From the NCBI RefSeq assembly GCF_007747215.1, contig NZ_CP036273.1, positions 1,720,322 through 1,784,321 on the forward strand: DNA of 64,000 bases. Direction: 5' to 3'. The stretch's first letter is position 1; every line of letters starts with the position of its first letter. This document shows, piece after piece, positions 1-64,000 of this stretch. Made by a program: the position numbers and the translations under genes. The DNA comes from Urbifossiella limnaea. GTDB taxonomy: Bacteria; Planctomycetota; Planctomycetia; Gemmatales; Gemmataceae. Under the pieces are notes generated by a model. It was not told the DNA's origin. It did not search any database and worked only from the letters and a program-made list of their open reading frames with translations.

Positions 1-9
1 GTACACGCC

Positions 10-810
10 GTGCGGCTGTTCTTCGCCGCCGCCCTGGCGCGGTCCTACGCTCGCGTCGCCTGGCTGTTCCGCAGCCGGACGTGGATGGTGCAGGAAACCG
101 TCCTGCCGGTGCTGGGGGTGTGCGCGTTCGCGTACTCGTACCGGGCGATGGCGGCGCCGCCGGAGTACACCGGGCTCGTCGTGCTCGGGGCGTCGATGAC
201 GACGTTCTGGCTGAACGTGCTCTGGGGCATGGGCGCCGCCCTGTACTGGGAGCGCGACAGCGGCAACCTCGAACTGTTCGTGATGTCGCCGGCCCCGATG
301 ATGGGCGTCCTCACCGGCATGGCCCTCGGCGGCATGACCACCACCCTCGTCCGCGCCACCGTCATCGCCGTCGCCGGCGTGCTCATGTTCGACGTGCCGA
401 TTCAACCCACGAGTTGGACGCTGCTCGGGCTCGTGTTCTTCCTCACGCTGGCGGCGCTGTACGGGCTGGGGATGATGTTCGCGTCGGTGTTCCTCCGCTG
501 GGGCCGGGAGGCGTGGCACCTGGTGAACCTGCTGCAAGAGCCGGTGTACCTGCTGACGGGGACGAACTTCCCGGTGGGGGCGATCTTCCCGAAGGCGGTG
601 GCCGCGGCGGCGACGCTGATCCCGCTGACGGCCGGCCTGGACGCGATGCGCCAGGTGCTGTTCCGCACGCCCGGCATCTTCGACGTGTGGCTCGAAGTGG
701 CGCTGCTGGCGGTGCTGTCGGTGGTGTTCTTCGTCTGCGCCCGCTGGCTGCTCGCGCGCCTGGAGCGCCGGGCGGCCGAGGAAGGGAAGCTGACGGTGCG
801 GTGGCAGTAG
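10..810 (+). CDS. ABC-2 type transporter permease (first of a pair)
   Basis: Integral membrane subunit of an ABC exporter. The 266-residue product has about six hydrophobic segments, including ones near residues 50-75, 95-120, 135-160 and 235-255, and a long loop with the PxxxLTGxxFPVGAIFPK pattern typical of ABC-2 permeases of the drug or polysaccharide export type. I start it at the GTG at position 10, but the frame is open to the left edge, so the true start may lie outside the window. A second, similar-sized permease follows at 906-1784 on the same strand, so the two probably form a heterodimer with an ATPase encoded upstream, out of view. The substrate cannot be told from sequence. Confidence 0.8.
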   Translation: MRLFFAAALARSYARVAWLFRSRTWMVQETVLPVLGVCAFAYSYRAMAAPPEYTGLVVLGASMTTFWLNVLWGMGAALYWERDSGNLELFVMSPAPMMGVLTGMALGGMTTTLVRATVIAVAGVLMFDVPIQPTSWTLLGLVFFLTLAALYGLGMMFASVFLRWGREAWHLVNLLQEPVYLLTGTNFPVGAIFPKAVAAAATLIPLTAGLDAMRQVLFRTPGIFDVWLEVALLAVLSVVFFVCARWLLARLERRAAEEGKLTVRWQ

Positions 811-811
811 T

Positions 812-897
812 GTCCTTCGTCATTCGTCCCTTGTCATTCGGGGGGCGGAACCGACCGGACAACCACCCCGAATGACGAGGGACGAATGACGAAGGAC
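812..897. repeat. Inverted repeat, 32-bp arms
   Basis: Arms at 812-843 and 866-897 are complementary over 32 bp with one mismatch, around a 22-bp centre. The arm is itself repetitive, with TCATTCG occurring twice. It fills the gap between the two permease genes, so it could form a strong hairpin in the mRNA and act as a partial terminator or RNA stabiliser. Dispersed palindromes of this look are common in planctomycete genomes; whether this one recurs elsewhere cannot be seen here. Confidence 0.85.
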
Positions 898-905
898 GGA
901 ACCGA

Positions 906-1784
906 ATGCGTGAGCAACTCAGAACCCTAAGACTGGCCGCGTGGCTCGGCTGGCAACTCGAGACGAACTGGGCCAGCCCGTGGCTGTTCGCCATCTACAT
1001 GGTCATCAAGCCGGTCACCGGCTCGCTGATGCTGGTGTGCATGTTCTACGCCGCCCGCTACGCCACCGGCGGGAAGGTGCCGGCCGAGTTCCTGCCGTAC
1101 CTGTACGTGTCGAACGCCTGCTTCGGGCTCGTCGGCACGGTCACGTTCGGGCTCAGCTACGCGGTCATCACCGACCGCGAGCGCTACCGGATGCTGAAGT
1201 ACGTGTTCCTGAGCCCGGCCCACTTCCAGACGTACTTCGCCGGCCGCGGCCTGGCCCGCGTCGCGGAGGGGACCGTCGGCGCCGTGCTGAACATCGCCGT
1301 GGGCCTGCTCCTGTTCTCCGACATGCGGCAGGCGCTCGGCACCACGGGCATCGACTGGTTGTGGCTGGCGGTGTTCCTGGCGGTCGGTGTGGTCATGCTG
1401 TGGGCGGCCGGGATGATCCTGGCCGGGGCGTGCCTGAACCTGTCGCGGAACGGCATGTTCCTGAGCGAGGGCATCTCGGGCGTGGTGTACCTGCTCAGCG
1501 GCGTGGTGTTCCCGATCGGCGTGCTGCCGGTGTGGGTGCAGTGGGTGGGCCTGAGTCTGCCGACGACGTACTGGCTCGAGGGGATGCGACGGGCGCTGAT
1601 GGGGCCGGTGCCGGACAGCGCCCCGATCCTGCGCGGCCCGCTGGCGACGTGGTCGAACCCGGAGCTGGCGCTGACGCTGCTGCTGACGACGGCGGCGCTG
1701 GTGGCGTTCGCGCTGTGGTTCTGGCGGTGGAACGAGCGCCGCGCCTGGCGCCTCGGCAAGCTGGAGGAGAACGCCGGCGTGTGA
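906..1784 (+). CDS. ABC-2 type transporter permease (second of a pair)
   Basis: A 292-residue integral membrane protein of the ABC-2 family, predicted to form the export channel together with the permease encoded just upstream. Hydrophobic segments lie around residues 22-45, 65-85, 120-140, 148-175, 190-215 and 255-275. The conserved loop before the last segment reads SGVVFPIGVLPVWVQW, matching the FPIxxLP pattern of the family. The ATG at 906 follows a GGACGGA stretch. The upstream gene ends 95 bases earlier and the gap is an inverted repeat, so the two are probably co-transcribed. The C-terminus is short and basic, as expected for a cytoplasmic tail. No substrate can be assigned. Confidence 0.8.
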   Translation: MREQLRTLRLAAWLGWQLETNWASPWLFAIYMVIKPVTGSLMLVCMFYAARYATGGKVPAEFLPYLYVSNACFGLVGTVTFGLSYAVITDRERYRMLKYVFLSPAHFQTYFAGRGLARVAEGTVGAVLNIAVGLLLFSDMRQALGTTGIDWLWLAVFLAVGVVMLWAAGMILAGACLNLSRNGMFLSEGISGVVYLLSGVVFPIGVLPVWVQWVGLSLPTTYWLEGMRRALMGPVPDSAPILRGPLATWSNPELALTLLLTTAALVAFALWFWRWNERRAWRLGKLEENAGV

Positions 1785-1802
1785 AGGTGGATCGGCGTTC
1801 GG

Positions 1803-2417
1803 TCACGCCTTCCCGAGCACCAGATCGACGACCCAGCAGCCGCGGACGTGCGGCCCCGGACCGCGGCAGTGGTCGAGCACCTCGCCGGACGTACAGCCGG
1901 CGTCCTCCAGCGCGTCGGCCAGCACCGGCATCGGGCCGAAGTCTCGCTCCGCGTACATCCCGCGCGCCAGGCCGACGACGGCCTCCGTCCGCCAACTCGG
2001 GTCGAACGCCTCGGCCAGGAACAGGTCGCCGTAGATTTCGCGGAGCAGGTCGGCATAGGGGGCCGTCCGCTGCGGCGTGCGGTCGCGGGGGGCTCCGAGC
2101 ACGCCCCCGTAGTCGCCGAACGTGCTGAACGCGGCCTCGTACGCGCTCCAGTTGAGGAACCGCGACCCTTCCCGACCGAGCGCGATCCGAGCCCGGGCGA
2201 ACCCGGCGGCGCGCTCTTCCTCCGACGCTTCGCTGTCTGCCACGCGCGCGGCGAGGTCGAGGAGGCCCGGTAACTCGGGGTCGTCGTCGCCGTCGCGATA
2301 CAACTCCCATGCGGCCGCGGCGGCGAGGCGGAGCCGGCGCTTGTCGCCGGTCTGCTTCCACGCGAACCGCAACATCGGGACCGGGTTCGCCGTGCGTGTC
2401 CAGTCGTGCGGCGTCAC
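1803..2417 (-). CDS. Small Gemmata-type paralog family protein
   Basis: A 204-residue protein of a family expanded in Gemmata-like planctomycetes. Its features are an N-terminal helical segment (KRRLRLAAAAAWELY, residues 27-40), an aromatic middle part and a conserved C-terminus with CTSGEVLDHCRGPGPHVRGC followed by WVVDLVLGK. The function of these proteins is unknown; they often occur near TIGR02996-type proteins, inference only. The GTG start overlaps the stop of the upstream peptidase gene (GTGA, 2414-2417), which decides this start over the much longer open frame and suggests translational coupling. The two cysteines near residues 175 and 184 and the HCRGPGPH segment are the most striking conserved-looking features. 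Confidence 0.75.
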   Translation of the reverse strand: MTPHDWTRTANPVPMLRFAWKQTGDKRRLRLAAAAAWELYRDGDDDPELPGLLDLAARVADSEASEEERAAGFARARIALGREGSRFLNWSAYEAAFSTFGDYGGVLGAPRDRTPQRTAPYADLLREIYGDLFLAEAFDPSWRTEAVVGLARGMYAERDFGPMPVLADALEDAGCTSGEVLDHCRGPGPHVRGCWVVDLVLGKA

Positions 2418-4696
2418 CGCGGCCCCCCGAGGTGGGAGCGGAAAAAGCCGGCGGTGCGCGTCCACAGCCGCTCCATCACCACCGGGTCGGCCGACGCCAT
2501 GTGCGTCACCCCCGGCAGGGCCAGCGCCTCGAACCGCCGGCCGGCGCGGAAGAGGGCGTCCGACAGCCGCAGCGTGTGCCGGTAATACACGTTGTCGTCG
2601 GCCGTGCCGTGGACCAGCAGCAGCGGCCGGTCGAGCTTGTCGGCCAGCGGCAGCAGCGACGCCTCGCGGTACGCCGCGGCGCTCGCCGGCAGCAGGCCCA
2701 TGTAGCGCTCGGTGTAGTGGGTGTCGTAGTCCTCCCAGTCGGTGACGGGGGCGCCGGCCACGGCCGCCTTGAACACGTCCGGCCGCCGCAGCACGCCGTT
2801 CGCCGCCATGTACCCGCCGAACGACCAGCCCACGGCGCCGACCCGCTCGCGGTCCAGTTCCGGGAACTTGTCGCACAGCGCGTGCAGCCCCTTCACCTGA
2901 TCCTCCAGTGGGACTGTGCCGAACCGTTGGTACACGGCCCGCTCCCAGTCGCGGCCGCGGCCGGGGGTGCCACGGTTGTCCACGGCCACCACGACGAACC
3001 CCTGGTCGGCGAGCCACTGGGGCACGAGCCAGTTCCGCATCGCCTGCACGACGTGGAGGTGCCGCGGCCCGCCGTAGACGTCGAGGACGACGGGGTACTT
3101 CTTGGTGGCGTCGAAGTCTCGCGGCCGGACGACAGCGGTCCAGAAGTCGCCGACCTTCTCGACCGTCACGTTGGGCGCGAACGGCGGCTCCGCGGCGACC
3201 GACGGCAGCTCGCCCAGCGCCTTCTTGTGCGCGTCGAACACCCGCGACCGCGGCAGCTGCTTCAGCGTCGTCGAGGTGATGACGTGCTGTCCGTCCTCGC
3301 CGAAAGCGCCCGTGTGCATGCCGGGCTCGTCGGTGAACCGCTCCCACGGTTCGGCCAGTGGGAAGTTCGGCTTCAGCAGTTCCGAGCGGTCGAGCGGAAT
3401 GGGCGTGACCCGGACGTGTTGTTGGGTCGGGTCCGGTGCGGTGAGACTGACACAGTGCCCGGGAAGGAACAATCGCCCACCCCCATGGGGTGACGTGTAC
3501 TTCCCCGCAACGCCGAGGACGTGATCGGTCCCCGGCACGAGGATCGAGACGAGCGCGCCCGTGTCGTGATTCCGCAACTGAACCTCCGGCCCGTTCGGCC
3601 CGGTGCCGGTCCAGATGATGCCGCTCGTGGTCAGCAGCGGCACCTCGGCCGGGATGTTCGTCCACGCCGGGTCCGTGTCCGCGAACAGCCGCCGGGCGAA
3701 GCCCGTCGTGGGCTCGACCGCGCAGACCACCATCTCCTGCTGCTTACGGTCCTGGATTACCACGAGGAGGTGAGCCTTCCCGGCGGTACCCGTACCCCAG
3801 CGGACCGCGGCGAGGTACTCGTACTTCGCCCGGTCCCACTCGACCCACACCGTGTCGCCGCCGGCCACCGACTTCACCCCGAGCCGCACGGTCACGTTCT
3901 TCTTCCCCGGCCGCGGGTAGAACTGCGGCGCCGGCGGCACCTCCGGCTTCAACGGGTCGGCCACCCACCACTGCTCCACGCCGGTGTGATCCGCCTCCGC
4001 GTACGCGATGCTCTTCGAGTCCGGCGACCACCAGAAGCCGCTGTGCCGGCCCATCTCCTCCTGCGCCACGAACTCGGCCAGGCCGTGCGTCTTCGCCACC
4101 GTACCGCCGGTCGTCACCGCGAACTCCTTGTCCGCGGCCAGGTCGTAGCACGCCACGTCGAACCCGCGCACGAAGGCGACGAACTTGCCGTCCGGCGAGA
4201 ACTTCGGGTCCACGATCGGGCCGTCGCCGCCGGCCTTCAGCTCGCGGACGGTGCCTGTCGTGCGTTCGAGCACGTACAGCGTGTTGCCGAGCTTCACCAG
4301 CACGAGCGCGCCGTCGGGGCTCAGGTGGAAGTCGGCGAAGCCGCCGGCGCTGACGCGCTGCCGCTCGCGGCGGGCCTTCTCCTCCGGCGTCAGCACCTCG
4401 GCGCCGCCCTTGAGAATCGTCTCGGCGCTCAGCACCTCGCGCGTCCTCGCCGTCGCCAGCTCGAACTCGAACAGGCTCTGCCGCTTCGTCGCCGGGTCGG
4501 CGCGGAGGAACAGGACGTGCTTGCCGTCGGGCGTCACCTTCGGCTTGACGGGCCGGCCGAGGAGGAAGCCGCGCGTCTCGGCGTAGCGCTTCAGGAACGA
4601 CGTGTCCACGGGGTCTCTCTTCGGGTCGGCCGGCGGCCGGGCCGGGACGGCGGACGCGGCGACGAGCAGCACGAGTGCGGGGGTGAGGCGATTCAT
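2414..4696 (-). CDS. S9 family peptidase, dipeptidyl peptidase IV-like
   Basis: Secreted or envelope serine peptidase of the prolyl oligopeptidase clan. A signal peptide covers residues 1-20 (MNRLTPALVLLVAASAVPA). Residues about 40-500 form the DPP IV N-terminal beta-propeller, with SPDG/SPDS blades such as HLSPDGALVLVKLG and WWSPDSKSIAYAEADHTG. The C-terminal alpha/beta-hydrolase has the nucleophile in GWSFGGYMA (Ser about 625), the acid in HGTADDNV (Asp about 700-701) and the base in GVTHMA (His about 732), all in the DPP IV spacing. Length 760 matches the family. I use the ATG at 4696 because the signal peptide begins there. It is divergent from the gene at 4798 and coupled to the small gene downstream. 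Confidence 0.93.
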   Translation of the reverse strand: MNRLTPALVLLVAASAVPARPPADPKRDPVDTSFLKRYAETRGFLLGRPVKPKVTPDGKHVLFLRADPATKRQSLFEFELATARTREVLSAETILKGGAEVLTPEEKARRERQRVSAGGFADFHLSPDGALVLVKLGNTLYVLERTTGTVRELKAGGDGPIVDPKFSPDGKFVAFVRGFDVACYDLAADKEFAVTTGGTVAKTHGLAEFVAQEEMGRHSGFWWSPDSKSIAYAEADHTGVEQWWVADPLKPEVPPAPQFYPRPGKKNVTVRLGVKSVAGGDTVWVEWDRAKYEYLAAVRWGTGTAGKAHLLVVIQDRKQQEMVVCAVEPTTGFARRLFADTDPAWTNIPAEVPLLTTSGIIWTGTGPNGPEVQLRNHDTGALVSILVPGTDHVLGVAGKYTSPHGGGRLFLPGHCVSLTAPDPTQQHVRVTPIPLDRSELLKPNFPLAEPWERFTDEPGMHTGAFGEDGQHVITSTTLKQLPRSRVFDAHKKALGELPSVAAEPPFAPNVTVEKVGDFWTAVVRPRDFDATKKYPVVLDVYGGPRHLHVVQAMRNWLVPQWLADQGFVVVAVDNRGTPGRGRDWERAVYQRFGTVPLEDQVKGLHALCDKFPELDRERVGAVGWSFGGYMAANGVLRRPDVFKAAVAGAPVTDWEDYDTHYTERYMGLLPASAAAYREASLLPLADKLDRPLLLVHGTADDNVYYRHTLRLSDALFRAGRRFEALALPGVTHMASADPVVMERLWTRTAGFFRSHLGGPR

Positions 4697-4756
4697 GCCG
4701 CCCAGCATACCCGCCGCGGCTCGGAAACGGCAGTCCCATCGGGCCGGGTCGGGTGC

Positions 4757-4762
4757 TAGAAT
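4757..4762 (+). promoter_or_regulatory. Candidate -10 element TAGAAT
   Basis: TAGAAT within GCTAGAAT lies 36 bases before the ATG at 4798, in the 101-bp divergent gap. No convincing -35 hexamer lies 16-18 bases upstream. The same octamer is found in front of two other genes in this window (30684-30691 and, on the minus strand, 20410-20417), which is the main reason to mention it. Confidence 0.35.
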
Positions 4763-4797
4763 CACGGGTGCCTCCCCACGTCCACCGGGGCTCCCTC

Positions 4798-6618
4798 ATG
4801 CCGCCTGTCGCCCGCGCCGCCGTGCTGTTCGCCGCGGCCGCCTTCACGGCCGCCACCGCCGGCGCCGCCACCCCGGAGCAGATCGACGCCGCCATCAGCA
4901 AGGGCGTTAACGCGCTCAAGACCCGGTTCAAGGAGGGCGGCGGCGGCCAGGGCGTCGGCGGGTCGTACGGCGTCGGCCCCTCGGCGCTGGCCGGCATCGC
5001 CCTGCTGGAGGCCAACACCCCCGCCACCGACCCGACCGTGAAGGCCATCGCCGCGGCCGTCCGCGACCAGTCGTACCGCGAGTCGCAGACGTACCAGATC
5101 GCCCTGTGCCTGCTGTTCCTCGACCGGCTCGAAGACCCGGCCGACGTGCCGGTGATCCAGATGCTCGGCGCTCGCCTGCTGGTCGGCCAGAACGCCCGCG
5201 GCGGGTGGACCTACGGCTGCGTCCAGGCCGTCCCGGCGGCCGACGAGCAGCGGCTCCGCGCCGGCCTCAAGGGGGCCGAGTTGGTCGCCGGAAAGGACGC
5301 CTCCCCCGGCACCTACAAGCTCCACCCGATGGTCCAGGAGTACCTGACCGCGCTGGTCAACGCCCGCGGGCCGGCCAAGGCCGAGGGTGGCGACAACTCG
5401 AACACCCAGTTCGGCATCCTCGCCACCTGGGCGTGCCGCAAGTACGGCCTCCCCGCCGACGGCGCCCTGGACCTGATCGAGCGCCGCTTCCACGCCACCC
5501 AGGCGCCCGACGGCAGCTGGACCTATGGGGCCGACACGGTCGGCGTGGCCGGCTCCCCGGCGATGACGTGCGCCGGCCTCCTCGGCATCGCCACCGCCAT
5601 CGGCCGGCGCGAGGAGAAGCGGGCCAAAACCGAGGCGCCGAAGGGGGAGCCGCCGGCGAAGACGAACGACCCGTTCTTCAACCCGCCGCCGCGGCCGGAC
5701 GGCAAGGCGGCCGGCCCGAAGCGGCCGCTGGACGTCCGCGACCAGGCCGCCGTCCGCGGGTTCGGCTACCTCGGAGCCGCCCTCCGCGCGGGCCACCAGG
5801 ACTTGAAGAAGCTGTACAGCTTGTGGTCGCTGGAGCGGGTCGGCGTGCTCTTCGGGGTGGACAAGATCGGCGGCGTCGACTGGTACGCGGGCGGGTCCGA
5901 CTACATCATCGCCCACCAGGCGGCCGACGGCGCCTGGCCGGGCGAGTACGGGGCGGAGGTGGAGACGTCGTTCGCCGTGCTGTTCCTGTGCAAGGCGAAC
6001 CTGGCGCGCGACCTGTCGCGGCGCGTCCGCGGCGACTCCGGGAGCGAGTTGCGGGCCGGCGCCGCCGCACCCGTCGAGGCGGGGCCGGCGCCGAAGGGGC
6101 CGGTGGTGCCGGTGAACCCGCTGCCGGTGCCGATCGCGGCGCCGCTGCCGCCTGGCGCCGCGGGGAAGGTGGCGACCGACCTGGTGGCCGCGGCGAACGG
6201 CGCCGGGTTCGCCAAGTCGCTGTCGGACGCGCGCGACGCGAAGGGGTCGGACTTCACGACCGGGCTGGCGGCGGCCGTCCACCGGCTGGACGGCGACGCG
6301 AAGAAGTCGGCCCGCGAGGCGCTGGCCGACCGGCTGGCGCGGATGTCGGCGGCGACGCTGAAGGGGCTGATGGCGAGTTCGGACCCGGAGGTGCGGCGCG
6401 GGGCGGTGCTGGCGGCGGCGATGCGCGACGACAAGGACCACATCCCGGACCTGATCGAGCGGATCAACGACGAGGACGACCGGGTGGTGCGCGCGGCGCG
6501 GGCGGGGCTGCGGAGCCTGACGGGCCAGGACCACGGCCCGCCGACGGACGCCGGGCCGGGCCAGCGGGCGGCGGCGGCGGGCGCGTGGCGGGCCTGGTGG
6601 GCGCGGCAGAAGCGGTGA
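4798..6618 (+). CDS. Squalene-oxidase-repeat protein with HEAT-like C-terminus
   Basis: A 606-residue exported protein. Residues 1-23 form a signal peptide. Residues 30-420 carry alpha/alpha-barrel repeats of the prenyltransferase/squalene oxidase type, with QNARGGWTYG, QAPDGSWTYG and QAADGAWPGEYG segments. These repeats are a fold shared by cyclases and protein-binding toroids; I see no intact DxDD catalytic motif, so enzymatic cyclase activity is not supported. A Pro/Ala-rich linker (about 425-470) leads to HEAT-like helices (about 530-590, SDPEVRRGAVLAAAM) and a WRAWWARQKR tail often seen in planctomycete HEAT proteins. Likely periplasmic or surface scaffold. A second repeat protein of this fold lies at 47239-48384. 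The start at 4798 is chosen for the signal peptide. Confidence 0.8.
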   Translation: MPPVARAAVLFAAAAFTAATAGAATPEQIDAAISKGVNALKTRFKEGGGGQGVGGSYGVGPSALAGIALLEANTPATDPTVKAIAAAVRDQSYRESQTYQIALCLLFLDRLEDPADVPVIQMLGARLLVGQNARGGWTYGCVQAVPAADEQRLRAGLKGAELVAGKDASPGTYKLHPMVQEYLTALVNARGPAKAEGGDNSNTQFGILATWACRKYGLPADGALDLIERRFHATQAPDGSWTYGADTVGVAGSPAMTCAGLLGIATAIGRREEKRAKTEAPKGEPPAKTNDPFFNPPPRPDGKAAGPKRPLDVRDQAAVRGFGYLGAALRAGHQDLKKLYSLWSLERVGVLFGVDKIGGVDWYAGGSDYIIAHQAADGAWPGEYGAEVETSFAVLFLCKANLARDLSRRVRGDSGSELRAGAAAPVEAGPAPKGPVVPVNPLPVPIAAPLPPGAAGKVATDLVAAANGAGFAKSLSDARDAKGSDFTTGLAAAVHRLDGDAKKSAREALADRLARMSAATLKGLMASSDPEVRRGAVLAAAMRDDKDHIPDLIERINDEDDRVVRAARAGLRSLTGQDHGPPTDAGPGQRAAAAGAWRAWWARQKR

Positions 6619-6676
6619 GCGGGCGGTGGGTCGCCGAACGTGATCGTGACGGACGTCGGCCTGACGACGTGACATG

Positions 6677-6706
6677 TTGCCGCGACCCGGTGGGGCGCGG
6701 CGGCAA
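6677..6706. terminator. Hairpin between convergent genes
   Basis: TTGCCGC (6677-6683) pairs with GCGGCAA (6700-6706), followed on the plus strand by AA and an AT-rich stretch. It lies between the convergent genes ending at 6618 and 6729 and could terminate either. No long T run is present. Confidence 0.4.
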
Positions 6707-6728
6707 AATCATTTCGGCCCCGGGCTCG

Positions 6729-7889
6729 TCATTCTTTGACCCGCATCAGTTCCGCGGTGATGTGCCGGTGCCGCTGGCGGATCCCCTCGCGAAGCCGGTC
6801 CACCTGCCCCTTCAGGCCGTTCGCCGCACCCTGGTCCACCGCCGCCAGCGCCGGCCGAATCTTCGCCTCCGCCTCGTCCAACCGCTTCACCCACCGGGCC
6901 GGCTCGAATACCGTCCGCATCACCTCCCGCATCCGCGACCAGTACCGGCGCCTCCCCTCCGGCGTCTCGATGATCGACCGCGCGACGAAGCCGCCGAAGC
7001 CCGGCAGCGCCGGGCCGTTCGGCTCGCCGAACATCTGGTCCATCCCCGACGGGATGAAGATCAGTTTGTTCCGCTCCGGGTCGTGGTAGATGCGGTAGTT
7101 GTTGGCCTTGAACGGGTAGCCGTCCCAGTCCCACATGATCGCCGACATCACCATGTAGCTGATGAACTGGTCCAGGTCGAGGACGCGCGACAGCTGCTCG
7201 ATGCGGCGCTTGTGGTCGTTCTCGCGCGCCGCCGCGATCAGCGCCTTCAGGTCGCCGCGGTCCTTCACGTCGCCCTCGCCCGAGACAAGCTGCAACGGCC
7301 GGTCGATGTCCTGGAGGAAGCCGCCGTCGTAGAAGTTGCCGTGGCTGTTCTTGAAGTGCTTCTTCAGGAAGTCCTTGTCGTACCCCTCTTTGAGGTAGTA
7401 GAAGCCGAGCTTCCGGCCGTTCATCGTCACCGCGGCGTGGCCGATCCGCGCGGCCGGCACGCCGACGGCCCGCATGAGTTCGCCGCAGACCAGCTCGGAC
7501 AGGTAGCTGGGGTCTTGGGCCGAGTTGGCGAGGTGGAACTTGTCGAGGCCGCGCCACCGCTGCTTGTCCTCGAACTTGTCCATGTTCAGGGTGAAGCCGG
7601 GGCGGTCGTCGAACCCGCGGAAGCTGCCGGCGGACCCGCGCAGGTGGACCGCCACGTTCTTGAACGTCTGGCCGTTCTCCTTCACGGTGACGGGCACGTA
7701 CTTGCGGTGGTCGCGGCGGAGCGAGTCGGCCTCCTTCTGGCCGACGTCGAGTGTGATGCTGACCGGCTCGCCCTTGGCGAAGAAGGCGTCCACCTCCTCG
7801 GCGGCGGTCTTGGCCTTCTGCGCGGCGGCCGGCGGCATGCCCAGAGTGGCGGCGGCCGCGAGCGCCGGCAGGAGCGCGAAACGGATCAC
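6729..7889 (-). CDS. CotH kinase family protein, exported
   Basis: A 386-residue protein with a signal peptide (residues 1-23, ending PPAAAQ) and a CotH domain (about 40-340). CotH proteins are atypical protein kinases first known from Bacillus spore coats. Visible family segments are HLRGSAGSFRGF, RPGFTLNMDKF, GLDKFHLAN, LGFYYLKEGYDK, LDLDQFISYMVMSAIMWDWDGY and NNYRIYHDPE. The MWDWDGY and NNYRIY blocks match the conserved CotH active-site region. The start is a GTG at 7889 with GGGGGAG upstream. It follows the DUF4956 membrane protein gene by 15 bases, so the two form an operon. CotH and DUF4956 genes are commonly neighbours, often with a polyphosphate-polymerase (VTC) gene, which is absent here. 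Confidence 0.88.
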   Translation of the reverse strand: MIRFALLPALAAAATLGMPPAAAQKAKTAAEEVDAFFAKGEPVSITLDVGQKEADSLRRDHRKYVPVTVKENGQTFKNVAVHLRGSAGSFRGFDDRPGFTLNMDKFEDKQRWRGLDKFHLANSAQDPSYLSELVCGELMRAVGVPAARIGHAAVTMNGRKLGFYYLKEGYDKDFLKKHFKNSHGNFYDGGFLQDIDRPLQLVSGEGDVKDRGDLKALIAAARENDHKRRIEQLSRVLDLDQFISYMVMSAIMWDWDGYPFKANNYRIYHDPERNKLIFIPSGMDQMFGEPNGPALPGFGGFVARSIIETPEGRRRYWSRMREVMRTVFEPARWVKRLDEAEAKIRPALAAVDQGAANGLKGQVDRLREGIRQRHRHITAELMRVKE

Positions 7890-7904
7890 GAGTTGTCTCC
7901 CCCT

Positions 7905-8579
7905 TCAACTGGGCTCGCGCCACTCGACGCTCTGCACGCCCTCGACGCGGCTCAGCTCGCCGATCAGCGTCACCGGGGCGACGCCGGCCTTGGGCCGCAC
8001 GAGGTACGTGTAATCGACGGCGGACCCCTGCTTGGCGGCGTCGGCGGCCTGGAACTTCGCCTCGCGCAGGTGCTTGTCGAACGCGGCGGCGAGGACCGGC
8101 TGCGGGTCGGTGCCGTTGGGCAGCCGTACCACCAGCTTGGCCGGGTGGGCCACGGCGCCGGTGCCGCCCCACATCGCCAGCACCGCGGCGGTGAGGCCGA
8201 CGACCGGGATGCCGACCAGGGCCAGCGCCGGGAACCCGGACCCGACGGCCATGCCCACGGCGACGGCGAAGATGACGAACGACGTGTCGCGGGTGTCGTC
8301 CACGACGGTGCGGAAGCGGACGATGGACAGCGCCCCGACGAGGCTGAACGCCCGGGCGACGCTGTTGCCGATGACCTGCGTGACGAGGGCGATGAGGACG
8401 GTGAGCAGCACCAGCGTGGCGGAGAACGGGGCCGCCTCGCTTCGGGTCTTCTTGCGGGTGAGGGCGTAGACGCAGGCGACGGCCCCGCCGAGCACCGCCG
8501 ACAGGACGAGCCGCACGGCGAGCTTGTCGGCCGCGATGTCACCGTCGGCGCTGACCGCCCCGCTGAGCCACTCCGGCAT
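7905..8579 (-). CDS. DUF4956 domain membrane protein
   Basis: A 224-residue protein with hydrophobic segments at about residues 22-42, 50-72 and 100-140, then a soluble C-terminal domain (about 145-224) with a ferredoxin-like beta-alpha pattern (VVRLPNGTDPQPVLAAAF, then VTLIGELSRVEGVQSVEWRE). The conserved block GNSVARAFSLVGALSIVRFR followed by DDTRDTSFV is diagnostic of DUF4956. Function is unknown; in other bacteria it neighbours CotH and VTC-domain genes and is thought to belong to a membrane system involving phosphorylation or polyphosphate (inference). The start has a strong Shine-Dalgarno sequence, GGGAGGGAA, 3 bases before the ATG. It is the first gene of the CotH operon and is transcribed away from the tRNA. 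Confidence 0.88.
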   Translation of the reverse strand: MPEWLSGAVSADGDIAADKLAVRLVLSAVLGGAVACVYALTRKKTRSEAAPFSATLVLLTVLIALVTQVIGNSVARAFSLVGALSIVRFRTVVDDTRDTSFVIFAVAVGMAVGSGFPALALVGIPVVGLTAAVLAMWGGTGAVAHPAKLVVRLPNGTDPQPVLAAAFDKHLREAKFQAADAAKQGSAVDYTYLVRPKAGVAPVTLIGELSRVEGVQSVEWREPS

Positions 8580-8647
8580 CCGTTCCCTCCCAGGCTGTTC
8601 GGGTGAAGTATACGGCCCGGCGGGGAGGAGGGCGGGCGGGATTCCGG

Positions 8648-8675
8648 TTGACGCGGGCGGCGGCGGGAGTAAAAA
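8648..8675 (+). promoter_or_regulatory. Promoter of tRNA-Val
   Basis: TTGACG (8648-8653) is followed after 16 bases by TAAAAA (8670-8675), 9 bases before the first base of the tRNA at 8685. Spacing and position fit a sigma-70-type promoter for a stable RNA. Confidence 0.55.
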
Positions 8676-8684
8676 GAGGGTGTC

Positions 8685-8758
8685 GGGCGTTTAGCTCAGC
8701 TGGCTAGAGTACCACATTGACATTGTGGGGGTCACTGGTTCAAGTCCAGTAACGCCCA
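8685..8758 (+). tRNA. tRNA-Val (anticodon GAC)
   Basis: A complete 74-base cloverleaf. The acceptor stem is GGGCGTT (8685-8691) with AACGCCC (8751-8757) and discriminator A at 8758. The D stem is GCTC/GAGT, the anticodon stem CCACA/TGTGG (8712-8716 and 8724-8728), with loop TTGACAT and anticodon GAC at 8719-8721, reading GUC valine codons. The T stem is ACTGG/CCAGT with loop TTCAAGT. CCA is not encoded. The 3' part from the anticodon loop onward is duplicated at 21561-21603, so this tRNA is the integration target of the island downstream. Confidence 0.95.
8716..8758 (+). other. attL, 43-bp core repeat inside tRNA-Val
   Basis: Identical over 43 bases to 21561-21603. It starts at the last base of the 5' anticodon stem and ends at the discriminator base. 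The bases just outside differ (C before attL, G before attR). Since the tRNA here is intact, this 3' part was supplied by the incoming element and restores the gene. Confidence 0.92.
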
Positions 8759-8766
8759 CTCGACAC

Positions 8767-8799
8767 AAGAAGCCGCACCCCAACGGGTTGCGGCTTCTT
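8767..8799. terminator. Terminator hairpin after tRNA-Val (island copy)
   Basis: Arms 8767-8781 and 8785-8799 pair over 15 bases with one mismatch around loop AAC, followed by CGTTTG. It is nearly the same hairpin as 21613-21645. It lies just inside the island, so the element carries its own version of the host tRNA terminator. Confidence 0.8.
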
Positions 8800-8832
8800 C
8801 GTTTGTCTGGGGTGACGGCATTTTTGCCCCCG

Positions 8833-8852
8833 TTGACAGCCTATTGACAGCC
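8833..8852. repeat. Left pair of arm-type direct repeats
   Basis: TTGACAGCC occurs at 8833-8841 and again at 8844-8852, an 11-base period. A matching pair with the same period lies at the other end of the island (21435-21454). Paired short repeats inside both ends of an integrated element are what arm-type integrase binding sites look like; binding itself is inferred. Confidence 0.6.
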
Positions 8853-8856
8853 AAAC

Positions 8857-10044
8857 TCAGCCGAACAGGGCGTCCGCTCCGGCTGCGAGTTTGTCGTCGT
8901 CGTTCGGCATGACGTGGGCGTAAGTTTTCAGCGTGATCCCGATGTCGGCGTGCCCCAGCCGCCGGGACACAGCTTTGATCGAGTGCCCGGCCGCGATCAT
9001 GCACGTAGCGTGCGTGTGCCGCAAGTCGTGGAACCGCACGCCGGCCGGGAGTTGGACAGGGCTGTCGCTCCCCGCGTCCGCAGCACGCTTCACGCCGAGC
9101 GCGTTCGCCCGCTTGACGAGCGGGGCGTGGACGCGGCGGATGAAGTTGCTCTTCGGCATCGGCGTGCCTGCGAGCGTGCAGAAGACGGGGGCGGCGATGA
9201 ACCCGGCCTTCAGCGCGGCAGTGCGGTGCTCCTTGAGCGCGGCGAGCGCGAACGCGGGCAGGACGATTGTCCGCCGCCCGGCCTTCGACTTCGGCTCCTT
9301 CAGGACAGGCTTCCCCTTGACCCAGCTGAGAGAGCGTTTCACATCGACTGTTCCCTTATCGAAGTCGATGTCGGCCCACTGGAGACCGAACATCTCCCCC
9401 TGCCGCATCCCCGAGCCGAGCGCGAGCGCGTACAGCGCGGAGAGCCGGTGCGACTTCGCGGCGTCGAGGAAGAGACGCGCTTGCAGTTCGGTGAGGAAGA
9501 CCATCTCGCGGGCCACCGGCCGCGCCTTCGCCACGTCGGCGGCGGGGTTGTGCAGGATGAGCTTCATGCGAACCGCGTGCTTGAGCGCGAGCGACAGCAC
9601 GATGCCGGCCGTCTTACGAGTCCAAGCGGACGCCACCTTCCGGTCGCTCGCACCCACCACCATCTGGGCGTAGCTCTGCTCGACGTGCAGAGGGGCGAGT
9701 TTCGACAACTTGATTCCGCCGAGCGTCGGGATCAGGTACAACTCGGTGACCTGACGATATCGCTCCCACGTACCGTCGTGGACTTTCTCCTTCGCAGTGT
9801 TGTGAAGCCAGCGCGTCAGGTACTCGCCGGTCGTCAGTTGCTCCGTCTCGACGAGCCGGCCGGCGTCATTCTCGGCCTGGAGCTTCCGCAGCTTCTCGGC
9901 AACGTCCTTCTTCGACGTGCCGTAAATCGTCTTCCGCCGCCGCTTCCCGGTCGCATCCACGCCTAGCGAGATTTCAGCCGCCCATCGGCCGTCGCCTCGC
10001 TGGATGATCGCGCCTTCGCCCCGTCCGCGCCGCTTGCGTGCCAT
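8857..10044 (-). CDS. int: Tyrosine site-specific integrase
   Basis: A 395-residue phage/ICE-type integrase that would recombine the island into and out of tRNA-Val. The N-terminal arm-binding AP2-like domain (about residues 8-60) includes GDGRWAAEISLG. A SAM-like core-binding domain spans about 70-165. The catalytic domain holds the full active-site set: Arg214 in GMRQGE, the Lys in EPKSKAGRRTIVLP, His339 and Arg342 in HDLRHTHAT, His365 in LGHADIGIT, and the nucleophile Tyr375 in LKTYAHV. Length is normal and nothing is missing, so it should be active. It reads toward attL and ends 98 bases from the tRNA. The start is the ATG at 10044, opposite a 318-bp regulatory gap. Confidence 0.95.
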   Translation of the reverse strand: MARKRRGRGEGAIIQRGDGRWAAEISLGVDATGKRRRKTIYGTSKKDVAEKLRKLQAENDAGRLVETEQLTTGEYLTRWLHNTAKEKVHDGTWERYRQVTELYLIPTLGGIKLSKLAPLHVEQSYAQMVVGASDRKVASAWTRKTAGIVLSLALKHAVRMKLILHNPAADVAKARPVAREMVFLTELQARLFLDAAKSHRLSALYALALGSGMRQGEMFGLQWADIDFDKGTVDVKRSLSWVKGKPVLKEPKSKAGRRTIVLPAFALAALKEHRTAALKAGFIAAPVFCTLAGTPMPKSNFIRRVHAPLVKRANALGVKRAADAGSDSPVQLPAGVRFHDLRHTHATCMIAAGHSIKAVSRRLGHADIGITLKTYAHVMPNDDDKLAAGADALFG

Positions 10045-10362
10045 CGTCTCTCCCTCGTGAATTGTGTCTAGTTACAGTCGCGATTGTTGATTATCGCGCA
10101 TCGCGATTCGTCGCGCAATCTGAGTTTCAGCTAAACGTTGAGCGGTTCCAGCGACCGACTCGGTGGCCGGAATGCCAAGATTTATCTCTGAAAATGCCCT
10201 CGGAAAATTTATCTTGGCGCGATTAGCGAGCACGAACACTGAATCATGCCTTAATTGGATTCTAACCTTGACGGGCCAAGTTTTCCAGTGTAAGTCAACA
10301 ATGTCGCCAGGTGGCCACCAGCATCCAGCCCGGGGATATCGGGCCCGAACCAGAGGTCAGAT
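10045..10362. promoter_or_regulatory. Divergent integrase/excisionase control region
   Basis: This 318-base gap between the divergent int and xis-like genes is AT-richer than its neighbours and has no convincing gene. It holds an 8-bp perfect inverted repeat, GCCAAGAT (10174-10181) and ATCTTGGC (10211-10218); a cluster of TCGCG/CGCGA words at 10078-10122; a possible plus-strand promoter with TTGACG at 10268-10273 and TGTAAG at 10289-10294; and a Shine-Dalgarno AGAGG at 10352 for the xis-like gene. The layout resembles an integrase/excisionase switch. All site functions are inferred. Confidence 0.5.
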
Positions 10363-10572
10363 ATGACTGCCGAAGAGAAGGTCAGCGATGGGGTAGTGCC
10401 TCTTAAGCGCGATGAGCTACGCCAGTACGGGCTATCTCGGTCACAGGCTTATGAGATGATCCGGGCAGGGGAACTTGATGTAGTGAAGTTGAAAGGGCGC
10501 CGCTTCATTCCCAAGCGGTGCTTGGTCATGCTCTTGGCACGAGGGTTGGTCCCGGCCACGGCCCATAGCTGA
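10363..10572 (+). CDS. Excisionase-like HTH DNA-binding protein
   Basis: A 69-residue protein with a single winged-helix/MerR-like HTH of the excisionase family (HTH_17). Residues about 15-58 contain YGLSRSQAYEMIRAGELDVVKLKGRRFIP, where SRSQAYEMI is the recognition-helix region and the GRRFIP turn is the wing that positions the protein on DNA. It sits divergently from the integrase, as excisionases or AlpA-like regulators do. Likely role: bending DNA at the attachment sites to favour excision, or controlling int expression. The ATG at 10363 follows AGAGG by six bases. The alternative is a simple transcriptional regulator of the replication gene downstream. Confidence 0.75.
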   Translation: MTAEEKVSDGVVPLKRDELRQYGLSRSQAYEMIRAGELDVVKLKGRRFIPKRCLVMLLARGLVPATAHS

Positions 10573-10699
10573 CCCGAGGTAGCCCGTACCAACCCGCCGG
10601 CCGGAAGGGTGTCACTGACGCCCTTGCTTGGCCTCCACTCGTAACCGCTCATAATCCGTTTGAATGTCGCCGCCGGCGAAGGCTTCGGTCTGAAAATGA

Positions 10700-10730
10700 C
10701 CGCGGCCCGGGGTAGTGACCCGAGCCGCGG
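10700..10730. promoter_or_regulatory. GC-rich hairpin in the leader of the replication gene
   Basis: CCGCGGC...CGGG pairs with CCCG...GCCGCGG across 10700-10730 with one mismatch. It ends 18 bases before the ATG of the prim-pol gene at 10749, just ahead of its Shine-Dalgarno (AGGAA). It could terminate transcription from the xis-like gene or regulate replication protein synthesis. Confidence 0.5.
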
Positions 10731-10748
10731 TGAAGAACAGGAACCAAC

Positions 10749-13208
10749 ATGGATACTGTAGCAGCCTCTGCGCCCAAATGCCATGATACTTGTCACGAAA
10801 ATTTCGCCAACGACTGCACGACAACGCCGCCCGACGCTCTGGCCGACTTGACCCCCGTGCAAGTCGCCGCTGTCGAGTATTGCGCGGACAAGTTGGCGAT
10901 TTGCAACGTCGATCCCGCAGAAAAGAGCGTCACCTATTCCGGGTGGCAACTTGGCGGAACCCCGCCGAACCAAATCGGGCCGAAACACAACATCGGCATT
11001 GTGTGCGGTCAAGTGTCCGCACCGACCGGCCATTCACTCGTCTGCGTTGACGTGGACGACGCGCAAGCGTTGGCGTTGGCGCCGGACTTCCTCCCGCCGA
11101 CGGGCATGTCCGACGGCCGGCCGAGCAAGCCGCGCGCTCACTGGTGGTATCTCGTTCCCACTAACACGATCCCCGAGTGGTTGCGGAGTAAGGCACCAAA
11201 AACTGCGCCCATGATGCTCGCACGGTACGGGCATCCGGGGATGACGGGCACATACTTCACGCGGCCGAAGAGCGGGAAGCACGTTATCGACTTCAAGGCG
11301 TCCGGCTCGCAAGCCGTCGCCCCACCGTCGATCCACGAATCGGGTGAAGTGCGCGAGTGGGAAGGGGGGAAGCGCGGCACTCCCACCGTCGTTGATGCCC
11401 TGGCACTGTGGCGGGCGGTCTGCGACTTGGCCGCCGCTTGCGACTGCCGCCCGCCGACGAAGACGGCCAGCGCCAAGCGGCCGAAGAAAGCCGCCGCCAC
11501 GGTGGCCGTCCCGACGGCTCCGGCAACGCCTAACGACGACACCGACGACGACACCGAAGACGACGATCAATTGCACTACCTGTGCGGCGTGAACCCGCAC
11601 GCCCTCAGCGGTGACGCGCTCACGGTCGCGGAAAAACGGGCACGCGCCAACTTGAATGCGATCCCTGATGCCGACCTGCCAATCGACGGCGAGGGCGGCG
11701 ACGCGACGACAGTCAAGATTCTCGGCGCGCTCGTTTATGGCTTCCAGCTACCGCGCGACTTGGTGATCCGCGTGTTCGTGGATCACGTCAACTCGCGCCT
11801 TGTGCCGCCGAACAAGCCGTGGACCGAACCGGCAATCGCGTACAAGGTTGATTGGCTCATCTTCCGCGGTCCCGACGAGCGCTTCCCCGTAGGCGAGCTG
11901 CTCAAGAACCGCCCGATGACCAGCACGCGGTCGCGCCCACGACAAGACGCGGGCGTTGGCGCCGACGCAAAGCTCGTGTTCTCGTCGCTCGCGGGGGTCA
12001 TCCCCAAGCCGCTCACGTTTCTCGTGCCCGGCTTCATCCCCAGTGGGATGCTCGGGATGATCGCCGGCGAGGGCGGGCACGGGAAGTCACTCATCACGCT
12101 CGACCTGATCGCGGCGATCACGACCGGCAAGTGCCCGCTCGGCCTCGACTACCCCGACGGCGTCGTCGGCTCGTGCATCCTGATCGCGTGCGAGGACGAC
12201 TGGGAGCGGACGATCGTGCCCCGGCTGCTCGCACTCGGCGCCGACCTGTCGAAGGTGTACCGGATCGACGGGCTCAAACTCACCGACGGCGGCGTCCTCG
12301 ACTTCGACCTGTCGCACGCCAAGCAGCTCCGCGAGATGGTCGAGAAGATCGGCGACGTGAAGCTCATCGTGATCGACCCGGCCGGCGCGTTCGTCGGCCG
12401 CGCCGGCGTGGACGAGCACAAGGACGCCGAACTGCGGTCGCTACTCGGCCCGCTGTCGGAGCTGGCGAACGAGACAGGCGCGACGGTGCTGATGGTGAAG
12501 CACCTGAACAAAAACGTCGGCGTGGCGGCCGTCCAGCGCGTCGGCGGGAGCGCCGGCTACGTCAACGCGGTGCGGTTCTCGTACATCGTGACGCCCGACC
12601 GGGACGACGCGACCCGGAAGCTATTCATCCCGCTGAAGGCCAACGTCCTCCCCGGCGACCTGAAGGGGCGGGCGTACCGGATCAACGTCGCGCCGCTGGA
12701 CGCCGCTCACTCGTTGCTTGGAAACAAGTTTCCCGACCTCAAGCCGGACGACCGGGAGACGATCGCCAAGCAGCTCGTCCGCACCACGTGGGAACCCGAG
12801 CCGATCGACATCGACGCCAACGCCGCGACAGCCGCCCCCGGCGGTCGCCGGCCGGCGGGGCAGCTCGACGCCTGCAAGGTCATCATCCGCGACTTCCTCG
12901 GCGCTCACTCGCGCCCGGTCGCGGAGTTGGACAGCGCGGCCGGCCGCGCCTTCCCGGCGAAAGTCGTGAAGGAGGCGAAGAAGCAGCTCCGCGAGCTTCC
13001 GGCCGGCAACCCGGACAAGCTGTGGACGCGACCGCTGAACGAAGGCGGCAAGTGGTGGGCGTGGGTCGGTCCAGACGGCAACCCCCGTCCACCGCACCCC
13101 GACGACGCCCCGGCAGTCTGTCCCTCAACCGGCAGCCCTGACCAGACTGACGGAACAGACGAGACTGCCCAGGCCGCCCAAACTGCTCCACAGGGGGGTG
13201 AGGTTTGA
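10749..13208 (+). CDS. Prim-pol / RepA-like helicase replication protein
   Basis: An 819-residue fusion for autonomous replication of the island. The N-terminal primase-polymerase domain (about residues 30-240) has the metal-binding DVDD (Asp101, Asp103) in SLVCVDVDD, then KPRAHWWYLVP and TGTYFTRPKSGKHVIDFK. A linker with an acidic low-complexity stretch (about 257-275) leads to a RecA/AAA_25-type ATPase (about 410-650) with Walker A GEGGHGKS at 440-447, a Walker B-like KLIVIDPAGAFV, and MVKHLNKN. The C-terminal part (about 700-800) is probably a winged-helix DNA-binding region. Such prim-pol/helicase fusions drive plasmids, satellites and prophages. The start has AGGAA seven bases upstream. 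A candidate origin lies directly downstream. Confidence 0.88.
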   Translation: MDTVAASAPKCHDTCHENFANDCTTTPPDALADLTPVQVAAVEYCADKLAICNVDPAEKSVTYSGWQLGGTPPNQIGPKHNIGIVCGQVSAPTGHSLVCVDVDDAQALALAPDFLPPTGMSDGRPSKPRAHWWYLVPTNTIPEWLRSKAPKTAPMMLARYGHPGMTGTYFTRPKSGKHVIDFKASGSQAVAPPSIHESGEVREWEGGKRGTPTVVDALALWRAVCDLAAACDCRPPTKTASAKRPKKAAATVAVPTAPATPNDDTDDDTEDDDQLHYLCGVNPHALSGDALTVAEKRARANLNAIPDADLPIDGEGGDATTVKILGALVYGFQLPRDLVIRVFVDHVNSRLVPPNKPWTEPAIAYKVDWLIFRGPDERFPVGELLKNRPMTSTRSRPRQDAGVGADAKLVFSSLAGVIPKPLTFLVPGFIPSGMLGMIAGEGGHGKSLITLDLIAAITTGKCPLGLDYPDGVVGSCILIACEDDWERTIVPRLLALGADLSKVYRIDGLKLTDGGVLDFDLSHAKQLREMVEKIGDVKLIVIDPAGAFVGRAGVDEHKDAELRSLLGPLSELANETGATVLMVKHLNKNVGVAAVQRVGGSAGYVNAVRFSYIVTPDRDDATRKLFIPLKANVLPGDLKGRAYRINVAPLDAAHSLLGNKFPDLKPDDRETIAKQLVRTTWEPEPIDIDANAATAAPGGRRPAGQLDACKVIIRDFLGAHSRPVAELDSAAGRAFPAKVVKEAKKQLRELPAGNPDKLWTRPLNEGGKWWAWVGPDGNPRPPHPDDAPAVCPSTGSPDQTDGTDETAQAAQTAPQGGEV

Positions 13209-13214
13209 GATTTG

Positions 13215-13256
13215 TCAGTTACGTCAGTTAGATCAGTCTGTTTCAGTCTTGTCAGT
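13215..13256 (+). repeat. Iteron-like TCAGT repeats (candidate origin)
   Basis: TCAGT occurs five times, at 13215, 13224, 13233, 13243 and 13252, with a spacing of 9-10 bases; the first, second and last copies share a longer GTCAGTT. The array starts seven bases after the replication gene's stop. Short repeats at about one helical turn beside a replication gene resemble iterons that bind a replication initiator. Function inferred. Confidence 0.55.
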
Positions 13257-13268
13257 TTAGTCCACACA

Positions 13269-13287
13269 CCCAACCCAAACCCAACCC
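13269..13287 (-). promoter_or_regulatory. G-quadruplex motif next to the repeats
   Basis: On the minus strand this reads GGGTTGGGTTTGGGTTGGG, four runs of three G with loops of 2, 3 and 2, the canonical G4 pattern. It lies 13 bases after the TCAGT array, in a non-coding gap, and may mark or regulate the candidate origin. Confidence 0.6.
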
Positions 13288-13353
13288 ACCTGTGGAGCGG
13301 TAGTGGGGTGGGCGGGCGGCGCCGGACGGGCCGACGCTGCCGAAATCGAATCA

Positions 13354-13374
13354 CCCCGCCCGCAACGGGCGGGG
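13354..13374. promoter_or_regulatory. Perfect 9-bp hairpin before the gene at 13395
   Basis: CCCCGCCCG (13354-13362) pairs perfectly with CGGGCGGGG (13366-13374) around loop CAA. It ends 10 bases before the GGAG Shine-Dalgarno of the next gene. It may be part of the origin region or a leader hairpin. Confidence 0.55.
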
Positions 13375-13394
13375 CATACTGAAGGAGAGTTACT

Positions 13395-13946
13395 GTGAAT
13401 GATCCAATCCGCGAAACGCTCCGCCGGCTGTGCACGCGGGGGCTGGCCGAATTTCTAGAGTTGGCGCCGGCGGCTGTGACCAAAGACGCGGTGACGGCCG
13501 CGATGACTACGCCGGCGAAACTATATCTGGACACAACCGTCACTGACCGCGCGAAACGCGCCCGGTTAGGGCGGATGCTCCAAGAAATCGCCGCCGAAGT
13601 GTTTGCCGCCGCGATCGCAGCGGGGACGGTGGTTCTCAGCAGCAAGCCGGTGTCGGTGGAGGACATCAAAGCCGGCGGGTTGCAAGCGACGCTCTCAGCC
13701 GAGTTTCGCGAGGAGCTCCATCACGTCTGCCGTACCGCAATGGACGCGATCCTGACGAGTGGCCGGCTGCGCTACACGACCGACCAAGTGCTCGATCTGA
13801 TGGTGATCGCCGCAGGGCATCTGGTCGCGTCGAAGACGAACGACCCCGCCGAGCGCCTACGCCTGATGTCCGGGTGTCAGGAAGCGGCACTGGCAGCGAT
13901 GCAGGAGGCGTCACTACGCGGCAAGACCGCATTTGTGCGTAACTGA
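13395..13946 (+). CDS. Hypothetical island protein
   Basis: A 183-residue, mostly helical, soluble-looking protein that I do not recognise. It has no signal peptide, membrane segment or obvious catalytic motif. The sequence alternates Ala-rich helices (QEIAAEVFAAAIAAGTVV, residues about 62-79) and a C-terminal helical part with ERLRLMSGCQEAALAAMQEA. The GTG start at 13395 is supported by GGAG seven bases upstream. Located between the replication module and a small HTH protein, it may belong to the replication or copy-control module; this is only positional. A hairpin that looks like a terminator follows at 13967-14011. Confidence 0.65.
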   Translation: MNDPIRETLRRLCTRGLAEFLELAPAAVTKDAVTAAMTTPAKLYLDTTVTDRAKRARLGRMLQEIAAEVFAAAIAAGTVVLSSKPVSVEDIKAGGLQATLSAEFREELHHVCRTAMDAILTSGRLRYTTDQVLDLMVIAAGHLVASKTNDPAERLRLMSGCQEAALAAMQEASLRGKTAFVRN

Positions 13947-13966
13947 CGCGGCGATACCCTCCGGGC

Positions 13967-14011
13967 TCCTTCCCGGTCGCAAAGGCCGATCCTCGAAGCG
14001 ACCGGGAAGGA
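13967..14011. terminator. 14-bp perfect inverted repeat after the gene at 13395
   Basis: Arms 13967-13980 and 13998-14011 are perfectly complementary over 14 bases with a 17-base loop. It starts 20 bases after the stop codon at 13946 and ends 48 bases before the next start. There is no T run, so it may be a hairpin terminator or a protein-binding site. Confidence 0.5.
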
Positions 14012-14059
14012 ACTGGCGCAGAGCGCTTCCACGACTGACCACTCAACACAGAGACGACC

Positions 14060-14527
14060 ATGCAAGAAATCGAGAGCAGCGCCGCGCTGGATGCCCGCGA
14101 CGCCTACATCGTCGCCGGCACCGTCGCGGGGAAGACGCCGACCGTCATCGCCGCCGAGCTTGGCGTTTCGGTCCACACCATCTACCGCCGGCTCAAGGCG
14201 GCACCCGTCCGGCAAGCGTTGACCGAAGCACGAGCGGCCGAGGTCCGGCCGCTCGTCGCCCAGGCGGTCGGCGAAGTTCAAAAGTCCGTTGAGCGGTTGG
14301 TCGCAGTGCGCGACGGGGAGACGACGCGAGACGGCGACCGCATCCGGGCGTCAGTCGCGATTCTGGACTGGTTTTCGCGAGTCTGGGAAATGGGCGAAGT
14401 CCTGCCCCGCATCGCGGCCCTTGAAGCGCAGCTCGCCGCGAGTGCATTAATCATCGAGACCACGAATCAACATACCTCCTGTAATATAGATGCAGTGCCG
14501 GAAGGTATGGTAGCTGATGATTGTTGA
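14060..14527 (+). CDS. Small helix-turn-helix protein, phage-type
   Basis: A 155-residue protein with an N-terminal HTH (about residues 15-52), seen in GKTPTVIAAELGVSVHTIY followed by RRLKAAPVRQAL. The pattern resembles HTH domains of resolvases, DNA-packaging small subunits and phage regulators. The middle is helical (EVRPLVAQAVGEVQKSVERL). The C-terminus (about 130-155) is unlike the rest and lies where base composition falls, so the end may have been altered when the AT-rich cargo was inserted. No large terminase or capsid gene accompanies it. It ends 99 bases from the convergent FRG gene. Role uncertain: regulator or remnant of a packaging small subunit. Confidence 0.65.
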   Translation: MQEIESSAALDARDAYIVAGTVAGKTPTVIAAELGVSVHTIYRRLKAAPVRQALTEARAAEVRPLVAQAVGEVQKSVERLVAVRDGETTRDGDRIRASVAILDWFSRVWEMGEVLPRIAALEAQLAASALIIETTNQHTSCNIDAVPEGMVADDC

Positions 14528-14626
14528 TCGATTGAAGCAGTTTGCATCTGCAATGTATATTCTGATCGAGAATAACCACAATGCGTGCCAATCAAATGAT
14601 AATAATGACCAAATAATGGTGCTAGA

Positions 14627-15406
14627 TCAAGGCAGAGTCGTCTTAAGTCGTTCGCCAATGTTCGCGAGCTCAGGAAAGACATTATGCTTGTTGATTGCTA
14701 GCAGCTGCAGTTCGCGAACAATGTTAGGCTTGGATTCACGCGGAACGCGATAATTGCGCACATGCGACCCATCGGCCACACGCTCGACCGCGATTGGCTG
14801 CTTATGCAAAAGTGTGAAAGTGCCGAGTTGCGCCTGCATGCGGGGGGAATTGCGAATTGCGGTGATCGCAACAGGAGGGTAGCTTAGCGTAGTGGCCCCA
14901 CGAACGTTACCAGGGAGAAATGGAGCAAGAATGGGATCGCCATAATAAGGAATGTATTTTGAATACTTCGGATAAAGATTCGAGGCCTCGTTGAGCTTCA
15001 ATGGGTTCAACAGCCAGAGCGCACCGTCCCGATCGAACCGAAGGGGATTGCAAACGGCGAAGAATAATGCAACGAGAGGGCTCTCCGTCCAGTCGAGCAG
15101 GCGAGTTGGACATCCGTAGTGCTGCATCAGCGCGAGCCAGTCCCAATCGGAGGTGACAGGACGTTGCAGGAGCAGCGATGCATCTTGCTGAAAGCGAGCC
15201 ATGAGGTCAAGTTCGGCATCAAGATGGGCGGGGTTCCTAGCCAGCGATGGAGTAAGCGTCCACGCGGCGTCGTCGTGGCCTCGATACCAAAATGGATGGT
15301 CCGAGTCGACTGCAATTGCAGACAGCAGGGTTAGCAAGTCGGCGACACTTCCGATGTCACCCTGGGATGCAATAGAGGCCGCAGAGACTGGAGGAGTAGC
15401 AGCCAT
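14627..15406 (-). CDS. FRG domain-containing protein
   Basis: A 259-residue protein built around an FRG domain (about residues 20-240). The signature segments are FWYRGH (39-44) and QHYGCPTRLLDW (95-106) followed by TESPLVALFFAV (107-118), plus TPSLARNP. FRG domains are widespread in phages, genomic islands and defence loci, and their biochemical activity is not settled. No signal peptide or membrane segment is seen, so it should be cytoplasmic. The ATG at 15406 has a strong GAGGGGA Shine-Dalgarno and is preferred over an in-frame ATG at 15460 that lacks one. It follows the NACHT gene by 60 bases in the same direction, so both are probably one operon: sensor/switch NTPase plus candidate effector. 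Base composition is low-GC like its partner. Confidence 0.85.
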   Translation of the reverse strand: MAATPPVSAASIASQGDIGSVADLLTLLSAIAVDSDHPFWYRGHDDAAWTLTPSLARNPAHLDAELDLMARFQQDASLLLQRPVTSDWDWLALMQHYGCPTRLLDWTESPLVALFFAVCNPLRFDRDGALWLLNPLKLNEASNLYPKYSKYIPYYGDPILAPFLPGNVRGATTLSYPPVAITAIRNSPRMQAQLGTFTLLHKQPIAVERVADGSHVRNYRVPRESKPNIVRELQLLAINKHNVFPELANIGERLKTTLP

Positions 15407-15466
15407 CAAATCCCCTCGCAAAAGAGATGGAAGCGCACACCATTCGACGCTGGAAAACATGCTTGT

Positions 15467-18130
15467 TCATCTATAATAATCCATTTCCTCCTCGATACCA
15501 GCGGCGTCGGTAGCCGCGTCGTTTGCGAGCAAATCCGCGAATTTGCCATCGGTTCGACGATTGCGAGAGATAAGTTGCTGCATTCGCTGCCTGACAGCCG
15601 GAGGCTGTTGTTGAACCATTGCCGTAATTGTACGGAGACCTCTCGTGAGACGACCTTGAGCGGTAAGATAGGTAATCAGCCACTCAAGATCGCCAGCGAG
15701 TTGAGCAAAAAGGACATAAACGTCATGCCACCACGGCTCGCCGATATGATCACCTACCCGCCTCGACCGAGCACTATTAAGCTCAACTGCTACCAAGTAC
15801 TCCTGATATCGCAAATGTCCAAAGCCCCATTCACCTGCAGCGGTCATTGGGACCAATATATTGCATGGATCAATGAGCTCATCGACAGCTGTTGCAGCCA
15901 TCTCTCTTGCATTCTTGCCGTGATGATAAGATGCGATCGCGTCCTCTGCAATCTTATACATTGCCTCTTTAGACATATATCGACGCGTTCGCTCATGCAT
16001 TTCATGAGCGATCGAACGCGCAACAGTCTCTAGGTCTCTATGGTGTGTAGTAATACGACTAACTTGCTTGTGACTATCGTAGTGCCCCAGCAACAAGCGA
16101 AATCGTTCCTCATATAGCCGAATCTCGCTATTTGGCAGAGGTATGTTTTTCTCAGCAAGGACGCATAATGCTGTTGCCAGAAGCGGATTGCGAACTATCG
16201 CTGCCACCTTTCGGTGCGCTTGCAAGTGGGCAGTAATATCCTTTACACGATTGTGCGGATCACCACCAAACCATAGCAAAAAGAACTGATCTCGCTGTTC
16301 ATCGGTAAAAGGCAACAAAGTAATCTCAAGCCAGCCATTTTTTGATAAGCTCGCATCGGAGACGCGCGAGGAAGCAACAACCTGAACGGCAGGGTACTTT
16401 CGTGAGAACTGAACAATTGCATCCACGATCCAGGGCGCCACTTTAATAACTTCGTCAATGCCGTCAAATAGCAAAGACACACTACCGCTTGAGAACAGCG
16501 CGTCGAGATGGACTGCCGTCAAGTCGCTCGCCAATGAGGCCAGAAAACACTTCACACCCGATTCCAACACTGGCACCGGCCCTGTATCTCGCGACAATTC
16601 TTCCCTCTCTTTCCAAGCATGAAGAAGCCTGTTCAACGGTATATACAGGGCAAAGCGCCGTCCCAGTACATAGTTTGCCAGTTGTTTAGTAGCATACATC
16701 TGAAGACTTGTGGTCTTGCCCGCGCCGGCCTCGCCATATACAACTAGATTGGAGCCGGTCTTAAGAACCTCGTGAATTGAAAGAGAGAGCCGGTAAGGGC
16801 GGTCGTAGTAAGAATAGGTAGGCGACGCCTCTATGGCCACCTTCGAGCTGATTATCTCGTGCGAGAGTGCAACCATCACGCCACGTGTAAAATGATGAAA
16901 GTCCCGCAGAAATGAAGACAACTCGTCATGCTGCGGAGGACGAGTGTTAAATGCTTCGATTCTACGCCTAAGTGCCTCGCGCCCGACTAAGATGTGCTCA
17001 ACCAGGGGCGCAGTTTCAACGGTTACGCTAATAATTGGGGCAACAACAGCTTCGCGGTAGCCTTTGAGTTGGGCCTCAACCTCTCGGCGCCTACCGCTCT
17101 TGGCGACATAATTCGTCGCGACATCAATAAGTCCGTCTTCGGGCATCGAAGCCAGCAAGGCCACATCCTTCATAAGAATTTTATCTTTATCGGCCAATCG
17201 CAACGATTTTCCATCCGAGCCAATCAAGTGCCAATCTTGCTGGTTGACAGCAAGAACAATCGCATCGACCAAGTTCGTGAATTTTACTTTGGCAAGTTCC
17301 TGCCCTGGCTCTTCAGTTGCTTTCGCAGCAAGCTTTAATTCTTGTAGCAAGCGTGCACACTCTAAACGCAAGCCGAGCACCTCCGAATGCGCGCGTTTGA
17401 TTTCTTTTTGAATACGCGACTGCTCATCTACCTCACCCTGGTAGTTATTCTCTATACGATCCGAATCTCCTTCAATGACGTGAACCCCTATTAACTGATA
17501 TACCGACGCATCGACTCCGCGGAGATGATGCCATTCCGGCTGCTGTAGCTCCAGCACAGCTCGACCCGATTTAATGTTACCCTCAAGAAACCTATGGGCA
17601 CGAGTCCCTAATGCAAAATCAATATCGGTATAAAATGAATCTATCCTACGACTACTAGTATGCGTTAGCGCATCCATCAGCGTGGCATTATCGAGCAAAC
17701 TTTGCGCCGCATCACTGTAAGCAAGGGCTTCTCCCTTATCCCCCTCAGTTACCGCAACTGGGCTCTGACCCAAATTCTTGCCTGCCTGAACCGTAGAGAT
17801 GTTGCCACAGCTTGTCGCTCGACTAATAACCAGCAGATCTGACTTGCTAAGCTTTAGCTCATTGGATGATAACAAAATGATGACATGCACAATTCCCTTT
17901 TTTCGCCCCACTGCTTTGCCCACATCTTTGATCGTCTTAGACCGAATTGCCGCTGATCGCCCCAATGGCCCAAGCCCGATACCTACAACTCGCTCAACCT
18001 GTCCAAAAGCCGCCTGCTTCTCGCCGCATACAATGCAGAAATCGCCCTCTAACACTGTGTCTGCGATCGCATATCCCAGCCGCGCAAACTCGGTTAGGAT
18101 TTGCTGACACAGCACATTCGCGTCCCCCAT
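15467..18130 (-). CDS. NACHT-family STAND NTPase
   Basis: An 887-residue NLR-like signal-transduction NTPase. Residues 1-230 form an unrecognised alpha/beta region, 240-290 a coiled-coil-like helix (QKEIKRAHSEVLGLRLECAR). The NACHT domain has Walker A GEAGAGKT at 466-473, the hallmark acidic Walker B LLFDGIDE (Asp556, Asp559, Glu560), and sensor-like VVASSR. A winged-helix/superhelical part follows, with the FGHLRYQEYLVA block at 770-781 that matches the FxHxxxQEYLAA motif of NACHT proteins. Only about 105 residues follow, so there is no long LRR or TPR sensor. Bacterial NACHT proteins can be phage sensors that trigger abortive infection. The ATG at 18130 has GGTGA just upstream. The partner gene encodes an FRG protein. 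GC content is far below the flanks. Confidence 0.9.
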   Translation of the reverse strand: MGDANVLCQQILTEFARLGYAIADTVLEGDFCIVCGEKQAAFGQVERVVGIGLGPLGRSAAIRSKTIKDVGKAVGRKKGIVHVIILLSSNELKLSKSDLLVISRATSCGNISTVQAGKNLGQSPVAVTEGDKGEALAYSDAAQSLLDNATLMDALTHTSSRRIDSFYTDIDFALGTRAHRFLEGNIKSGRAVLELQQPEWHHLRGVDASVYQLIGVHVIEGDSDRIENNYQGEVDEQSRIQKEIKRAHSEVLGLRLECARLLQELKLAAKATEEPGQELAKVKFTNLVDAIVLAVNQQDWHLIGSDGKSLRLADKDKILMKDVALLASMPEDGLIDVATNYVAKSGRRREVEAQLKGYREAVVAPIISVTVETAPLVEHILVGREALRRRIEAFNTRPPQHDELSSFLRDFHHFTRGVMVALSHEIISSKVAIEASPTYSYYDRPYRLSLSIHEVLKTGSNLVVYGEAGAGKTTSLQMYATKQLANYVLGRRFALYIPLNRLLHAWKEREELSRDTGPVPVLESGVKCFLASLASDLTAVHLDALFSSGSVSLLFDGIDEVIKVAPWIVDAIVQFSRKYPAVQVVASSRVSDASLSKNGWLEITLLPFTDEQRDQFFLLWFGGDPHNRVKDITAHLQAHRKVAAIVRNPLLATALCVLAEKNIPLPNSEIRLYEERFRLLLGHYDSHKQVSRITTHHRDLETVARSIAHEMHERTRRYMSKEAMYKIAEDAIASYHHGKNAREMAATAVDELIDPCNILVPMTAAGEWGFGHLRYQEYLVAVELNSARSRRVGDHIGEPWWHDVYVLFAQLAGDLEWLITYLTAQGRLTRGLRTITAMVQQQPPAVRQRMQQLISRNRRTDGKFADLLANDAATDAAGIEEEMDYYR

Positions 18131-18355
18131 ATGTCACCGTGTTTGCGTGTTTTACAACCAACCGTCTTCAATCGACTATCCTGGGCGATTCTCGTAACTG
18201 CCTAGAGTACTCGGCCCACCTCTTACTGTCAAAGCAAATCCCGCCTATGACATCCAGAAACGCATCAAAACAAGCGCAAATGAACACTCGGCACAATTTT
18301 TCCCCTCGTCCTCATTTCGCGAAACATGACCAACTGCATATGAATCCACTCCACA

Positions 18356-18755
18356 TCACCGCCCGGGGTGCCAGACCGCGATCATCTGCTTCAGGTACTT
18401 CCGGCACACGTCTGCGCCGGCCTGGGTGAGCCGGTACTTCGCGTCGTCGAGCCGCACCCACCCCTTCTTCAGTGTCGCGGCGAGCGCCGGCTTGTAGTAG
18501 CTCCCCCTGGTACGCTTCGAGGATGCGTCCCTTCGGCTCGCCGAACAGCGCCCGGAGAATCCGCAGCTCGCGAGCGTCGATCGTCTCGCCTAGTGCCGGC
18601 AGCTTGTCCGCTTGCATGATTTCACTCGCGGCCGTCGTAGTGACGGCGGGCGTGGCGGTTGCACCATGCGTTCGCCTGCTCACGATCGCCGTGCCGAGCG
18701 CGCCGACGACGGTCCCCGCGGTGTCAATGATCGCGATTAGCACGCCTTCCGACAT
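18356..18755 (-). pseudogene. Small membrane/winged-helix gene broken by a frameshift
   Basis: The frame from ATG 18755 encodes an N-terminal membrane helix (LIAIIDTAGTVVGALGTAIV, residues 6-25), a linker and a helix ELRILRALFGEPKGRILEAY. After the C5 run at 18503-18507 (G5 on the coding strand) the frame turns into arginine-rich shadow sequence and ends at 18312. Removing one G restores a clean protein: SYYKPALAATLKKGW, then VRLDDAKYRLTQAGADVCRK, ending at a TGA at 18356-18358. The restored product would be about 132 residues, with a C-terminal winged-helix-like part. This is either a real frameshift or a homopolymer sequencing error. The start overlaps the end of the next gene by 19 bases. 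Confidence 0.7.
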
Positions 18756-19699
18756 AGGCGACTCCTACCGGTGCCCGTTCGTGTTGTAGGAGAATTGTCG
18801 CCGAAACTGACGGAACGATCAAGCTCCGATATGTCCGGCGTCGAGGCGACGCGGTTCGACTTCGGCAGCCGCTCAATACCAGTGCGATAGTTGAGCGATC
18901 GGCGATGGTACCCACCGCACGCTCGATACTTGTCGCCCGGCCGGCGAGCGGTTTTCGGCTGCGGCGCGGAGTTCTCGACCTTCAACTTCAGTGCCGACGC
19001 CCACACCTCCCGCGGAACGCGGAAGCGGATCGTGTCGCGCTGCTCGACGTGCGAGCCGTCCAGGTCGAGGTCGAGGTACTCCGCGGCCGGCGTCGGCTTC
19101 TCGAACAGCAGGAGGTCGCCGTGCGGCCGATTCGAGTAAACGGCGCCGGCCCCCATCCCGATCTTGCCCGCAAGCTGCTGTCCGGCCGCCGCGAACGCCA
19201 TCTCGGTTGCGAGGTCGAAGCCCTTCGGGTGGTACACCGTCCCGTTGTTGTCGGTCAGCTTCACCTTCGTCCGACTGAGCAGCGGGTCGCGCCACGACCG
19301 GAACGTCACCTTCTCCTTCGGATCGGCGACCCGGACTGCGACGAATACCATGAAGTCGTCGCCGCTGACGCTCGCGCCGCGGAACTGGACCGACGACGGC
19401 CCGGCGTCCCAATGCTCGTCGGGGGCAAGGGCTCGCCCGGCGCCCGCTCCCGCCTTCCCCTTTGCCCCCTGCCCGGTCGCGGAGCCGCTATCCAAATCGC
19501 CCGCGCCCAAATTACCCCCTCCTGCCGTCGCCTGCGTTCCGTCCTGCTGCTGATCCCGTGGCTTGCCGGTCGCGAGGTAGATCACCAGTGCGCGCGCGGC
19601 GGAACCAGCGCCCACCATCGCGACGCCCGCGACGATCCACGCCCACAGCGGAACACCGCGCCGCGGCGCGGCCATCCGCAGCGGGCCGGGGCTGATCAT
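18737..19699 (-). CDS. Membrane-anchored hypothetical protein with beta-rich domain
   Basis: A 320-residue protein with one N-terminal transmembrane helix (about residues 17-45, WAWIVAGVAMVGAGSAARAL), a Gly/Ala/Gln-rich spacer (about 48-90), then a beta-rich domain (about 95-250) with VQFRGASVSGDDFMVFVAVR, VTFRSWRDPLLSRTKVKL and the RDTIRFRVPREVW strand. The pattern recalls extracellular DUF4352-type immunoglobulin-like domains, but I cannot assign a family. The last 60 residues are Ser/Arg-rich. ATG codons at 19699 and 19675 both fit; neither has a strong Shine-Dalgarno. It overlaps the frameshifted gene downstream by 19 bases, so the two were probably co-expressed, in a cassette with the membrane HNH protein. 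Confidence 0.6.
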   Translation of the reverse strand: MISPGPLRMAAPRRGVPLWAWIVAGVAMVGAGSAARALVIYLATGKPRDQQQDGTQATAGGGNLGAGDLDSGSATGQGAKGKAGAGAGRALAPDEHWDAGPSSVQFRGASVSGDDFMVFVAVRVADPKEKVTFRSWRDPLLSRTKVKLTDNNGTVYHPKGFDLATEMAFAAAGQQLAGKIGMGAGAVYSNRPHGDLLLFEKPTPAAEYLDLDLDGSHVEQRDTIRFRVPREVWASALKLKVENSAPQPKTARRPGDKYRACGGYHRRSLNYRTGIERLPKSNRVASTPDISELDRSVSFGDNSPTTRTGTGRSRLCRKAC

Positions 19700-19728
19700 G
19701 ACGCGCGAACCGAACGCGAACCCGGTGC

Positions 19729-20364
19729 CTAGATTTTGTTGCTTTTCGCTCCGTTACATGGCTGACACAGCAACTGGAGGTTTGCCACCGTAGTAGCGCC
19801 GCCCTGCGACACTGGAATGATGTGATCGAATTGTAAGTTCTGCTTAGTACCGCACTGAACGCAGCACCCCTTGTCACGCCGCCATACTTCACTCCTAACT
19901 GCCTCGGGAATCGGGGTTCGACTCGTCTGTTCGTAGGGCAGGGGTGGCACTGGAGCGTTAAACACCACGCCTGCCACGCCTTCCTCCATCCTGTCTTTTC
20001 GACCGAACGCCTCCATTTCCTTGTTGTACTTTCCCGCAAGCGAGTGGATATCAGTAATCAGTACGGCAATACCAACAGCTTCCGGCGAGCCGGCGGGCGC
20101 CTGCGACTTCTTCTTACAATGGAGACATTGGTAGCGTATCGATCGACAGTTCGGGCTAACTTCTATTAGTCCCATTGTGTACTCATAGCACTTAAAACAA
20201 GGCTGAACCGTGAACAGGATTTCCAGCCTTCTGCTAAGATCTACTCTCTTCGCCCAAATAGCCGCTTTCAGTTTGCTTATCTTGTTTGTGTGGTGAATCA
20301 CGACTCCAGCGATAATTGCGACGACTGTCCCCGCAAACACTGCTACCCCGATGACCACTTCCAT
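19729..20364 (-). CDS. Membrane-anchored HNH endonuclease
   Basis: A 211-residue protein. Residues 3-24 are a transmembrane helix (VVIGVAVFAGTVVAIIAGVV), followed by a basic, zinc-finger-like part with Cys pairs at about 56/59 and 80/83 (CFKC and CLHC). The C-terminal HNH nuclease (about 150-211) has CVQCGTKQNLQFDHIIPVS, then the central Asn in VANLQLL and CQPCN, giving the DH...N...CxxC treble-clef set. A nuclease tethered to the inner membrane is unusual and would suit attack on entering DNA, which is inference. I choose the ATG at 20364, which has GGGGTG upstream; an in-frame ATG at 20394 lies only 16 bases after a TAGAAT -10 element. Part of the island cargo. Confidence 0.75.
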   Translation of the reverse strand: MEVVIGVAVFAGTVVAIIAGVVIHHTNKISKLKAAIWAKRVDLSRRLEILFTVQPCFKCYEYTMGLIEVSPNCRSIRYQCLHCKKKSQAPAGSPEAVGIAVLITDIHSLAGKYNKEMEAFGRKDRMEEGVAGVVFNAPVPPLPYEQTSRTPIPEAVRSEVWRRDKGCCVQCGTKQNLQFDHIIPVSQGGATTVANLQLLCQPCNGAKSNKI

Positions 20365-20409
20365 GACAGCACCCCGTTGCAATCGAAAAGCCATCTCTCC
20401 AAAACTGTG

Positions 20410-20453
20410 ATTCTAGCCAGATAGCACACCCGTGCAACCCTCAATTGGGTTGC
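20410..20453 (-). promoter_or_regulatory. Promoter and overlapping hairpin of the HNH gene
   Basis: On the minus strand TTGCAC (20437-20432) precedes TAGAAT (20415-20410) by 16 bases, placing transcription start near 20403. A perfect inverted repeat, GCAACCC (20434-20440) and GGGTTGC (20447-20453), overlaps the -35 box and the stop codon of the upstream TIGR02996 gene (20441). It may terminate that gene or act as an operator. Confidence 0.5.
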
Positions 20454-20758
20454 GGGGCGCCGTCAAGGTAGTGACGGACCGTGAGGAAGCTAATTGCGGT
20501 TACCGTGCTGATCTGCTTGGACGTCTTACCTTCACCCCGGAGGGCGGCAACCCGAATGAACTCCGCGCGGCGCGCGGGGCTGTTCGGGACGTAGCGCTCC
20601 CACCCGTACATGCGGCAGTTGCGAGAGTATTTCCGCTTGAAGCAAACCCGGCAGCGAACACGCTCGGCGAAGTCGTCCAACCAGTCCGCGAACATCAGCC
20701 GAGGCGTGTCATCGTCGAGGCTGTCAAGTATCGCGTAGAGGAAGGCAGCTTCGTCCAT
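20441..20758 (-). CDS. TIGR02996 domain protein
   Basis: A 105-residue protein starting with the TIGR02996 module, a short domain expanded in Gemmata-like planctomycetes: MDEAAFLYAILDSLDDDTPR, then LMFADWLDD, and the paired helix ARRAEFIRVAALRGEG. The family usually precedes leucine-rich-like repeats and its function is unknown. Here the usual middle spacer is replaced by a Cys-rich stretch (RVRCRVCFKRKYSRNC, about residues 33-48), and the C-terminus (KTSKQISTVTAISFLTVRHY) is helical rather than repeat-like. It therefore looks like a compact variant. It marks the island as adapted to planctomycete hosts. It reads toward the HNH gene and ends in a hairpin at 20434-20453. Confidence 0.75.
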   Translation of the reverse strand: MDEAAFLYAILDSLDDDTPRLMFADWLDDFAERVRCRVCFKRKYSRNCRMYGWERYVPNSPARRAEFIRVAALRGEGKTSKQISTVTAISFLTVRHYLDGAPQPN

Positions 20759-21126
20759 CGTTCCACGGTATCACGCCGCGGGCCGCTCAGCTATGCGCCG
20801 TTGATCGGGGCGCGCAATTCCGGCCACTCGCCGCGTTCGACGGCATCCAGCCGCACGGAAGCCGTCCCCATGACCATCGCCCTGTCCGCCGTCATCGTCG
20901 CAGCGAACGTTTCCTTCTCCGTCCGCGCGTGGCGGCAGGAACGCGCCGTGGGGCGTTGAGGGGCGCGCAAACTGCAAAACCCAATGGCGCGTAGCCGGCG
21001 TGCCTAGAATGGCGTTGCGAAGGTCGCGAGCATTCGCAACGGTCGTACGACGGGGTAGCTGGAGGGATTACCACGAGAATCATCGCGGTCGAGAACGACG
21101 AGTACCTAGGGCGGGAATTCCAAAAC
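20759..21126. promoter_or_regulatory. Non-coding stretch with operator-like palindromes
   Basis: No convincing gene lies here; a 29-codon frame at 20870-20959 is too short to call. A perfect 9-bp inverted repeat, CGTTGCGAA (21013-21021) and TTCGCAACG (21033-21041), is followed at once by the 10-bp palindrome GTCGTACGAC (21042-21051) and a strong Shine-Dalgarno-like GGAGGG at 21061-21066. TAGAAT at 21005-21010 could be a -10 element. GGGGCGCGCAA is repeated at 20807 and 20960. The cluster looks like a promoter/operator for the frame that follows. Confidence 0.45.
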
Positions 21127-21438
21127 TTGCTGCGCGGCAGGCTTCGAGACGGCGGCTGGGAGAGGTTAGTCAGGATGATGAACGACGCCGGTTACATCGC
21201 GCGGCTCTGCGGTGACTTTACGGGGCTAGTTCCCCCCGTCGTGCCAAAGGAACTACGGTGGCGGGCGAAGCTGCGTCCGATGTGCGCCGGGGGGCGCCCC
21301 CTGATTGGCTACCTTCCACTCTTCGACCCCTACCAAACCGACCGGTGGTGGAGGATGATTTCCGGCCGTGCGCCGCTGGAGCTCGGGAAGCTCCCGCGTA
21401 GCCTCTCTCGGAACGCGACTGCATACGGCAGGAGTTGA
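21127..21438 (+). CDS. Hypothetical protein at the attR end of the island
   Basis: A 103-residue frame from the TTG at 21127 with coherent composition (GGWERLVRMMNDAGYIARL, then PLIGYLPLFDPYQTDRWWRM). I do not recognise it. The reading frame continues upstream without stop as IIAVENDEYLGREFQNLL and reaches a strong GGAGGG at 21061-21066, but no ATG, GTG or TTG lies at a suitable distance; ATT at 21067 and ATC at 21079 or 21082 are the only nearby near-start codons. Either the start codon has mutated, so this is a decaying gene, or a rare start is used. The stop overlaps the first arm-type repeat at 21435. Low certainty. Confidence 0.4.
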   Translation: MLRGRLRDGGWERLVRMMNDAGYIARLCGDFTGLVPPVVPKELRWRAKLRPMCAGGRPLIGYLPLFDPYQTDRWWRMISGRAPLELGKLPRSLSRNATAYGRS

Positions 21439-21454
21439 CAGCCAATCGACAGCC
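21435..21454. repeat. Right pair of arm-type direct repeats
   Basis: TTGACAGCC (21435-21443) and TCGACAGCC (21446-21454), with the same 11-base period and orientation as the pair at 8833-8852 and one base different. It lies inside the island, 106 bases from attR. Further CGGACAC words follow at 21472, 21482 and 21544. Likely integrase or excisionase binding sites. Confidence 0.6.
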
Positions 21455-21560
21455 TATGGCCCGGATAGGCTCGGACACCCCCGGACACTCCGACACTGGA
21501 ACCACTAGGATTTCCAGGCGATTCGGACGTTGCTGGACAGAGCCGGACACGCCGAAACGG

Positions 21561-21603
21561 ATTGACATTGTGGGGGTCACTGGTTCAAGTCCAGTAACGC
21601 CCA
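21561..21603 (+). other. attR, displaced 3' fragment of tRNA-Val
   Basis: An exact 43-base copy of 8716-8758. Upstream of it there is no acceptor 5' strand or D arm, so it is not a second tRNA gene but the original 3' part pushed to the far end by integration. It is followed by the host terminator hairpin. Confidence 0.92.
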
Positions 21604-21612
21604 TTCCGACAC

Positions 21613-21645
21613 AAGAAGCCGCAACCCAACGGGTTGCGGCTTCTT
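21613..21645. terminator. Original tRNA-Val terminator (host copy)
   Basis: Arms 21613-21627 and 21631-21645 form a perfect 15-bp stem with loop AAC, followed by CGTTTC. The copy next to attL (8767-8799) differs by one stem base. Here it also lies 4 bases from the stop codon of the convergent DUF1559 gene and may serve both directions. Confidence 0.8.
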
Positions 21646-21649
21646 CGTT

Positions 21650-22531
21650 TCATTCACCGCCCGTCAGTACCTCGCCGCCGGCGCGGGTGGTCAGCGCCGC
21701 CAGCACGGTGATGGGGGTGCCCGTTCGCAGGAACCGGACCGACCCGTCGGCCATGACCACACTCGCGCCGGCGAAGTGGAAGCCGTAGATCTCGTGGGTG
21801 TTCGTGCAGTTCACACCGCACGGCCCCCACGGGCCGGAGCCGTCGGCCAGCCAGCCGTCGAGGTTGATCGGGATGTTCCCGTTGGCCGCCGCCCACCCAC
21901 ACGGCTGGATGTCACCGGCGCGCCGACCGTTCTTCCACAGTTCCGGCCGGCCCGCTACCTCGGCGACGGCGATGCTGTTCGAGGTGCCGTCCAGGATGTC
22001 GGCGAACCGCGCCCCGGCGCCGACCGCGCACACGCCGGTGGGGTCGCCGCTCCACGGCGACAGCAGCCCGGTTGCGATGAGGTTCGGGTCCACGTCGTAG
22101 ATCGGGGAGTAGTCGCAGACGCCGTACACGAGCCCGCCGGCGGCATTGGTCGTCTCGCGGCCGCCGGGTGCCGACGGGCACACGAACACCGGCACGGCCA
22201 CGCCCACGGCCGGCTGGTTCTGCGGGTCGTCGTACTTCAGGTCGAACCGGTAGCGGTCGAACGCCGCGCGCTGCTCGACGTAGGGGAGCACGAACCCGCC
22301 GAAGCCGTGGAACCACTGGTTGTTGCGGAGGGCGACGGCCGGCGGGAAGCGGCCCTCGGCGTCGTGCCGCATGTGGCAGGCGGCGCCGATCTGCTTCAGG
22401 TTGTTCTGGCACTTCACCCGCGCCGCCGCCTCGCGGACCTTCTGCACCGCCGGCAGCAGCAGCCCGACCAGCACCGCGATGATGGCGATGACGACCAGCA
22501 GTTCGATGAGTGTGAACGCCCGGCGCGACAT
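21650..22531 (-). CDS. DUF1559 family prepilin-like protein
   Basis: A 293-residue protein of the DUF1559 family, hugely expanded in planctomycetes. The N-terminus has a type IV pilin-like methylation motif and helix, [20 protein letters not shown] (residues 3-22), cleaved after the short leader in related pseudopilins. The typical DUF1559 blocks follow: [62 protein letters not shown], and the C-terminal [11 protein letters not shown]. Location is expected to be the cell envelope; the biological role is unknown. The start ATG at 22531 is fixed by the pilin leader. It is the first host gene after the island and probably neighboured tRNA-Val before the insertion. Confidence 0.93.
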
Positions 22532-22557
22532 CGGCGTGCCCCCCGTGCGGGGTGATT

Positions 22558-23202
22558 CTACGGCGCCGAGGATTCCCGCACGGCGACACCCCCGCGGTCG
22601 AGTTCGAGCACCACGTCGGCCAGCCGGTCGGCCTCGGCGCGGGCGTGGGTGACGTGCAACACCGTCACCCGCCGCTGCTGTCGCAGTCCGCCGAGCAGGT
22701 CGAGCAGGGCGGCGCGGGCGGCCTCGTCCACGGCGTTGAGCGGCTCGTCGAGTAGGAGTACGTCCGGGTGGAACGCCAGCGCCCGTCCCAGCGCCACCCG
22801 CTGCGCCTCGCCGCCGCTGAGGCCGACGGCCCGGCGGTCGAGGAGGCCGCCGAGGCCGAGCCACCCGGCCAACTCGGCGACGCGGGCGGCCGGGTCGGCG
22901 CCGCGGACGGCGAGGGCGAAGCCGAGGTTCTCGCGGACGGTCATGGTGCGGAAAAGGGCCGCGTCCTGCGGGACGTAGCCGACGTTTCGCGCCGCAGCCG
23001 GCAGGCGCGTCACGTCGGTGCCCCGGAGGAGAACGCGCCCGGCGCGCGGCCGGCGGAGGCCCGCAATCACTTCGAGGAGCGTCGTCTTGCCGGCGCCGCT
23101 GGGGCCGAGGAGCACGGCGTAGGCGCCGGGCGGCACGGCGAGGCTCACGCCGTCCAGCGCGAACGCCCCCTGCCTCACGGTCACGGCGTCGAGTTCGATC
23201 AT
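22558..23202 (-). CDS. ABC transporter ATP-binding protein
   Basis: A compact, 214-residue ABC ATPase with all motifs: Walker [10 protein letters not shown] (33-41), Q-loop VPQDA (77-81), signature LSGGEAQR (128-135), Walker B VLLLDEP (148-154), and the switch His in VTHAR. The sequence most resembles import-type ATPases of the molybdate/sulfate/spermidine group truncated after the core, with no regulatory C-terminal domain. No permease or binding protein is encoded beside it. Its ATG overlaps the stop of the TIM-barrel gene (ATGA, 23199-23202), so translation is coupled to a sugar-metabolism-like protein. Substrate unknown. Confidence 0.9.
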
Positions 23203-24155
23203 GCCCCGGCCGCGGCCTTCATCTTCGCCAGACCGGTGGCCGCGACGCGGTGCGGGTCCTGCCGCCAGTACTCCCGGTTGAACAGTTCCAGCGACACGAA
23301 TCCCGTGTAGTTCATGGCCCGCAGCCGGGCGAACGTCTCGCGCACCGGGCCGACGCCGTCGCCGGGGTACACGCGGTCGGCGTCGGTGATGCGGTCGCGT
23401 TCGATGCGCGGGTAGTCGTTGGCGTGGAAGATGCCGATCGCCGCCGGGCTCAGCAGCGCCAGCCCGGCGGCGTCGGAGCCACCCTTGTAGAGGTGGTACG
23501 TGTCCGGCAGCACGCACCCACCGGGCGCCTGGCTCTCGGCCGCGATCAGCACCGCCTCGCCGAGCCGCTTCAGAGTCCGCGAGAAGCCCCACACTTCCAC
23601 CACGGGCGTGACCCCGGCCGCGCGGCCGACGTCGGCGAGCGCCCGGTAGCGGTCGGCGGCGGCGAGGAGGTCGATGACCGACTGCGTGAATTTCGGGTCG
23701 TCGCGCTTGCTCTGCCCGCCGGTGGCGCCGACCGGCGGCGCGGCCATCCGCCGGCCGCCGAGCTCGGCCACCATCCCCATCTCCCGGCGGGCCTGTTCGA
23801 GCCCCTTCCGCCGCCGGTCGGCGTCCTCGACGATCCACTCGGCGAAGCCGATCACGTCCGGCACTTCGAGCCCGGCGTCGGCGAACCGCTTGTTCAGCTC
23901 GCGGAGGGTGCCGCCGCCGCGGGTGTACGCCTCGACTTCGCCCATCCAGGGCTCGATGGCCGAGTAGCCCGCCTTCGCGGCGATGTCGATCAGTTCGACG
24001 ATCGGCCGCGACTGCCCTTCGGCGTTGCGGACGGTGCTGGTGTTGAGGCAGAACTTGAAGGGCAGGGGGGGGGTGGGTTGGCTCATGGTGGGGGTGGCGG
24101 CGACGGCCGCGGCGGTGCCGGCGAGCCACGCCCGGCGGGTGAGGTCGGTCGGCAC
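23199..24155 (-). CDS. Sugar phosphate isomerase/epimerase-like TIM barrel
   Basis: A 318-residue protein of the xylose isomerase-like TIM-barrel family (AP endonuclease family 2 fold; hydroxypyruvate isomerase and related). It has a twin-arginine-like leader ([18 protein letters not shown]) suggesting export. Barrel strands and metal-ligand segments include [56 protein letters not shown] and [13 protein letters not shown], with Glu, Asp, His and Glu positions typical of the family. I choose the GTG at 24155 because a strong GGAGG lies five bases upstream; an in-frame ATG at 24209 has no such site. It lies 63 bases after clpS and overlaps the ABC ATPase gene. Confidence 0.87.
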
Positions 24156-24218
24156 GGCGGCCTCCGGGTAGGGTGGGACTGATATCGGTGGCGGCGGGGC
24201 GGGCGACAAGGCGCGGGG

Positions 24219-24548
24219 CTACGCCGTCGGCTCCACGGTCACGCCGAGCGGCTGCGCCCCCTTGTCCTTCGCGGCCGGGTCGGGGCCGCACGAGTGAATC
24301 TGGTCGGCCTTCAGCTCGGCCACCTCCAGCGGCCCGATCCACACGACGCTTCTCCCCTTCTCGTGCGCCTCCAGCGTCAGCTCGACGCACCGCTCGATCT
24401 CGTACCCGAAGACGACGCGCAGGACGCCGATCACGAACGCGAAGCCGTTCAGGTCGTCGTTGTGGAGCACGACGGCGTACGGCGGCTGGCGGCGCGTCTG
24501 CGTGTCGGTGTCGGTGTTGGGGAGCACGTCGGGGGTCGCGGTTGGCAT
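24219..24548 (-). CDS. clpS: ATP-dependent Clp protease adaptor ClpS
   Basis: A 109-residue adaptor that delivers N-degron substrates to the ClpAP protease. The ClpS core (about residues 22-95) shows YAVVLHNDDLNGFAFVI, where NDD contacts the N-terminal residue of the substrate, then VLRVVFGYEIERCVEL and the conserved AHEKGRSVVWIGP segment with its His. An unstructured Thr/Asp-rich N-terminal arm (residues 1-20) matches the ClpS extension that enters ClpA. Length is normal. The C-terminal stretch after about 95 is Pro-rich and looks lineage-specific. No clpA gene is in the window. Its ATG at 24548 lies in a 252-bp divergent gap that also holds the promoter of the gene at 24801. Confidence 0.92.
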   Translation of the reverse strand: MPTATPDVLPNTDTDTQTRRQPPYAVVLHNDDLNGFAFVIGVLRVVFGYEIERCVELTLEAHEKGRSVVWIGPLEVAELKADQIHSCGPDPAAKDKGAQPLGVTVEPTA

Positions 24549-24634
24549 GCGGGTAGTCTACCCGCTTCCCGGCTCCGGGTGGGGCCGGTTTCTGCTCCCG
24601 TCGGTCGGCCGGGCGGGAAAACCGGTCGGAGGGT

Positions 24635-24663
24635 TTGACACCGCCCAGATGTGGGGTTATATA
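24635..24663 (+). promoter_or_regulatory. Near-consensus sigma-70 promoter
   Basis: TTGACA (24635-24640), a perfect -35 box, is followed after exactly 17 bases by TATATA (24658-24663). Transcription would start near 24671, giving a leader of about 130 bases before the ATG at 24801. The leader contains a small hairpin (GTCGCG 24751-24756 with CGCGAC 24766-24771) and a GGAGG Shine-Dalgarno at 24789. This is the clearest promoter in the window. Confidence 0.75.
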
Positions 24664-24800
24664 CAAATGTACACTTTTGCCGCGGGCCGGTCAAGAACAA
24701 CACCCTGGCTCATTACCTCTCACCCCGCCCGACCTCTCAACCAGCTCCTTGTCGCGGTCGCATGACGCGACGAGAATCGGGCCCTACCGGAGGCACTCCC

Positions 24801-27467
24801 ATGCGCTGCGTCTTGATCGCGTTCGCCCTACTCGCCCCGGTCGCGGCTCGTGCCGCGGAATCTGTGTGGGTCGAGGCCGAGCACCTGGCCGGCGTCCGCG
24901 GCCACTGCTTCCCCGACATGGGCGGCAAGACCACGGGCCACTGGGCGCTGTCCGGCCCCGGCATCGCCCCCGAGTGGACGCAGGGCGGCGAGAGCGGCTG
25001 GCTCAGCATCGCGTGCGGCCCCGACGACGCCACCGCGAGCGCCAGCACCGACATCGAGCTGCCCGAGGCCGGCGAGTGGACGCTGTGGGTGCGCTACCGC
25101 GACTGGCGGGCGCAGACCGAGCTGTTCGCCGTCACCGTGGAGCAGCCGGGGGTAGCGCCCCGGCGCGTCGTCTTCGGCGAGAGGCCCGGCCCCGACGTGG
25201 ACGAGGACGACGAACTGAAGCTGCTGTGGAAGTGGGCGTTCGTCTGGGATTCCAAACCGATCCCGCTCGTGAAAGGGCCGGCGAAGCTGACCCTGCACGC
25301 CCACGCGAAGCAGCCGGGGCACCGGCAGATCGACTGCTTCTGCCTCACTACCGATAAGGCGTACCACCCGTACCACCGCGATAAGCCTACTCGGCCGACC
25401 TGGGCGCTACTCGACTCGCTGCGCACGAACCCGAAAGTGGCCCCGGAGCCGCTGTCGCCGCGGGCACGCTCCTTCAGCACGCCCGCGGCGTGGAAGCCGG
25501 CCACGTTCCGTGACAAGGGCTTCCTTTATCTGTGGAACGTCGGCAAGGCGTGGGAGGACGAGCTGGCGTCCGCCGACCCGAAGCGGATGCTGGTGCCGTT
25601 CCACACCGAGGCGGCGCAGCTGGCGGCGTTCAAGAAGGCGTTCGGCGGCCGCCCCGACGTGCCGATCTTCTCCGACCCGCTGATCGTGCCGGCGTTCCAC
25701 GGCGGCGGTCCGAACGTGCTGGACAACCCCGCCGTTGCGGGTTGGCTGGACGCCAACCCGACGCGGCCGTTCGCGAACATGGGGAACTACATCGACGCCA
25801 AGGCGCTGACGCCGCGCGCGAAGGAGAACTGGGCGAAGCACCGCGACCGCTACGTCGGCAACATCCAGGGCGAGAGTTTGGGCCACGCCGTCCCGCTCGA
25901 CGGCAAGGCGCTGGCCGAGAAGCTGAAGACCGCCAAGACCCGTGCCGAGGCGCTGGCTGCACACGCCGAGCTGTTCCGCGCCGGCGTCGCGGCCAAGCAG
26001 ACGGCCGTCTTCGGCGAGCCGGGCGCGGTTCCTTACGCGGATTACATCCCGTGCCAGTCGGCGGAGATGACGGCGTTCGCTCACGCCGCCCGCGAGTGGG
26101 GCGCCCGCACCGTCGGCTACGAGAGTTCGACCGTGCTTCCGGCGCTGGGAATGCGGCTGGCGTTCCTCCGCGGCGGCGCGCGCCAGTACGGCGGCCTGTG
26201 GGCGACGTACCGCTCCTCGAACTTCGGCGACGCCGCCACCATGTACTCCGAGCAGGGCACTTACGCCCACCCGAAGCACGTCTACGACAACTATTACGAC
26301 GCCTTCTCCGGCGCCGGCAGCACGTGGTACAAGTTCGACCTGTGGCACGAGTACATGGCCGGGTCCGCCCTGTTCTACCACGAGCAGGGGTTCGACGAGT
26401 TCTGGACGCCCGGCGGCGGCTCCACCCCGCGGCAGCCGATCCAGCTCTCGCCGAAGGGGCGCCTCGTCGAGCAGTTCCTGGCGGTGACGAAGACGCACCC
26501 CGACCGCGGCACCCCGTTCACGCCGATCGCCTTCCTGCTCGACCACGCCCACGGCTGGGACCCGAACGGGTACCAGCCCGCGTACTTCGGCTTCGACCCC
26601 GCCGCGAACCCCGACGTGCTCCGCTTTGACCGCCACGCCCGGATGCTGAAGGAGTGGTTCGGCGTGGCCTACCACCCCTACGGCCCGAAGGAGGCGGAGC
26701 CGAACACGGCGCTCAACCAGAACTACCTCCCCGGCGTGTTCGGCAACGTGTTCGACGTGCTGGTCACGTCGCCGACGAAGCGCGACGCGGTAGACCAGTA
26801 CCCCGTCGTGGTGCTGGCCGGCGAGGTGACGCTGAGCGCCGAGTGGGGGACGAAGCTGGCCGCCTACGTGGACGCCGGCGGCACCCTGGTCGTGACCGAC
26901 GGCCAGCTGAGCGGCCCCGGCGTCGCCGCGCTGAAGTTGCCGGAGTTGGGCACCGTCGCCGAGGACGCGGCGCTGACGTGGCACGGCGAGAACGTGACGA
27001 CGCAACGCTACCGCTTCCGCCCCATTCAAGGCGGCACGCCGCTGGCGAAGGCCGGCAACGGTGCCGCGGTGGCCAGCGCCTTCGACCGCGGCAAGGGCCG
27101 GCTCGTGGTGCTCGGCGTACCGCTCGGCCTCGGCATCGACGGCACCGCCAGCCCGCTGGTGGCGCTCGTGCTGGCCCACGCCCGGCAGGGGTTGCTGCCG
27201 GTCGAGGTCGTTGGCGAAGTCGAGTGGCTGCTGAACCGCACCGAGCACGGCTGGCTCGTGACGCTGCTGAACCCCGCGGGGCCGACGCGGCTGCAACACG
27301 GCGTCGGTCCGACGGACTACCGCCAGTCGCGGTCGGTGACGATCCGCACGGCGCGGCCGGTGACGGCGGCGCGCGAGTGGTTCACGGACGCGCCGCTCGC
27401 ACCCGGCGACCTGCGGCTGGCGGTGCCGGCCGGCGGCGTGCGAATCGTAGAACTGACGGGTGGATGA
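24801..27467 (+). CDS. Large secreted protein, glycoside-hydrolase-like
   Basis: An 888-residue exported protein with a signal peptide (residues 1-18, ending ARAA). Residues 20-180 look like a carbohydrate-binding beta-sandwich (VWVEAEHLAGVRGHCFPDMG). The middle (about 230-600) has the features of a TIM-barrel hydrolase (GFLYLWNVG, YVGNIQGESLGH, WGARTVGYESS). Residues about 610-740 resemble a class-I glutamine amidotransferase-like flavodoxin fold as in beta-galactosidase trimerisation domains (YPVVVLAGEVTLSAEWGTKL, then DAGGTLVVTDGQLSGPG). A beta-rich C-terminus ends it. I cannot name a family or catalytic residues with confidence. The ATG is supported by GGAGG and by the leader. It is probably monocistronic behind the strong promoter at 24635. 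Confidence 0.7.
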   Translation: MRCVLIAFALLAPVAARAAESVWVEAEHLAGVRGHCFPDMGGKTTGHWALSGPGIAPEWTQGGESGWLSIACGPDDATASASTDIELPEAGEWTLWVRYRDWRAQTELFAVTVEQPGVAPRRVVFGERPGPDVDEDDELKLLWKWAFVWDSKPIPLVKGPAKLTLHAHAKQPGHRQIDCFCLTTDKAYHPYHRDKPTRPTWALLDSLRTNPKVAPEPLSPRARSFSTPAAWKPATFRDKGFLYLWNVGKAWEDELASADPKRMLVPFHTEAAQLAAFKKAFGGRPDVPIFSDPLIVPAFHGGGPNVLDNPAVAGWLDANPTRPFANMGNYIDAKALTPRAKENWAKHRDRYVGNIQGESLGHAVPLDGKALAEKLKTAKTRAEALAAHAELFRAGVAAKQTAVFGEPGAVPYADYIPCQSAEMTAFAHAAREWGARTVGYESSTVLPALGMRLAFLRGGARQYGGLWATYRSSNFGDAATMYSEQGTYAHPKHVYDNYYDAFSGAGSTWYKFDLWHEYMAGSALFYHEQGFDEFWTPGGGSTPRQPIQLSPKGRLVEQFLAVTKTHPDRGTPFTPIAFLLDHAHGWDPNGYQPAYFGFDPAANPDVLRFDRHARMLKEWFGVAYHPYGPKEAEPNTALNQNYLPGVFGNVFDVLVTSPTKRDAVDQYPVVVLAGEVTLSAEWGTKLAAYVDAGGTLVVTDGQLSGPGVAALKLPELGTVAEDAALTWHGENVTTQRYRFRPIQGGTPLAKAGNGAAVASAFDRGKGRLVVLGVPLGLGIDGTASPLVALVLAHARQGLLPVEVVGEVEWLLNRTEHGWLVTLLNPAGPTRLQHGVGPTDYRQSRSVTIRTARPVTAAREWFTDAPLAPGDLRLAVPAGGVRIVELTGG

Positions 27468-27536
27468 TCTCTGCCCGCGACTCGACCGCTTTGCTGTGGC
27501 GTAGTCGGGCGCCGCCGGGGCCGTTTCCGCTACACC

Positions 27537-29366
27537 ATGCGCATGACCGACGCCGCCCCCGAACCGCTCCTGCGCACCCTCGCGCCGCTGCTGCGCGGGC
27601 TCGACCGCCGGCTCCGCGCCTGGCTCGACGCCCGCCGCGCCCACCCGCTCACCATGCTCCAGCGGGCCGAGCTCGAAGGCCTCGCCACCGACCTCGGTCG
27701 GCAGGCCACCGCCCTCGACGTGGAGCAGCCGCTTCTCGTGGTCATGCTCATGGGCGGCACCGGCGTCGGGAAGAGTAGCCTGCTGAACGCCCTCGCCGGC
27801 GCCCCGATCGCACAGTCGTCGTTCACCCGCCCCACCACCCGCGACCCGGTCGTCTACTTCCACCAGTCCGTCCGCACCGACCGCCTCGACCCCGCGCTGC
27901 GGCTGTGCCGGCTGGCCCAGCACGACCGCCCCGGGCTGGAGCAGAAGGTACTCGTGGACACCCCCGACCTCGACAGCAACGACACCGCCAACCGCGACAA
28001 GCTGCTGGCGCTGCTGCCGGTGGCCGACGTGGTGCTGTACGTCGGCTCGCAGGAAAAGTACCACGACCAGCTCGGCTGGGAGCTGTTCAAGGAGCAGCGG
28101 CGGCGGCGGGCGTTCGCGTTCGTGCTGAACAAATGGGACCGCTGCCTGACCAACGAGTCGGGGGTGCGCCCGGACGACGACCTGATCCGCGACCTGAAGG
28201 ACGAGGGGTTCGCCAACCCGCTGCTGTTCCGCACGACGGCGCGGGCGTGGGTCGAGTCCGGCGGGGCGCCGCCGGCCGGGCTTCCGGACGGCGAGCAGTT
28301 CACGCTCTTGCGGAACTGGCTCGAACTCGGCCTGACGCGGCTGGAGATCGAGGCGGTGAAGGCGCGCGGCGTCGGCCAGCTGCTCGGGCAGGTGGAGCGG
28401 GCCGCGGCGGGGGCGAAGCCCCCCGACCTGAGCGAGGCGGCGGCGAAGGTGGCCGAGACGTGGGGGGATGTGCTCGCGGAGGAGGCCGGGGTGCAGGCCG
28501 AGGTACTGGTCGGCACGCTGGAGCCGTACCAGACGGAGGTGGAGCACCACTTCAGCGTCGAGGGGCAGCAGCGGTTCCGCGGGCTGATGGCGGCGTACCT
28601 GCGGCTGACGAACGTGTTCCGCTACGCCGGCAGCCGCATCCGCGACCGCAACCCGATCACCGGCCGGTTGCTCGGCGGGCGGATGGAGACGCCGGTTGAG
28701 TGGAACCTCGGCGCGTTCGTGCAGGACTGCGCGAAGGCCGCCGGCGAGCGCGTGCTCGACCAGCGGTCGGCGGCGCTGGTGAGCCGGTTACTCGTGGACG
28801 CCGACCAGCGCGGCTTCCCGGTGGCGCTGCTTCAGGAACGGACCGCGGCCGTGTCGCGGCTCGACTGGCGCGACCGGGCGACGCGGGCGGTCATCGACGC
28901 ACTCGCGGAGGTGGAGCGGCAGGCGGTGCAGCCGACCGGCTGGCGGCGCGTCGTGCGCGGCACCCTGGGGTTCGCCGCGAACACGCTGCCGGAGCTGGCG
29001 CTGGTGGCGACCGCGGCCGTGCTCCTGTGGGACTTCTTCGTCGTCGGCAACACCGACATCAGTGCCTTCCGGCTGGCGCTGATCGGACTCGTCCCGCTGG
29101 TCGTCATCATCGTGATTCACCTGCTGGTGCTGCTGCTGCTGCCGGTGCGCTGGCCGGCGATCCGCGGCGAATTCCGGCGCGGGCTCACGGGCCGGCTGGA
29201 GGCCGAGCTGGAGCGGGTGTACCGGCCGATTCCGGGTGAGGTGTCGGCGGCGCTGGCGGCCGAGCGGGCCGACGTGGACGCGCTCGTGGCCGACACGAAG
29301 CAGGTGGCCGACTGGCTGGCCGAGCGCCAGCAGGCGGCCCGCGTCGGCGAGCTGTACGGGTCGTGA
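27537..29366 (+). CDS. Membrane-associated dynamin-like GTPase
   Basis: A 609-residue P-loop GTPase. The G domain has G1 GGTGVGKSS (73-81), G2-like Thr in RPTTRDPVV, G3 VDTPDLDS (Asp-Thr-Pro-Asp instead of the common DxPG) and G4 NKWD, which recognises guanine. A long helical region with EAAAKVAETWGDVLAEEAGV follows, then two transmembrane helices at about residues 486-545 (LPELALVATAAVLLWDFFVV and LALIGLVPLVVIIVIHLLVL) and a short cytoplasmic helix. The architecture is like bacterial dynamin-like or YcjX/YfjP-type GTPases acting on membranes; its target is unknown. ATGs at 27537 and 27543 are equally possible. The stop overlaps the next gene's start, so they are co-translated. Confidence 0.85.
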   Translation: MRMTDAAPEPLLRTLAPLLRGLDRRLRAWLDARRAHPLTMLQRAELEGLATDLGRQATALDVEQPLLVVMLMGGTGVGKSSLLNALAGAPIAQSSFTRPTTRDPVVYFHQSVRTDRLDPALRLCRLAQHDRPGLEQKVLVDTPDLDSNDTANRDKLLALLPVADVVLYVGSQEKYHDQLGWELFKEQRRRRAFAFVLNKWDRCLTNESGVRPDDDLIRDLKDEGFANPLLFRTTARAWVESGGAPPAGLPDGEQFTLLRNWLELGLTRLEIEAVKARGVGQLLGQVERAAAGAKPPDLSEAAAKVAETWGDVLAEEAGVQAEVLVGTLEPYQTEVEHHFSVEGQQRFRGLMAAYLRLTNVFRYAGSRIRDRNPITGRLLGGRMETPVEWNLGAFVQDCAKAAGERVLDQRSAALVSRLLVDADQRGFPVALLQERTAAVSRLDWRDRATRAVIDALAEVERQAVQPTGWRRVVRGTLGFAANTLPELALVATAAVLLWDFFVVGNTDISAFRLALIGLVPLVVIIVIHLLVLLLLPVRWPAIRGEFRRGLTGRLEAELERVYRPIPGEVSAALAAERADVDALVADTKQVADWLAERQQAARVGELYGS

Positions 29367-30619
29367 ACATGCGCCTCCTCGCGCCTCTCGTCGCCGTTTT
29401 TCTCGCCGCCCCGGCCCCCGCGGGCGTGTACGACGCCGCCGCCGACCCGCCGCCGCTGCCGAGCCGCTGGGCCGGCTTTCTCCCCGACCACCGCGCCCTC
29501 CGCGCGGCCGCGACCGACCGGCCCGTCGATTCCCTCCGCGCCGACTTCCTGGCGACCGCCGACCGCCTGAAGAAACTCGACCGGCCGCTCACCGCCGACG
29601 AATCCGCCGACCTCGGCGCCGCGCTCCTGCGCGTCGGGAAAGCCACCGACGCGGTCGCGGTGTTGCGGCCGGCCGCGCGGCGGTTCCCGGACCACTTCCG
29701 CACGGCGGCGAACCTCGGCACCGCGTGGCAGTTGGCCGGCGACCTCGACCAGACCGCAGCCGCCCTCGCCGACGCCGTCCGGCTCGCGCCGGAGAAACTC
29801 CGCCGCGCCGAGGAGTTCCACCTGAAGCTCGTCCGCCTACGGCTCGCTGAGGGCCGCGCCGCCCAGCGGCCGACCGCCCCCGACGACCTGTTCGGTGTCC
29901 GCTTCTCGGAGAAGCTCGACCCTGCCGAGCGGGCGAAACTGCCGGCCGACGACGTGGCCATCGTCCAATCTCTGACGCTCGCGCTCCCGGCCGACGGCCG
30001 CCTCCTCTGGCTGCTCGGTGAACTGGCGAACGCCCACGGCGACGTGCGCACCGCGGCGGCGATCCTCGACGGCTGCGTCACCGAGTTCAACCTGTCGGCG
30101 CCGGACCTGCGGGCGCACCGCGCCGCCTACCGCGCCGCGGCCGACGCCCTGGCGCGCCAGCCCGGTCACGACGGGCACCGCGGCACGATCGTCTTCCGCT
30201 CCGCGCGACCGCTCGCCCGCCGGTTCGACACGTCGGTCTTGCCGCCGGTCCGCGCCGACCGGCCGAACCCGCTGCCGTGGGGGCTGCTGGCCGAGACGGA
30301 ACTCGGCGGCAAGGAACCCGCCTTCCCGCGGCACCTCCTCGCCCTCGACGGCAAGCCGGTGGTGCTGACCGGGTTCGTGCAGCCGCCCGGCGACGCCGAA
30401 CAGTTCGGCTCCTTCCTGCTGCTTGAGTACCCGGTCGGCTGCTGGTTCTGCGAGACGCCCGACCCGGCGCGGGTGGTGGCGGTCGAGTTGCCGCCGGGGG
30501 TGCGGTTCGGCCGCCGGGCCGGGCTGGTGAAGGTGACCGGCACGCTGACGCTCAACCGCACCGACCCGGAGGACTACCCCGTCCGAGTGACCGCGGCGCG
30601 GGTCGGGGAGCCGGAGTAA
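29363..30619 (+). CDS. Exported TPR-like protein with DUF3299-like end
   Basis: A 418-residue protein with a signal peptide (RLLAPLVAVFLAAPAPAG, residues about 4-21). Helical TPR-like repeats cover about 70-290 (ADLGAALLRVGKATDAVAVL, FRTAANLGTAWQLAGDLDQT). The C-terminal domain (about 325-418), with GKPVVLTGFVQPPGDAEQFG, LLEYPVGCWFCETPDP and FGRRAGLVKVTGTLTL, resembles DUF3299, a beta-barrel found in exported proteins, sometimes beside transport systems. The CWFC pair may bind metal or form a disulfide. Start: GTG at 29363 in a GTGA overlap with the GTPase gene, or the ATG at 29369 just after. The coupling suggests a shared membrane function. Confidence 0.75.
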   Translation: MNMRLLAPLVAVFLAAPAPAGVYDAAADPPPLPSRWAGFLPDHRALRAAATDRPVDSLRADFLATADRLKKLDRPLTADESADLGAALLRVGKATDAVAVLRPAARRFPDHFRTAANLGTAWQLAGDLDQTAAALADAVRLAPEKLRRAEEFHLKLVRLRLAEGRAAQRPTAPDDLFGVRFSEKLDPAERAKLPADDVAIVQSLTLALPADGRLLWLLGELANAHGDVRTAAAILDGCVTEFNLSAPDLRAHRAAYRAAADALARQPGHDGHRGTIVFRSARPLARRFDTSVLPPVRADRPNPLPWGLLAETELGGKEPAFPRHLLALDGKPVVLTGFVQPPGDAEQFGSFLLLEYPVGCWFCETPDPARVVAVELPPGVRFGRRAGLVKVTGTLTLNRTDPEDYPVRVTAARVGEPE

Positions 30620-30661
30620 GGGGCGCCGCGGCGCGCGGTACTTCATTTGGCGGTTCGACGT

Positions 30662-30691
30662 TTGCTCACCCCCGGCGCACCCCGCTAGAAT
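30662..30691 (+). promoter_or_regulatory. Candidate promoter of the glycosyltransferase gene
   Basis: TTGCTC (30662-30667), 18 bases, then TAGAAT (30686-30691). Transcription would start about 25 bases before the ATG at 30725. GCTAGAAT is shared with two other upstream regions in the window. Confidence 0.5.
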
Positions 30692-30724
30692 GGGGAACCT
30701 GTCCCGCCGCCCGGAAGGCCGCCT

Positions 30725-31447
30725 ATGCGCACCCTGACTGCCATCCCGGTCTACAACGAGGCCCGGCACGTCGCCGACGTGCTCGCCCGCACCCGCCGGT
30801 ACGCGCCCGACATCCTCGTCGTCAACGACGGCTCCACCGACGGCACCGCCGCACTGCTCGACCGCGAGCCCGGCATCCTCCGCGTGGACCACCCGCGAAA
30901 TCGCGGCTACGGCGCCGCCCTCCAGAGCGCGTTCGCATTCGCGCTGGCCGGTGGGTACGACGTGCTCGTGACGATGGACTGCGACGGCCAGCACGAGCCG
31001 GCCCGCATCCCGGTGCTGCTCGAAGCGATTCACGACGCCGACGTCGTGTCCGGGAGCCGCTACTACCGCGACTTCCGCCAGGACACCCCGGCCCCCACCG
31101 ACCGGCGGTTCATCAACGCGAGCGTCACCGCCGAACTGAACGACCGCTACCACCTGGACATCACCGACGCCTTCTGCGGCTTCAAGGCGTACCGCCGCGA
31201 GGCGCTGGAGAAGCTGCGGATTACCGAGGACGGCTGGGGGATGCCGCTGCAGCTGTGGGTGCAGGCGGCGCGGCAGGGGCTGCGGGTGAAGGAGATCGGC
31301 GTGCCGCGGCTGTACCTCGACCCGACCCGCGCGTTCGGCGGCGTGATGAACGACCCCGAGGCACGGCTGGCGTACTACCGCCGGGTGCTGGCCGACGCCG
31401 AGCGCGACGAGTTGCCGGTGGCGGCGTGTTCGGAGTCGTGCGGATGA
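30725..31447 (+). CDS. Glycosyltransferase family 2
   Basis: A 240-residue GT-A fold transferase close to dolichol-phosphate mannose synthase-like enzymes. Visible motifs are IPVYNEARHVADVL (residues 7-20), VVNDGSTDGT (32-41) binding the nucleotide, and the metal-binding DxD in VTMDCDGQHEP (Asp85, Asp87), then GSRYY and the acceptor-site DAFCGFKAYRRE. There are no C-terminal membrane helices, unlike many polyprenyl-phosphate sugar transferases, so it is probably a soluble or peripherally bound enzyme transferring from an NDP-sugar. The ATG follows GGAAGG by 6 bases. It overlaps the next gene (ATGA, 31444-31447), suggesting the partner acts in the same pathway. Confidence 0.9.
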   Translation: MRTLTAIPVYNEARHVADVLARTRRYAPDILVVNDGSTDGTAALLDREPGILRVDHPRNRGYGAALQSAFAFALAGGYDVLVTMDCDGQHEPARIPVLLEAIHDADVVSGSRYYRDFRQDTPAPTDRRFINASVTAELNDRYHLDITDAFCGFKAYRREALEKLRITEDGWGMPLQLWVQAARQGLRVKEIGVPRLYLDPTRAFGGVMNDPEARLAYYRRVLADAERDELPVAACSESCG

Positions 31448-32898
31448 GCCGCCGCTTCCGGGCGCCCGCCGGGAACGGGGAGGTGCTGGCCGACCCGCCG
31501 TTCGCCGAGGTGCCGCGGCTGGTCGCCGAGAACCGCCGTCGGCTCGACCGCAGAGATATCGTGATCGGCGGTCTGCCGCTCTGCGAGTTGAGAGTGCTGG
31601 CGCGGCGCGAGGTTTGGGAACTGACGGTCGGTACGGAATGGGCTGTCCCCGAGTCCTTGCCCAATAAACCACTTCTGCTCGCAGGACATCAGCCCGAACT
31701 GTCACACCCCGGCGTGTGGGTGAAGAACTTCGCCCTGAATGGGATCGCCCGCCGGCTCGGCGGAGTGCCCTTCAACCTCATCGTCGATAACGACACCCTG
31801 AAGACACCGTCGCTGCGGGTGCCGTACCTGTTCGCCGGGCGCGGGCCGAAGGCGGTCGCCGACACGATCCCGTTCGACCGTCTCGACGGCGAGGTGGCCT
31901 ACGAGGACCGCCGCGTCCTCGATCCGGACTGCTTTCGCACGTTCCCCGAGCGGGTCGGCGAAGTCACGAAGTACTGGAACTACGCGCCGTTGCTCCCGGC
32001 GCTGTGGCCGGCAAAGGCCGAACACATCGGCGCGGCATTCACCGAAATGCGCGTCGGGCGTGAGTGGGCCTGGGGCTGCACGAACCACGAACTGAGCGTC
32101 AGCCGGCTGTCACAGACGGAGGCGTTCCGCCGGTTCGCCGCCCACGTCCTCGCCGACCTGCCGCGGTTCCGCGATGTGTACAACGCCGCCATCCGCGCCT
32201 ACCGCGTCGCCAACGGCATCAGTAGCGCCAACCACCCCGCCCCCGAACTGGCCGAGGGCGAGGCGCCGTTCTGGGTTCGCACCGGGGTCGACGGCCGCCG
32301 CGCCCGCGCCACCGCCGCCAGCGACCCGAAGCAGCTTCGGCCGCGCGCCCTCACGCTCACGCTGTTCGCCCGGGTGTGCCTCGGCGACTTCTTCATCCAC
32401 GGCATCGGCGGCGGGAAGTACGACGAGGTGACCGACGCCATCATCCGCGACTACTTTGGCCTCGAACCGCCGCCGTACCAGGTGCTCTCCGCGACGCTCC
32501 ACCTGCCACTGCCGGGGCTCCCCGCCACGGCCGACGACGCCGAGCGGCAGGCCCGGCTCGTCCGCGACCTGCACTGGAACCCGCAGCGGCACCTGACGGC
32601 CGAGTACGCCCACCGCCCCGAGGTCGCGGCGATCGTGGCGGAGCGGGCGGCGCTGGTCGCGGCCGAGCCACCAAACGGGGCGCACGCGGACCGGCGGGCG
32701 TGGTTCCGGGCGCTGCAAGTTACGACCGAGCGGCTTCGGCCGTTCGTCGGGGAGCATGTACCGCGGGCGGAAGCGGAGTTGGAGCGGATGCGGAGCGAGG
32801 CGGCGGCGAACGCGGTGCTGCGGCGGCGCGACTACTCGTGGGTGCTGTACCCGGAGGAGACGCTGCGGCCGTTCCTCCAGCGGTTCCTGGACGTGTAG
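31444..32898 (+). CDS. Uncharacterised 484-aa protein coupled to GT2
   Basis: A soluble-looking protein of 484 residues that I cannot assign to a named family. Recognisable conserved-looking segments are LLLAGHQPELSHPGVWVKNF (residues about 77-96), FNLIVDNDTLKTPSLRVPYL, ELSVSRLSQTEAFRRFAAHV, FARVCLGDFFIHGIGGGKYD and the C-terminal YSWVLYPEETLRPFLQRFLD. The AGHQPE and HGIGGGKYDE blocks look like an active site, with His, Asp and Glu in reach. No signal peptide is present. The ATG overlaps the GT2 stop by four bases, which sets the start despite a long open frame upstream. Possibly a partner in cell-wall or glycolipid synthesis, by context only. Confidence 0.7.
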   Translation: MSRRFRAPAGNGEVLADPPFAEVPRLVAENRRRLDRRDIVIGGLPLCELRVLARREVWELTVGTEWAVPESLPNKPLLLAGHQPELSHPGVWVKNFALNGIARRLGGVPFNLIVDNDTLKTPSLRVPYLFAGRGPKAVADTIPFDRLDGEVAYEDRRVLDPDCFRTFPERVGEVTKYWNYAPLLPALWPAKAEHIGAAFTEMRVGREWAWGCTNHELSVSRLSQTEAFRRFAAHVLADLPRFRDVYNAAIRAYRVANGISSANHPAPELAEGEAPFWVRTGVDGRRARATAASDPKQLRPRALTLTLFARVCLGDFFIHGIGGGKYDEVTDAIIRDYFGLEPPPYQVLSATLHLPLPGLPATADDAERQARLVRDLHWNPQRHLTAEYAHRPEVAAIVAERAALVAAEPPNGAHADRRAWFRALQVTTERLRPFVGEHVPRAEAELERMRSEAAANAVLRRRDYSWVLYPEETLRPFLQRFLDV

Positions 32899-32904
32899 CA
32901 AACC

Positions 32905-32963
32905 GAGCCGGCCCCGTAAGGGGTCGGAGCGCCGGGCGCTCCGACCCCTTACGGGGCCGGCTC
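32905..32963. repeat. Perfect 29-bp inverted repeat (likely bidirectional terminator)
   Basis: Arms 32905-32933 and 32935-32963 are perfectly complementary around a single base. It lies between the convergent genes ending at 32898 and 32980 and can form a very stable hairpin in both transcripts. No T run follows. It may also belong to a dispersed palindrome family. Confidence 0.85.
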
Positions 32964-32979
32964 AGTACCAGCAACGCCG

Positions 32980-34920
32980 CTACTGGTTGAACTGCTCCGC
33001 GATCCGGTTCAGCATGTTCTGCAGCACCCGCTGCCGGTCGCCGAGCATCCGCAGCTGCTCCTGGATGAACGGGTCCATCGCCTGCTCGCCCGTCACCCGG
33101 CGGCCGAACGCCGTGGTGCGGTCGTTCACCTGCCGCTGCAAGTCGCGCAGCAACTTCAACTGCTCGACCAGCTGGATCAGGTCCTTCTTGTCGTTCGGCG
33201 GCGGCGGCATCCCCGGCGGCGGGGGCGGGGGCGGGTTCTTCAGGTCGTTCTGCGCCTTCTTCAGCGCCTCCAGCATCCGCTGCAGCTGCTCGATCACCTG
33301 CTCCTCGACCAGCTGCGTGTCGGCGCCGGTGTTCGCGCCGTTCAATTGCTTCTGAATCGAGAGCATGTCCTTCTGCACCTCGCCGAGCACGCCCGCGAAG
33401 ACCACCGCCTTCCCCTCGCCCTCGAGTAGCCGCAACGCCTTGCCGGCGTCGTTGGCGATCTCGCCCTCCTTCTCGGCCTCGATGCCGGCCTTCTGGATGT
33501 CGGCGGTCGTCTTCTGACCCTTGTTTTTGGTCACGGTCGTGTCGATCGACTTGGTCGCCTCGTACACCTCGACCTGCATCCGCAGCATCCGGGTGACGCG
33601 GCGCTCCAGGTCTTCGAGCTTCTTCAACATCTCCTTCTCGCGGAGCTGCTGGAGCCGCTTTTCCAACTCGGCGAGCGCCCGGTCGAGCGCCTTGATGGCC
33701 TCGTCTTCCTTCTTCGAGGCGTTGTCGCGGTCGTTCTTCTGCAGGTCGTTCTTGGCCTGGTCCTGCGGCGGAACGGCGTCTTCGAGGTTGCGGCGCGCCT
33801 CGTCGTTGGGGTTGTTCGGGTTCGGCGGGCGCGGGCCGCTCGGCGGCGCCTTGGCCCCGCCGGGGGGCGGCGGCTTGGCCCCGCCGGGGCTCGGCGGCGG
33901 CGGCATCCCGCCCATCGGCATCCCCGGCGACGGCGGGCCGGGCTTCGCCTCCCCGCCGCCTTCCTTCGGGGGCGCCTTGCTGTCGCCCTTGCCGTCGCCC
34001 ATCCCCTTCTTCTCGCCGGCCGCCTTCGGCTCGCCGGCCATCGGCATCCCGCCCTTCGGCTCGCCCGCCTTCGGGTCGCCGCCGGCCTTCGGCTCGCCCA
34101 TCTTGGGGTCGCCCATCGGCCGGTCGCCGCCGGCCTTGGGGTCGCCCGCCTTCGGCTCGCCGGCTTTGGGCTCACCGGCCTTCGGCTCGCCGGCCTTGGG
34201 GTCGCCCGGCTTCGGCTCGCCGCCGGTCTTCGGCTCGGCGGCGTTGTCGCCCGCCTTCTCGCCCGGCTTCGGCTCGCCTTTGCCGTCCTTCGGCTCGCCG
34301 GCGCCCGGCTTCGGCTCGCCCGCCTTCGGGTCGTCTTTGCCGAGCTTGTTGGCGAGCCCCTGCGTCTCCTTGGCCAGGTTCGCCTGGTCCTTGGCGAGCT
34401 TGTTCGCGTCCGACTTCGGGAGGTTCGTGCGGGCCAGCAGGTTCTCCTGATCGCGCTTGATCCGCTGTGCCTCCTTGATGAACTCCTTCAGCGTCAGGAT
34501 TTCGCGGCGGATGCGGTCCGACTCGTCCTCCGTCTCCAGCGTCTCGAGAATCTCCTCCAGCGCCCGCAGCAGCGTCGCGTCCTTGGCGATGAGGTCGTCG
34601 AACTGCGGGCCGGCCTTCGCCCCCTGTACGGCAGCGAGCACCCCGCGGAACAGGTTCTCGACGCCGCGCTCCTCGCCGAGCTTCAGCGCGGCGCGGAGAC
34701 TCTTGGCCCGGGCCTTCTCGTCCGGGTTGTCGCTCTTCTCCCACTTCTGGGCGAGCGAGAGGAGGTCGTCGGCGAACTTCTTGTAGAGCTTGAAGTTCTC
34801 CTCGTTCGTGCGCTTGATGCCGTCGCCGGGGTTGCCGGCGGGGCGCGGCGGCTGGCCCGACGCGACGGCGATGGCGAACAGGCCGAAGGCGGCGACCGAC
34901 CAGAGCGACCGGGCTGGCAT
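32980..34920 (-). CDS. Exported coiled-coil protein with collagen-like GEPKAG repeats
   Basis: A 646-residue protein ending the large minus-strand cluster. A signal peptide covers about residues 1-22. Helical coiled-coil parts flank a low-complexity centre (about 200-370) of GEPKAG/GDPKAG repeats, with Gly about every third residue and many Pro and Lys, like a bacterial collagen-like stalk, then a PPPPSPGGAKPPPPGG segment. A long coiled coil follows (about 385-460, ALDRALAELEKRLQQLREKE), and a proline run (PPPPPPPGMPPPP) precedes the C-terminal helices. It is probably an extended envelope scaffold. GGAGG lies seven bases before the ATG at 34920 and four before a GTG at 34923; I use the ATG. 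Function unknown; related proteins occur with MoxR/DUF58 clusters in planctomycetes (inference). Confidence 0.75.
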   Translation of the reverse strand: MPARSLWSVAAFGLFAIAVASGQPPRPAGNPGDGIKRTNEENFKLYKKFADDLLSLAQKWEKSDNPDEKARAKSLRAALKLGEERGVENLFRGVLAAVQGAKAGPQFDDLIAKDATLLRALEEILETLETEDESDRIRREILTLKEFIKEAQRIKRDQENLLARTNLPKSDANKLAKDQANLAKETQGLANKLGKDDPKAGEPKPGAGEPKDGKGEPKPGEKAGDNAAEPKTGGEPKPGDPKAGEPKAGEPKAGEPKAGDPKAGGDRPMGDPKMGEPKAGGDPKAGEPKGGMPMAGEPKAAGEKKGMGDGKGDSKAPPKEGGGEAKPGPPSPGMPMGGMPPPPSPGGAKPPPPGGAKAPPSGPRPPNPNNPNDEARRNLEDAVPPQDQAKNDLQKNDRDNASKKEDEAIKALDRALAELEKRLQQLREKEMLKKLEDLERRVTRMLRMQVEVYEATKSIDTTVTKNKGQKTTADIQKAGIEAEKEGEIANDAGKALRLLEGEGKAVVFAGVLGEVQKDMLSIQKQLNGANTGADTQLVEEQVIEQLQRMLEALKKAQNDLKNPPPPPPPGMPPPPNDKKDLIQLVEQLKLLRDLQRQVNDRTTAFGRRVTGEQAMDPFIQEQLRMLGDRQRVLQNMLNRIAEQFNQ

Positions 34921-35020
34921 CACGGAACCTCCGCACGCGGGGGGTGCGACCTCGTAACCAGTAGACGAGCGACCCGGCGACGGCCAACCGCCGTGGGGGC
35001 GATTATTCCACTCCGTCCGA

Positions 35021-35163
35021 AGCCCCGAAGGGGCGGCAGCCGATAGCCCAGGGCGTAAGCCCTGGGTAGGTAAGCGGTGTCACCGGGGCGTGACCCCACG
35101 AACTCCGCCGATGGCTTCCCAGGGTTTACGCCCTGGGCTACTGGCTGCCGCCCCTTCGGGGCT
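35021..35163. repeat. Inverted repeat, 46-bp arms
   Basis: Arms 35021-35066 and 35118-35163 match over 46 bases with three mismatches. Each arm holds two small palindromes (CCCCGAAGGGG and CCCAGGGCGTAAGCCCTGGG or its variant). It fills the gap between the genes starting at 34920 and ending at 35202, so the two minus-strand genes are separated by a large hairpin. Confidence 0.85.
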
Positions 35164-35201
35164 CAACCCCGAGCCGGACTCCCGGGGCTCACCCCGGCCG
35201 G

Positions 35202-38200
35202 CTACTTCACCTGCACCCTCACCTGAACCGGGTCGCCGACCTCGGGCGTCAGCGTCAGCACGAAGTCGCCGACCTTCGTGCCGGCCCGCACCTCGTACTC
35301 GAACGCGTTCGTCAGCGACACGTCCTCGAAGTTCAGGCGGATCATCGCCGGGGCGCTGACCCCCTCGGCGTCGCTCGTCGTCACGCGCACCGTCAGGTCG
35401 TCCTTGTCGAAGAGGCGCCAGTTCAGCCCCTGGCGGAGCCGCTTCGTCTCGCCCTTCGCCAGGAACACGGGGCCGAGCGGCAGCAGCTCCGGCTCCTTCT
35501 TCGTCAGCCCCTCCTCGACCTTGATCCGCCAGCCGCGCATCTCGTCCTGCAGCCGCCGGCGCTGCTCGATCACCGACGCCAGCATCGCCCGCAGCCGCTC
35601 CTTCGTCTGCAACTCGCCGAGCGCCGTGCGGATCACCCGCACCTCCGCCTCCAGCGCCGCCAGGGTGACCTCGGCGTCCGACACCTGGGCCGCGTCGCCC
35701 CACTTCTCCTTGGCGTAGTCGGCCAGCACGGTGTCGAGCTTCTTCTCGGCCGCGGGGAACGTCGCCTTCGGGGCCAGCTGCCCGGCCGCGATCTGCCGCC
35801 GCTCCTCCTCGGTGACGCCCGGCGGGTTCTCGCCCATGACGCGGTCCACCCGGTTGGCGAACGTGCCGAATCGGTCGCGGGTCACCGGCGTCACGTCGTT
35901 CACCTTGCACTCGGTGTGAATCCGCCGGTACTCGCGGACGATCGAGCCCACGACGTCCTTGGCCTTGGCCACGTCCTGGGTCGCGTCCTGCGCCCGCACC
36001 CGCACCGTGTCCAGGCCGCCGGTCATGCCCGAGTTCGCTGTCCGCACGTACTCCCACTTCCGCCGCCCGGCCGCCAGCTTCGCCAGCGCGTCGTCCAGCC
36101 GGGCGGCGAACGTCTCCTCCTCCTTGTTGATCTCCGCCAGCAGGTCGCCCTCGCTCACGACCAGCAGCCGGATCGGCTCCTGCGTCGCGCCGGTCTTGGG
36201 GCCGCCGTCGTAGTTCGTGTCGGTGGCGGTCACCGTCAGGTCGATGCGGTAGCGGGTCTGCACCTCGCTTGTCTTCACGCCGAGCTTCAGCACGTCCACG
36301 TCGAAGAAGTCGCGGTCCGGGCTCTTGAGCTCGACGCGCTTCACGGCGTACTGCCCCTCCCGGTCCACCCACGCGCCGAGGTGCTTCTTGAAGTCGGCGG
36401 GCGTGTCGTGGCGCAGGCCGCCGGCGACGTCGAAGAACTGGCGGAGGCCGAAGCTGGCGGTCTTGCGGCTGTCGCCCTTGTCCAGCTCGCGGAACTTGAC
36501 CGCGTGGAACGCCGGGGCCACGACGACGGGCAGAGTGTGCGACGGCGCCGGCATGTACAGGAGCGGCCGCAGGGCCAGCTGCGTGCGCATGGCCCGGCCG
36601 ATGTCCGAGTCCTCGGCCCAGTAGCTCAGGTCGAACGTCACCTTGCTCAGCCCCTGGTCGTCCTTTACGAAGCTCTCGGGGTTGAACGGAATCTTCGCCC
36701 GCGCGGTGACGAGGTAGTTCGTGCCCACCTTGCGGATCACGTCCGGGGCCACCTCCACCACCGGCGGCGCGTCCTCGACCACCTGCACCACCACCGGCCG
36801 CCGCGCCTTCACGCCGTCGGCCTGCTCCACGACCAGGTCGAACTCGAACACGGCCGGGGTGGACACGGGCTCCACGCGCACCCAGCCGTCGGCGTCGAGG
36901 TAGTGGTGGCCGAAGGTGCGGCCGGCGCCGAAGCGGTAGTCGCCGCGGAACTCGACGCTGACGGTGCGCCTGTCGGCGGCGATGTCCAGCGGCACCGGCG
37001 CGGACGAACCCGGCACGGCCCACGGCAGCACGCCCACCTTCGGCGCCAGGTACGCGGCCGTCAGGTCGATGTCGGTTGTCGCGGTGAGCACCAGCTCGGT
37101 GCCGGCGGGGACGGGGAACAGCGTGCGGTCGCCGGTCAGTGACAGCGGCCGCTCCGGCATGGTTTGCCGCAGCCCGGCGAGGGCGGGGTAGCCTTCGCCG
37201 GCGGGCGGGGCGTGGTGCAGGTACGCCGGCTGGTACTCGGTGCGGACGAGCTTCGTGAACACCGGCGGCGGCACGAGCGTGATGTCGCGCGGGCTGGTGC
37301 GGAAGTCGTCGGCGCGGACGACAAACCGCACCGACTCCTTCAGGTCGGGCACCGGCGCGGCGTACTCCTGGTTCGGCAGCGGGGCGAGCGTCACGTCGCC
37401 GGTCTTGAGCTGGCCGGCGTAGGCGAGTGACACCCGCGCCGGCAGGTCGAGCTTCCGCAGCGTGCGGCCCATCGACGGGCTGCCGGCCTGCTCCTCGAGC
37501 GCCAGGAAGACGCGCTCCAGGTCGGCCTGGAGCGGCAGGTACGCCTCGCCGAGCTTTTCGCTGAGCTTGGCCCGGCTCGCGGCGTCCTCCATGCCGACGG
37601 CCATCACCTGATCGACGGGCCACTCCGCCGGTTCGCCGCTCAACCCGCCCTCGGCCGCGGCGCGGAAGGCGGCGTCGGGGAGGGTCGGCACGTCGCCGCC
37701 GGCGAGGGCGGGGGTGATGTCGGCCCAGCGCATCGGCCGCCAGCCCATCGGCGCGGCGCGGTCGGCGACGACCCAGCGGTACGCCTTCGTGCGGACCGTC
37801 GGCTCGGCGGCGTCCTTCCCGATGCGGAGTTCGTCGCCGGGGAAGCCGACGAGTTCGAGGTGCGCCCGCCGCGGCCACGCGGTGTTCATCATCAGCACGT
37901 CCCGCTCGGCGAGTACGCCGGTGACGTGGGCCAGCTTCCAGCCGTACCGGTACGGATTGAGCGACTTCGCCGTGAAGGCGTAGGACACGTACCCGACCAG
38001 CACCACGGCCAGCACCAGCCCCACGGCGATGCCGGCGAGCTTGCGGAGGCGGCCCCAGTCGAACACGTCCGACGCCGGCACCGTGCCGACGCGCTCGCGG
38101 GCCTCGCGGATCGTCTCGCGGATCAGGTCTTTGGAGTAGCCGTACTTCTCCTGCGCCTCGATGTCGGCGAGCTCGACGGCGGTGATGAGCCGGCCGCCGA

Positions 38201-38570
38201 GCACCCGCGGGAAGCGGCGCTCCAGCACGAGGGCCAGCGCCGGGTACGTGAACTCGGTGGTGAGCCGGCGGGCGATGCGGAACGCGACGATGGCTGCGAG
38301 CCCGAGCAGCCCGGCCGTGAGGGCGACGCCGCGGAGCCACGCCGGGGCGTCGAGCGCCCAGTCCCACGTCAGCAGTTTGAAGGCGCCGAAGTCGATCACC
38401 ATCGCGGCGACGAACCACGCGGCGAGGAAGATCGCGGCCGACAACAGCCCTTCGATCACGACGTAGCGGCGGATGGTGCCGCGGAGCCGGTCGAGCGGGT
38501 GGAGCACCTCGGGGTCGAGGCGGTCGGCGGTGGTCGGCGTGGTCGGCATGTCGGTAACCGCTTGATTCAC
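35202..38570 (-). CDS. Large membrane protein, DUF4175-like
   Basis: An 1122-residue protein. Three hydrophobic segments lie near the N-terminus: about residues 42-62 (LLSAAIFLAAWFVAAMVIDF), 80-100 and 182-202 (LAGIAVGLVLAVVLVGYVSY). Then comes a long extracytoplasmic part rich in beta strands (HLELVGFPGDELRI) and a helical region at about 850-1010. The layout resembles DUF4175-type proteins that accompany DUF58 and vWA genes, but I cannot prove the family. The GTG at 38570 has AGGA four bases upstream; an ATG at 38549 is possible. It lies between the vWA protein and the collagen-like protein in one minus-strand cluster. Confidence 0.7.
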   Translation of the reverse strand: MNQAVTDMPTTPTTADRLDPEVLHPLDRLRGTIRRYVVIEGLLSAAIFLAAWFVAAMVIDFGAFKLLTWDWALDAPAWLRGVALTAGLLGLAAIVAFRIARRLTTEFTYPALALVLERRFPRVLGGRLITAVELADIEAQEKYGYSKDLIRETIREARERVGTVPASDVFDWGRLRKLAGIAVGLVLAVVLVGYVSYAFTAKSLNPYRYGWKLAHVTGVLAERDVLMMNTAWPRRAHLELVGFPGDELRIGKDAAEPTVRTKAYRWVVADRAAPMGWRPMRWADITPALAGGDVPTLPDAAFRAAAEGGLSGEPAEWPVDQVMAVGMEDAASRAKLSEKLGEAYLPLQADLERVFLALEEQAGSPSMGRTLRKLDLPARVSLAYAGQLKTGDVTLAPLPNQEYAAPVPDLKESVRFVVRADDFRTSPRDITLVPPPVFTKLVRTEYQPAYLHHAPPAGEGYPALAGLRQTMPERPLSLTGDRTLFPVPAGTELVLTATTDIDLTAAYLAPKVGVLPWAVPGSSAPVPLDIAADRRTVSVEFRGDYRFGAGRTFGHHYLDADGWVRVEPVSTPAVFEFDLVVEQADGVKARRPVVVQVVEDAPPVVEVAPDVIRKVGTNYLVTARAKIPFNPESFVKDDQGLSKVTFDLSYWAEDSDIGRAMRTQLALRPLLYMPAPSHTLPVVVAPAFHAVKFRELDKGDSRKTASFGLRQFFDVAGGLRHDTPADFKKHLGAWVDREGQYAVKRVELKSPDRDFFDVDVLKLGVKTSEVQTRYRIDLTVTATDTNYDGGPKTGATQEPIRLLVVSEGDLLAEINKEEETFAARLDDALAKLAAGRRKWEYVRTANSGMTGGLDTVRVRAQDATQDVAKAKDVVGSIVREYRRIHTECKVNDVTPVTRDRFGTFANRVDRVMGENPPGVTEEERRQIAAGQLAPKATFPAAEKKLDTVLADYAKEKWGDAAQVSDAEVTLAALEAEVRVIRTALGELQTKERLRAMLASVIEQRRRLQDEMRGWRIKVEEGLTKKEPELLPLGPVFLAKGETKRLRQGLNWRLFDKDDLTVRVTTSDAEGVSAPAMIRLNFEDVSLTNAFEYEVRAGTKVGDFVLTLTPEVGDPVQVRVQVK

Positions 38571-38578
38571 ATTTCCTA

Positions 38579-38657
38579 GCGAACGGCCGGCGTGAGCCCG
38601 CTGGTCGTTGGTCCGGGCACCTGCACCCCCACCAGCCTGCTCACGCCGGCCGTTCGC
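38579..38657. repeat. Inverted repeat, 18-bp perfect arms
   Basis: Arms 38579-38596 and 38640-38657 are perfectly complementary. The loop holds a smaller pair (GCTGGT and ACCAGC). It occupies the gap between the vWA gene (stop at 38659) and the next gene start (38570), ending two bases from the stop codon. Confidence 0.85.
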
Positions 38658-38658
38658 C

Positions 38659-41600
38659 TTACGCCAGCCGCAGCAGCTTGCGGCCCGTCCACTCGACGCA
38701 CAGCAACAGCACCACCAGCAGCAGCACGTAACTCACCGTGTACGGCGGACGGCCGAACCACGACGCGATCCGGTCCGACGGCGGCAGCGGCACCTCGAAC
38801 CCGCGGTCCCACAGGTCGTCGGCCTTGCCGCGGTTCTCGGCGGTCACCTCGCGGTTCCCCATGCACTCGGGGATCAGCCCCAGCAGCTCCCGGTCGGTCA
38901 GCTTGAACGCCAGCTTCGAGACGCCGCCGTCCCGCGGCAGCTCGCGGATCAGGCGGGCCTTCGCGTCCGGGTTCGTCACCCGCGCGGCGACGCCGTTGTC
39001 GCCGTCGAACTCGGTCGCCACGCCCATCAGCGCCGCGGGGTCGGGGCGGATGTTGTCCAGCTCCGGGTTCGACGCCCGCAGTTGGAACTCGCCCTCGATC
39101 GTCTCGCCGGCGCTGTCCGGCACGTCGATCACGACGCGGTAGCGCTTCTCGCCCGGCGGCATCTCGCGCGGGTCGGGCGTCAACTGACCCTGGTAGTAGC
39201 CGTCGAACCCGGTCGCACCCTGCCGCGCGGCCAGCGGGAACGGGCCGAACTCCTTCTCGGGCTGGTTCTCGGCGGACAACCGGATCACCTTGAACCGCGG
39301 GTCGATGCCGCCGACCGGGTACGGCTTCGCGGTCGGGTCCAGCACGCGGGCCTGCACGCGAATCGGGTTGCCGGCGGTGTACACCTCGCCGAGCAGCAGC
39401 CGACCGCGGGCCGCCTTCGTGTCGCGCTTGGCGGCGGCGTAGCGCATCAGCTGCACCCACGCCCGCTTGTACATTTCCTTCCCCTCCGGCGGGTCGAAGG
39501 CGTTCAGCCGGTACAGCTCGCCGCTGCCGACGAACAGCGACCGCCACGCCGCGGAGGGGTTCGACGACACGAGCCACGGCTGCGGCATCCGGTCGCCCTT
39601 GTCGTCCTCGTCGATCAGCTCGGCCAGCACCTTCGAGCTGCGCCGCGTCTCCTGAATGTCCTTCACCGGGTACGCGCTGAAGAAGCCGCGCCGCGGGTAC
39701 AGCTCGACCTTCAGGTCGGGGCTGGCGACGTACTTCTCGCGGTCGGTGAAGAACTTCTCCCACCCCGCCTTCGGGTCGCCGGGCGTGTCCAGGAGCTTCA
39801 GCACGTCGGACTCTTCGGGCGGCTTCAGGTCGAGCCGGCGCGGCGTGCGCGGGGTGCCGCGGGCGCGGATGACGATGATGTCCTCCGGCACCACGGGCAG
39901 GACTTCGAGCACGGGGCTGAGCCGGCTGTTCGGCTCGACGCGGGCCAGCTGGAAGGTGTGGAGCGGCCCGGCGACGTACACGAACCCGCCGCCCTGCTCC
40001 TGCACCCAGCGGCGGAGGATGTCCGCCTGCTCGGCCGACACCTCGGACCAGTCGGGGTCGAAGGCCACGACCAGGTCGTACTCGTTCAGGTTGTTGAACC
40101 GCTCCTTCGGGTCGGCGCCGCCCTTCGTGGCCAGGTCGAGCTTCGTCGGGAAGCGTGCGAGCAGCCGCTCCGGCGGCACGTCCTGCACCGCGGTCCCCTT
40201 CTCGCCGGCCTCGTTCTGCAGGCACACGCTCAGTTCCGCCCGGCTCTCCTGCGCCTCGCGGATGAGGACGGTCTTGAGCTGGAGGTACTCGCGGGTCGGG
40301 CCGCTGGCCCACAGCAGGATGCGGAGCGGCTTGCGGGCCACCTGCACGTTCGGCCGCACGCGGACGTGCTCCGTCGCGGCCGCCGACTCGAGCTTGTGCT
40401 TGGGGATGCGGCCGCGCATCGACCACGCCCCTTCGCGCAGCTGCCGCTTGGTGGCGCTCGTGCCCTCCTTCGGCTCCGTCGTCAGGTTGTCCGGCAGTTT
40501 TGCCGGGTCGATCACGAACTCGGCCTGCCCGTGCGGCGGGTCGCCGGGGAGGAACGTGAGTTTCCCTTGCAGCGTGTGGTCGGCGGGGTCCGTTTCCGGG
40601 TTGCGGTTCGGCAGGAACAGGTCGAGGAACACGTCCGTCTCGGTGTTCGCCAGGTTCTGCCCGTCGGCCTCGACGACGACCTTGAACGGCTCGTCCGGCG
40701 GGGTGTTGCCGGGCGCCTGCACGTCGGACACGGCGATGCTCGCGGCCACGCGGTCCTCGCCGACGGCGACGGTGAACACCGGCACCTTCTCGCGGCTGGC
40801 GCGGGCCCGCAGTTCGGCGTACGCGGAGTCCGACGCCAGGTTCGAGCGGCCGTCGGTGAACACGACGACGCCCTGCACCATGTTCGCCGCCTCGCGGTTG
40901 ACGAGCGTCAGCAGCGACGCGGGCACGTTGGTGCCGGCGGCGATGGTGCGGGCCACGTCGAGGCGCCGTTCGAGCCGGCCGCGGCTCTGCTTCAGCGCCT
41001 CGCGGTCGGGCTCGGGCATGTTCTTCGGAATCGCCTCGTCCTCGGCGCGGGCGAGCCAGCCGGCGGCCCACTCGGGCGTGCCGGGCGCGGCACCGTTCCA
41101 CGGGGCCGAGGTCTTCACGGCCTCCGTGCCCTCGGGCGAGAGCCCCTTCAGGAGCACGGGCTTGAAGTCGTACTTGGCGAAGGCGTCCCAGTCGGCCGCG
41201 GCCCAGGCGGGGTTGCCCTTCTGGAACTCCTGCGGGTCTTCGTCGGCGCGGGTGCCGAAGCGGTAGACGAACACCGGGTTCTTGTCGAGCAGCTTGCCGA
41301 GGAAGTCGGCCTGGCTGTCGGTCAGGAACTCGATGACCTGCCCGACGCGGCTCTTGGGCTTGGCCCCGGGGGCGCCGCTCGCGTCCTCGTCCTTGTGCAT
41401 CGAGCCGGACACGTCGATGACGACCAGGACGCGGGATCGCTTCTCGGTGCGCTCGTAGGTCTGGAACGCCGGCAGCAGGAAGACGAGGCACAGCACCGCG
41501 TACACGGAGACGCGCACGGCCGCGAGGGCGGCAGCGAAGTACCAGCGGGTGCCGGCGCGGTCCTTGTTGTACATCGCCAGCGCGTACCCGGTGCCGACGG

Positions 41601-41964
41601 TGAACACGGCGGCGGTGAAGACGAGCCACAGGACGGTGTTCTGCTGCTTCTTCCCGGCCGCGATCTCGCCGGCGAAATTCCCCGCGGCCGGGAACGAGTC
41701 GTTGACGAAGAACACGCCGAGCAGCACGAGCCCGAACGCGACCCAACTGAGGACACAGGCCGTCCACAGCGGGCCGGGCCGGCTGGGGCCGCGCACGATC
41801 CGGCGGCCGACCCACACCACGAGCGCGACGAGCGCGGCGGCGGCGAGCGGGTAGAACAGGATCGCCTGCATCGCCGACTGCGGCAGCAGCGACGACAGGA
41901 ACTCGCCGAACGGCTGGTCGAGCCGCAGGAGAACGAGTTCGCGGGTGCTTTCGGTCGGCGTCAT
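38659..41964 (-). CDS. Membrane vWA domain protein
   Basis: An 1101-residue protein. Membrane helices lie at about residues 33-52, 66-86, 112-132 and 142-166, then a von Willebrand factor A domain begins with the metal-ion-dependent adhesion site VVIDVSGSM (DxSxS at 184-188) and includes VVVFTDGRSN. After about residue 430 follow beta-rich and glutamine-amidotransferase-like parts (LRILLWASGPTREYL, YDLVVAFDPDWSEVSAEQ), and a final transmembrane helix near 1078-1096 (YTVSYVLLLVVLLLCVEW). Such proteins work with MoxR ATPases and DUF58/BatA partners in assembling or activating envelope complexes. The ATG at 41964 is chosen by the membrane start; the frame is open far upstream but that is a shadow. 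Confidence 0.85.
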   Translation of the reverse strand: MTPTESTRELVLLRLDQPFGEFLSSLLPQSAMQAILFYPLAAAALVALVVWVGRRIVRGPSRPGPLWTACVLSWVAFGLVLLGVFFVNDSFPAAGNFAGEIAAGKKQQNTVLWLVFTAAVFTVGTGYALAMYNKDRAGTRWYFAAALAAVRVSVYAVLCLVFLLPAFQTYERTEKRSRVLVVIDVSGSMHKDEDASGAPGAKPKSRVGQVIEFLTDSQADFLGKLLDKNPVFVYRFGTRADEDPQEFQKGNPAWAAADWDAFAKYDFKPVLLKGLSPEGTEAVKTSAPWNGAAPGTPEWAAGWLARAEDEAIPKNMPEPDREALKQSRGRLERRLDVARTIAAGTNVPASLLTLVNREAANMVQGVVVFTDGRSNLASDSAYAELRARASREKVPVFTVAVGEDRVAASIAVSDVQAPGNTPPDEPFKVVVEADGQNLANTETDVFLDLFLPNRNPETDPADHTLQGKLTFLPGDPPHGQAEFVIDPAKLPDNLTTEPKEGTSATKRQLREGAWSMRGRIPKHKLESAAATEHVRVRPNVQVARKPLRILLWASGPTREYLQLKTVLIREAQESRAELSVCLQNEAGEKGTAVQDVPPERLLARFPTKLDLATKGGADPKERFNNLNEYDLVVAFDPDWSEVSAEQADILRRWVQEQGGGFVYVAGPLHTFQLARVEPNSRLSPVLEVLPVVPEDIIVIRARGTPRTPRRLDLKPPEESDVLKLLDTPGDPKAGWEKFFTDREKYVASPDLKVELYPRRGFFSAYPVKDIQETRRSSKVLAELIDEDDKGDRMPQPWLVSSNPSAAWRSLFVGSGELYRLNAFDPPEGKEMYKRAWVQLMRYAAAKRDTKAARGRLLLGEVYTAGNPIRVQARVLDPTAKPYPVGGIDPRFKVIRLSAENQPEKEFGPFPLAARQGATGFDGYYQGQLTPDPREMPPGEKRYRVVIDVPDSAGETIEGEFQLRASNPELDNIRPDPAALMGVATEFDGDNGVAARVTNPDAKARLIRELPRDGGVSKLAFKLTDRELLGLIPECMGNREVTAENRGKADDLWDRGFEVPLPPSDRIASWFGRPPYTVSYVLLLVVLLLCVEWTGRKLLRLA

Positions 41965-42002
41965 CGTGGGCTCGGTCGGGTCTCGAATGTCTGTCGGCTT
42001 CG

Positions 42003-42028
42003 GGGTTTGGCCGCAAGCGGCCAAACCC
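42003..42028. repeat. 11-bp perfect hairpin between vWA and BatA genes
   Basis: GGGTTTGGCCG (42003-42013) pairs with CGGCCAAACCC (42018-42028) around CAAG. It ends 5 bases from the stop region of the BatA-type gene (42033) and 39 bases from the vWA start. Confidence 0.75.
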
Positions 42029-42032
42029 GGGC

Positions 42033-44855
42033 CTACACCGCCGCCGGCTCTTCGGGCGGCGGCGCCGCCGCCGCCGCGGGCGTGCCGCGCGCGAACGCCG
42101 CGGCGGCGCTCGGGGCTAGCAGCTCCGTGTCCTCCGGCCGCGTGTGCCGGCTCAGCCGCACCGCCATCGCCTGCTCCGCGACCAGCGCCAGCAGGATGAA
42201 CAGGTACAGCCACCGCCGCGTGCTGAAGTCGTCGCGCTTCTGCTTCAAGTTCGTGATCCACGCCGTGTCGTCGGGCGATCGCACCGGCACGCCCGGCGCC
42301 TGCTGGGCCAGGTCGTCGCGGGCCGCGCGGCGCAGGTCGCCCTCGCGGGTCGCGTCCACGTTGAACGGCAGCGCCCGCACCTCCGGCCGCTCCAAGTCGT
42401 TGTTCGCGCCGCTCAGCGCCGTCAGCGTGAACAGGTACACGCCCGGCTCCGTCGCCTTCCCGAACCGGAACGCCAGCGCGTCCTTGTTCTGCGTCATGGT
42501 CTCGACTTCGGCCTTCCCCACCTGCACCTCCGCGTCGCGGCCGGCCAGCGCCGTGGCGAGGTCGATCGACAGCACCGACCGCGACAGGGCCGGCCGGTAG
42601 CGCGTGGCGTCGAGCGACTCGTCGAGGACGGAGCCGACCGAGCGGTTCTCGTCGGCCGGGCCGCCGGACAGGTACTTGTGCAACTCGGCCATCACGGCCA
42701 GCCACGCCGGCGCCCCGGTACCGGCCGGCCAGTCGGTCCACGACCCGCTGGCGTGCGCCCCACCCGCGTCCGTGGTGAACACCGCCACGCGGCCGCGGCC
42801 GAAGTCCTTCACGAGGTACAGCGGGTCGCCGTACTTCACCGCGTCCCGCAGCCGCTGCACCTCGCCCTTGATGTCCGTCATCTCGGGCTGGCCCCAGAAC
42901 TCGCGCAGCACCGGCTCGCTCGGGTCGCCGTCGTTGATCTGGTCGCACAGCAGGCGGTCGAGGTACGTCGCCAGCGACGCCAGCGGGGCGGTGCCGGCGG
43001 CCGTCTCGCGGACGCGGCGGTCGAGCGGGTCGAGGTACTGGCGGTACTTCTCGAACTTCGGCTCGTTCGCCTTCGCCTTCATCTTGTCGAGGGCGTCGCG
43101 GACCGGCCCCTCGAACTCGGCCACGCTGGCGTCGTTCGGCAGGCAGTACAGCTCGCGGACGCTCTGATCCTCGCGCCACTTGCCGAACCGCTTCACCGGC
43201 CAGTACCGGTCGATGTTGGCGAACAGGAAGTAGCGCTCGATCTCGGCGTCCTTCCCGCCGCCGCGCTCTCCCTGGTACATGCCACTGACGGCCGGGTGCT
43301 GCTTCACGCCGCCGTCGCGGGTCAGCACGCGCTTCGACAGCACCAGCTGCCGGCCGAGCTTCTGCTCCGGCGTGAGCGCTTTGCTCGGCTCGTCGGGCAG
43401 CGGCATGGGGAACACGCCGGCGCCGCCGCGGTACAGCTGGTCGCGGTATGCCGCCGGCCGCACGTCGGGGCCGAGGAAGAACGCCAGCCCGCCGCCGCCC
43501 TTCACGTAGGCCTCGAGCTTTTCGCGCTGAGACTCGGTGACCGCTGGCACGTTGATGAGGTACACCGCAGAGAACGGCCGCAGGTCGCGGCGGTCCAGGT
43601 CGGCGGGTGAGCCGTCCACCCACTCGATGCCGCCGAACGCATCTTGGAACAGCCGCCGCAGGTAGAAGCCGTCGCCCTTCGGGCTGTCGCGCAGCTGGTC
43701 GCGGCCTTCCAGCACCAGCACGGAGAGGCGCGGGCGAACCTCGACCACGGCGTGCCGCACGTTGTCGGCGGCGATGCCGCCGGGCTCCTGGTTGGCGAGT
43801 ACCGCGGTAATCACCTTGAAGCGCTTGGCCGCGTCCTTCGCCTCCTCCTCGCCGATCTCGATGCCCGGGACGGTGACGACCGTGGTCCGTTCCTGGTACG
43901 GCGGGATGCTCGGAATCTGCGTCGTGGGGATTAGGTTCTGCTTGCCGTGCAGCAGGAACCGCACCTGCACGTCGCGCGCCTCCGTGGCCCCGCTGTTCTT
44001 CAGGCGGAGTTCCAGGTCGATCGGCTGGCCGCGCGCCGCGACGCGGGAGCGCGGCCGCAACTCGACGATGCCGACGTTGTCGCCGGAGCGCGGCTGGCGG
44101 TCCTGGTCGCGGCGCGCGGGGTAGGCCACGTCGATGAGGTTCACGCGGACGCCGGCCGCGGTGTACTCGGTGAGCAGTTGCTTGACGGCGTCGCCGTCCT
44201 CGGCCCAGTCGAGCGCGCGGAGGTCGGACACGACGTGGATCACCTTCGCCACCTCGTCGCCCTTCGCGTCCAGCCGCTCCTTCGCCTTGCGGAGCCCGTC
44301 GGCGAGGCCGACGCGCACCGGCGACGGGTTCAGCGGCCGGAGGTAGTCCTTCAGGTCGCCGATGGTGGCGTCGTTGAGGCGGTCCACGCCGCGCGGCGTG
44401 TCGAGCGCCGACAGCACCAGCACGTCCATCGACTGCGGCGTGTTCGCCTGCGCCGCGGCGGGGGCGATCTTGTCGGTGATCTGGGTCTTGGCTTCCGCGA
44501 ACGGCGTGGTCTGCCGGCCTTCCGCGAGAATTGCTTCGCCCATGCTCGGCGAGTCGTCCAGCACGACGGCGTGGGCCGTGGCGCGGGCGTCCTCGCGCTC
44601 GTCGGTGCCGAAGCCGAGGAAGCGGGCGAACAGCACGCCGGCCAGGAACACCAGCAGGCAGCGGAGGAACAGCAGCAGCAGTTGCTCGATGATGAGCTTC
44701 CGCCGCATCCGCTTCTGGGCCTTGAGGAGGAACTCCATCGCGGCCCACCGCACCCGCCGGAACCGCATCCGGTTGATGAGGTGGATGATGACCGGCGCGC
44801 TCACGAGCGCGGCCCCGGCGGCCATCGTCAGCGGGTGGGTGAACAGCGCTTCCAT
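42033..44855 (-). CDS. BatA-type vWA-like membrane protein
   Basis: A 940-residue protein with an N-terminal BatA domain: helix 1 (MAAGAALVSAPVIIHLI, about 11-27), the basic RMRFRRVRWAAMEFLLKAQK loop and helix 2 (EQLLLLFLRCLLVFLAGVLF, 57-76). A vWA-like domain follows with DDSPSMGEA (about 100-108, DxSxS partly conserved). A beta domain (about 285-330) and a GATase-like domain (about 385-520, LSVLVLEGRDQLRDSP and YVKGGGGLAFFLGPDVRP) come next, and a last transmembrane helix at about 888-906. In aerotolerance-type operons BatA acts with MoxR and DUF58. The ATG at 44855 is fixed by the BatA N-terminus. Confidence 0.87.
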   Translation of the reverse strand: MEALFTHPLTMAAGAALVSAPVIIHLINRMRFRRVRWAAMEFLLKAQKRMRRKLIIEQLLLLFLRCLLVFLAGVLFARFLGFGTDEREDARATAHAVVLDDSPSMGEAILAEGRQTTPFAEAKTQITDKIAPAAAQANTPQSMDVLVLSALDTPRGVDRLNDATIGDLKDYLRPLNPSPVRVGLADGLRKAKERLDAKGDEVAKVIHVVSDLRALDWAEDGDAVKQLLTEYTAAGVRVNLIDVAYPARRDQDRQPRSGDNVGIVELRPRSRVAARGQPIDLELRLKNSGATEARDVQVRFLLHGKQNLIPTTQIPSIPPYQERTTVVTVPGIEIGEEEAKDAAKRFKVITAVLANQEPGGIAADNVRHAVVEVRPRLSVLVLEGRDQLRDSPKGDGFYLRRLFQDAFGGIEWVDGSPADLDRRDLRPFSAVYLINVPAVTESQREKLEAYVKGGGGLAFFLGPDVRPAAYRDQLYRGGAGVFPMPLPDEPSKALTPEQKLGRQLVLSKRVLTRDGGVKQHPAVSGMYQGERGGGKDAEIERYFLFANIDRYWPVKRFGKWREDQSVRELYCLPNDASVAEFEGPVRDALDKMKAKANEPKFEKYRQYLDPLDRRVRETAAGTAPLASLATYLDRLLCDQINDGDPSEPVLREFWGQPEMTDIKGEVQRLRDAVKYGDPLYLVKDFGRGRVAVFTTDAGGAHASGSWTDWPAGTGAPAWLAVMAELHKYLSGGPADENRSVGSVLDESLDATRYRPALSRSVLSIDLATALAGRDAEVQVGKAEVETMTQNKDALAFRFGKATEPGVYLFTLTALSGANNDLERPEVRALPFNVDATREGDLRRAARDDLAQQAPGVPVRSPDDTAWITNLKQKRDDFSTRRWLYLFILLALVAEQAMAVRLSRHTRPEDTELLAPSAAAAFARGTPAAAAAPPPEEPAAV

Positions 44856-44879
44856 CGGCGAATAATCTCGAAAGCCGGG

Positions 44880-45006
44880 TTAACCACAGAGTCACAGAGG
44901 ACACAGAGAGAAGACACAAGGCAGAGTCGAAGCAAGTTGTCTTTCAAGCCGAGTATCCCCTCGGCTTTCGGTCTTCTCTCTGTGCCCTCTGTGACTCTGT
45001 GGTTAA
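44880..45006. repeat. Inverted repeat, 36-bp arms
   Basis: Arms 44880-44915 and 44971-45006 match over 36 bases with one mismatch; each arm is built from ACAGAG words. The centre has a smaller hairpin, AAGCCGAG (44946-44953) and CTCGGCTT (44960-44967). It separates the DUF58 gene from the BatA gene. Dispersed palindromes of this ACAGAG type are seen in various environmental genomes. Confidence 0.85.
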
Positions 45007-45020
45007 GCCTCCGTTTTGTT

Positions 45021-45959
45021 CTACCGTCGCACCGGGCTGGCGCGCGACGACATCCGCTGGTACAGGAACCGGCTCAGAACCGCGTCCAGGTAGTCGCTGG
45101 TCCGCACCAACTGGTACTCGACGCCGATCCGGGTGCAGCCGCGGCGCACTTCCGTCAGGTACTCTTCGAGCGCCTCCAGGTAGCCGTCGCGGAGCGCCTT
45201 CGGGTCGCACAGCAGGTCCGGCTGCGCCTCCAGCCCCTCGAACTTCGTCATCCCGCCGAACGGGAACGTCAGCTCGTCGTCGTCCAGCACGTGGAACACG
45301 ATCACGTCGTGCCGCCGGTGCCGGAGCATTTCGAGCCCCTTGAACAGCGCCTCCCGGTCGCACAGCAGGTCGGAGAAGATCGTCACCATGCCGCGGCTCG
45401 GCATCGACTCGGCGACGCGCTGCATGATCTTCAGCGGGTTCGTCTTCTCGCGCGGCTTGCTCACCTGCAGCGCCTTCGCCACCGCGTCGAGGTGGTTCTG
45501 GCTGCTCCGCGGCGGCAGCACCTGGCGCACGTCCGAGTCGAACGTGATGAGCCCGACCGAGTCCTGCTGCTTCACCGTGAGGAAGGTGAGGCACGCCGCG
45601 GCCGTGGCGGCGTAGTCGTACTTGTACAGGGTGCCGGCCTTCTTCGCCTTGTCGGCCCCGTACAGCATCGACTCGCTGGCGTCCACCACGAGGTACGACC
45701 GCAGGTTGGTCTCGGCCTCGTACTGCTTGATGTAGTAGCGGTCGGTCTTGGACCACACCGTCCAGTCGACGTGCCGCAGGTCGTCGCCGGGGACGTACTC
45801 GCGGTGCTGGACGAACTCGACCGACTGGCCGAAGATCGGGCTCTTGTGCATGCCGGCGAGGAACCCCTCGACCACGAACCGCGCCCGCAGGTCGAGCTGG
45901 CCGATGGTGGCGATGGTCTTGGGGTCGAAGAACCTTCTCGGGTCTTGTTCTCGTGCCAT
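45021..45959 (-). CDS. DUF58 domain protein
   Basis: A 312-residue soluble protein of the DUF58 family, partner of MoxR ATPases. Key blocks are GMHKSPIFGQSVEF (36-49), the family hallmark YVPGDDLRHVDWTVWSKTDR (55-74), and a vWA-like site VVDASESM (91-98) with DxSxS, followed by VGLITFDSDVRQVLPP and VTIFSDLLCD. The first forty residues of the open frame are a shadow; I use the ATG at 45959. Length is normal. It sits between the MoxR gene (120 bases upstream) and the BatA-type gene, the classic order MoxR-DUF58-BatA. Role: adaptor between the ATPase and membrane vWA proteins (inference from the family). Confidence 0.93.
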   Translation of the reverse strand: MAREQDPRRFFDPKTIATIGQLDLRARFVVEGFLAGMHKSPIFGQSVEFVQHREYVPGDDLRHVDWTVWSKTDRYYIKQYEAETNLRSYLVVDASESMLYGADKAKKAGTLYKYDYAATAAACLTFLTVKQQDSVGLITFDSDVRQVLPPRSSQNHLDAVAKALQVSKPREKTNPLKIMQRVAESMPSRGMVTIFSDLLCDREALFKGLEMLRHRRHDVIVFHVLDDDELTFPFGGMTKFEGLEAQPDLLCDPKALRDGYLEALEEYLTEVRRGCTRIGVEYQLVRTSDYLDAVLSRFLYQRMSSRASPVRR

Positions 45960-46079
45960 TTCGCGCTTCGTCGTTGGTGTTCGGCGGGTCGCAATTTGCA
46001 ACTGGTGAGTGGGAATTTGGCAGGTGACCGGGAGCGCGTGACATCCCGGCCCAAATCCCGACTGACAAATTACAACCAA

Positions 46080-47135
46080 CTACGAGGCGAAAATCTTCTT
46101 GAACCGCTCGTCCTTCAGCAGTTCGCCGTCCTTCTCCGGCGTCTCCTCCAGCAGCCTCTTGATGACCGTGTCCGTCGTCACGCCCTCGGACGCGGCCGTG
46201 AAGTTCGTCAGGATGCGGTGCCGCAGCACGGGGTACGCCAGCGCCTTCACGTCCTCGGTCGTCACGTGCGGCCGGCCGTACAAGAGCGCCCGCGCCTTCG
46301 CCCCCAGGATGAGGTTCTGCACCGCCCGCGGGCCGGCGCCCCAGCTCAGCCACTCCTTCACGAACTTCGGCACCCCCGGCTCGCCGATGCGCGTCTGCCG
46401 CACCAGCGCCAGGCAGTAGTGGATGACGTGGTCGCCGACCGGCACCTTGCGCACGAGGTGCTGGATGTCCATGATCTGCTGGCCGTCCAGCACCGGCGTG
46501 ATCTCCTCGACGGCCACGCCCGTGGTGCGGCGGGCGATCTCGAACTCGTCCTTGAAGTTCGGGTACTTGACGAACACCTTGAACATGAACCGGTCCTGCT
46601 GCGCCTCGGGCAGCGGGTACGTCCCTTCCTGCTCGATCGGGTTCTGCGTCGCCAGCACGAAGAACGGGTTCGTCAGCTTGTGCCGCTGCCCGCCGACGGT
46701 CACCTGCTTCTCCTGCATGGCCTCCAGCAGCGCGGCCTGCGTCTTCGGCGGGGTGCGGTTGATCTCGTCGGCCAGCACGATGTTGGCGAACAGCGGCCCT
46801 GGGAGGAACTTGAACTCGCGGCGGCGCGTCTCCGAGTCCTCCTCGATGATGCGAGTGCCGGTGATGTCCGACGGCATCAGGTCGGGGGTGAACTGGATGC
46901 GGCTGAAGTCCAGCGACAGGCACCGGGCCAGCGTGGCGATCATGAGCGTCTTGGCGAGGCCGGGCACCCCTTCGAGGATGCAGTGCCCCTTGCTGAACAT
47001 GGCGATCAGCAGTTCCTCGATCACCTCGTCCTGGCCGACGATGACGCGGCTGAGCTGCCGCTTGATGTCGTCGAAGGCCGTCTTCAGCTTGCGGACGGCG
47101 TCCAGGTCGGTCTGGGCCAGCTCGGCTTGGCTCAT
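46080..47135 (-). CDS. MoxR-family AAA+ ATPase
   Basis: A 351-residue AAA+ ATPase of the MoxR family (AAA_3 with AAA_lid_2). Walker A is EGVPGLAKT (55-63), Walker [11 protein letters not shown] with Asp123-Glu124, sensor 1 [20 protein letters not shown], and the arginine-finger region EAQQDRFMF. The C-terminal lid contains [20 protein letters not shown]. MoxR proteins act as chaperones that help assemble or metallate complexes with vWA-domain partners, which are encoded next in this cluster. The ATG at 47135 opens [10 protein letters not shown] and is preferred over an in-frame ATG 26 codons upstream that lies in the inverted repeat at 47165-47239. Cytoplasmic. Confidence 0.95.
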
Positions 47136-47164
47136 CGGTGGCGGTGCCTTCGGGGTGAGTGCTT

Positions 47165-47239
47165 GGCGAACCGGCGGCGTCGGCCGCCGGGTGTGGGGTT
47201 TGAGTAGCGACACCCGGCGGCTGACGCCGCCGGTTCGCC
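47165..47239. repeat. Inverted repeat, 30-bp arms
   Basis: Arms 47165-47194 and 47210-47239 match over 30 bases with one mismatch and are built on CCGGCGGC words. It lies between the MoxR gene and the squalene-oxidase-repeat gene, the last base touching that gene's stop codon, and may attenuate read-through. Confidence 0.85.
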
Positions 47240-48384
47240 TACCGTTGGTAGATCGGCAGGATGCCCTTCTCCAGCTGGAGCACGGTCAGGTTCACGGCCG
47301 TCGAGAACACGTTGCCGACGAACCCGCTCTGCCAGCTGCCGTCCGTGCGGTTCTGGGCCTCCATCAGGTACGGGTACATGGCCTCCTTGTACTTCGACCA
47401 CGTCAGCCGCGTCTCGGCCGGCTCGTCGGGGAACAGCTCGGCCCACCGGTTGTCGCCGAGGGCGTACATGGCCTGGGCGAAGTAGTACGTCTGGTACTCG
47501 TCGTGGGCCACCCGGCCGCGGGCGACCGTCGGCCAGATGTGCCGCTGGCAGTTCTTCAGCCACTTCTTCGGCAACTCGCCGCGGTACTGGCCGCCGCTGA
47601 ACCCGCAGCAGATGGCCGCGGCCGTCAGCGGCGGGCGGCCCTGCCCGTTGGCCGAGTTCCCGGTGTAGTTGTACACGATGCCGCCGTCGTTGGTCGTACA
47701 CGCCTCCAGGTACGCCAGCGCCTTGTCGATCGTCTCCTTCGGCACCTTGATGCCGGCGTTCCGCGCCGCCCGCAGCGCCTGGAGCTGCGTGATCGTCACC
47801 GAGCCCTCGTCGAAGCTGTTGTTGTCGGTGGCGGACACGTAGCCCCAGCCGCCGATCTCGACCTCGCGGCCCTCGGCCTTGCGGTGCGTCTTGCGGGTCT
47901 GGGCGCGGGCGATGAAGTCGATGGCCTTGGTGACGACCGCCTCCAGCCGCTTCCGCTGGGCCACGTCCTCCTCCTCGCCGTAGCAGCAGGCGAGGAACAG
48001 CGTGCCGAAGCCCTGCCCGTACATGTACCGCTGCGTCTCGGTGGGGTTGTTCGGGTCGCCGATGAGGCCGTTCTCGCGGACCCGCTGCGGGGCCAGGAAC
48101 CAGTTCACGGCCTTGCGGATCTGGTCGCTGTACCGCCCCTCGCGGACGGTGCTCCCTTCCATGAGCATGGCCATGCCGGCGAGGCCGGTCATGCTGGTGG
48201 GGTACTGGCCGCCCTGGGCCTCCCAGTGCCCGTCGCCGTTCTGGATGCGCTTGAGGTAGTCCAGCCCGCGGTCGACGCAGGCTTCCACGTCGGACGGCTT
48301 CCGCCCCTGTGCGGCGGCTGGGGCGGGGAGGGCGAGACCGCCGGCACTGCCGGCGAGCGAAGCGAGGAACAGTCGGCGGTCCAT
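47239..48384 (-). CDS. Exported squalene-oxidase-repeat protein
   Basis: A 381-residue protein with a twin-arginine-like leader ([20 protein letters not shown]). The rest is an alpha/alpha toroid of prenyltransferase/squalene-oxidase repeats: [40 protein letters not shown] before [22 protein letters not shown] and [15 protein letters not shown]. As in the gene at 4798, no DxDD-type catalytic motif is seen, so a protein- or glycan-binding role is as likely as an enzyme. It lies just upstream of moxR-like in the same direction and may be a client or partner of the MoxR/vWA system. Start ATG at 48384, fixed by the leader. Confidence 0.87.
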
Positions 48385-48488
48385 GAGCGGGCCTCCGCGG
48401 GGGTTCGCGCGACGGAGAGGCGGTTGGAAGGAGGACGACCGGCGAGTCTTTTTGTAACAGCGCAGGTGGTCACAGGTTAGCCGCGGGC

Positions 48489-48514
48489 GGCTTCGCGGTG
48501 TCCGGCGCGAAGCC
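48489..48514. terminator. Hairpin after the PQQ-propeller gene
   Basis: GGCTTCGCG (48489-48497) pairs perfectly with CGCGAAGCC (48506-48514). It lies seven bases after the stop codon of the long gene ending at 48521 (minus strand), in the gap before the next gene, so a terminator or attenuator is likely. No T run is seen. Confidence 0.5.
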
Positions 48515-48520
48515 GCGAGC

Positions 48521-51500
48521 CTATTTCCCCACGTCCGGCAGCACCACCACCCGCATGGCCTGGCCGTTCCGCGGGCGGAAGAACTCGACCGACCGGTTCC
48601 GCTGGTCCACGGTCAGTGTCGTGAACGTCATTTGCATCTGGTCCGGCTGCGTCGAGGCGTAGCGGAGCAGGCCGCGCTCCTTCTCCACCACCACCGCCCG
48701 GAACTCGTACGGGCCGCCGCCCGGCCGCAGCGCCCACTGCCCGGCCACCAGCACCGGCAGGTCGGCGAACCGGTCCACGATCAGCACCTGGTTCTCGAAG
48801 TGCCCGTCGGCGTACCACGCCCGCTCGCCGGTGGCTCGCACGAAGCAGTACATCGGGCCGTCCACCGCCGCCGTCCGCAGGGTCAGGCCGTTGTTGTAGT
48901 TCACGAACCGCCCGGCCAGCCCGCCGGCGTTCCGGTCGCGGTCCAGCACCAGGTAGAACCGCGTTGCGTCGGCGAACAGCTGCGCCCCGCGGCACTTGCC
49001 CAGGTGGTCGGCGACGCGGTCGGCGTCGATCTTGAAGGTGCCGACGGGCCGGCCGGTGTGCGGGTCGAGAAGGTCCACCTCGCCGGTGCCGCGGACCATG
49101 CCGCAGAACGCCGGGTCGTGCGACTTCACCGCGACGGCCTTGTCGTCGTACTCGCGCTTCCACACGTCCTTGCCGGTGGACAGGTCGAGGAGGCGGAGCA
49201 CCTGCTTGCCGTCGTCGTCGGCCTCGTGGACGAGTGCCGTGCGGCCGAACACCTTGTACGACCGGGCCGCGGCCAGCGCCTCGGCGGTGTCCGGGGCGCC
49301 GGGCACCGTGGCCCCGTCGCCGGCCCGCAGCACCCGCACGCCCGTCGGCCGGCGGTCGGCCCCGACCTCGACGAGAACGACGTACTGGTCGTCGCCGAAC
49401 ACGTGCGTCCGCTCGGGGACGTAGCGGCGGGTCCAGAACTTGCGGTTGCGGTCGGCCGGGTCGAAGCACTCGAGCCCGTCGCGGGTCAGCACGCAGGCGT
49501 ACTCGGGCCGGACGGCCACGCCGGTGGTGCGGATCGTCAACTTCGTGCCGTCCTGGTGGAAGATCATCTCGATCTCGTCGGCGTTCCGGGCGATCGCCTG
49601 GTAGCCGTTGTTCTGGGGCAGGTCGCCGGTCAGCGACACCTTCCACGCGGCCGTGTTCCCCTTCTTCGACAGGTCGTAGCCGTACACGGTGGGGCCGACC
49701 TGCGCCACCAGCACGCGGCCGCCGGCGTGGAACACCCGGCCGGTGTTCTGCTGCGTCCCGCTCTGGCTGACGTTGAACTGGGCGATGTCACCGAACTTGT
49801 ACCGGGCCGCGTCCGAGGTGCGGTCGTAGCCGGTGAGCTGCCACGCGCCGGTCTGCGGGTTCATCTCCAGGGCGAACCGCACCTTCTGGAATTCGGGCAG
49901 GAACTCGCCCGCCGGCACGACTTCGCTCGACGGCAGGTTCTGCCCCGCCCCGCCGCCGCCGCCCGACTTGTCCTCGACGCGCACCCGCGTCGGCAGTGGG
50001 TAGCGAGCCGGCTCCAGGTAGGGCAGCAGGCGGCGGTCGGTCAGCAGGTCGGTGAGGTAGTCCGCGCCCGTCTTGCCGGTCACGACGGGCACGTCCTTGA
50101 ACTCGGTGCCGAGCTGGAGGTACAGCCGGACGGACTCGTCGAGGAGCCCGGCCTTGACCATCAGGCCGGCCAGCTCGGCGGTCGCCCGCGCCCGCAGTTT
50201 CGGGTCGGCGGACGTGGTGCGGACGCGGTGCAGGTGGAGCTGCGCCTCGCGGGCCGCGGTGTCGTCGTTCGTCGCCGTGAGGCGGTCGGCCAGGAGCAGC
50301 TCGGCCTCGGCGCCGGCGGGGAAGTACGGGCCGAACACGCCGACGAAGTCGCGGAGCCGGGCCAGGTCGGTGCCGCCCTTGACCGCGTCCCACTCGGCGG
50401 CCACGCGCCCCTCCAGCCCCTTGCGGGCGTCCGGGGCGGCGCGGGCGATCATCGCCTGGATGCGGCCGCGGGCGGCCACGTCCGCGCGGCGCAGCACCGA
50501 GGGCTCGTCCGGGTCCGGCTGGAGCAGGTCGGCCCCGAGCTTGGACAGCCGCATGTAGTTGTCGAACGCCTCGTCCAGCCGGCCCTGCCCCTCGCGGCCC
50601 TTCGCCAGCAGCGACAGGTACAGCCGGCGGCGCTCCAGCACCTTCGCGTCGTGCTCCTCGGCGTTCTCGGGCGTCTCGTTCGGTTCGAGGAAGCTCTCGC
50701 ACAGGGCGGCGTACTCGTCCAGGAAGCCCTCGGACGCCGCGAAGTTCTGCCGCAGCAGTTCGGTGTACGCCCGGTACAGCCGCTCGCGGATGCGGCGGCG
50801 GAGCGGCTCGGCGGCGGCCGGGTCGGCCGGGGCGTTCTTCTCCGCCGCCTTGTAGTCCGTCACCGCCTCGCGGAGTTTGCCGTCGTCCTGGAGCAGGTCG
50901 CCGCGGGCGAGCAGGCCTTCGGGGTCGTTCGGGTTGGCCTTCAGCTTCTGGTCCATCTCCGCGCGCTTCGTGTCGAGCTGCGGGTAGACCGACACCTCGG
51001 CCGCGGACTGGGCCACGACGAGCCCGTCCTGGAACACCAAGTTGCCGATGCCGAAGCGGACCGCCGTGTCGGACGGGGCGCGGGCCTGGGTCTTCGACGA
51101 CACCTTGCCGTCGGCGGTGACGGCCCAGATTTCGAGGACCGGGGCGGCCCTGCCGTCGGCCTTCGGCTTGGCGTCGCCGGAGTCGTGGCGGACGGGGATG
51201 AAGTAGGCGCTCTTCCCGGCGGCGCCGTGGCCGGTGGGCGAGGCGGTGCCCAGCGCCAGCGTCCAGTCGGCCTCGCGGGTGCCGGCACCGGCCAGCTTGT
51301 ACCCGCGGACCTCGTTCTTCCCCACGATCATCAGCGTGTCCTGGAGGACGCCGCCGACGTACAGGTCGCTGGACGCCCGCGCCGCCCGCCACTGCAGGGC
51401 CCCGGTCCGCAGGTCGAGGCAGTCCACGCCGTCGGAGTCGAACCCGCTCACGAGGACGCGGCCGCCGGCGATCACCGGGGCCGAGGCCCGCCAGCGCTCC

Positions 51501-53557
51501 TTCGGCAGCGGGTCCGGCGGCGGGACGCGGCCGTTGATCATGATCGGCCCGCCGCCCGGCCCGACCTTCGTGTTCGGCGGCGGGGCGGTGTTCTCCTTGT
51601 AGACGTGCCCCCAGAGGATGCGGCGGCTCATCAGGTCGATGCCGACGACGGCCCCGGAGTTGGTCGGGCACACCAGGATGCCGTCGCCGGCGGCCAGGAA
51701 CGCGCCCTGGGTGCGCCGCGCCGGCGACCCGGCGAGGGTGGCCCCGGCCCGGCCGAGCTTCACCTGCCACACCAGCGCCGGCACCGACGCCCGCCAGCCC
51801 GGCGGCTGCACCAGCGTCGTCGGGTCGAGGCACAGCAGCCGGATGTACCCGGCCTGTTCGATCGGGACGTACAGCCGGCCGTTCACGGCCAGCGGCGGGG
51901 CCAGGAACACGGCGTTCTGGCACAGGTGGAACGCGCTCGTGCTCTTGTCCGCCTCCTCCTCCGACAGCGGCGGTGGCGGGATCGTCTGGGGCAGGCCGGG
52001 TTGCGACTCGGTCCGGCCGAGCGTCCACACCTGGCTGCCGGTCTTGATGTTCACCGCCACCAGCAGCCCGCACTCGATGGCCAGCTTCATCCGGTTCGGC
52101 ATCTGCGCCGCGTTCGGGTCGATGCCGCCGAACGCCATGTTCGGGTTCTGCACGGCCGGCGGCGGCGGCAGGGCGATGTCGTCCACGAAGTACACGTTCT
52201 CGCCGTCGTGCGTCAGCGAGCCGACGAGCGGGTTCTCCGCCAGGTACGCGGCGGCGGCCTGGTTGCGGTACGCCGTCCACCACTGTTCCACCTTCGTCCG
52301 CATCTCCTTCGTCTGGAGCGGGTCCGGGTCGAACCGGTCGCCGGTCATCTGCGTGAGGCCGAACGTGGACGGCGACACCCAGAGGTCGCGGCCGGCGGTC
52401 ACCACCTGCCCGTGCGCCTGTTGGTCGCGCAGGGCGACGGCGCGGACGCCGTCGTACTGGCGGAGGAACAGCACGTCGGTGGTGGCGACGGGGAAGAAGC
52501 CGGGGAGCGGGAACGTGGTGTTGGTCCGGGTGGCGTCCTCCCGGGCGAACAGGTACTCGAGCTGCCGGGTGATCCACTCCTCGCCCGGCGCCTTCTTCGG
52601 GTCGAGCATGTCCACCGAGAACATCTTCAGCAGGAACGGCGGGCCGGCGTCCGACGCGGGGTTCCGCTGGGCGTTGCCGCGGTGGGTGGCGAACTGCCCG
52701 ACCGCCGCCGACAGCTCGACCGTGCCGACCGGCCGCTCCAGCTCCGCGCGGAGTTGCTCGGCGGTGAACGTCTTGCGGCCGATGGTCAGGCCGGTGGCGG
52801 CGGTCGCCTTTTGCAGCTTGTCGGCGGCCGCGGCGTACAGCGCCTGGTGCTCCTTCTCCGGCGACCGCTTGAACGCCGTGGCGGCCCGGAACAGGACGCG
52901 CGGGGTGAGGTAGTCGTCGCCGCTGGGCCGCGTCATGAGCCGGCCGAAGTGCCGGGCCGCGTCGGCGTAGTCGCCGCGCTCCAGCTGGATGGAGCCGAGC
53001 AGCACGGCCCCTTCGGCCCCGGCCTTCGTGTAGAAGTACTTGCTGGTGACGGCCTTGAGCCCCTCGACGTCGTAGCCGTTCTGCACGGCGTCGGTCAGGA
53101 CCTTTGCCGCCGTCTGGCCGTAGGACTGCTGGTAGAACTCGAGTCCTTCCTTGGGGAACTTGGCGAGAATCTGCTCGGCCTCGTGCTGGACGCCGCCCCA
53201 GCTCTTGTTGGCGAGTGCGCCGCGGGGGTCGTCCTCGTCGGGGTCGTAGAAGGAGTCGGGGCCGTCGAGGATGTTCTGGACGAGGGGGCAGACGGTGTTC
53301 CAGGGGATCTCTTTGAACCCGAGGTAGTCGCGGGCGGCCTTGAGGCGCGGGCCGGCGTCGCGGACGACGTTGAAGTTGAACGGCGAGGCGACGGCCCGGC
53401 GGGAGCGGGTGTCCTTCTCCTTCTCGTCCTTCTTGTCGGCGGCCTTTTTGGCGGCGGGCTGGGCCGCGGCGTGGCGGTCGCCGGAACTAGCGAGCCAGCC
53501 GACGGCTACGGCGAGGAGGGCGGCGGAGGCGAGGCGGAGGACCGAACCGCGGTGCAT
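48521..53557 (-). CDS. Giant exported PQQ-propeller/TPR protein
   Basis: A 1678-residue protein with a signal peptide (about residues 1-33). The N-terminal part (about 60-270) is helical and TPR-like (AVLLGSIQLERGDYADAARH). A PQQ-like beta-propeller follows with blades such as LVCPTNSGAVVGIDLMSRRI, VLVSGFDSDGVDCLDLRTGA and KVSSKTQARAPSD. A second TPR block lies at about 885-1120 (GLLARGDLLQDDGKLREAVT). A second propeller covers the C-terminal third (VLTRDGLECFDPADRNRKFW, VRGTGEVDLLDPHTGRPVGT). The fold is used for protein scaffolding, as in BamB, or for quinone enzymes; no quinone ligands can be confirmed, so a scaffold is more likely. It is the first gene of the minus-strand cluster. Confidence 0.82.
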   Translation of the reverse strand: MHRGSVLRLASAALLAVAVGWLASSGDRHAAAQPAAKKAADKKDEKEKDTRSRRAVASPFNFNVVRDAGPRLKAARDYLGFKEIPWNTVCPLVQNILDGPDSFYDPDEDDPRGALANKSWGGVQHEAEQILAKFPKEGLEFYQQSYGQTAAKVLTDAVQNGYDVEGLKAVTSKYFYTKAGAEGAVLLGSIQLERGDYADAARHFGRLMTRPSGDDYLTPRVLFRAATAFKRSPEKEHQALYAAAADKLQKATAATGLTIGRKTFTAEQLRAELERPVGTVELSAAVGQFATHRGNAQRNPASDAGPPFLLKMFSVDMLDPKKAPGEEWITRQLEYLFAREDATRTNTTFPLPGFFPVATTDVLFLRQYDGVRAVALRDQQAHGQVVTAGRDLWVSPSTFGLTQMTGDRFDPDPLQTKEMRTKVEQWWTAYRNQAAAAYLAENPLVGSLTHDGENVYFVDDIALPPPPAVQNPNMAFGGIDPNAAQMPNRMKLAIECGLLVAVNIKTGSQVWTLGRTESQPGLPQTIPPPPLSEEEADKSTSAFHLCQNAVFLAPPLAVNGRLYVPIEQAGYIRLLCLDPTTLVQPPGWRASVPALVWQVKLGRAGATLAGSPARRTQGAFLAAGDGILVCPTNSGAVVGIDLMSRRILWGHVYKENTAPPPNTKVGPGGGPIMINGRVPPPDPLPKERWRASAPVIAGGRVLVSGFDSDGVDCLDLRTGALQWRAARASSDLYVGGVLQDTLMIVGKNEVRGYKLAGAGTREADWTLALGTASPTGHGAAGKSAYFIPVRHDSGDAKPKADGRAAPVLEIWAVTADGKVSSKTQARAPSDTAVRFGIGNLVFQDGLVVAQSAAEVSVYPQLDTKRAEMDQKLKANPNDPEGLLARGDLLQDDGKLREAVTDYKAAEKNAPADPAAAEPLRRRIRERLYRAYTELLRQNFAASEGFLDEYAALCESFLEPNETPENAEEHDAKVLERRRLYLSLLAKGREGQGRLDEAFDNYMRLSKLGADLLQPDPDEPSVLRRADVAARGRIQAMIARAAPDARKGLEGRVAAEWDAVKGGTDLARLRDFVGVFGPYFPAGAEAELLLADRLTATNDDTAAREAQLHLHRVRTTSADPKLRARATAELAGLMVKAGLLDESVRLYLQLGTEFKDVPVVTGKTGADYLTDLLTDRRLLPYLEPARYPLPTRVRVEDKSGGGGGAGQNLPSSEVVPAGEFLPEFQKVRFALEMNPQTGAWQLTGYDRTSDAARYKFGDIAQFNVSQSGTQQNTGRVFHAGGRVLVAQVGPTVYGYDLSKKGNTAAWKVSLTGDLPQNNGYQAIARNADEIEMIFHQDGTKLTIRTTGVAVRPEYACVLTRDGLECFDPADRNRKFWTRRYVPERTHVFGDDQYVVLVEVGADRRPTGVRVLRAGDGATVPGAPDTAEALAAARSYKVFGRTALVHEADDDGKQVLRLLDLSTGKDVWKREYDDKAVAVKSHDPAFCGMVRGTGEVDLLDPHTGRPVGTFKIDADRVADHLGKCRGAQLFADATRFYLVLDRDRNAGGLAGRFVNYNNGLTLRTAAVDGPMYCFVRATGERAWYADGHFENQVLIVDRFADLPVLVAGQWALRPGGGPYEFRAVVVEKERGLLRYASTQPDQMQMTFTTLTVDQRNRSVEFFRPRNGQAMRVVVLPDVGK

Positions 53558-53688
53558 CGGCGCATCCCGTTCCTGAGACAGCCGGCGGCCGACGGCCGCC
53601 CGTAGAGATTGTGTCAGTTCCCCGGACTACCCACAAGGAGAAATCGTCCGGGGGTAACACGGGGGGACGAGCGACGGAGCCGGTTCTA

Positions 53689-53742
53689 ACGCCGCCGCTT
53701 GCGGCGTAGCGATGGGGAGCGCTACCCCGCAAGCGGCGGCGT
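53689..53742. repeat. Inverted repeat, 22-bp arms
   Basis: Arms 53689-53710 and 53721-53742 match over 22 bases with one mismatch around a 10-base loop. It lies in the divergent gap, 17 bases before the radical SAM start at 53759, so the mRNA leader or promoter of that gene contains a strong hairpin. Confidence 0.8.
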
Positions 53743-53758
53743 GTATCATGTCCAAACG

Positions 53759-54844
53759 ATGTCCGACACTTCCCGCTCGCGGTCCCGTGCCTCCGACGCC
53801 GGCCGCGGCTTCCGCCCGACGTACCTGTCGTTCGCCGGCACGTACCAGTGCAACCTGAGCTGCCCGCACTGTTGCGTGCCGATCGAGTGGACCGACCGCC
53901 TGCCGATCCCCGTCGGGCTTCGCTTCCTGGAAGAAGCGCACGCCGCGGACATCGGCGTGCTCGGCTTCACCGGCGGCGAGCCGTTCCTGTACCCCGAGTT
54001 CCTGGTCGCCCTGACCCGACGCGCCGCCGAACTCGGCTTCCGCTTCGACAAGCTGATGAGCAACGGCGTCTGGTTCCGCGACGAGCCGCACCTGGAATCG
54101 ACTCTCGCGGAGTTGCGAGACGCCGGCTTCACCGGCAAGCTGGGCCTGAGTGTGGACAAGTTCCACGGCCTCGACATCGACAAACTGGCGACGTACTGCC
54201 GGGTCGGCCGGCGGGTGTTCGGCCGCGACAACGTGCTGAGCCTGAGCTACGCCAGCCGCCACCCCGACCAGGGGTTGGAGCCCATCCGCCGCCTGGCCGC
54301 GGCCCTCGACGCCGTGGTGGAGTGGTCGGAGCTGCTGGGCCGCTACATGCTGGTGAGCGACGACCTGACGATGACGGCGTGCTGGAACCACCTGGCGACG
54401 GTGGAGCGGGCCGAGGGCTTACCGGGCAACCCGTGGGACGGCGAGTGGTTCGCGGAGGACTTTTGCGAGGGCCCGGGTCAGGCGCTGATCGTGAACCCGC
54501 GCGGCGAGGTGAAGCCGTGCTGCGGCTTCGCGTCCGACCTGGACCAGCTGACGATCGGCAACGTCCACACGCAGTCGGCGGAGGAGGTGATCCGCGCCGG
54601 CCGCGAGCACCCGTACGTGGGGAAGGTGTTCCGCGACGGCCTGACGGCGATCCGCGAGGAGATCCTGGCGCGCGACCCGGCCGCGCTGCCGGGCGCGACG
54701 AGCAATCACTGTTACTTCTGCTGGTACGTGCTGACGCGGGGGTTGGCGTCGGGCGTGAACGGCGGCGGCGGCAAGGTCGGCGACTGGACCGGCGACCGCC
54801 CGAACTTCACCGGCGACCTGATCCAACTTGGCGTACGGGCGTGA
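53759..54844 (+). CDS. Radical SAM protein with SPASM-like C-terminus
   Basis: A 361-residue radical S-adenosylmethionine enzyme. The 4Fe-4S site is CNLSCPHC (Cys31, Cys35, Cys38), followed by the GGEP motif in GFTGGEPFLYPEF. The C-terminal part has further cysteines in VKPCCGF and NHCYFCWY, resembling SPASM/twitch auxiliary-cluster domains that modify peptides or proteins. No candidate precursor peptide is seen nearby. The start is the ATG at 53759; the frame upstream runs into the inverted repeat and is not used. The stop shares bases with a possible GTG start of the lower-GC downstream gene (54841), but composition suggests that gene came separately. The substrate is unknown. Confidence 0.9.
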   Translation: MSDTSRSRSRASDAGRGFRPTYLSFAGTYQCNLSCPHCCVPIEWTDRLPIPVGLRFLEEAHAADIGVLGFTGGEPFLYPEFLVALTRRAAELGFRFDKLMSNGVWFRDEPHLESTLAELRDAGFTGKLGLSVDKFHGLDIDKLATYCRVGRRVFGRDNVLSLSYASRHPDQGLEPIRRLAAALDAVVEWSELLGRYMLVSDDLTMTACWNHLATVERAEGLPGNPWDGEWFAEDFCEGPGQALIVNPRGEVKPCCGFASDLDQLTIGNVHTQSAEEVIRAGREHPYVGKVFRDGLTAIREEILARDPAALPGATSNHCYFCWYVLTRGLASGVNGGGGKVGDWTGDRPNFTGDLIQLGVRA

Positions 54845-54930
54845 GAGATGGTGAGCCGAACCGATACCCCCATCTGGATTGTCATACCGCTGAACCAACG
54901 AAGAAACCGGAACCGCCTGAGGCCCAAGAG

Positions 54931-55758
54931 ATGAACCGGAAACGTGAACAGGCCGTGATGCTCGACCGACTCGGACAGTTCTTCGGACCGGTTCTGAAGG
55001 TCGCAGCAACCCCACAAGGATACGATGCCGAGGAGAAGCAAAGGATTGCGGCCCGGTTCTATGCTGAGCACAGGACTTTCAGCGGCGAAATTGAGCGGTT
55101 CTGTAAGGGGGAGCCCCACCACCACTACCTTGCCGAACTGAACAAGGTTCTGACGACGCTTTTCGGCTTGGTCAACCGGTCCTACGGGGAGAAGGGCGGC
55201 GATTTATTCGACCACGCTCCCGCAGCCCACGGAATCATGATGGAAGCCCTCTGCTCCATCCCGACGCCCATCGACTCGACCATCCACGATGCGGTAACGC
55301 CGTTCTCGACGTACTGTCTGGTGCGTGACCTATGTGCGACGGCGAACGGACAAGTCATGTGGATGGACCGCTACTTTGACCAGACACTCTTTGCCCGCTA
55401 TCTGGTTGAAGTGCCGAAGTCCGCCGTCGTCACGCTTATTACCTACCCAGAAAGCAAATGCCAAGGAAAGAAGCAAGAGCAGCGGTACGCAGACTTCATG
55501 GCCGTGTCGAAGCTCTACGCAGCGGAACGCGGGCCGACCGGCTACCGGCTGATGACCGACGGCGGGTTCCACGACCGGCTCTTACGGTGCAACGACAAGC
55601 TGTTCTCGTTAGGCGGGTCGATCAAGGACTTGGGCAACGACAGCACGTTCACGCTGGCGAAGCTGGACAGCACCTCGGACAACTTCAAGAAGTTCGATGA
55701 CGCCATTGCGGCAGCCGTTGAAGTCTTCGGCCCGAACCAGCCGGTCCACCCGGTTTAA
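54931..55758 (+). CDS. Phospholipase-D-like protein of foreign composition
   Basis: A 275-residue protein. The C-terminal half has a PLD-like signature: QVMWMDRYFDQTLFARYL (about 139-156), then the catalytic-type FHDRLLRCNDKLFSLGGS and IKDLGNDSTFTLAKLD (about 211-245), where HDR...D...GGSIKD is a variant of the HxKxxxxD motif. Bacterial proteins with this HDR/GSxKDLG pattern are often effectors or island genes. The N-terminal half is helical (EEKQRIAARFYAEHRTFSGE). GC content is about 60% in a line counted, below its neighbours. I use the ATG at 54931 with GAGG upstream; an in-frame GTG at 54841 overlapping the radical SAM stop is an alternative that would add 30 residues. Confidence 0.7.
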   Translation: MNRKREQAVMLDRLGQFFGPVLKVAATPQGYDAEEKQRIAARFYAEHRTFSGEIERFCKGEPHHHYLAELNKVLTTLFGLVNRSYGEKGGDLFDHAPAAHGIMMEALCSIPTPIDSTIHDAVTPFSTYCLVRDLCATANGQVMWMDRYFDQTLFARYLVEVPKSAVVTLITYPESKCQGKKQEQRYADFMAVSKLYAAERGPTGYRLMTDGGFHDRLLRCNDKLFSLGGSIKDLGNDSTFTLAKLDSTSDNFKKFDDAIAAAVEVFGPNQPVHPV

Positions 55759-56012
55759 TCTGCGGATTTCAGCCGCAGCAGTGTCTCCTGCACCAGCGTC
55801 TTCGAGTCGGTCAGCACGGCCAGGATGCCTGCCAGGTCGGGCGGCGGCGTGAGCCGCGAGCCCGGCCCGAGGCGGTAGTAGACGAGGTGCTGGTTCACCG
55901 CCGTGATCGCGTCCGTCAGCTGGTCCAGCACCAGCGACAGGTTCCCCGCGTCCGGGCCGTGCTGGAAGCGGTAGTCGTCCAGGCGGGCGGCGTCGGGTTC
56001 GCTCAGCGGCAT
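55755..56012 (-). CDS. Small helical hypothetical protein
   Basis: An 85-residue acidic, mostly helical protein (SLVLDQLTDAITAVNQHLVY, ILAVLTDSKTLVQETLLRLK) without signal or membrane segments. I do not recognise it. Codon use fits the host. It overlaps the convergent PLD-like gene by four bases at the stop and lies 45 bases upstream of the molybdopterin gene's end, so it is the neighbour on the same strand but upstream genes run from the cytochrome operon; it may be the last gene of that operon. A helical adaptor role is possible but unproven. Confidence 0.6.
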   Translation of the reverse strand: MPLSEPDAARLDDYRFQHGPDAGNLSLVLDQLTDAITAVNQHLVYYRLGPGSRLTPPPDLAGILAVLTDSKTLVQETLLRLKSAD

Positions 56013-56057
56013 CGGCCACGCTCCCTCGGTGAATCGTTCGGGCGGGGGCGGCCGCGC

Positions 56058-56828
56058 TCAGATGCCCGCGTACCACGCCCAGCCGTTCTGGATGTTCCCC
56101 TTCTCGCCGCCGTCGTCCAGTTCGCTCGTGACGACAATCTTCTCGACGTACTTCATACTCTTGTAGCCCAGCTGGGTCTCCACCCGCAGCCGCACCGGCG
56201 CCCCGTGGGGCACCGACAGGGCGCCGCCGTTCATGCCGTAGGCCAGAATGGTCTGCGGGTGGAGGGCGTCGAGCAGGTCGATGCTGTCCACGTAGTCGTC
56301 TTTGCAGTGGAAGGTGACGTAGCGGGCGTCCGGGAGGAGGCCCGCGTCCAGTTCCAGCACCCGGTTCAGTTGCACGCCGGTCCAGCCGCCGATCGCAGCC
56401 CAGCCCTCCTCGCACGTGTGCCGCGTGATCTGCGTCCGCGCGGGGAACCGCTTCAGGTCGGCCAGCGTGTACGTCCGGGGGCGGGCGACCAGCCCCTCGA
56501 CGGTCAATTTGTAGTCCGGGTGCCCGGCCGCGTGATCCCGGCGGTATTTCTCGCTCTGCACGGGGTGGTCGGGGTTGGTCTGGTAGCGGTCGTCGATAAA
56601 GATGACCGGGAACGAGGTGATGTCCCGGGGGCCGTACTCCCGCGCCAGCGCCTGCCCCGGTAGGAGGAGGCGGTGGGAGACGTAGGTGAGGTTGTCGCCC
56701 ATCCGCAAGAGGTTGCCGTACGTCGGCGGCAGGTCGCGGCTCGCCCAGCGGGGGAGGAACAGGCCGCCCGCGGCGGCCGCGCCGGCGAGGAGGACGTTGC
56801 GGCGGCTGAGGAGGCGCCCGCGGCTCAT
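56058..56828 (-). CDS. Exported molybdopterin-dependent oxidoreductase (sulfite oxidase fold)
   Basis: A 256-residue enzyme of the sulfite oxidase/MsrP fold. It has a twin-arginine leader (LLSRRNVLLAGAAAAGGLFL), so it is exported folded with its cofactor. The molybdenum-binding loop shows RHTCEEGWAAIGGWTGVQL, with Cys139 as the Mo ligand. Further family segments are LKRFPARTQITRH, YVTFHCKDDYVDSIDL, LAYGMNGGALSVPHGAPVRL and YKSMKYVEKI. Electrons would pass to the membrane cytochrome encoded by the overlapping upstream gene (ATGA, 56825-56828). Natural substrates of this group are sulfite or oxidised methionine; which applies is open. Confidence 0.9.
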   Translation of the reverse strand: MSRGRLLSRRNVLLAGAAAAGGLFLPRWASRDLPPTYGNLLRMGDNLTYVSHRLLLPGQALAREYGPRDITSFPVIFIDDRYQTNPDHPVQSEKYRRDHAAGHPDYKLTVEGLVARPRTYTLADLKRFPARTQITRHTCEEGWAAIGGWTGVQLNRVLELDAGLLPDARYVTFHCKDDYVDSIDLLDALHPQTILAYGMNGGALSVPHGAPVRLRVETQLGYKSMKYVEKIVVTSELDDGGEKGNIQNGWAWYAGI

Positions 56829-57589
56829 TTCGTTCCCCCGATCGTCATGGCCCGCACCTGCCGCCGGAACCCGGAGCGGACGACCATCACCGTGTGGACG
56901 ACGAGAAACAGGACCAGGACGACGGCGGCGAAGTAGTGGACCGTGCGGGCGGACTGGAAGCCGCCGAACACGCGGCCGAGGACCGGGTAGCCGGCGGTGA
57001 TCGCGGGGGACATCGCCAGCCCGGAGAGCACGACCACCGGCAGCGCCACGAACACGACCGCGCTGTAGGCGCACTTCTGCAGTAGGCCGTACCCGCTGCC
57101 GGCCGGCCGCGCCCACGGCCGCAGGTGGTCGGCCGCGTCCCGCCAGAGGCGGCCCGGGGTGAGTTCGCCGTCACCCGGCCAGAGGCGGCGGCGGAAGTGG
57201 CCGGTGTACACGCCCGCCACCAGGTAAGCGGTGCCGGGCACGACGAGGCCCCACGCCGCCAGGAAGTGGAGGCTTCGTGCCCAGCTGTTCTGGTTGAGGG
57301 TCAGGTAGGTGCGGGTGGCGCTCACCGGCCCGTCGCCGTCCGGGGCGAACGCCCCGTGCACCTCCCAGCCGCCGTGTCGGTAGTTCCGGCTGATGGGCAA
57401 CTCGAACAGCGCCGGCGTCAGGTCGTTCCCCGCGTCGCCCCAGTAGAGGCGGGGGTGGCACATCAGGATCACGTAGCCGCTGACGGTCAGCGACAGGAAG
57501 CTGACGGTCACGAGCCAGTGACAGACCCGGACCCACCCCGGGTGCCCGGTCGGTCGTGCCGGCTCGGGCTCAGTAGCGAGATCGGCCAT
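56825..57589 (-). CDS. Cytochrome b-type membrane subunit
   Basis: A 254-residue di-haem cytochrome b of the b561/thiosulfate-reductase type. Four or five membrane helices include VCHWLVTVSFLSLTVSGYVI (about 22-41), SLHFLAAWGLVVPGTAYLVA (106-125), YSAVVFVALPVVVLSGLAM (175-193) and TVHYFAAVVLVLFLVVHTVM (216-235). His24, His108, His218 and His232 are placed as haem ligands. It would link the quinone pool to the exported molybdopterin enzyme encoded next, whose start overlaps its stop. The ATG is at 57589; the N-terminus is cytoplasmic and Pro-rich. Confidence 0.9.
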   Translation of the reverse strand: MADLATEPEPARPTGHPGWVRVCHWLVTVSFLSLTVSGYVILMCHPRLYWGDAGNDLTPALFELPISRNYRHGGWEVHGAFAPDGDGPVSATRTYLTLNQNSWARSLHFLAAWGLVVPGTAYLVAGVYTGHFRRRLWPGDGELTPGRLWRDAADHLRPWARPAGSGYGLLQKCAYSAVVFVALPVVVLSGLAMSPAITAGYPVLGRVFGGFQSARTVHYFAAVVLVLFLVVHTVMVVRSGFRRQVRAMTIGGTK

Positions 57590-57664
57590 GAGTGTCGAGC
57601 GACTCCTCGCTGCCGGGCGGCCCGTCCCGCCGGCACCGCATCAGACCCGGCCCGGCGACCCAAG

Positions 57665-57850
57665 TCAAGCGCCTGGGCACACCCGCGGCGCTCTCCACGA
57701 CCACGGCTTCAGCCCCAGCATGCGGTCGAGGGAGTCGGCGGTCTGGTGGATCAGCGCCTCGAGCCAGTGCAGGTACGGGTGGAAGTGCTCGTCGGCGACC
57801 GAGACAACAAGTGGGCTGTACGCGTCCGACCCGACCCCTGACGCGCACAA
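57665..57850 (-). CDS. Possible small protein or gene remnant
   Basis: A 61-residue frame from a TTG start with host-like codon use, containing VVSVADEHFHPYLHWLEALI and HQTADSLDRMLGLKPW. No family is recognised and no Shine-Dalgarno is evident. It ends just before the cytochrome operon and starts 16 bases from the giant gene's stop (57866). It may be the tail of a degraded gene. Confidence 0.35.
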   Translation of the reverse strand: MCASGVGSDAYSPLVVSVADEHFHPYLHWLEALIHQTADSLDRMLGLKPWSWRAPRVCPGA

Positions 57851-57865
57851 CCCGGACAGGAATCG

Positions 57866-60800
57866 TCAATCGACCGGGATCGCCGCGAGCGTGAGGTCGA
57901 GCGGGTCGCCGGTCGCCCCGTCGAACGCCCGCGGGGTCGGCGTCGCGCCCGCCTCCGGGCCGACCACGATGTCGTCGATGCCGTCGCCGTCCACGTCCGC
58001 CGCGGCGACCGTCAGCCGGATGCGGAGCGCCGGGTCGAACGCGAAGAAGCTCCGCTCCTCGCGGCCGGTCGCGTCGAACGTGCGGACGTGCGGGGCGCCG
58101 GCGTCGCCGGCCACCGCCACCACCTCCACCGCCCCGTCGCCGTCCACGTCGCCGGCCGCGACCAGCACCCCGCCGCGGAACGCCGGGTCGAAGGCGAAGA
58201 AGCTGGCGAACTCGGCCCCGCCGGCGCCGTCGAAGACCTTCACGTGCGGCGCCCCGCCGAACCCGGCGCCGGCGATCACGTCGAGCTTGCCGTCGGCGTT
58301 CACGTCGGCAATCGCCACGCTCACCCCGCCGCGGAACTCCTGGTCGAACGCGAAGAAGCTGGCGAGTTCGGCGCCGGTCCGGCCGTCGAACACCTTCACG
58401 TGCGGCGCCCCGCCCGGGCCGGTGCCCGTCACGATGTCGGCCACGCCGTCGCCGGTCACGTCGCCGACGGCGACGGTGAGCCCGCCGCGGACCGACGGGT
58501 CGTAGGCGAAGAAGGCCCGCGCCTCGGCCCCCGTCGCCCCGTCGAACACCTTCACGACCGGTCCGCCGCCGACGCCGGCACCCGCCACCAGGTCGGCCGT
58601 GCCGTCGCCGGTCACGTCGCCGAGCGCGGTGCCGACCGGGACGTTCGCCCCGGGGAACGCCACGAACCCCGCCGGCGGCGCGCCGGTGGTCGGGTCGATG
58701 AGCGCCGGAACCGGGTCGGCCGGCGCGGCGACCGTCAGGGTAACCGTGGCCGGGGCCGAGACCGCGACCCCGTCGGACACGCGGTAGGTGAACGACGTGG
58801 TGCCGGCGAACCCGGCCGCCGGCGTGAACACGAACGACCCGTTCGGGCTGAGCGCCACCGCCCCTTGCGCGGCCGGCATCGCGGCGACGAGTTCCGCCGT
58901 CAGCGCCGTCCCCTCCGCGTCGGTGTCGTTCGACAGCACGCCCGGCGACCCGACCGTCAGCCGCGACCCGGGGGCGACCGGGTAGGCGTCGGCCGCGGCG
59001 GCCGGCGCGTCGTTCACCGGCGTCACCGTGATCGTGACCGTCTGCACGACGCCGGCGAGTGCCGCGGGGTCAGCCGCGGTCGCGGCCTGCACCTGGAACG
59101 ATGCCGTGCCGGTGAAGTCCGCCGCCGGGACGAACCGCAGCGCGGCCGCCTGCTCGATCGTAATGACCGCGCCCGCCGGAACGAGGATGTCGCCGTCGAG
59201 GCCGAGCACCCCGCCGACCACGTTCGTCACCTGCACGTGCGTCACGCCCGTGCCGCTCTCGGCCGTCGGGGCGACGCCCAGGTTCGTCGCCGGCGTGTCC
59301 TCGGCCGTCGTGACCGGGGCCGGAACGACGAGTCCGAGCAGCACCGTGTCGGCGCGGGCGGCGAGGCTCTGGATGCGGGTGTCGCGGGCGACCGGCGTGT
59401 CCGCCTCGGCGTAGGCCGGGCCGCCGGCCGGGAAGTTCTGCTGGAAGAACAGTTCGGCGGCGCGCTGCTCGCCGAGCGGGGCGCCGCCCTCGGACAGGTC
59501 TACCCGGTCGAACACGGCGGGGGTGTTCTGGGTGCGGAACGTCGGGAACGGGTAGTTGTCGCCGCCGCGGCCGTCGTTGTCGCCGTCCTCCACCAGGAAG
59601 CTGAGGGTGACGACGCGGACGAGCCGCGCCGGGTCGCCGACCACGGCGCCGTCCTGCACCAGCACGTCGACGACGTTCCCGGCGGCGTCCACGACCGCGG
59701 CGTTCCGCACCCGGGTGCCGGGGGTGACGGTGGCCAGTCCCGTGCCGGCGTTCCCGGCGATGACCTGGGCCGTGCCGGCGGTGTCGAAGCTGAACCGGAT
59801 GCCGCCGACCTGCGCGAACTGGCCGGGCGTCTGTCCCGGGCCGGTCGCGGCGACGGCGTGCTCGAGCAGCACCTTCACCTGCGCGGCGGTGACGGTGACC
59901 ACCGAAAGCGTGTTGTTGAACCGCAGGGCGTTCTCGATGTCGAGGTCCGACACCTGACCGGCGAGTTTTCCGGCGTCCGGGTTGGCCGCGGTCGGGCCGC
60001 GCACGCCGGTCGTGCTGTCCACGGTGCCGACCGAGTCGCGGATGCCGCCGCCGTTCTTGATCGACACGGTCGTCGGCACGGCGCTGGTGTCGAACTGCTG
60101 CGCGGCGAGGAGGTTGGCGTCGGCGGACAGGTTGCCGAGGTTCGTCTCCTCGGTCCGGACCTCGGCGCGGAGGCCGTTCAGGTACACGTCGGACCGGCCG
60201 AACAGCGTGCTGTCCTTCAGCGTGATGACGGCGTCGATGGCGTCCGTCACCTGCTTCACCGCCGCCGCCTTCGTGCTCACCACCTCGGCCACGGCGCCGG
60301 GTCCGTACAGCCGCTCGACGCCCGCCTGGTCGGCGGCGTACGCGCCGTTCACGTCGGCACTCAGCGCGTTCGTCTGGATCACGCCGTTCGCGTCGAACGT
60401 CAGCACGAGCCGGCCGACGTAGGAGAAGTTGCCGTCGGTGCTGACGAGCAACAGCGGGTTGCCGTCGGCGCCCGTCGCGGTGACGGGGTACGGCCCTTCC
60501 GCCGCGTCGCCGGCGCGGAGGACGTCGGTGTTGTCAGCGAGGCGCGTGTCGGACCCGCCGGCGATGATGACGTCCACGCCGCTCAGCAGCCCGGCCAGCG
60601 CCTGTTCCTCCGAGAACTGCTGGAGGTGCGACAGGAGGACGATCTTGTCGATGCCGAGCCCTTCGAGGATCGTCACCTGCGCCTGCACGATGCCGGCGAG
60701 CTGCTGGAGCTGCGCCGGGGTCAGGCTCCCGGTGACACCGGTCGGGCTGACGCCGACGTTCCCCGGCGACGAGATGCTGGCGAGCAGCGGCGTGGTGATG

Positions 60801-63800
60801 CCGATGACGCCGACGAACTCGGTGCCGGGGCCGTCGCCGTCGGCGTCGATGATGGCGCTCGGGGCGATGCGGCCGGCGGCGAGGCCGGTGGTGCTCACGC
60901 CGGCGGGGGCGATCGACCCGCTCAGGTCGGTGCCGGTGAAGGTCAGGTTCGCCGACAGATACGGGAACGTGGCCCCGCGCCACTGCCGGGCCGGGGCGGG
61001 GGCGTTCGCGCCGCCGGTCTGCCCGGCCTGCGGCTGGATGACGTTCCGCAGCTCGCGCTGCCCCTGGTCGAACTCGTGGTTGCCGAGCGCCGAGGCGTCG
61101 AACCCGATCCGGTTCATGATCTCGACGCCGGCCCGGCCGGGGCTCGCCACGTCGCCGTTGGTGCCGGTCGGGTTCGAGTTCAGCACCGTGTTCAAGCTCG
61201 GGTCGCCGCTCGCCGCGTAGAACGGGCCGGCGATGAAGTTGTCGCCGGACGACAGCAGCACGCTGCCGGCAAACGCCTGCTTCCGCGGGTCGCCGGCGGT
61301 AAACAGGTCGCGCTCCAAATAGTCCACCACGGCGGCGAACCGCGGCGCGTCGTCGCCGGCGGCGATGCCCGGTTCGAGGTCGGAGGCGTGGAGCAGCTGC
61401 AGCGTGAACGCGCCGGGGGCGGCGTCGTACATCGTGACCGTGCCGCTCACCTCGTTCGACACGACCACCGCGGCCCGGCCGGTCGGGCTGTCGGCGGCCG
61501 ACAGGAAGAACAGCCCCTCGGGCGCCAGGTCGCCGGGGGTGTCGAGGTAGTCGGTGAACCGCGGCGCGACCGGGTCGGTCACGTCGAACACCGCGACGCC
61601 GCCGAACCGCTCCAGGCCGATGAAGGCGTACGTGCGGCCGTCGATGACGCCGACCGCCACGGCCTCGGGCTCCGGCCCCTTGTTGTCGCTGCGGGTGTCG
61701 AACGTGGCGGGGGTGCCTTCCGCGTTGAACCGCGCCGGGCCGAGCAGCGCGGTGAGTCGCTCCAGGGCGTCCCCGCTATCGGACACGCGGGCGCCGGTGG
61801 CCGCGTCCCACACCGAGAACGACCGGGCGCCGAAGGTGTGGATCTGCTCGAACTCGGCGTCGCCGTCGGTGTTGCCGCTCGCGGTCGTGACGGTGAGGCG
61901 GCCGAGGTTCTGGTTTAGCTTCAGCGTCGCGGCGGTCGGGAACGCCGCCGGGTCGAGCACGTACGCGCCGGCGCCGACGCGGACCTCCTCGGCGAACCCG
62001 GTGTAGTCGCGGGCGTCGCCCTCGTTCGCGGTGACGTAGTACGTCTTCCCGCCGACCGTGTACGTGGCGATGGCGTCCGGCATGTACATGCCGAACACCG
62101 GCTGCTTCTGGATGTTGACGCGCCCGGCGGTGAACGCCGGACCGAGGTCGCGGTCGCTGGCGTCGAGGCCGTTGCTGGTGGCGAACGACAGCAGCCCGAG
62201 GCGGATCGGCTCCGGGTTCGGGTTCAGCGGGATGGTGCCGTCGCCGGCGATGGCCTGGGCGAGGACGCCGAAGTCGTTGTCGTTGAGCAGCGCGAACGTG
62301 GTCGCGTCGATGCGGGCCAGCCCCTCCGGCTTGCTGACGCCGGTGTACCCGACGGCCGCGGCGTTCACCGTCAGCGTCTTCTTCACCGGCACGATGCCGG
62401 CCGCGGCCAGCTCCGTCGCGTTGAGCTGCTCGATCGTCTGGCCGGCGACCGCGGCCGGGGCGGTCAGCGGGTTCGGCAGGGTGGTGATGTTCGTGGCGCC
62501 GGCGAGGTCGATCTCGTAGACGAGCTTGTTCGAGTCAGCGCCAGTGCGGTCGTCGCGCTCGAGGACCATAAACTTGCCGCCGCCGAGCGACACCGCGTCG
62601 CCGATCTTGTCCGTCTTCGCGGTCCCGGCGGCGGTCGTGTCGCGCATCACGTACACGTACTCGGCCGTCACCGCCTTCGTGCCCACGTCGAACTCGACGA
62701 CGCGGACGTTGCCGTTGTTCCGCACGCCGGCGTTGCTGGTGTCCGGGTTGTCGAGCGTGGTCTGCACGAAGGCGTAGAGCTTGTTCACCGCCGGGTCGAA
62801 CGCGACCGCCTCGAACCCGCGGTTGGCGCGGCGGAACTGGCCGAGCACGGCCGGCAGTGCCTCGGTGCCGAACGTGCCCGCCGGCTGCCCGACCGCGGCG
62901 GCGGTCCCCTGCGGCACGAACCGCTCGATCAGCTTCCCGGTGGCGTCGAAGTGGTAGATCGCCGGGCGGTACTCGTCCACCATCCAGAACGAGCCGTCCG
63001 CGGCGACCACGACCCCTTCGAGGTCGGCGCCGAGGGCGTCGTTCGGGAGCTGGTTGCCGAACAGGTCGATCGGGATTTCGTCGGTGTACGGCGTGGCCTG
63101 GGCGCCCGCCTGGAGGTTCGGCAGGCCGGTCAGTGGCGAGCCGTCAGCCTTCGTCAGCAGGATTTGACCCGTCAGCGTGATGGCGCCCGTCGTGCGGTTC
63201 AGCTCGAAGCGGACGAGCCGCGGCTGGAAGGTCGGCAGCGCGAACGGCCGCTCGTTCCCTGGGGTGCCGGGGATCAGGTCGACCGGTTCGCCGTTCGGCC
63301 CACGGTCGGTGTGGGTGATGAACTTCAGGTTGCCGCTGACCGGGTCGGTCCCCTCGAAGAACAGGCCCGAGAACCCGCCGAGCTTGATCGCCTGGCCCGC
63401 CGGGAACGTCGCCGACGGGGCGGTGGTGCCGACGGTCGGCAGGTCGGCCGGGTCGAAGTCGTAGTTCCGAACGGTGGCGATGTTCTGGCTGTAGTCCTTC
63501 AGGCCGAGCGGGCGGAGCTGCGTGACCGTAGCCGTTGCCAGGTTCACGACCGCGACGGCGTTGTTCTCCTGGAGCGTGACGTACGCGGTCGTCGAGTCGG
63601 GCGAGACGGCGATGTACTCGGGCTCGAGGTCTTCGGCGACGGTGGCGAACGGGCCGAACAGGCGGATCCCCTGCGCCCGCAGCGCCGCCTCCTGGCCGTT
63701 GAACGACGTGAACCCGGCCGTCGTTACCGTCGCGCCGGCGGCAGTCCCGGCGGCGGGGAGGGTGACGATCGTGACCGAGCCCTCGGGGTCGTTGTTGGCC

Positions 63801-64000
63801 GCCGACGTGTAGTTGTTCGGTTCGCCCTCGTTGGCGACGACCAGCCGCAACCCGTCCGGGGTGAACGTGACCATGTCGGGTACGGCGCCGACCGGGTACG
63901 AGGCGACGAACGCGCCGGTGGCGGCGGTGAAGAACGCGACGCGACCCGGGTCTTGCCGGACGGCCGCCTCGAACGCCACCGCGACGAGCCCGTTGCTCGT
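57866..64000 (-). CDS. Giant multidomain extracellular protein, 5' end cut off
   Basis: At least 2044 residues; the start lies beyond the right edge. Domain order from the visible N-terminus: a choice-of-anchor-I-type beta-propeller (PDMVTFTPDGLRLVVANEGE), an esterase-like/phytase-type region (LPTVGTTAPSATFPAGQAIK, DLEGVVVAADGSFWMVDEYR), more propeller, then a 5'-nucleotidase-type metallophosphatase (LQLLHASDLEPG, LSSGDNF, ALGNHEFDQGQ) with its C-terminal domain (NGGGIRDS). Cadherin-like domains follow (NDAPAAAADAYPVAPGSRL), and five FG-GAP repeats end it (GDVTGDGVADIVTGTGPGGA). The FG-GAP DxDGDG-type loops should bind calcium. Such proteins are exported and probably scavenge phosphate from extracellular substrates. 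No anchor is visible at the C-terminus (ends AAIPVD). Confidence 0.88.
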   Translation of the reverse strand, partial: TSNGLVAVAFEAAVRQDPGRVAFFTAATGAFVASYPVGAVPDMVTFTPDGLRLVVANEGEPNNYTSAANNDPEGSVTIVTLPAAGTAAGATVTTAGFTSFNGQEAALRAQGIRLFGPFATVAEDLEPEYIAVSPDSTTAYVTLQENNAVAVVNLATATVTQLRPLGLKDYSQNIATVRNYDFDPADLPTVGTTAPSATFPAGQAIKLGGFSGLFFEGTDPVSGNLKFITHTDRGPNGEPVDLIPGTPGNERPFALPTFQPRLVRFELNRTTGAITLTGQILLTKADGSPLTGLPNLQAGAQATPYTDEIPIDLFGNQLPNDALGADLEGVVVAADGSFWMVDEYRPAIYHFDATGKLIERFVPQGTAAAVGQPAGTFGTEALPAVLGQFRRANRGFEAVAFDPAVNKLYAFVQTTLDNPDTSNAGVRNNGNVRVVEFDVGTKAVTAEYVYVMRDTTAAGTAKTDKIGDAVSLGGGKFMVLERDDRTGADSNKLVYEIDLAGATNITTLPNPLTAPAAVAGQTIEQLNATELAAAGIVPVKKTLTVNAAAVGYTGVSKPEGLARIDATTFALLNDNDFGVLAQAIAGDGTIPLNPNPEPIRLGLLSFATSNGLDASDRDLGPAFTAGRVNIQKQPVFGMYMPDAIATYTVGGKTYYVTANEGDARDYTGFAEEVRVGAGAYVLDPAAFPTAATLKLNQNLGRLTVTTASGNTDGDAEFEQIHTFGARSFSVWDAATGARVSDSGDALERLTALLGPARFNAEGTPATFDTRSDNKGPEPEAVAVGVIDGRTYAFIGLERFGGVAVFDVTDPVAPRFTDYLDTPGDLAPEGLFFLSAADSPTGRAAVVVSNEVSGTVTMYDAAPGAFTLQLLHASDLEPGIAAGDDAPRFAAVVDYLERDLFTAGDPRKQAFAGSVLLSSGDNFIAGPFYAASGDPSLNTVLNSNPTGTNGDVASPGRAGVEIMNRIGFDASALGNHEFDQGQRELRNVIQPQAGQTGGANAPAPARQWRGATFPYLSANLTFTGTDLSGSIAPAGVSTTGLAAGRIAPSAIIDADGDGPGTEFVGVIGITTPLLASISSPGNVGVSPTGVTGSLTPAQLQQLAGIVQAQVTILEGLGIDKIVLLSHLQQFSEEQALAGLLSGVDVIIAGGSDTRLADNTDVLRAGDAAEGPYPVTATGADGNPLLLVSTDGNFSYVGRLVLTFDANGVIQTNALSADVNGAYAADQAGVERLYGPGAVAEVVSTKAAAVKQVTDAIDAVITLKDSTLFGRSDVYLNGLRAEVRTEETNLGNLSADANLLAAQQFDTSAVPTTVSIKNGGGIRDSVGTVDSTTGVRGPTAANPDAGKLAGQVSDLDIENALRFNNTLSVVTVTAAQVKVLLEHAVAATGPGQTPGQFAQVGGIRFSFDTAGTAQVIAGNAGTGLATVTPGTRVRNAAVVDAAGNVVDVLVQDGAVVGDPARLVRVVTLSFLVEDGDNDGRGGDNYPFPTFRTQNTPAVFDRVDLSEGGAPLGEQRAAELFFQQNFPAGGPAYAEADTPVARDTRIQSLAARADTVLLGLVVPAPVTTAEDTPATNLGVAPTAESGTGVTHVQVTNVVGGVLGLDGDILVPAGAVITIEQAAALRFVPAADFTGTASFQVQAATAADPAALAGVVQTVTITVTPVNDAPAAAADAYPVAPGSRLTVGSPGVLSNDTDAEGTALTAELVAAMPAAQGAVALSPNGSFVFTPAAGFAGTTSFTYRVSDGVAVSAPATVTLTVAAPADPVPALIDPTTGAPPAGFVAFPGANVPVGTALGDVTGDGTADLVAGAGVGGGPVVKVFDGATGAEARAFFAYDPSVRGGLTVAVGDVTGDGVADIVTGTGPGGAPHVKVFDGRTGAELASFFAFDQEFRGGVSVAIADVNADGKLDVIAGAGFGGAPHVKVFDGAGGAEFASFFAFDPAFRGGVLVAAGDVDGDGAVEVVAVAGDAGAPHVRTFDATGREERSFFAFDPALRIRLTVAAADVDGDGIDDIVVGPEAGATPTPRAFDGATGDPLDLTLAAIPVD

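What the first reader, a model, noticed from the sequence alone, without database searches (positions are those of the whole stretch)
15467..18130. NACHT protein with an unrecognised 230-residue N-terminus and a short tail
Most bacterial NACHT proteins have a known effector at the N-terminus or a repeat sensor at the C-terminus. Here residues 1-230 show an alpha/beta pattern without a familiar motif (for example VERVVGIGLGPLGRSAAIRS), and only about 105 residues follow the QEYLVA block. A new effector or sensor fold is possible.
Basis: partly seen in the sequence, partly recalled or inferred. Interest (0 to 1): 0.65.

Follow-up and report, generated by a model that had tools for sequence, protein, structure and literature searches.

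The report
NACHT defence protein, nuclease domain gone
This is one member of a widespread family of bacterial immune-type proteins that normally carry a DNA-cutting head; here the head is a shorter, unrecognisable, probably non-cutting domain, and a likely toxin-type enzyme gene sits right behind it, which suggests the alarm protein may have handed its killing job to a partner.

Summary
The ORF (15467-18130, minus, 887 aa) is real, with intact NACHT Walker motifs. It belongs to a bacterial NACHT family found here in Planctomycetota, Bacteroidota, Verrucomicrobiota, Elusimicrobiota, Pseudomonadota and viral contigs. Homology starts near residue 137, not 231. The 106-residue tail is the family's ordinary C-terminus and lies within the stretch that aligns with NLR NACHT modules, so it is not a new sensor. 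Relatives carry a Mrr-like PD-(D/E)XK nuclease before that point (E-x-G-x-D...Q-x-K in 19 of 22 ORF pieces checked; the other three are broken or cut). This protein does not: a nuclease profile that scores 63.8 bits on a paralogue in the same genome finds nothing here. No sequence relative of residues 1-136 was found. Low-confidence models give alpha-beta-beta-beta-alpha-beta, and 7 of the 10 structural matches with Z 5.0-5.8 (below the trusted level) are, by recall, endonuclease-like folds. At the expected site the sequence reads D...Q-V-E. Six bases downstream lies an FRG (ART-superfamily) gene, not seen near the relatives examined. Best reading: a probably inactive endonuclease-like head, with FRG as candidate effector in trans. 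New variant of a known kind; the head's fold and the FRG link are inferred.

The parts
15467..18130 (-). NACHT protein, 887 aa, member of a Mrr-nuclease/NACHT family
   Evidence: ORF; NACHT Pfam; relatives; alignments
17723..18130 (-). residues 1-136: orphan N-terminal domain in the place of the family's Mrr-like nuclease; predicted alpha-beta-beta-beta-alpha-beta
   Evidence: no match to family nuclease profile; models; structural matches
17990..18046 (-). residues 29-47, GD...QVER: where the family has G-x-D...Q-x-K; the lysine position reads Glu46
   Evidence: positions; family motif; the correspondence is by eye and by predicted strands, not by a significant alignment
17465..17722 (-). residues 137-222: family-specific middle segment with YTDIDF motif
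   Evidence: hhalign; alignment; model pLDDT up to 92 in blocks of ten
16841..17464 (-). residues 223-430: mostly helices, linking middle segment and NACHT
   Evidence: model
15821..16792 (-). residues 447-770: NACHT module core, Walker A 466-473, Walker B 555-560
15470..15787 (-). residues 782-887: helical C-terminus conserved in the family, ending in EEEMDYYR
14627..15460 (-). FRG-domain gene (277 aa), 6 bases downstream, same strand; candidate effector in trans
   Evidence: PF08867 E 6.1e-28; PADLOC PDC-S15 E 2.5e-50; junction printed
8716..8804 (.). attachment-site-like repeat, copy 1, from inside tRNA-Val(GAC) 8685-8759 onwards
   Evidence: 90 columns, 96.7% identical to copy 2
21561..21650 (.). 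attachment-site-like repeat, copy 2; far end of the roughly 12.8 kb island
8857..10044 (-). tyrosine integrase of the island
   Evidence: PF00589 E 2.7e-22

Best explanation
The gene encodes a bacterial NLR-like (NACHT/STAND) immune-type protein carried on a 12.8 kb integrative island. Shown by computation: it belongs to a family whose other readable members have a Mrr-like PD-(D/E)XK nuclease head, a conserved middle segment, a NACHT module and a short helical tail; in this member the head is gone as a recognisable nuclease. Inferred: the head is now a shortened, strongly diverged restriction-endonuclease-like domain without a lysine at the modelled catalytic site, acting as a ligand-binding or docking part and not as a cutter. 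Inferred: on infection the NACHT module binds ATP and oligomerises as in other STAND proteins, and the signal is passed to the FRG protein encoded six bases downstream, which would consume or transfer from NAD+ and stop the infected cell.
For: Family membership: hhalign E 2.8e-94 over residues 137-863; phmmer matches down to E 1.1e-100 (L039). Nuclease head in relatives: PF04471 above its cut-off in G042's protein (24.3 against 21 bits) and in L053's (22.1 against 21); E-x-G-x-D...Q-x-K in 19 of 22 ORF pieces. Change is derived: the window protein groups with L045 and L047 (support 94/97, just under the program's starred level); L045 keeps the whole motif and L047 (the same broken gene as L029) keeps QVK in its separate piece. 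The same genome keeps a paralogue with an intact head (63.8 bits with the nuclease profile, EEGKD...QTK). Fold: alpha-beta-beta-beta-alpha-beta in the full model, for which relatives were cut before this part (at most 15 stray residues per row fall there; model), and in the best model of residues 1-123 alone; 7 of the 10 VIA-align chains with Z >= 5 are tRNA-splicing endonucleases, XisH proteins and EndoMS (their fold class is recalled). Operon: 6-base gap. FRG as ART-superfamily possible NADase effector: PMC9503650, passages seen.
Against: No sequence-level support that residues 1-136 descend from the family nuclease: hhalign probability 0.1%; HMMER gave the real stretch no score although 2266 of 3000 shuffles got one, and 126 of 200 shuffles of residues 1-60 align as well in a semi-global test. 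The fold models are weak (mean pLDDT 56.2, the other four models 32-41; Foldseek none at E <= 0.001; Z below 8; three of the ten best chains are not nucleases of this fold or are of unknown function). One E-x-K exists at 91-93; the models put it in a loop after the fourth strand, but they are too weak to dismiss it. FRG was not found near any of 18 family loci, and no family member near 18 FRG loci, so the pairing has no comparative support. The codon-usage score of residues 1-133 is below that of the rest of the gene.
Confidence: 0.4

Rival explanations
1. The head is still an active nuclease of the restriction-endonuclease-like fold that has diverged beyond recognition, with a non-standard active site (D30 with E46, or the E-x-K at 91-93), and acts in cis as in the relatives.
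For: Predicted core order like a PD-(D/E)XK fold and an aspartate at the expected strand start; the position in the protein is that of the family nuclease; one E-x-K is present at 91-93. BamHI is known (recalled) to have Glu where others have Lys.
Against: The 19 relatives with a readable motif keep Q-x-K; here the corresponding place reads Q-V-E, and 91-93 is modelled after the fourth strand; a family profile that reaches the distant paralogue fails here.
Confidence: 0.2
2. The nuclease was replaced by recombination with an unrelated, so far undescribed effector or sensor domain of about 135 residues.
For: No sequence relative of residues 1-136 was found in the plasmid, phage, viral-contig and genome searches run; N-terminal effector swapping is a general habit of STAND-type systems (recalled; PMC8195603 passages describe variable N-terminal domains in TRADD-N proteins).
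Against: Predicted strand order and the best structural rows point to the endonuclease-like fold; VTEGDK at 127-132 lies where relatives have I-x-D-G-x-K or similar, which would fit erosion in place; neither is statistically significant.
Confidence: 0.22
3. Residues 1-136 are decay or are not translated: the head was lost, and the functional protein starts at or near residue 137-152, or the gene is no longer functional.
For: Weaker codon-usage score than in the rest of the gene (-0.001 against 0.036 to 0.16 per codon) and a higher score on the opposite strand (0.10); the orphan status; both closest relatives are broken genes: L047/L029 in several frames and L045 split after the NACHT core.
Against: 133 codons without a stop at 50% GC; the three codon-position GC values resemble the rest; an ordered alpha/beta pattern is predicted; the NACHT motifs are intact.
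Confidence: 0.14

Closest known systems
bNACHT25 / bNACHT32 (clade 6 bacterial NACHT proteins; PMC12169576, passages seen)
   Same: A NACHT protein with an N-terminal PD-(D/E)XK effector is the layout of this protein's relatives; there D48A abolishes defence and activation degrades DNA.
   Different: Those carry an NCH1 C-terminus; none of the ten Pfam families matched by members of A6 at E <= 0.001 is NCH1 (whether the Pfam copy holds such a model was not checked). Sequence relation to bNACHT25 was not tested. The window protein lacks the nuclease.
Clade 14 bNACHT proteins with SNaCT tails and no discernible effector (PMC12169576, passages)
   Same: Short C-terminus and no recognisable effector domain.
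   Different: This protein groups with nuclease-bearing relatives. SNaCT sequences were not at hand, so tail homology was not tested.
NA-iREase1 (PF22722; the long name, NACHT-associated inactive restriction endonuclease, is recalled)
   Same: Inactive endonuclease-like domain tied to NACHT proteins; inactive REases paired with NTPases are proposed as nucleotide sensors (PMC12839542, passages).
   Different: No PF22722 match at E <= 0.001 in the window's genome; at most a functional parallel.
FRG-domain proteins (PF08867; PADLOC PDC-S15)
   Same: The neighbour gene is a clear member; Frg is described as an ART-superfamily possible antiviral effector and NADase (PMC9503650, passages).
   Different: Among 18 FRG loci looked at (15 stretches from genomes of the same class, 3 plasmids) none had a match to this NACHT family within the stretch.
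EruA, NACHT antiphage protein (NCBIfam NF058535)
   Same: Similar NACHT core stretch (E 2e-7, best stretch residues 550-691); 9 of 16 members of A6 match it at E <= 0.001.
   Different: Far below the model's cut-off (29.6 against 1000 bits); not a member.

Membership tests
NACHT/STAND NTPase | Walker A and Walker B of the NACHT NTPase | tested here: met
   GEAGAGKT 466-473, FDGIDE 555-560; PF05729 E 7.2e-4, below cut-off alone; 12 of 16 members of A6 match at E <= 0.001
NACHT/STAND NTPase | fold of the whole NACHT module (NBD to HD2; subdomain names recalled) | tested here: met
   VIA-align Z 15.9 (rmsd 5.3, 350 aligned) to rabbit NOD2 and 15.1 (7.3, 375) to NLRP3, model range about 133-859; a predicted model, not an experiment
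Mrr-like nuclease/NACHT family of the relatives | homologous middle segment, NACHT and tail | tested here: met
   hhalign E 2.8e-94, residues 137-863
Mrr-like nuclease/NACHT family of the relatives | N-terminal nuclease with E-x-G-x-D...Q-x-K | tested here: not met
   no profile match; site reads GD...QVER
PD-(D/E)XK / restriction-endonuclease-like fold (residues 1-136) | core order alpha-beta-beta-beta-alpha-beta | tested here: inconclusive
   predicted order agrees but model confidence is low and structural matches are Z 5-6
PD-(D/E)XK active nuclease (residues 1-136) | D...(D/E/Q)-x-K catalytic residues | tested here: inconclusive
   no lysine at the modelled third strand in either register, Q44-V-E46 or E46-R-V48; the only D/E/Q-x-K in 1-136 is E91-L-K93, modelled after the fourth strand
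NA-iREase1 (PF22722) | match to the Pfam model | tested here: not met
   no match in the whole genome at E <= 0.001
Clade 14 bNACHT with SNaCT tail | SNaCT domain | not tested
   no SNaCT sequence or model identified here
FRG domain (neighbour gene) | match to PF08867 | tested here: met
   98 bits against cut-off 25
Anti-phage defence system | protection against phage | not testable with these tools
   only context: mobile island; one relative beside a retron I-A/PtuAB set; one between phage tail genes

The most novel reading that the evidence does not exclude
A cis-to-trans effector switch in a bacterial NLR: the ancestral fused nuclease has been turned into an inactive docking or ligand-sensing domain, and the killing function has moved to a separate ART-superfamily (FRG) enzyme in the same operon, giving a two-gene receptor-plus-executioner system like animal NLR-caspase pairs.
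Probability: 0.25. Interest if true: 0.65.

Novelty: new variant of a known kind. Interest (0 to 1): 0.4.

Why it matters
STAND receptors usually carry their effector in the same chain. A member that has lost the recognisable nuclease while keeping intact NACHT motifs, in a genome that also keeps a nuclease-bearing paralogue, is a natural test of whether the NACHT module can drive a separate effector, and of what an inactive endonuclease-like head would do. It also brings out a nuclease-NACHT family spread over five phyla and viral contigs; in PADLOC no model matched more than 3 of 16 members at E <= 0.001, and in NCBIfam the commonest, EruA, matched 9 of 16, far below its cut-off in the two members whose scores I saw.

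Tried and rejected
Relatives of residues 1-136: 392 phylum genomes and 95 family genomes gave, besides the window itself and G042 (middle segment only), six weak matches (E 0.0066 to 0.044); on inspection they looked like unrelated proteins or frames and were dropped. Plasmids (residues 1-444, E <= 1) and phages (residues 1-134, E <= 5): no match. Single-protein scans of viral and genome contigs, which find close relatives only: none.

Hidden nuclease in another frame: family nuclease profile against six-frame pieces (20 aa or more) of the whole window, best E 19-21. Rejected.

XisH as the source of the head, suggested by the structural rows: pairwise alignment with one XisH protein was no better than shuffles (316 of 500 as high). 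The Pfam XisH model rang in 1 of 149 phylum genomes, not in this one.

Foldseek gave nothing at E <= 0.001 against viral models or PDB; PDB sequence searches with the whole protein (E <= 1) and with residues 1-143 (E <= 10) gave no hit. EruA with NACHT: no paper held. Phrase 'short NACHT-associated C-terminal': none. FRG as a fixed partner of the family: not found (the family profile was checked to work). G468 and G398 NACHT proteins, looked at as possible further nuclease-less members, lacked the nuclease profile and, by eye, the family's middle segment; I set them aside as other NACHT proteins.

Full report
Observation. The ORF at 15467-18130 (minus) is 887 aa with an ATG start. The NACHT core is recognisable but scores below Pfam's cut-off in this protein alone; a search of the window's genome with the NACHT model lists it as one of five places, again below cut-off.

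Finding the family. A search with residues 1-238 in 392 genomes of the phylum gave one useful match besides the window, to the middle segment of a contig-end gene in G042, whose own N-terminus matches Mrr_cat above cut-off. With that protein, 13 of 397 class genomes, the own one included, gave matches at E <= 0.01; NACHT relatives were found in G433, G747, G723 (broken) and G607 (two frames), a nuclease without NACHT in its frame in G681, and of the rest three were fetched and looked unrelated or more distant; G361, G421, G556 and G706 were not followed up. An alignment of C-terminal halves found three relatives in viral contigs, and an alignment with two of those found 16 loci in genome contigs: Bacteroidota, Verrucomicrobiota, Elusimicrobiota, Planctomycetota and Pseudomonadota including Salmonella enterica subsp. 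diarizonae, Vibrio lentus, Pseudoalteromonas and an Erwinia fragment. G723's contig has the same length as a contig titled Planctomycetia, so the window's class is probably Planctomycetia (inference).

What the family looks like. Relatives have a nuclease domain of about 170 residues, a middle segment with a Y-x-D-x-x-F type motif, long helices, NACHT and a short tail. Two of 16 members of A6, which includes the window protein, match Mrr_cat at E <= 0.001. The motif E-x-G-x-D...Q-x-K is present in 19 of 22 ORF pieces checked; of the other three, two are pieces of the broken G723 gene (one shows QVK) and one (L046) starts at its contig's end. One of the 19 is the G681 nuclease without NACHT. 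The window protein and its own-genome paralogue are not among the 22.

The window protein's head. Homology to the relatives' profile begins at residue 137. A profile of the family nuclease, built without the window protein, gives the paralogue of the same genome 63.8 bits but does not report this protein, nor any six-frame piece of the window (best E 19-21). Shuffle tests give no support for distant sequence homology: HMMER scored 2266 of 3000 shuffles but not the real stretch, and 126 of 200 shuffles did as well in a semi-global test. Two predictions were made. The full protein was aligned to 16 relatives cut before the end of their nuclease, so that at most 15 stray residues per row fell on residues 1-136; the head came out as helix 2-18, strands 21-28, 31-39, 45-53, helix 60-74, strand 81-87, helix 96-106, strand 111-115, with block pLDDT 56-70 up to residue 110. 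Residues 1-123 alone gave the same order up to residue 87, plus a short helix at 55-58 (mean pLDDT 56.2; other models 32-41). This is the order of the PD-(D/E)XK core (recalled). The ten PDB chains with Z 5.0-5.8 are three human tRNA-splicing endonuclease entries, one archaeal splicing endonuclease, two XisH proteins and EndoMS, which I place in the endonuclease-like fold from memory, and a gelsolin, a sphingomyelinase and a protein of unknown function; most rows below them are gelsolins. Foldseek itself had no match at E <= 0.001, so this is a lead and not a proof. Aspartate 30 stands before the second strand and Q44-V45-E46-R47 opens the third; many relatives have Q-V-K there. This residue correspondence is my reading. 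The only D/E/Q-x-K in 1-136 is E91-L-K93, after the fourth strand in the models.

The tail. In the full model the best rows, NOD2, NLRP3 and NLRC4 among them, align over about 131-860 (Z up to 15.9). The tail is conserved across the family, and no repeat sensor follows it. Where the family senses its trigger is unknown; the middle segment and helices are candidates (inference).

Phylogeny. On the NACHT part the window protein groups with two planctomycete sequences, L045 and L047 (94/97). L045 has the whole nuclease motif, though its gene is split after the NACHT core; L047 is the same broken gene as L029, whose separate piece keeps QVK. So the altered head is most simply a derived change. Support is just short of the starred level and the tree has long branches.

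Neighbourhood. The FRG gene starts six bases after the NACHT stop codon and is a strong PF08867 and PDC-S15 match. PMC9503650 (passages) places Frg in the ART superfamily and suggests possible NADase activity. No FRG match (E <= 10) was found among 123 ORFs within 3.5 kb of 18 family loci, several of which are cut by contig ends, and no family match (E <= 1) among 176 ORFs of 18 FRG loci (the 15 genome stretches are the non-own hits among the 16 of 297 class genomes, and three plasmid loci were picked from 315 records). The pair is therefore private to this locus as far as seen. Both genes are of low GC (0.50 and 0.55 against 0.69 for the window) and lie on an island between a tRNA-Val gene with an integrase beside it and a 90-column repeat of that tRNA's end at 21561-21650.

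Defence context of relatives. L037 lies beside a retron I-A reverse transcriptase and PtuA/PtuB genes. L036 lies between a tail-completion gene and a baseplate gene. Ten neighbour proteins that I picked from eight loci (not a sample) were sent to PADLOC: three at L037 and one at L052 (OLD/GajA-like) were clear, L049's matched only general ABC-type models and five gave nothing.

Judgement. Membership in the NACHT family is secure. That the nuclease is gone as a recognisable domain is secure within these searches. That the head is an inactive endonuclease-like domain is my best reading (about 0.5). That FRG is its effector is a hypothesis from operon structure and published FRG proposals (about 0.4). 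Papers were seen only as search listings, abstracts or passages, as stated.

Noticed in passing
8685-21650: A roughly 12.8 kb island in tRNA-Val(GAC): 90-column direct repeats at 8716-8804 and 21561-21650, tyrosine integrase, Prim-Pol/AAA protein, HTH-like protein, FRG, NACHT and HNH genes.
   Followed up: partly
L010 5418-8084 (G000:C1 about 6983417-6986083): Second NACHT protein in the same genome with an intact Mrr-like head (EEGKD...QTK), a ready comparison.
   Followed up: partly
L029 6544-8658 (same gene in L047) and L045 6452-10522: Both closest relatives are disrupted genes: one in several frames, the other split after the NACHT core with its end in a later frame; only pieces were searched.
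   Followed up: partly
L028 6746-7465: In G681 the same nuclease domain occurs in a 240-residue frame with another C-terminus and no NACHT, so the domain may move between partners.
   Followed up: no
L037 8192-11459: Retron I-A reverse transcriptase with PtuA- and PtuB-like genes close to a family member.
   Followed up: yes
L036 3605-8813: Family member between a phage tail-completion gene and a baseplate gene, a possible cargo or defence hotspot.
   Followed up: partly
15470-15535 and ends of relatives in A5: Many family members end in an acidic stretch with aromatic residues (here EEEMDYYR); role unknown.
   Followed up: no
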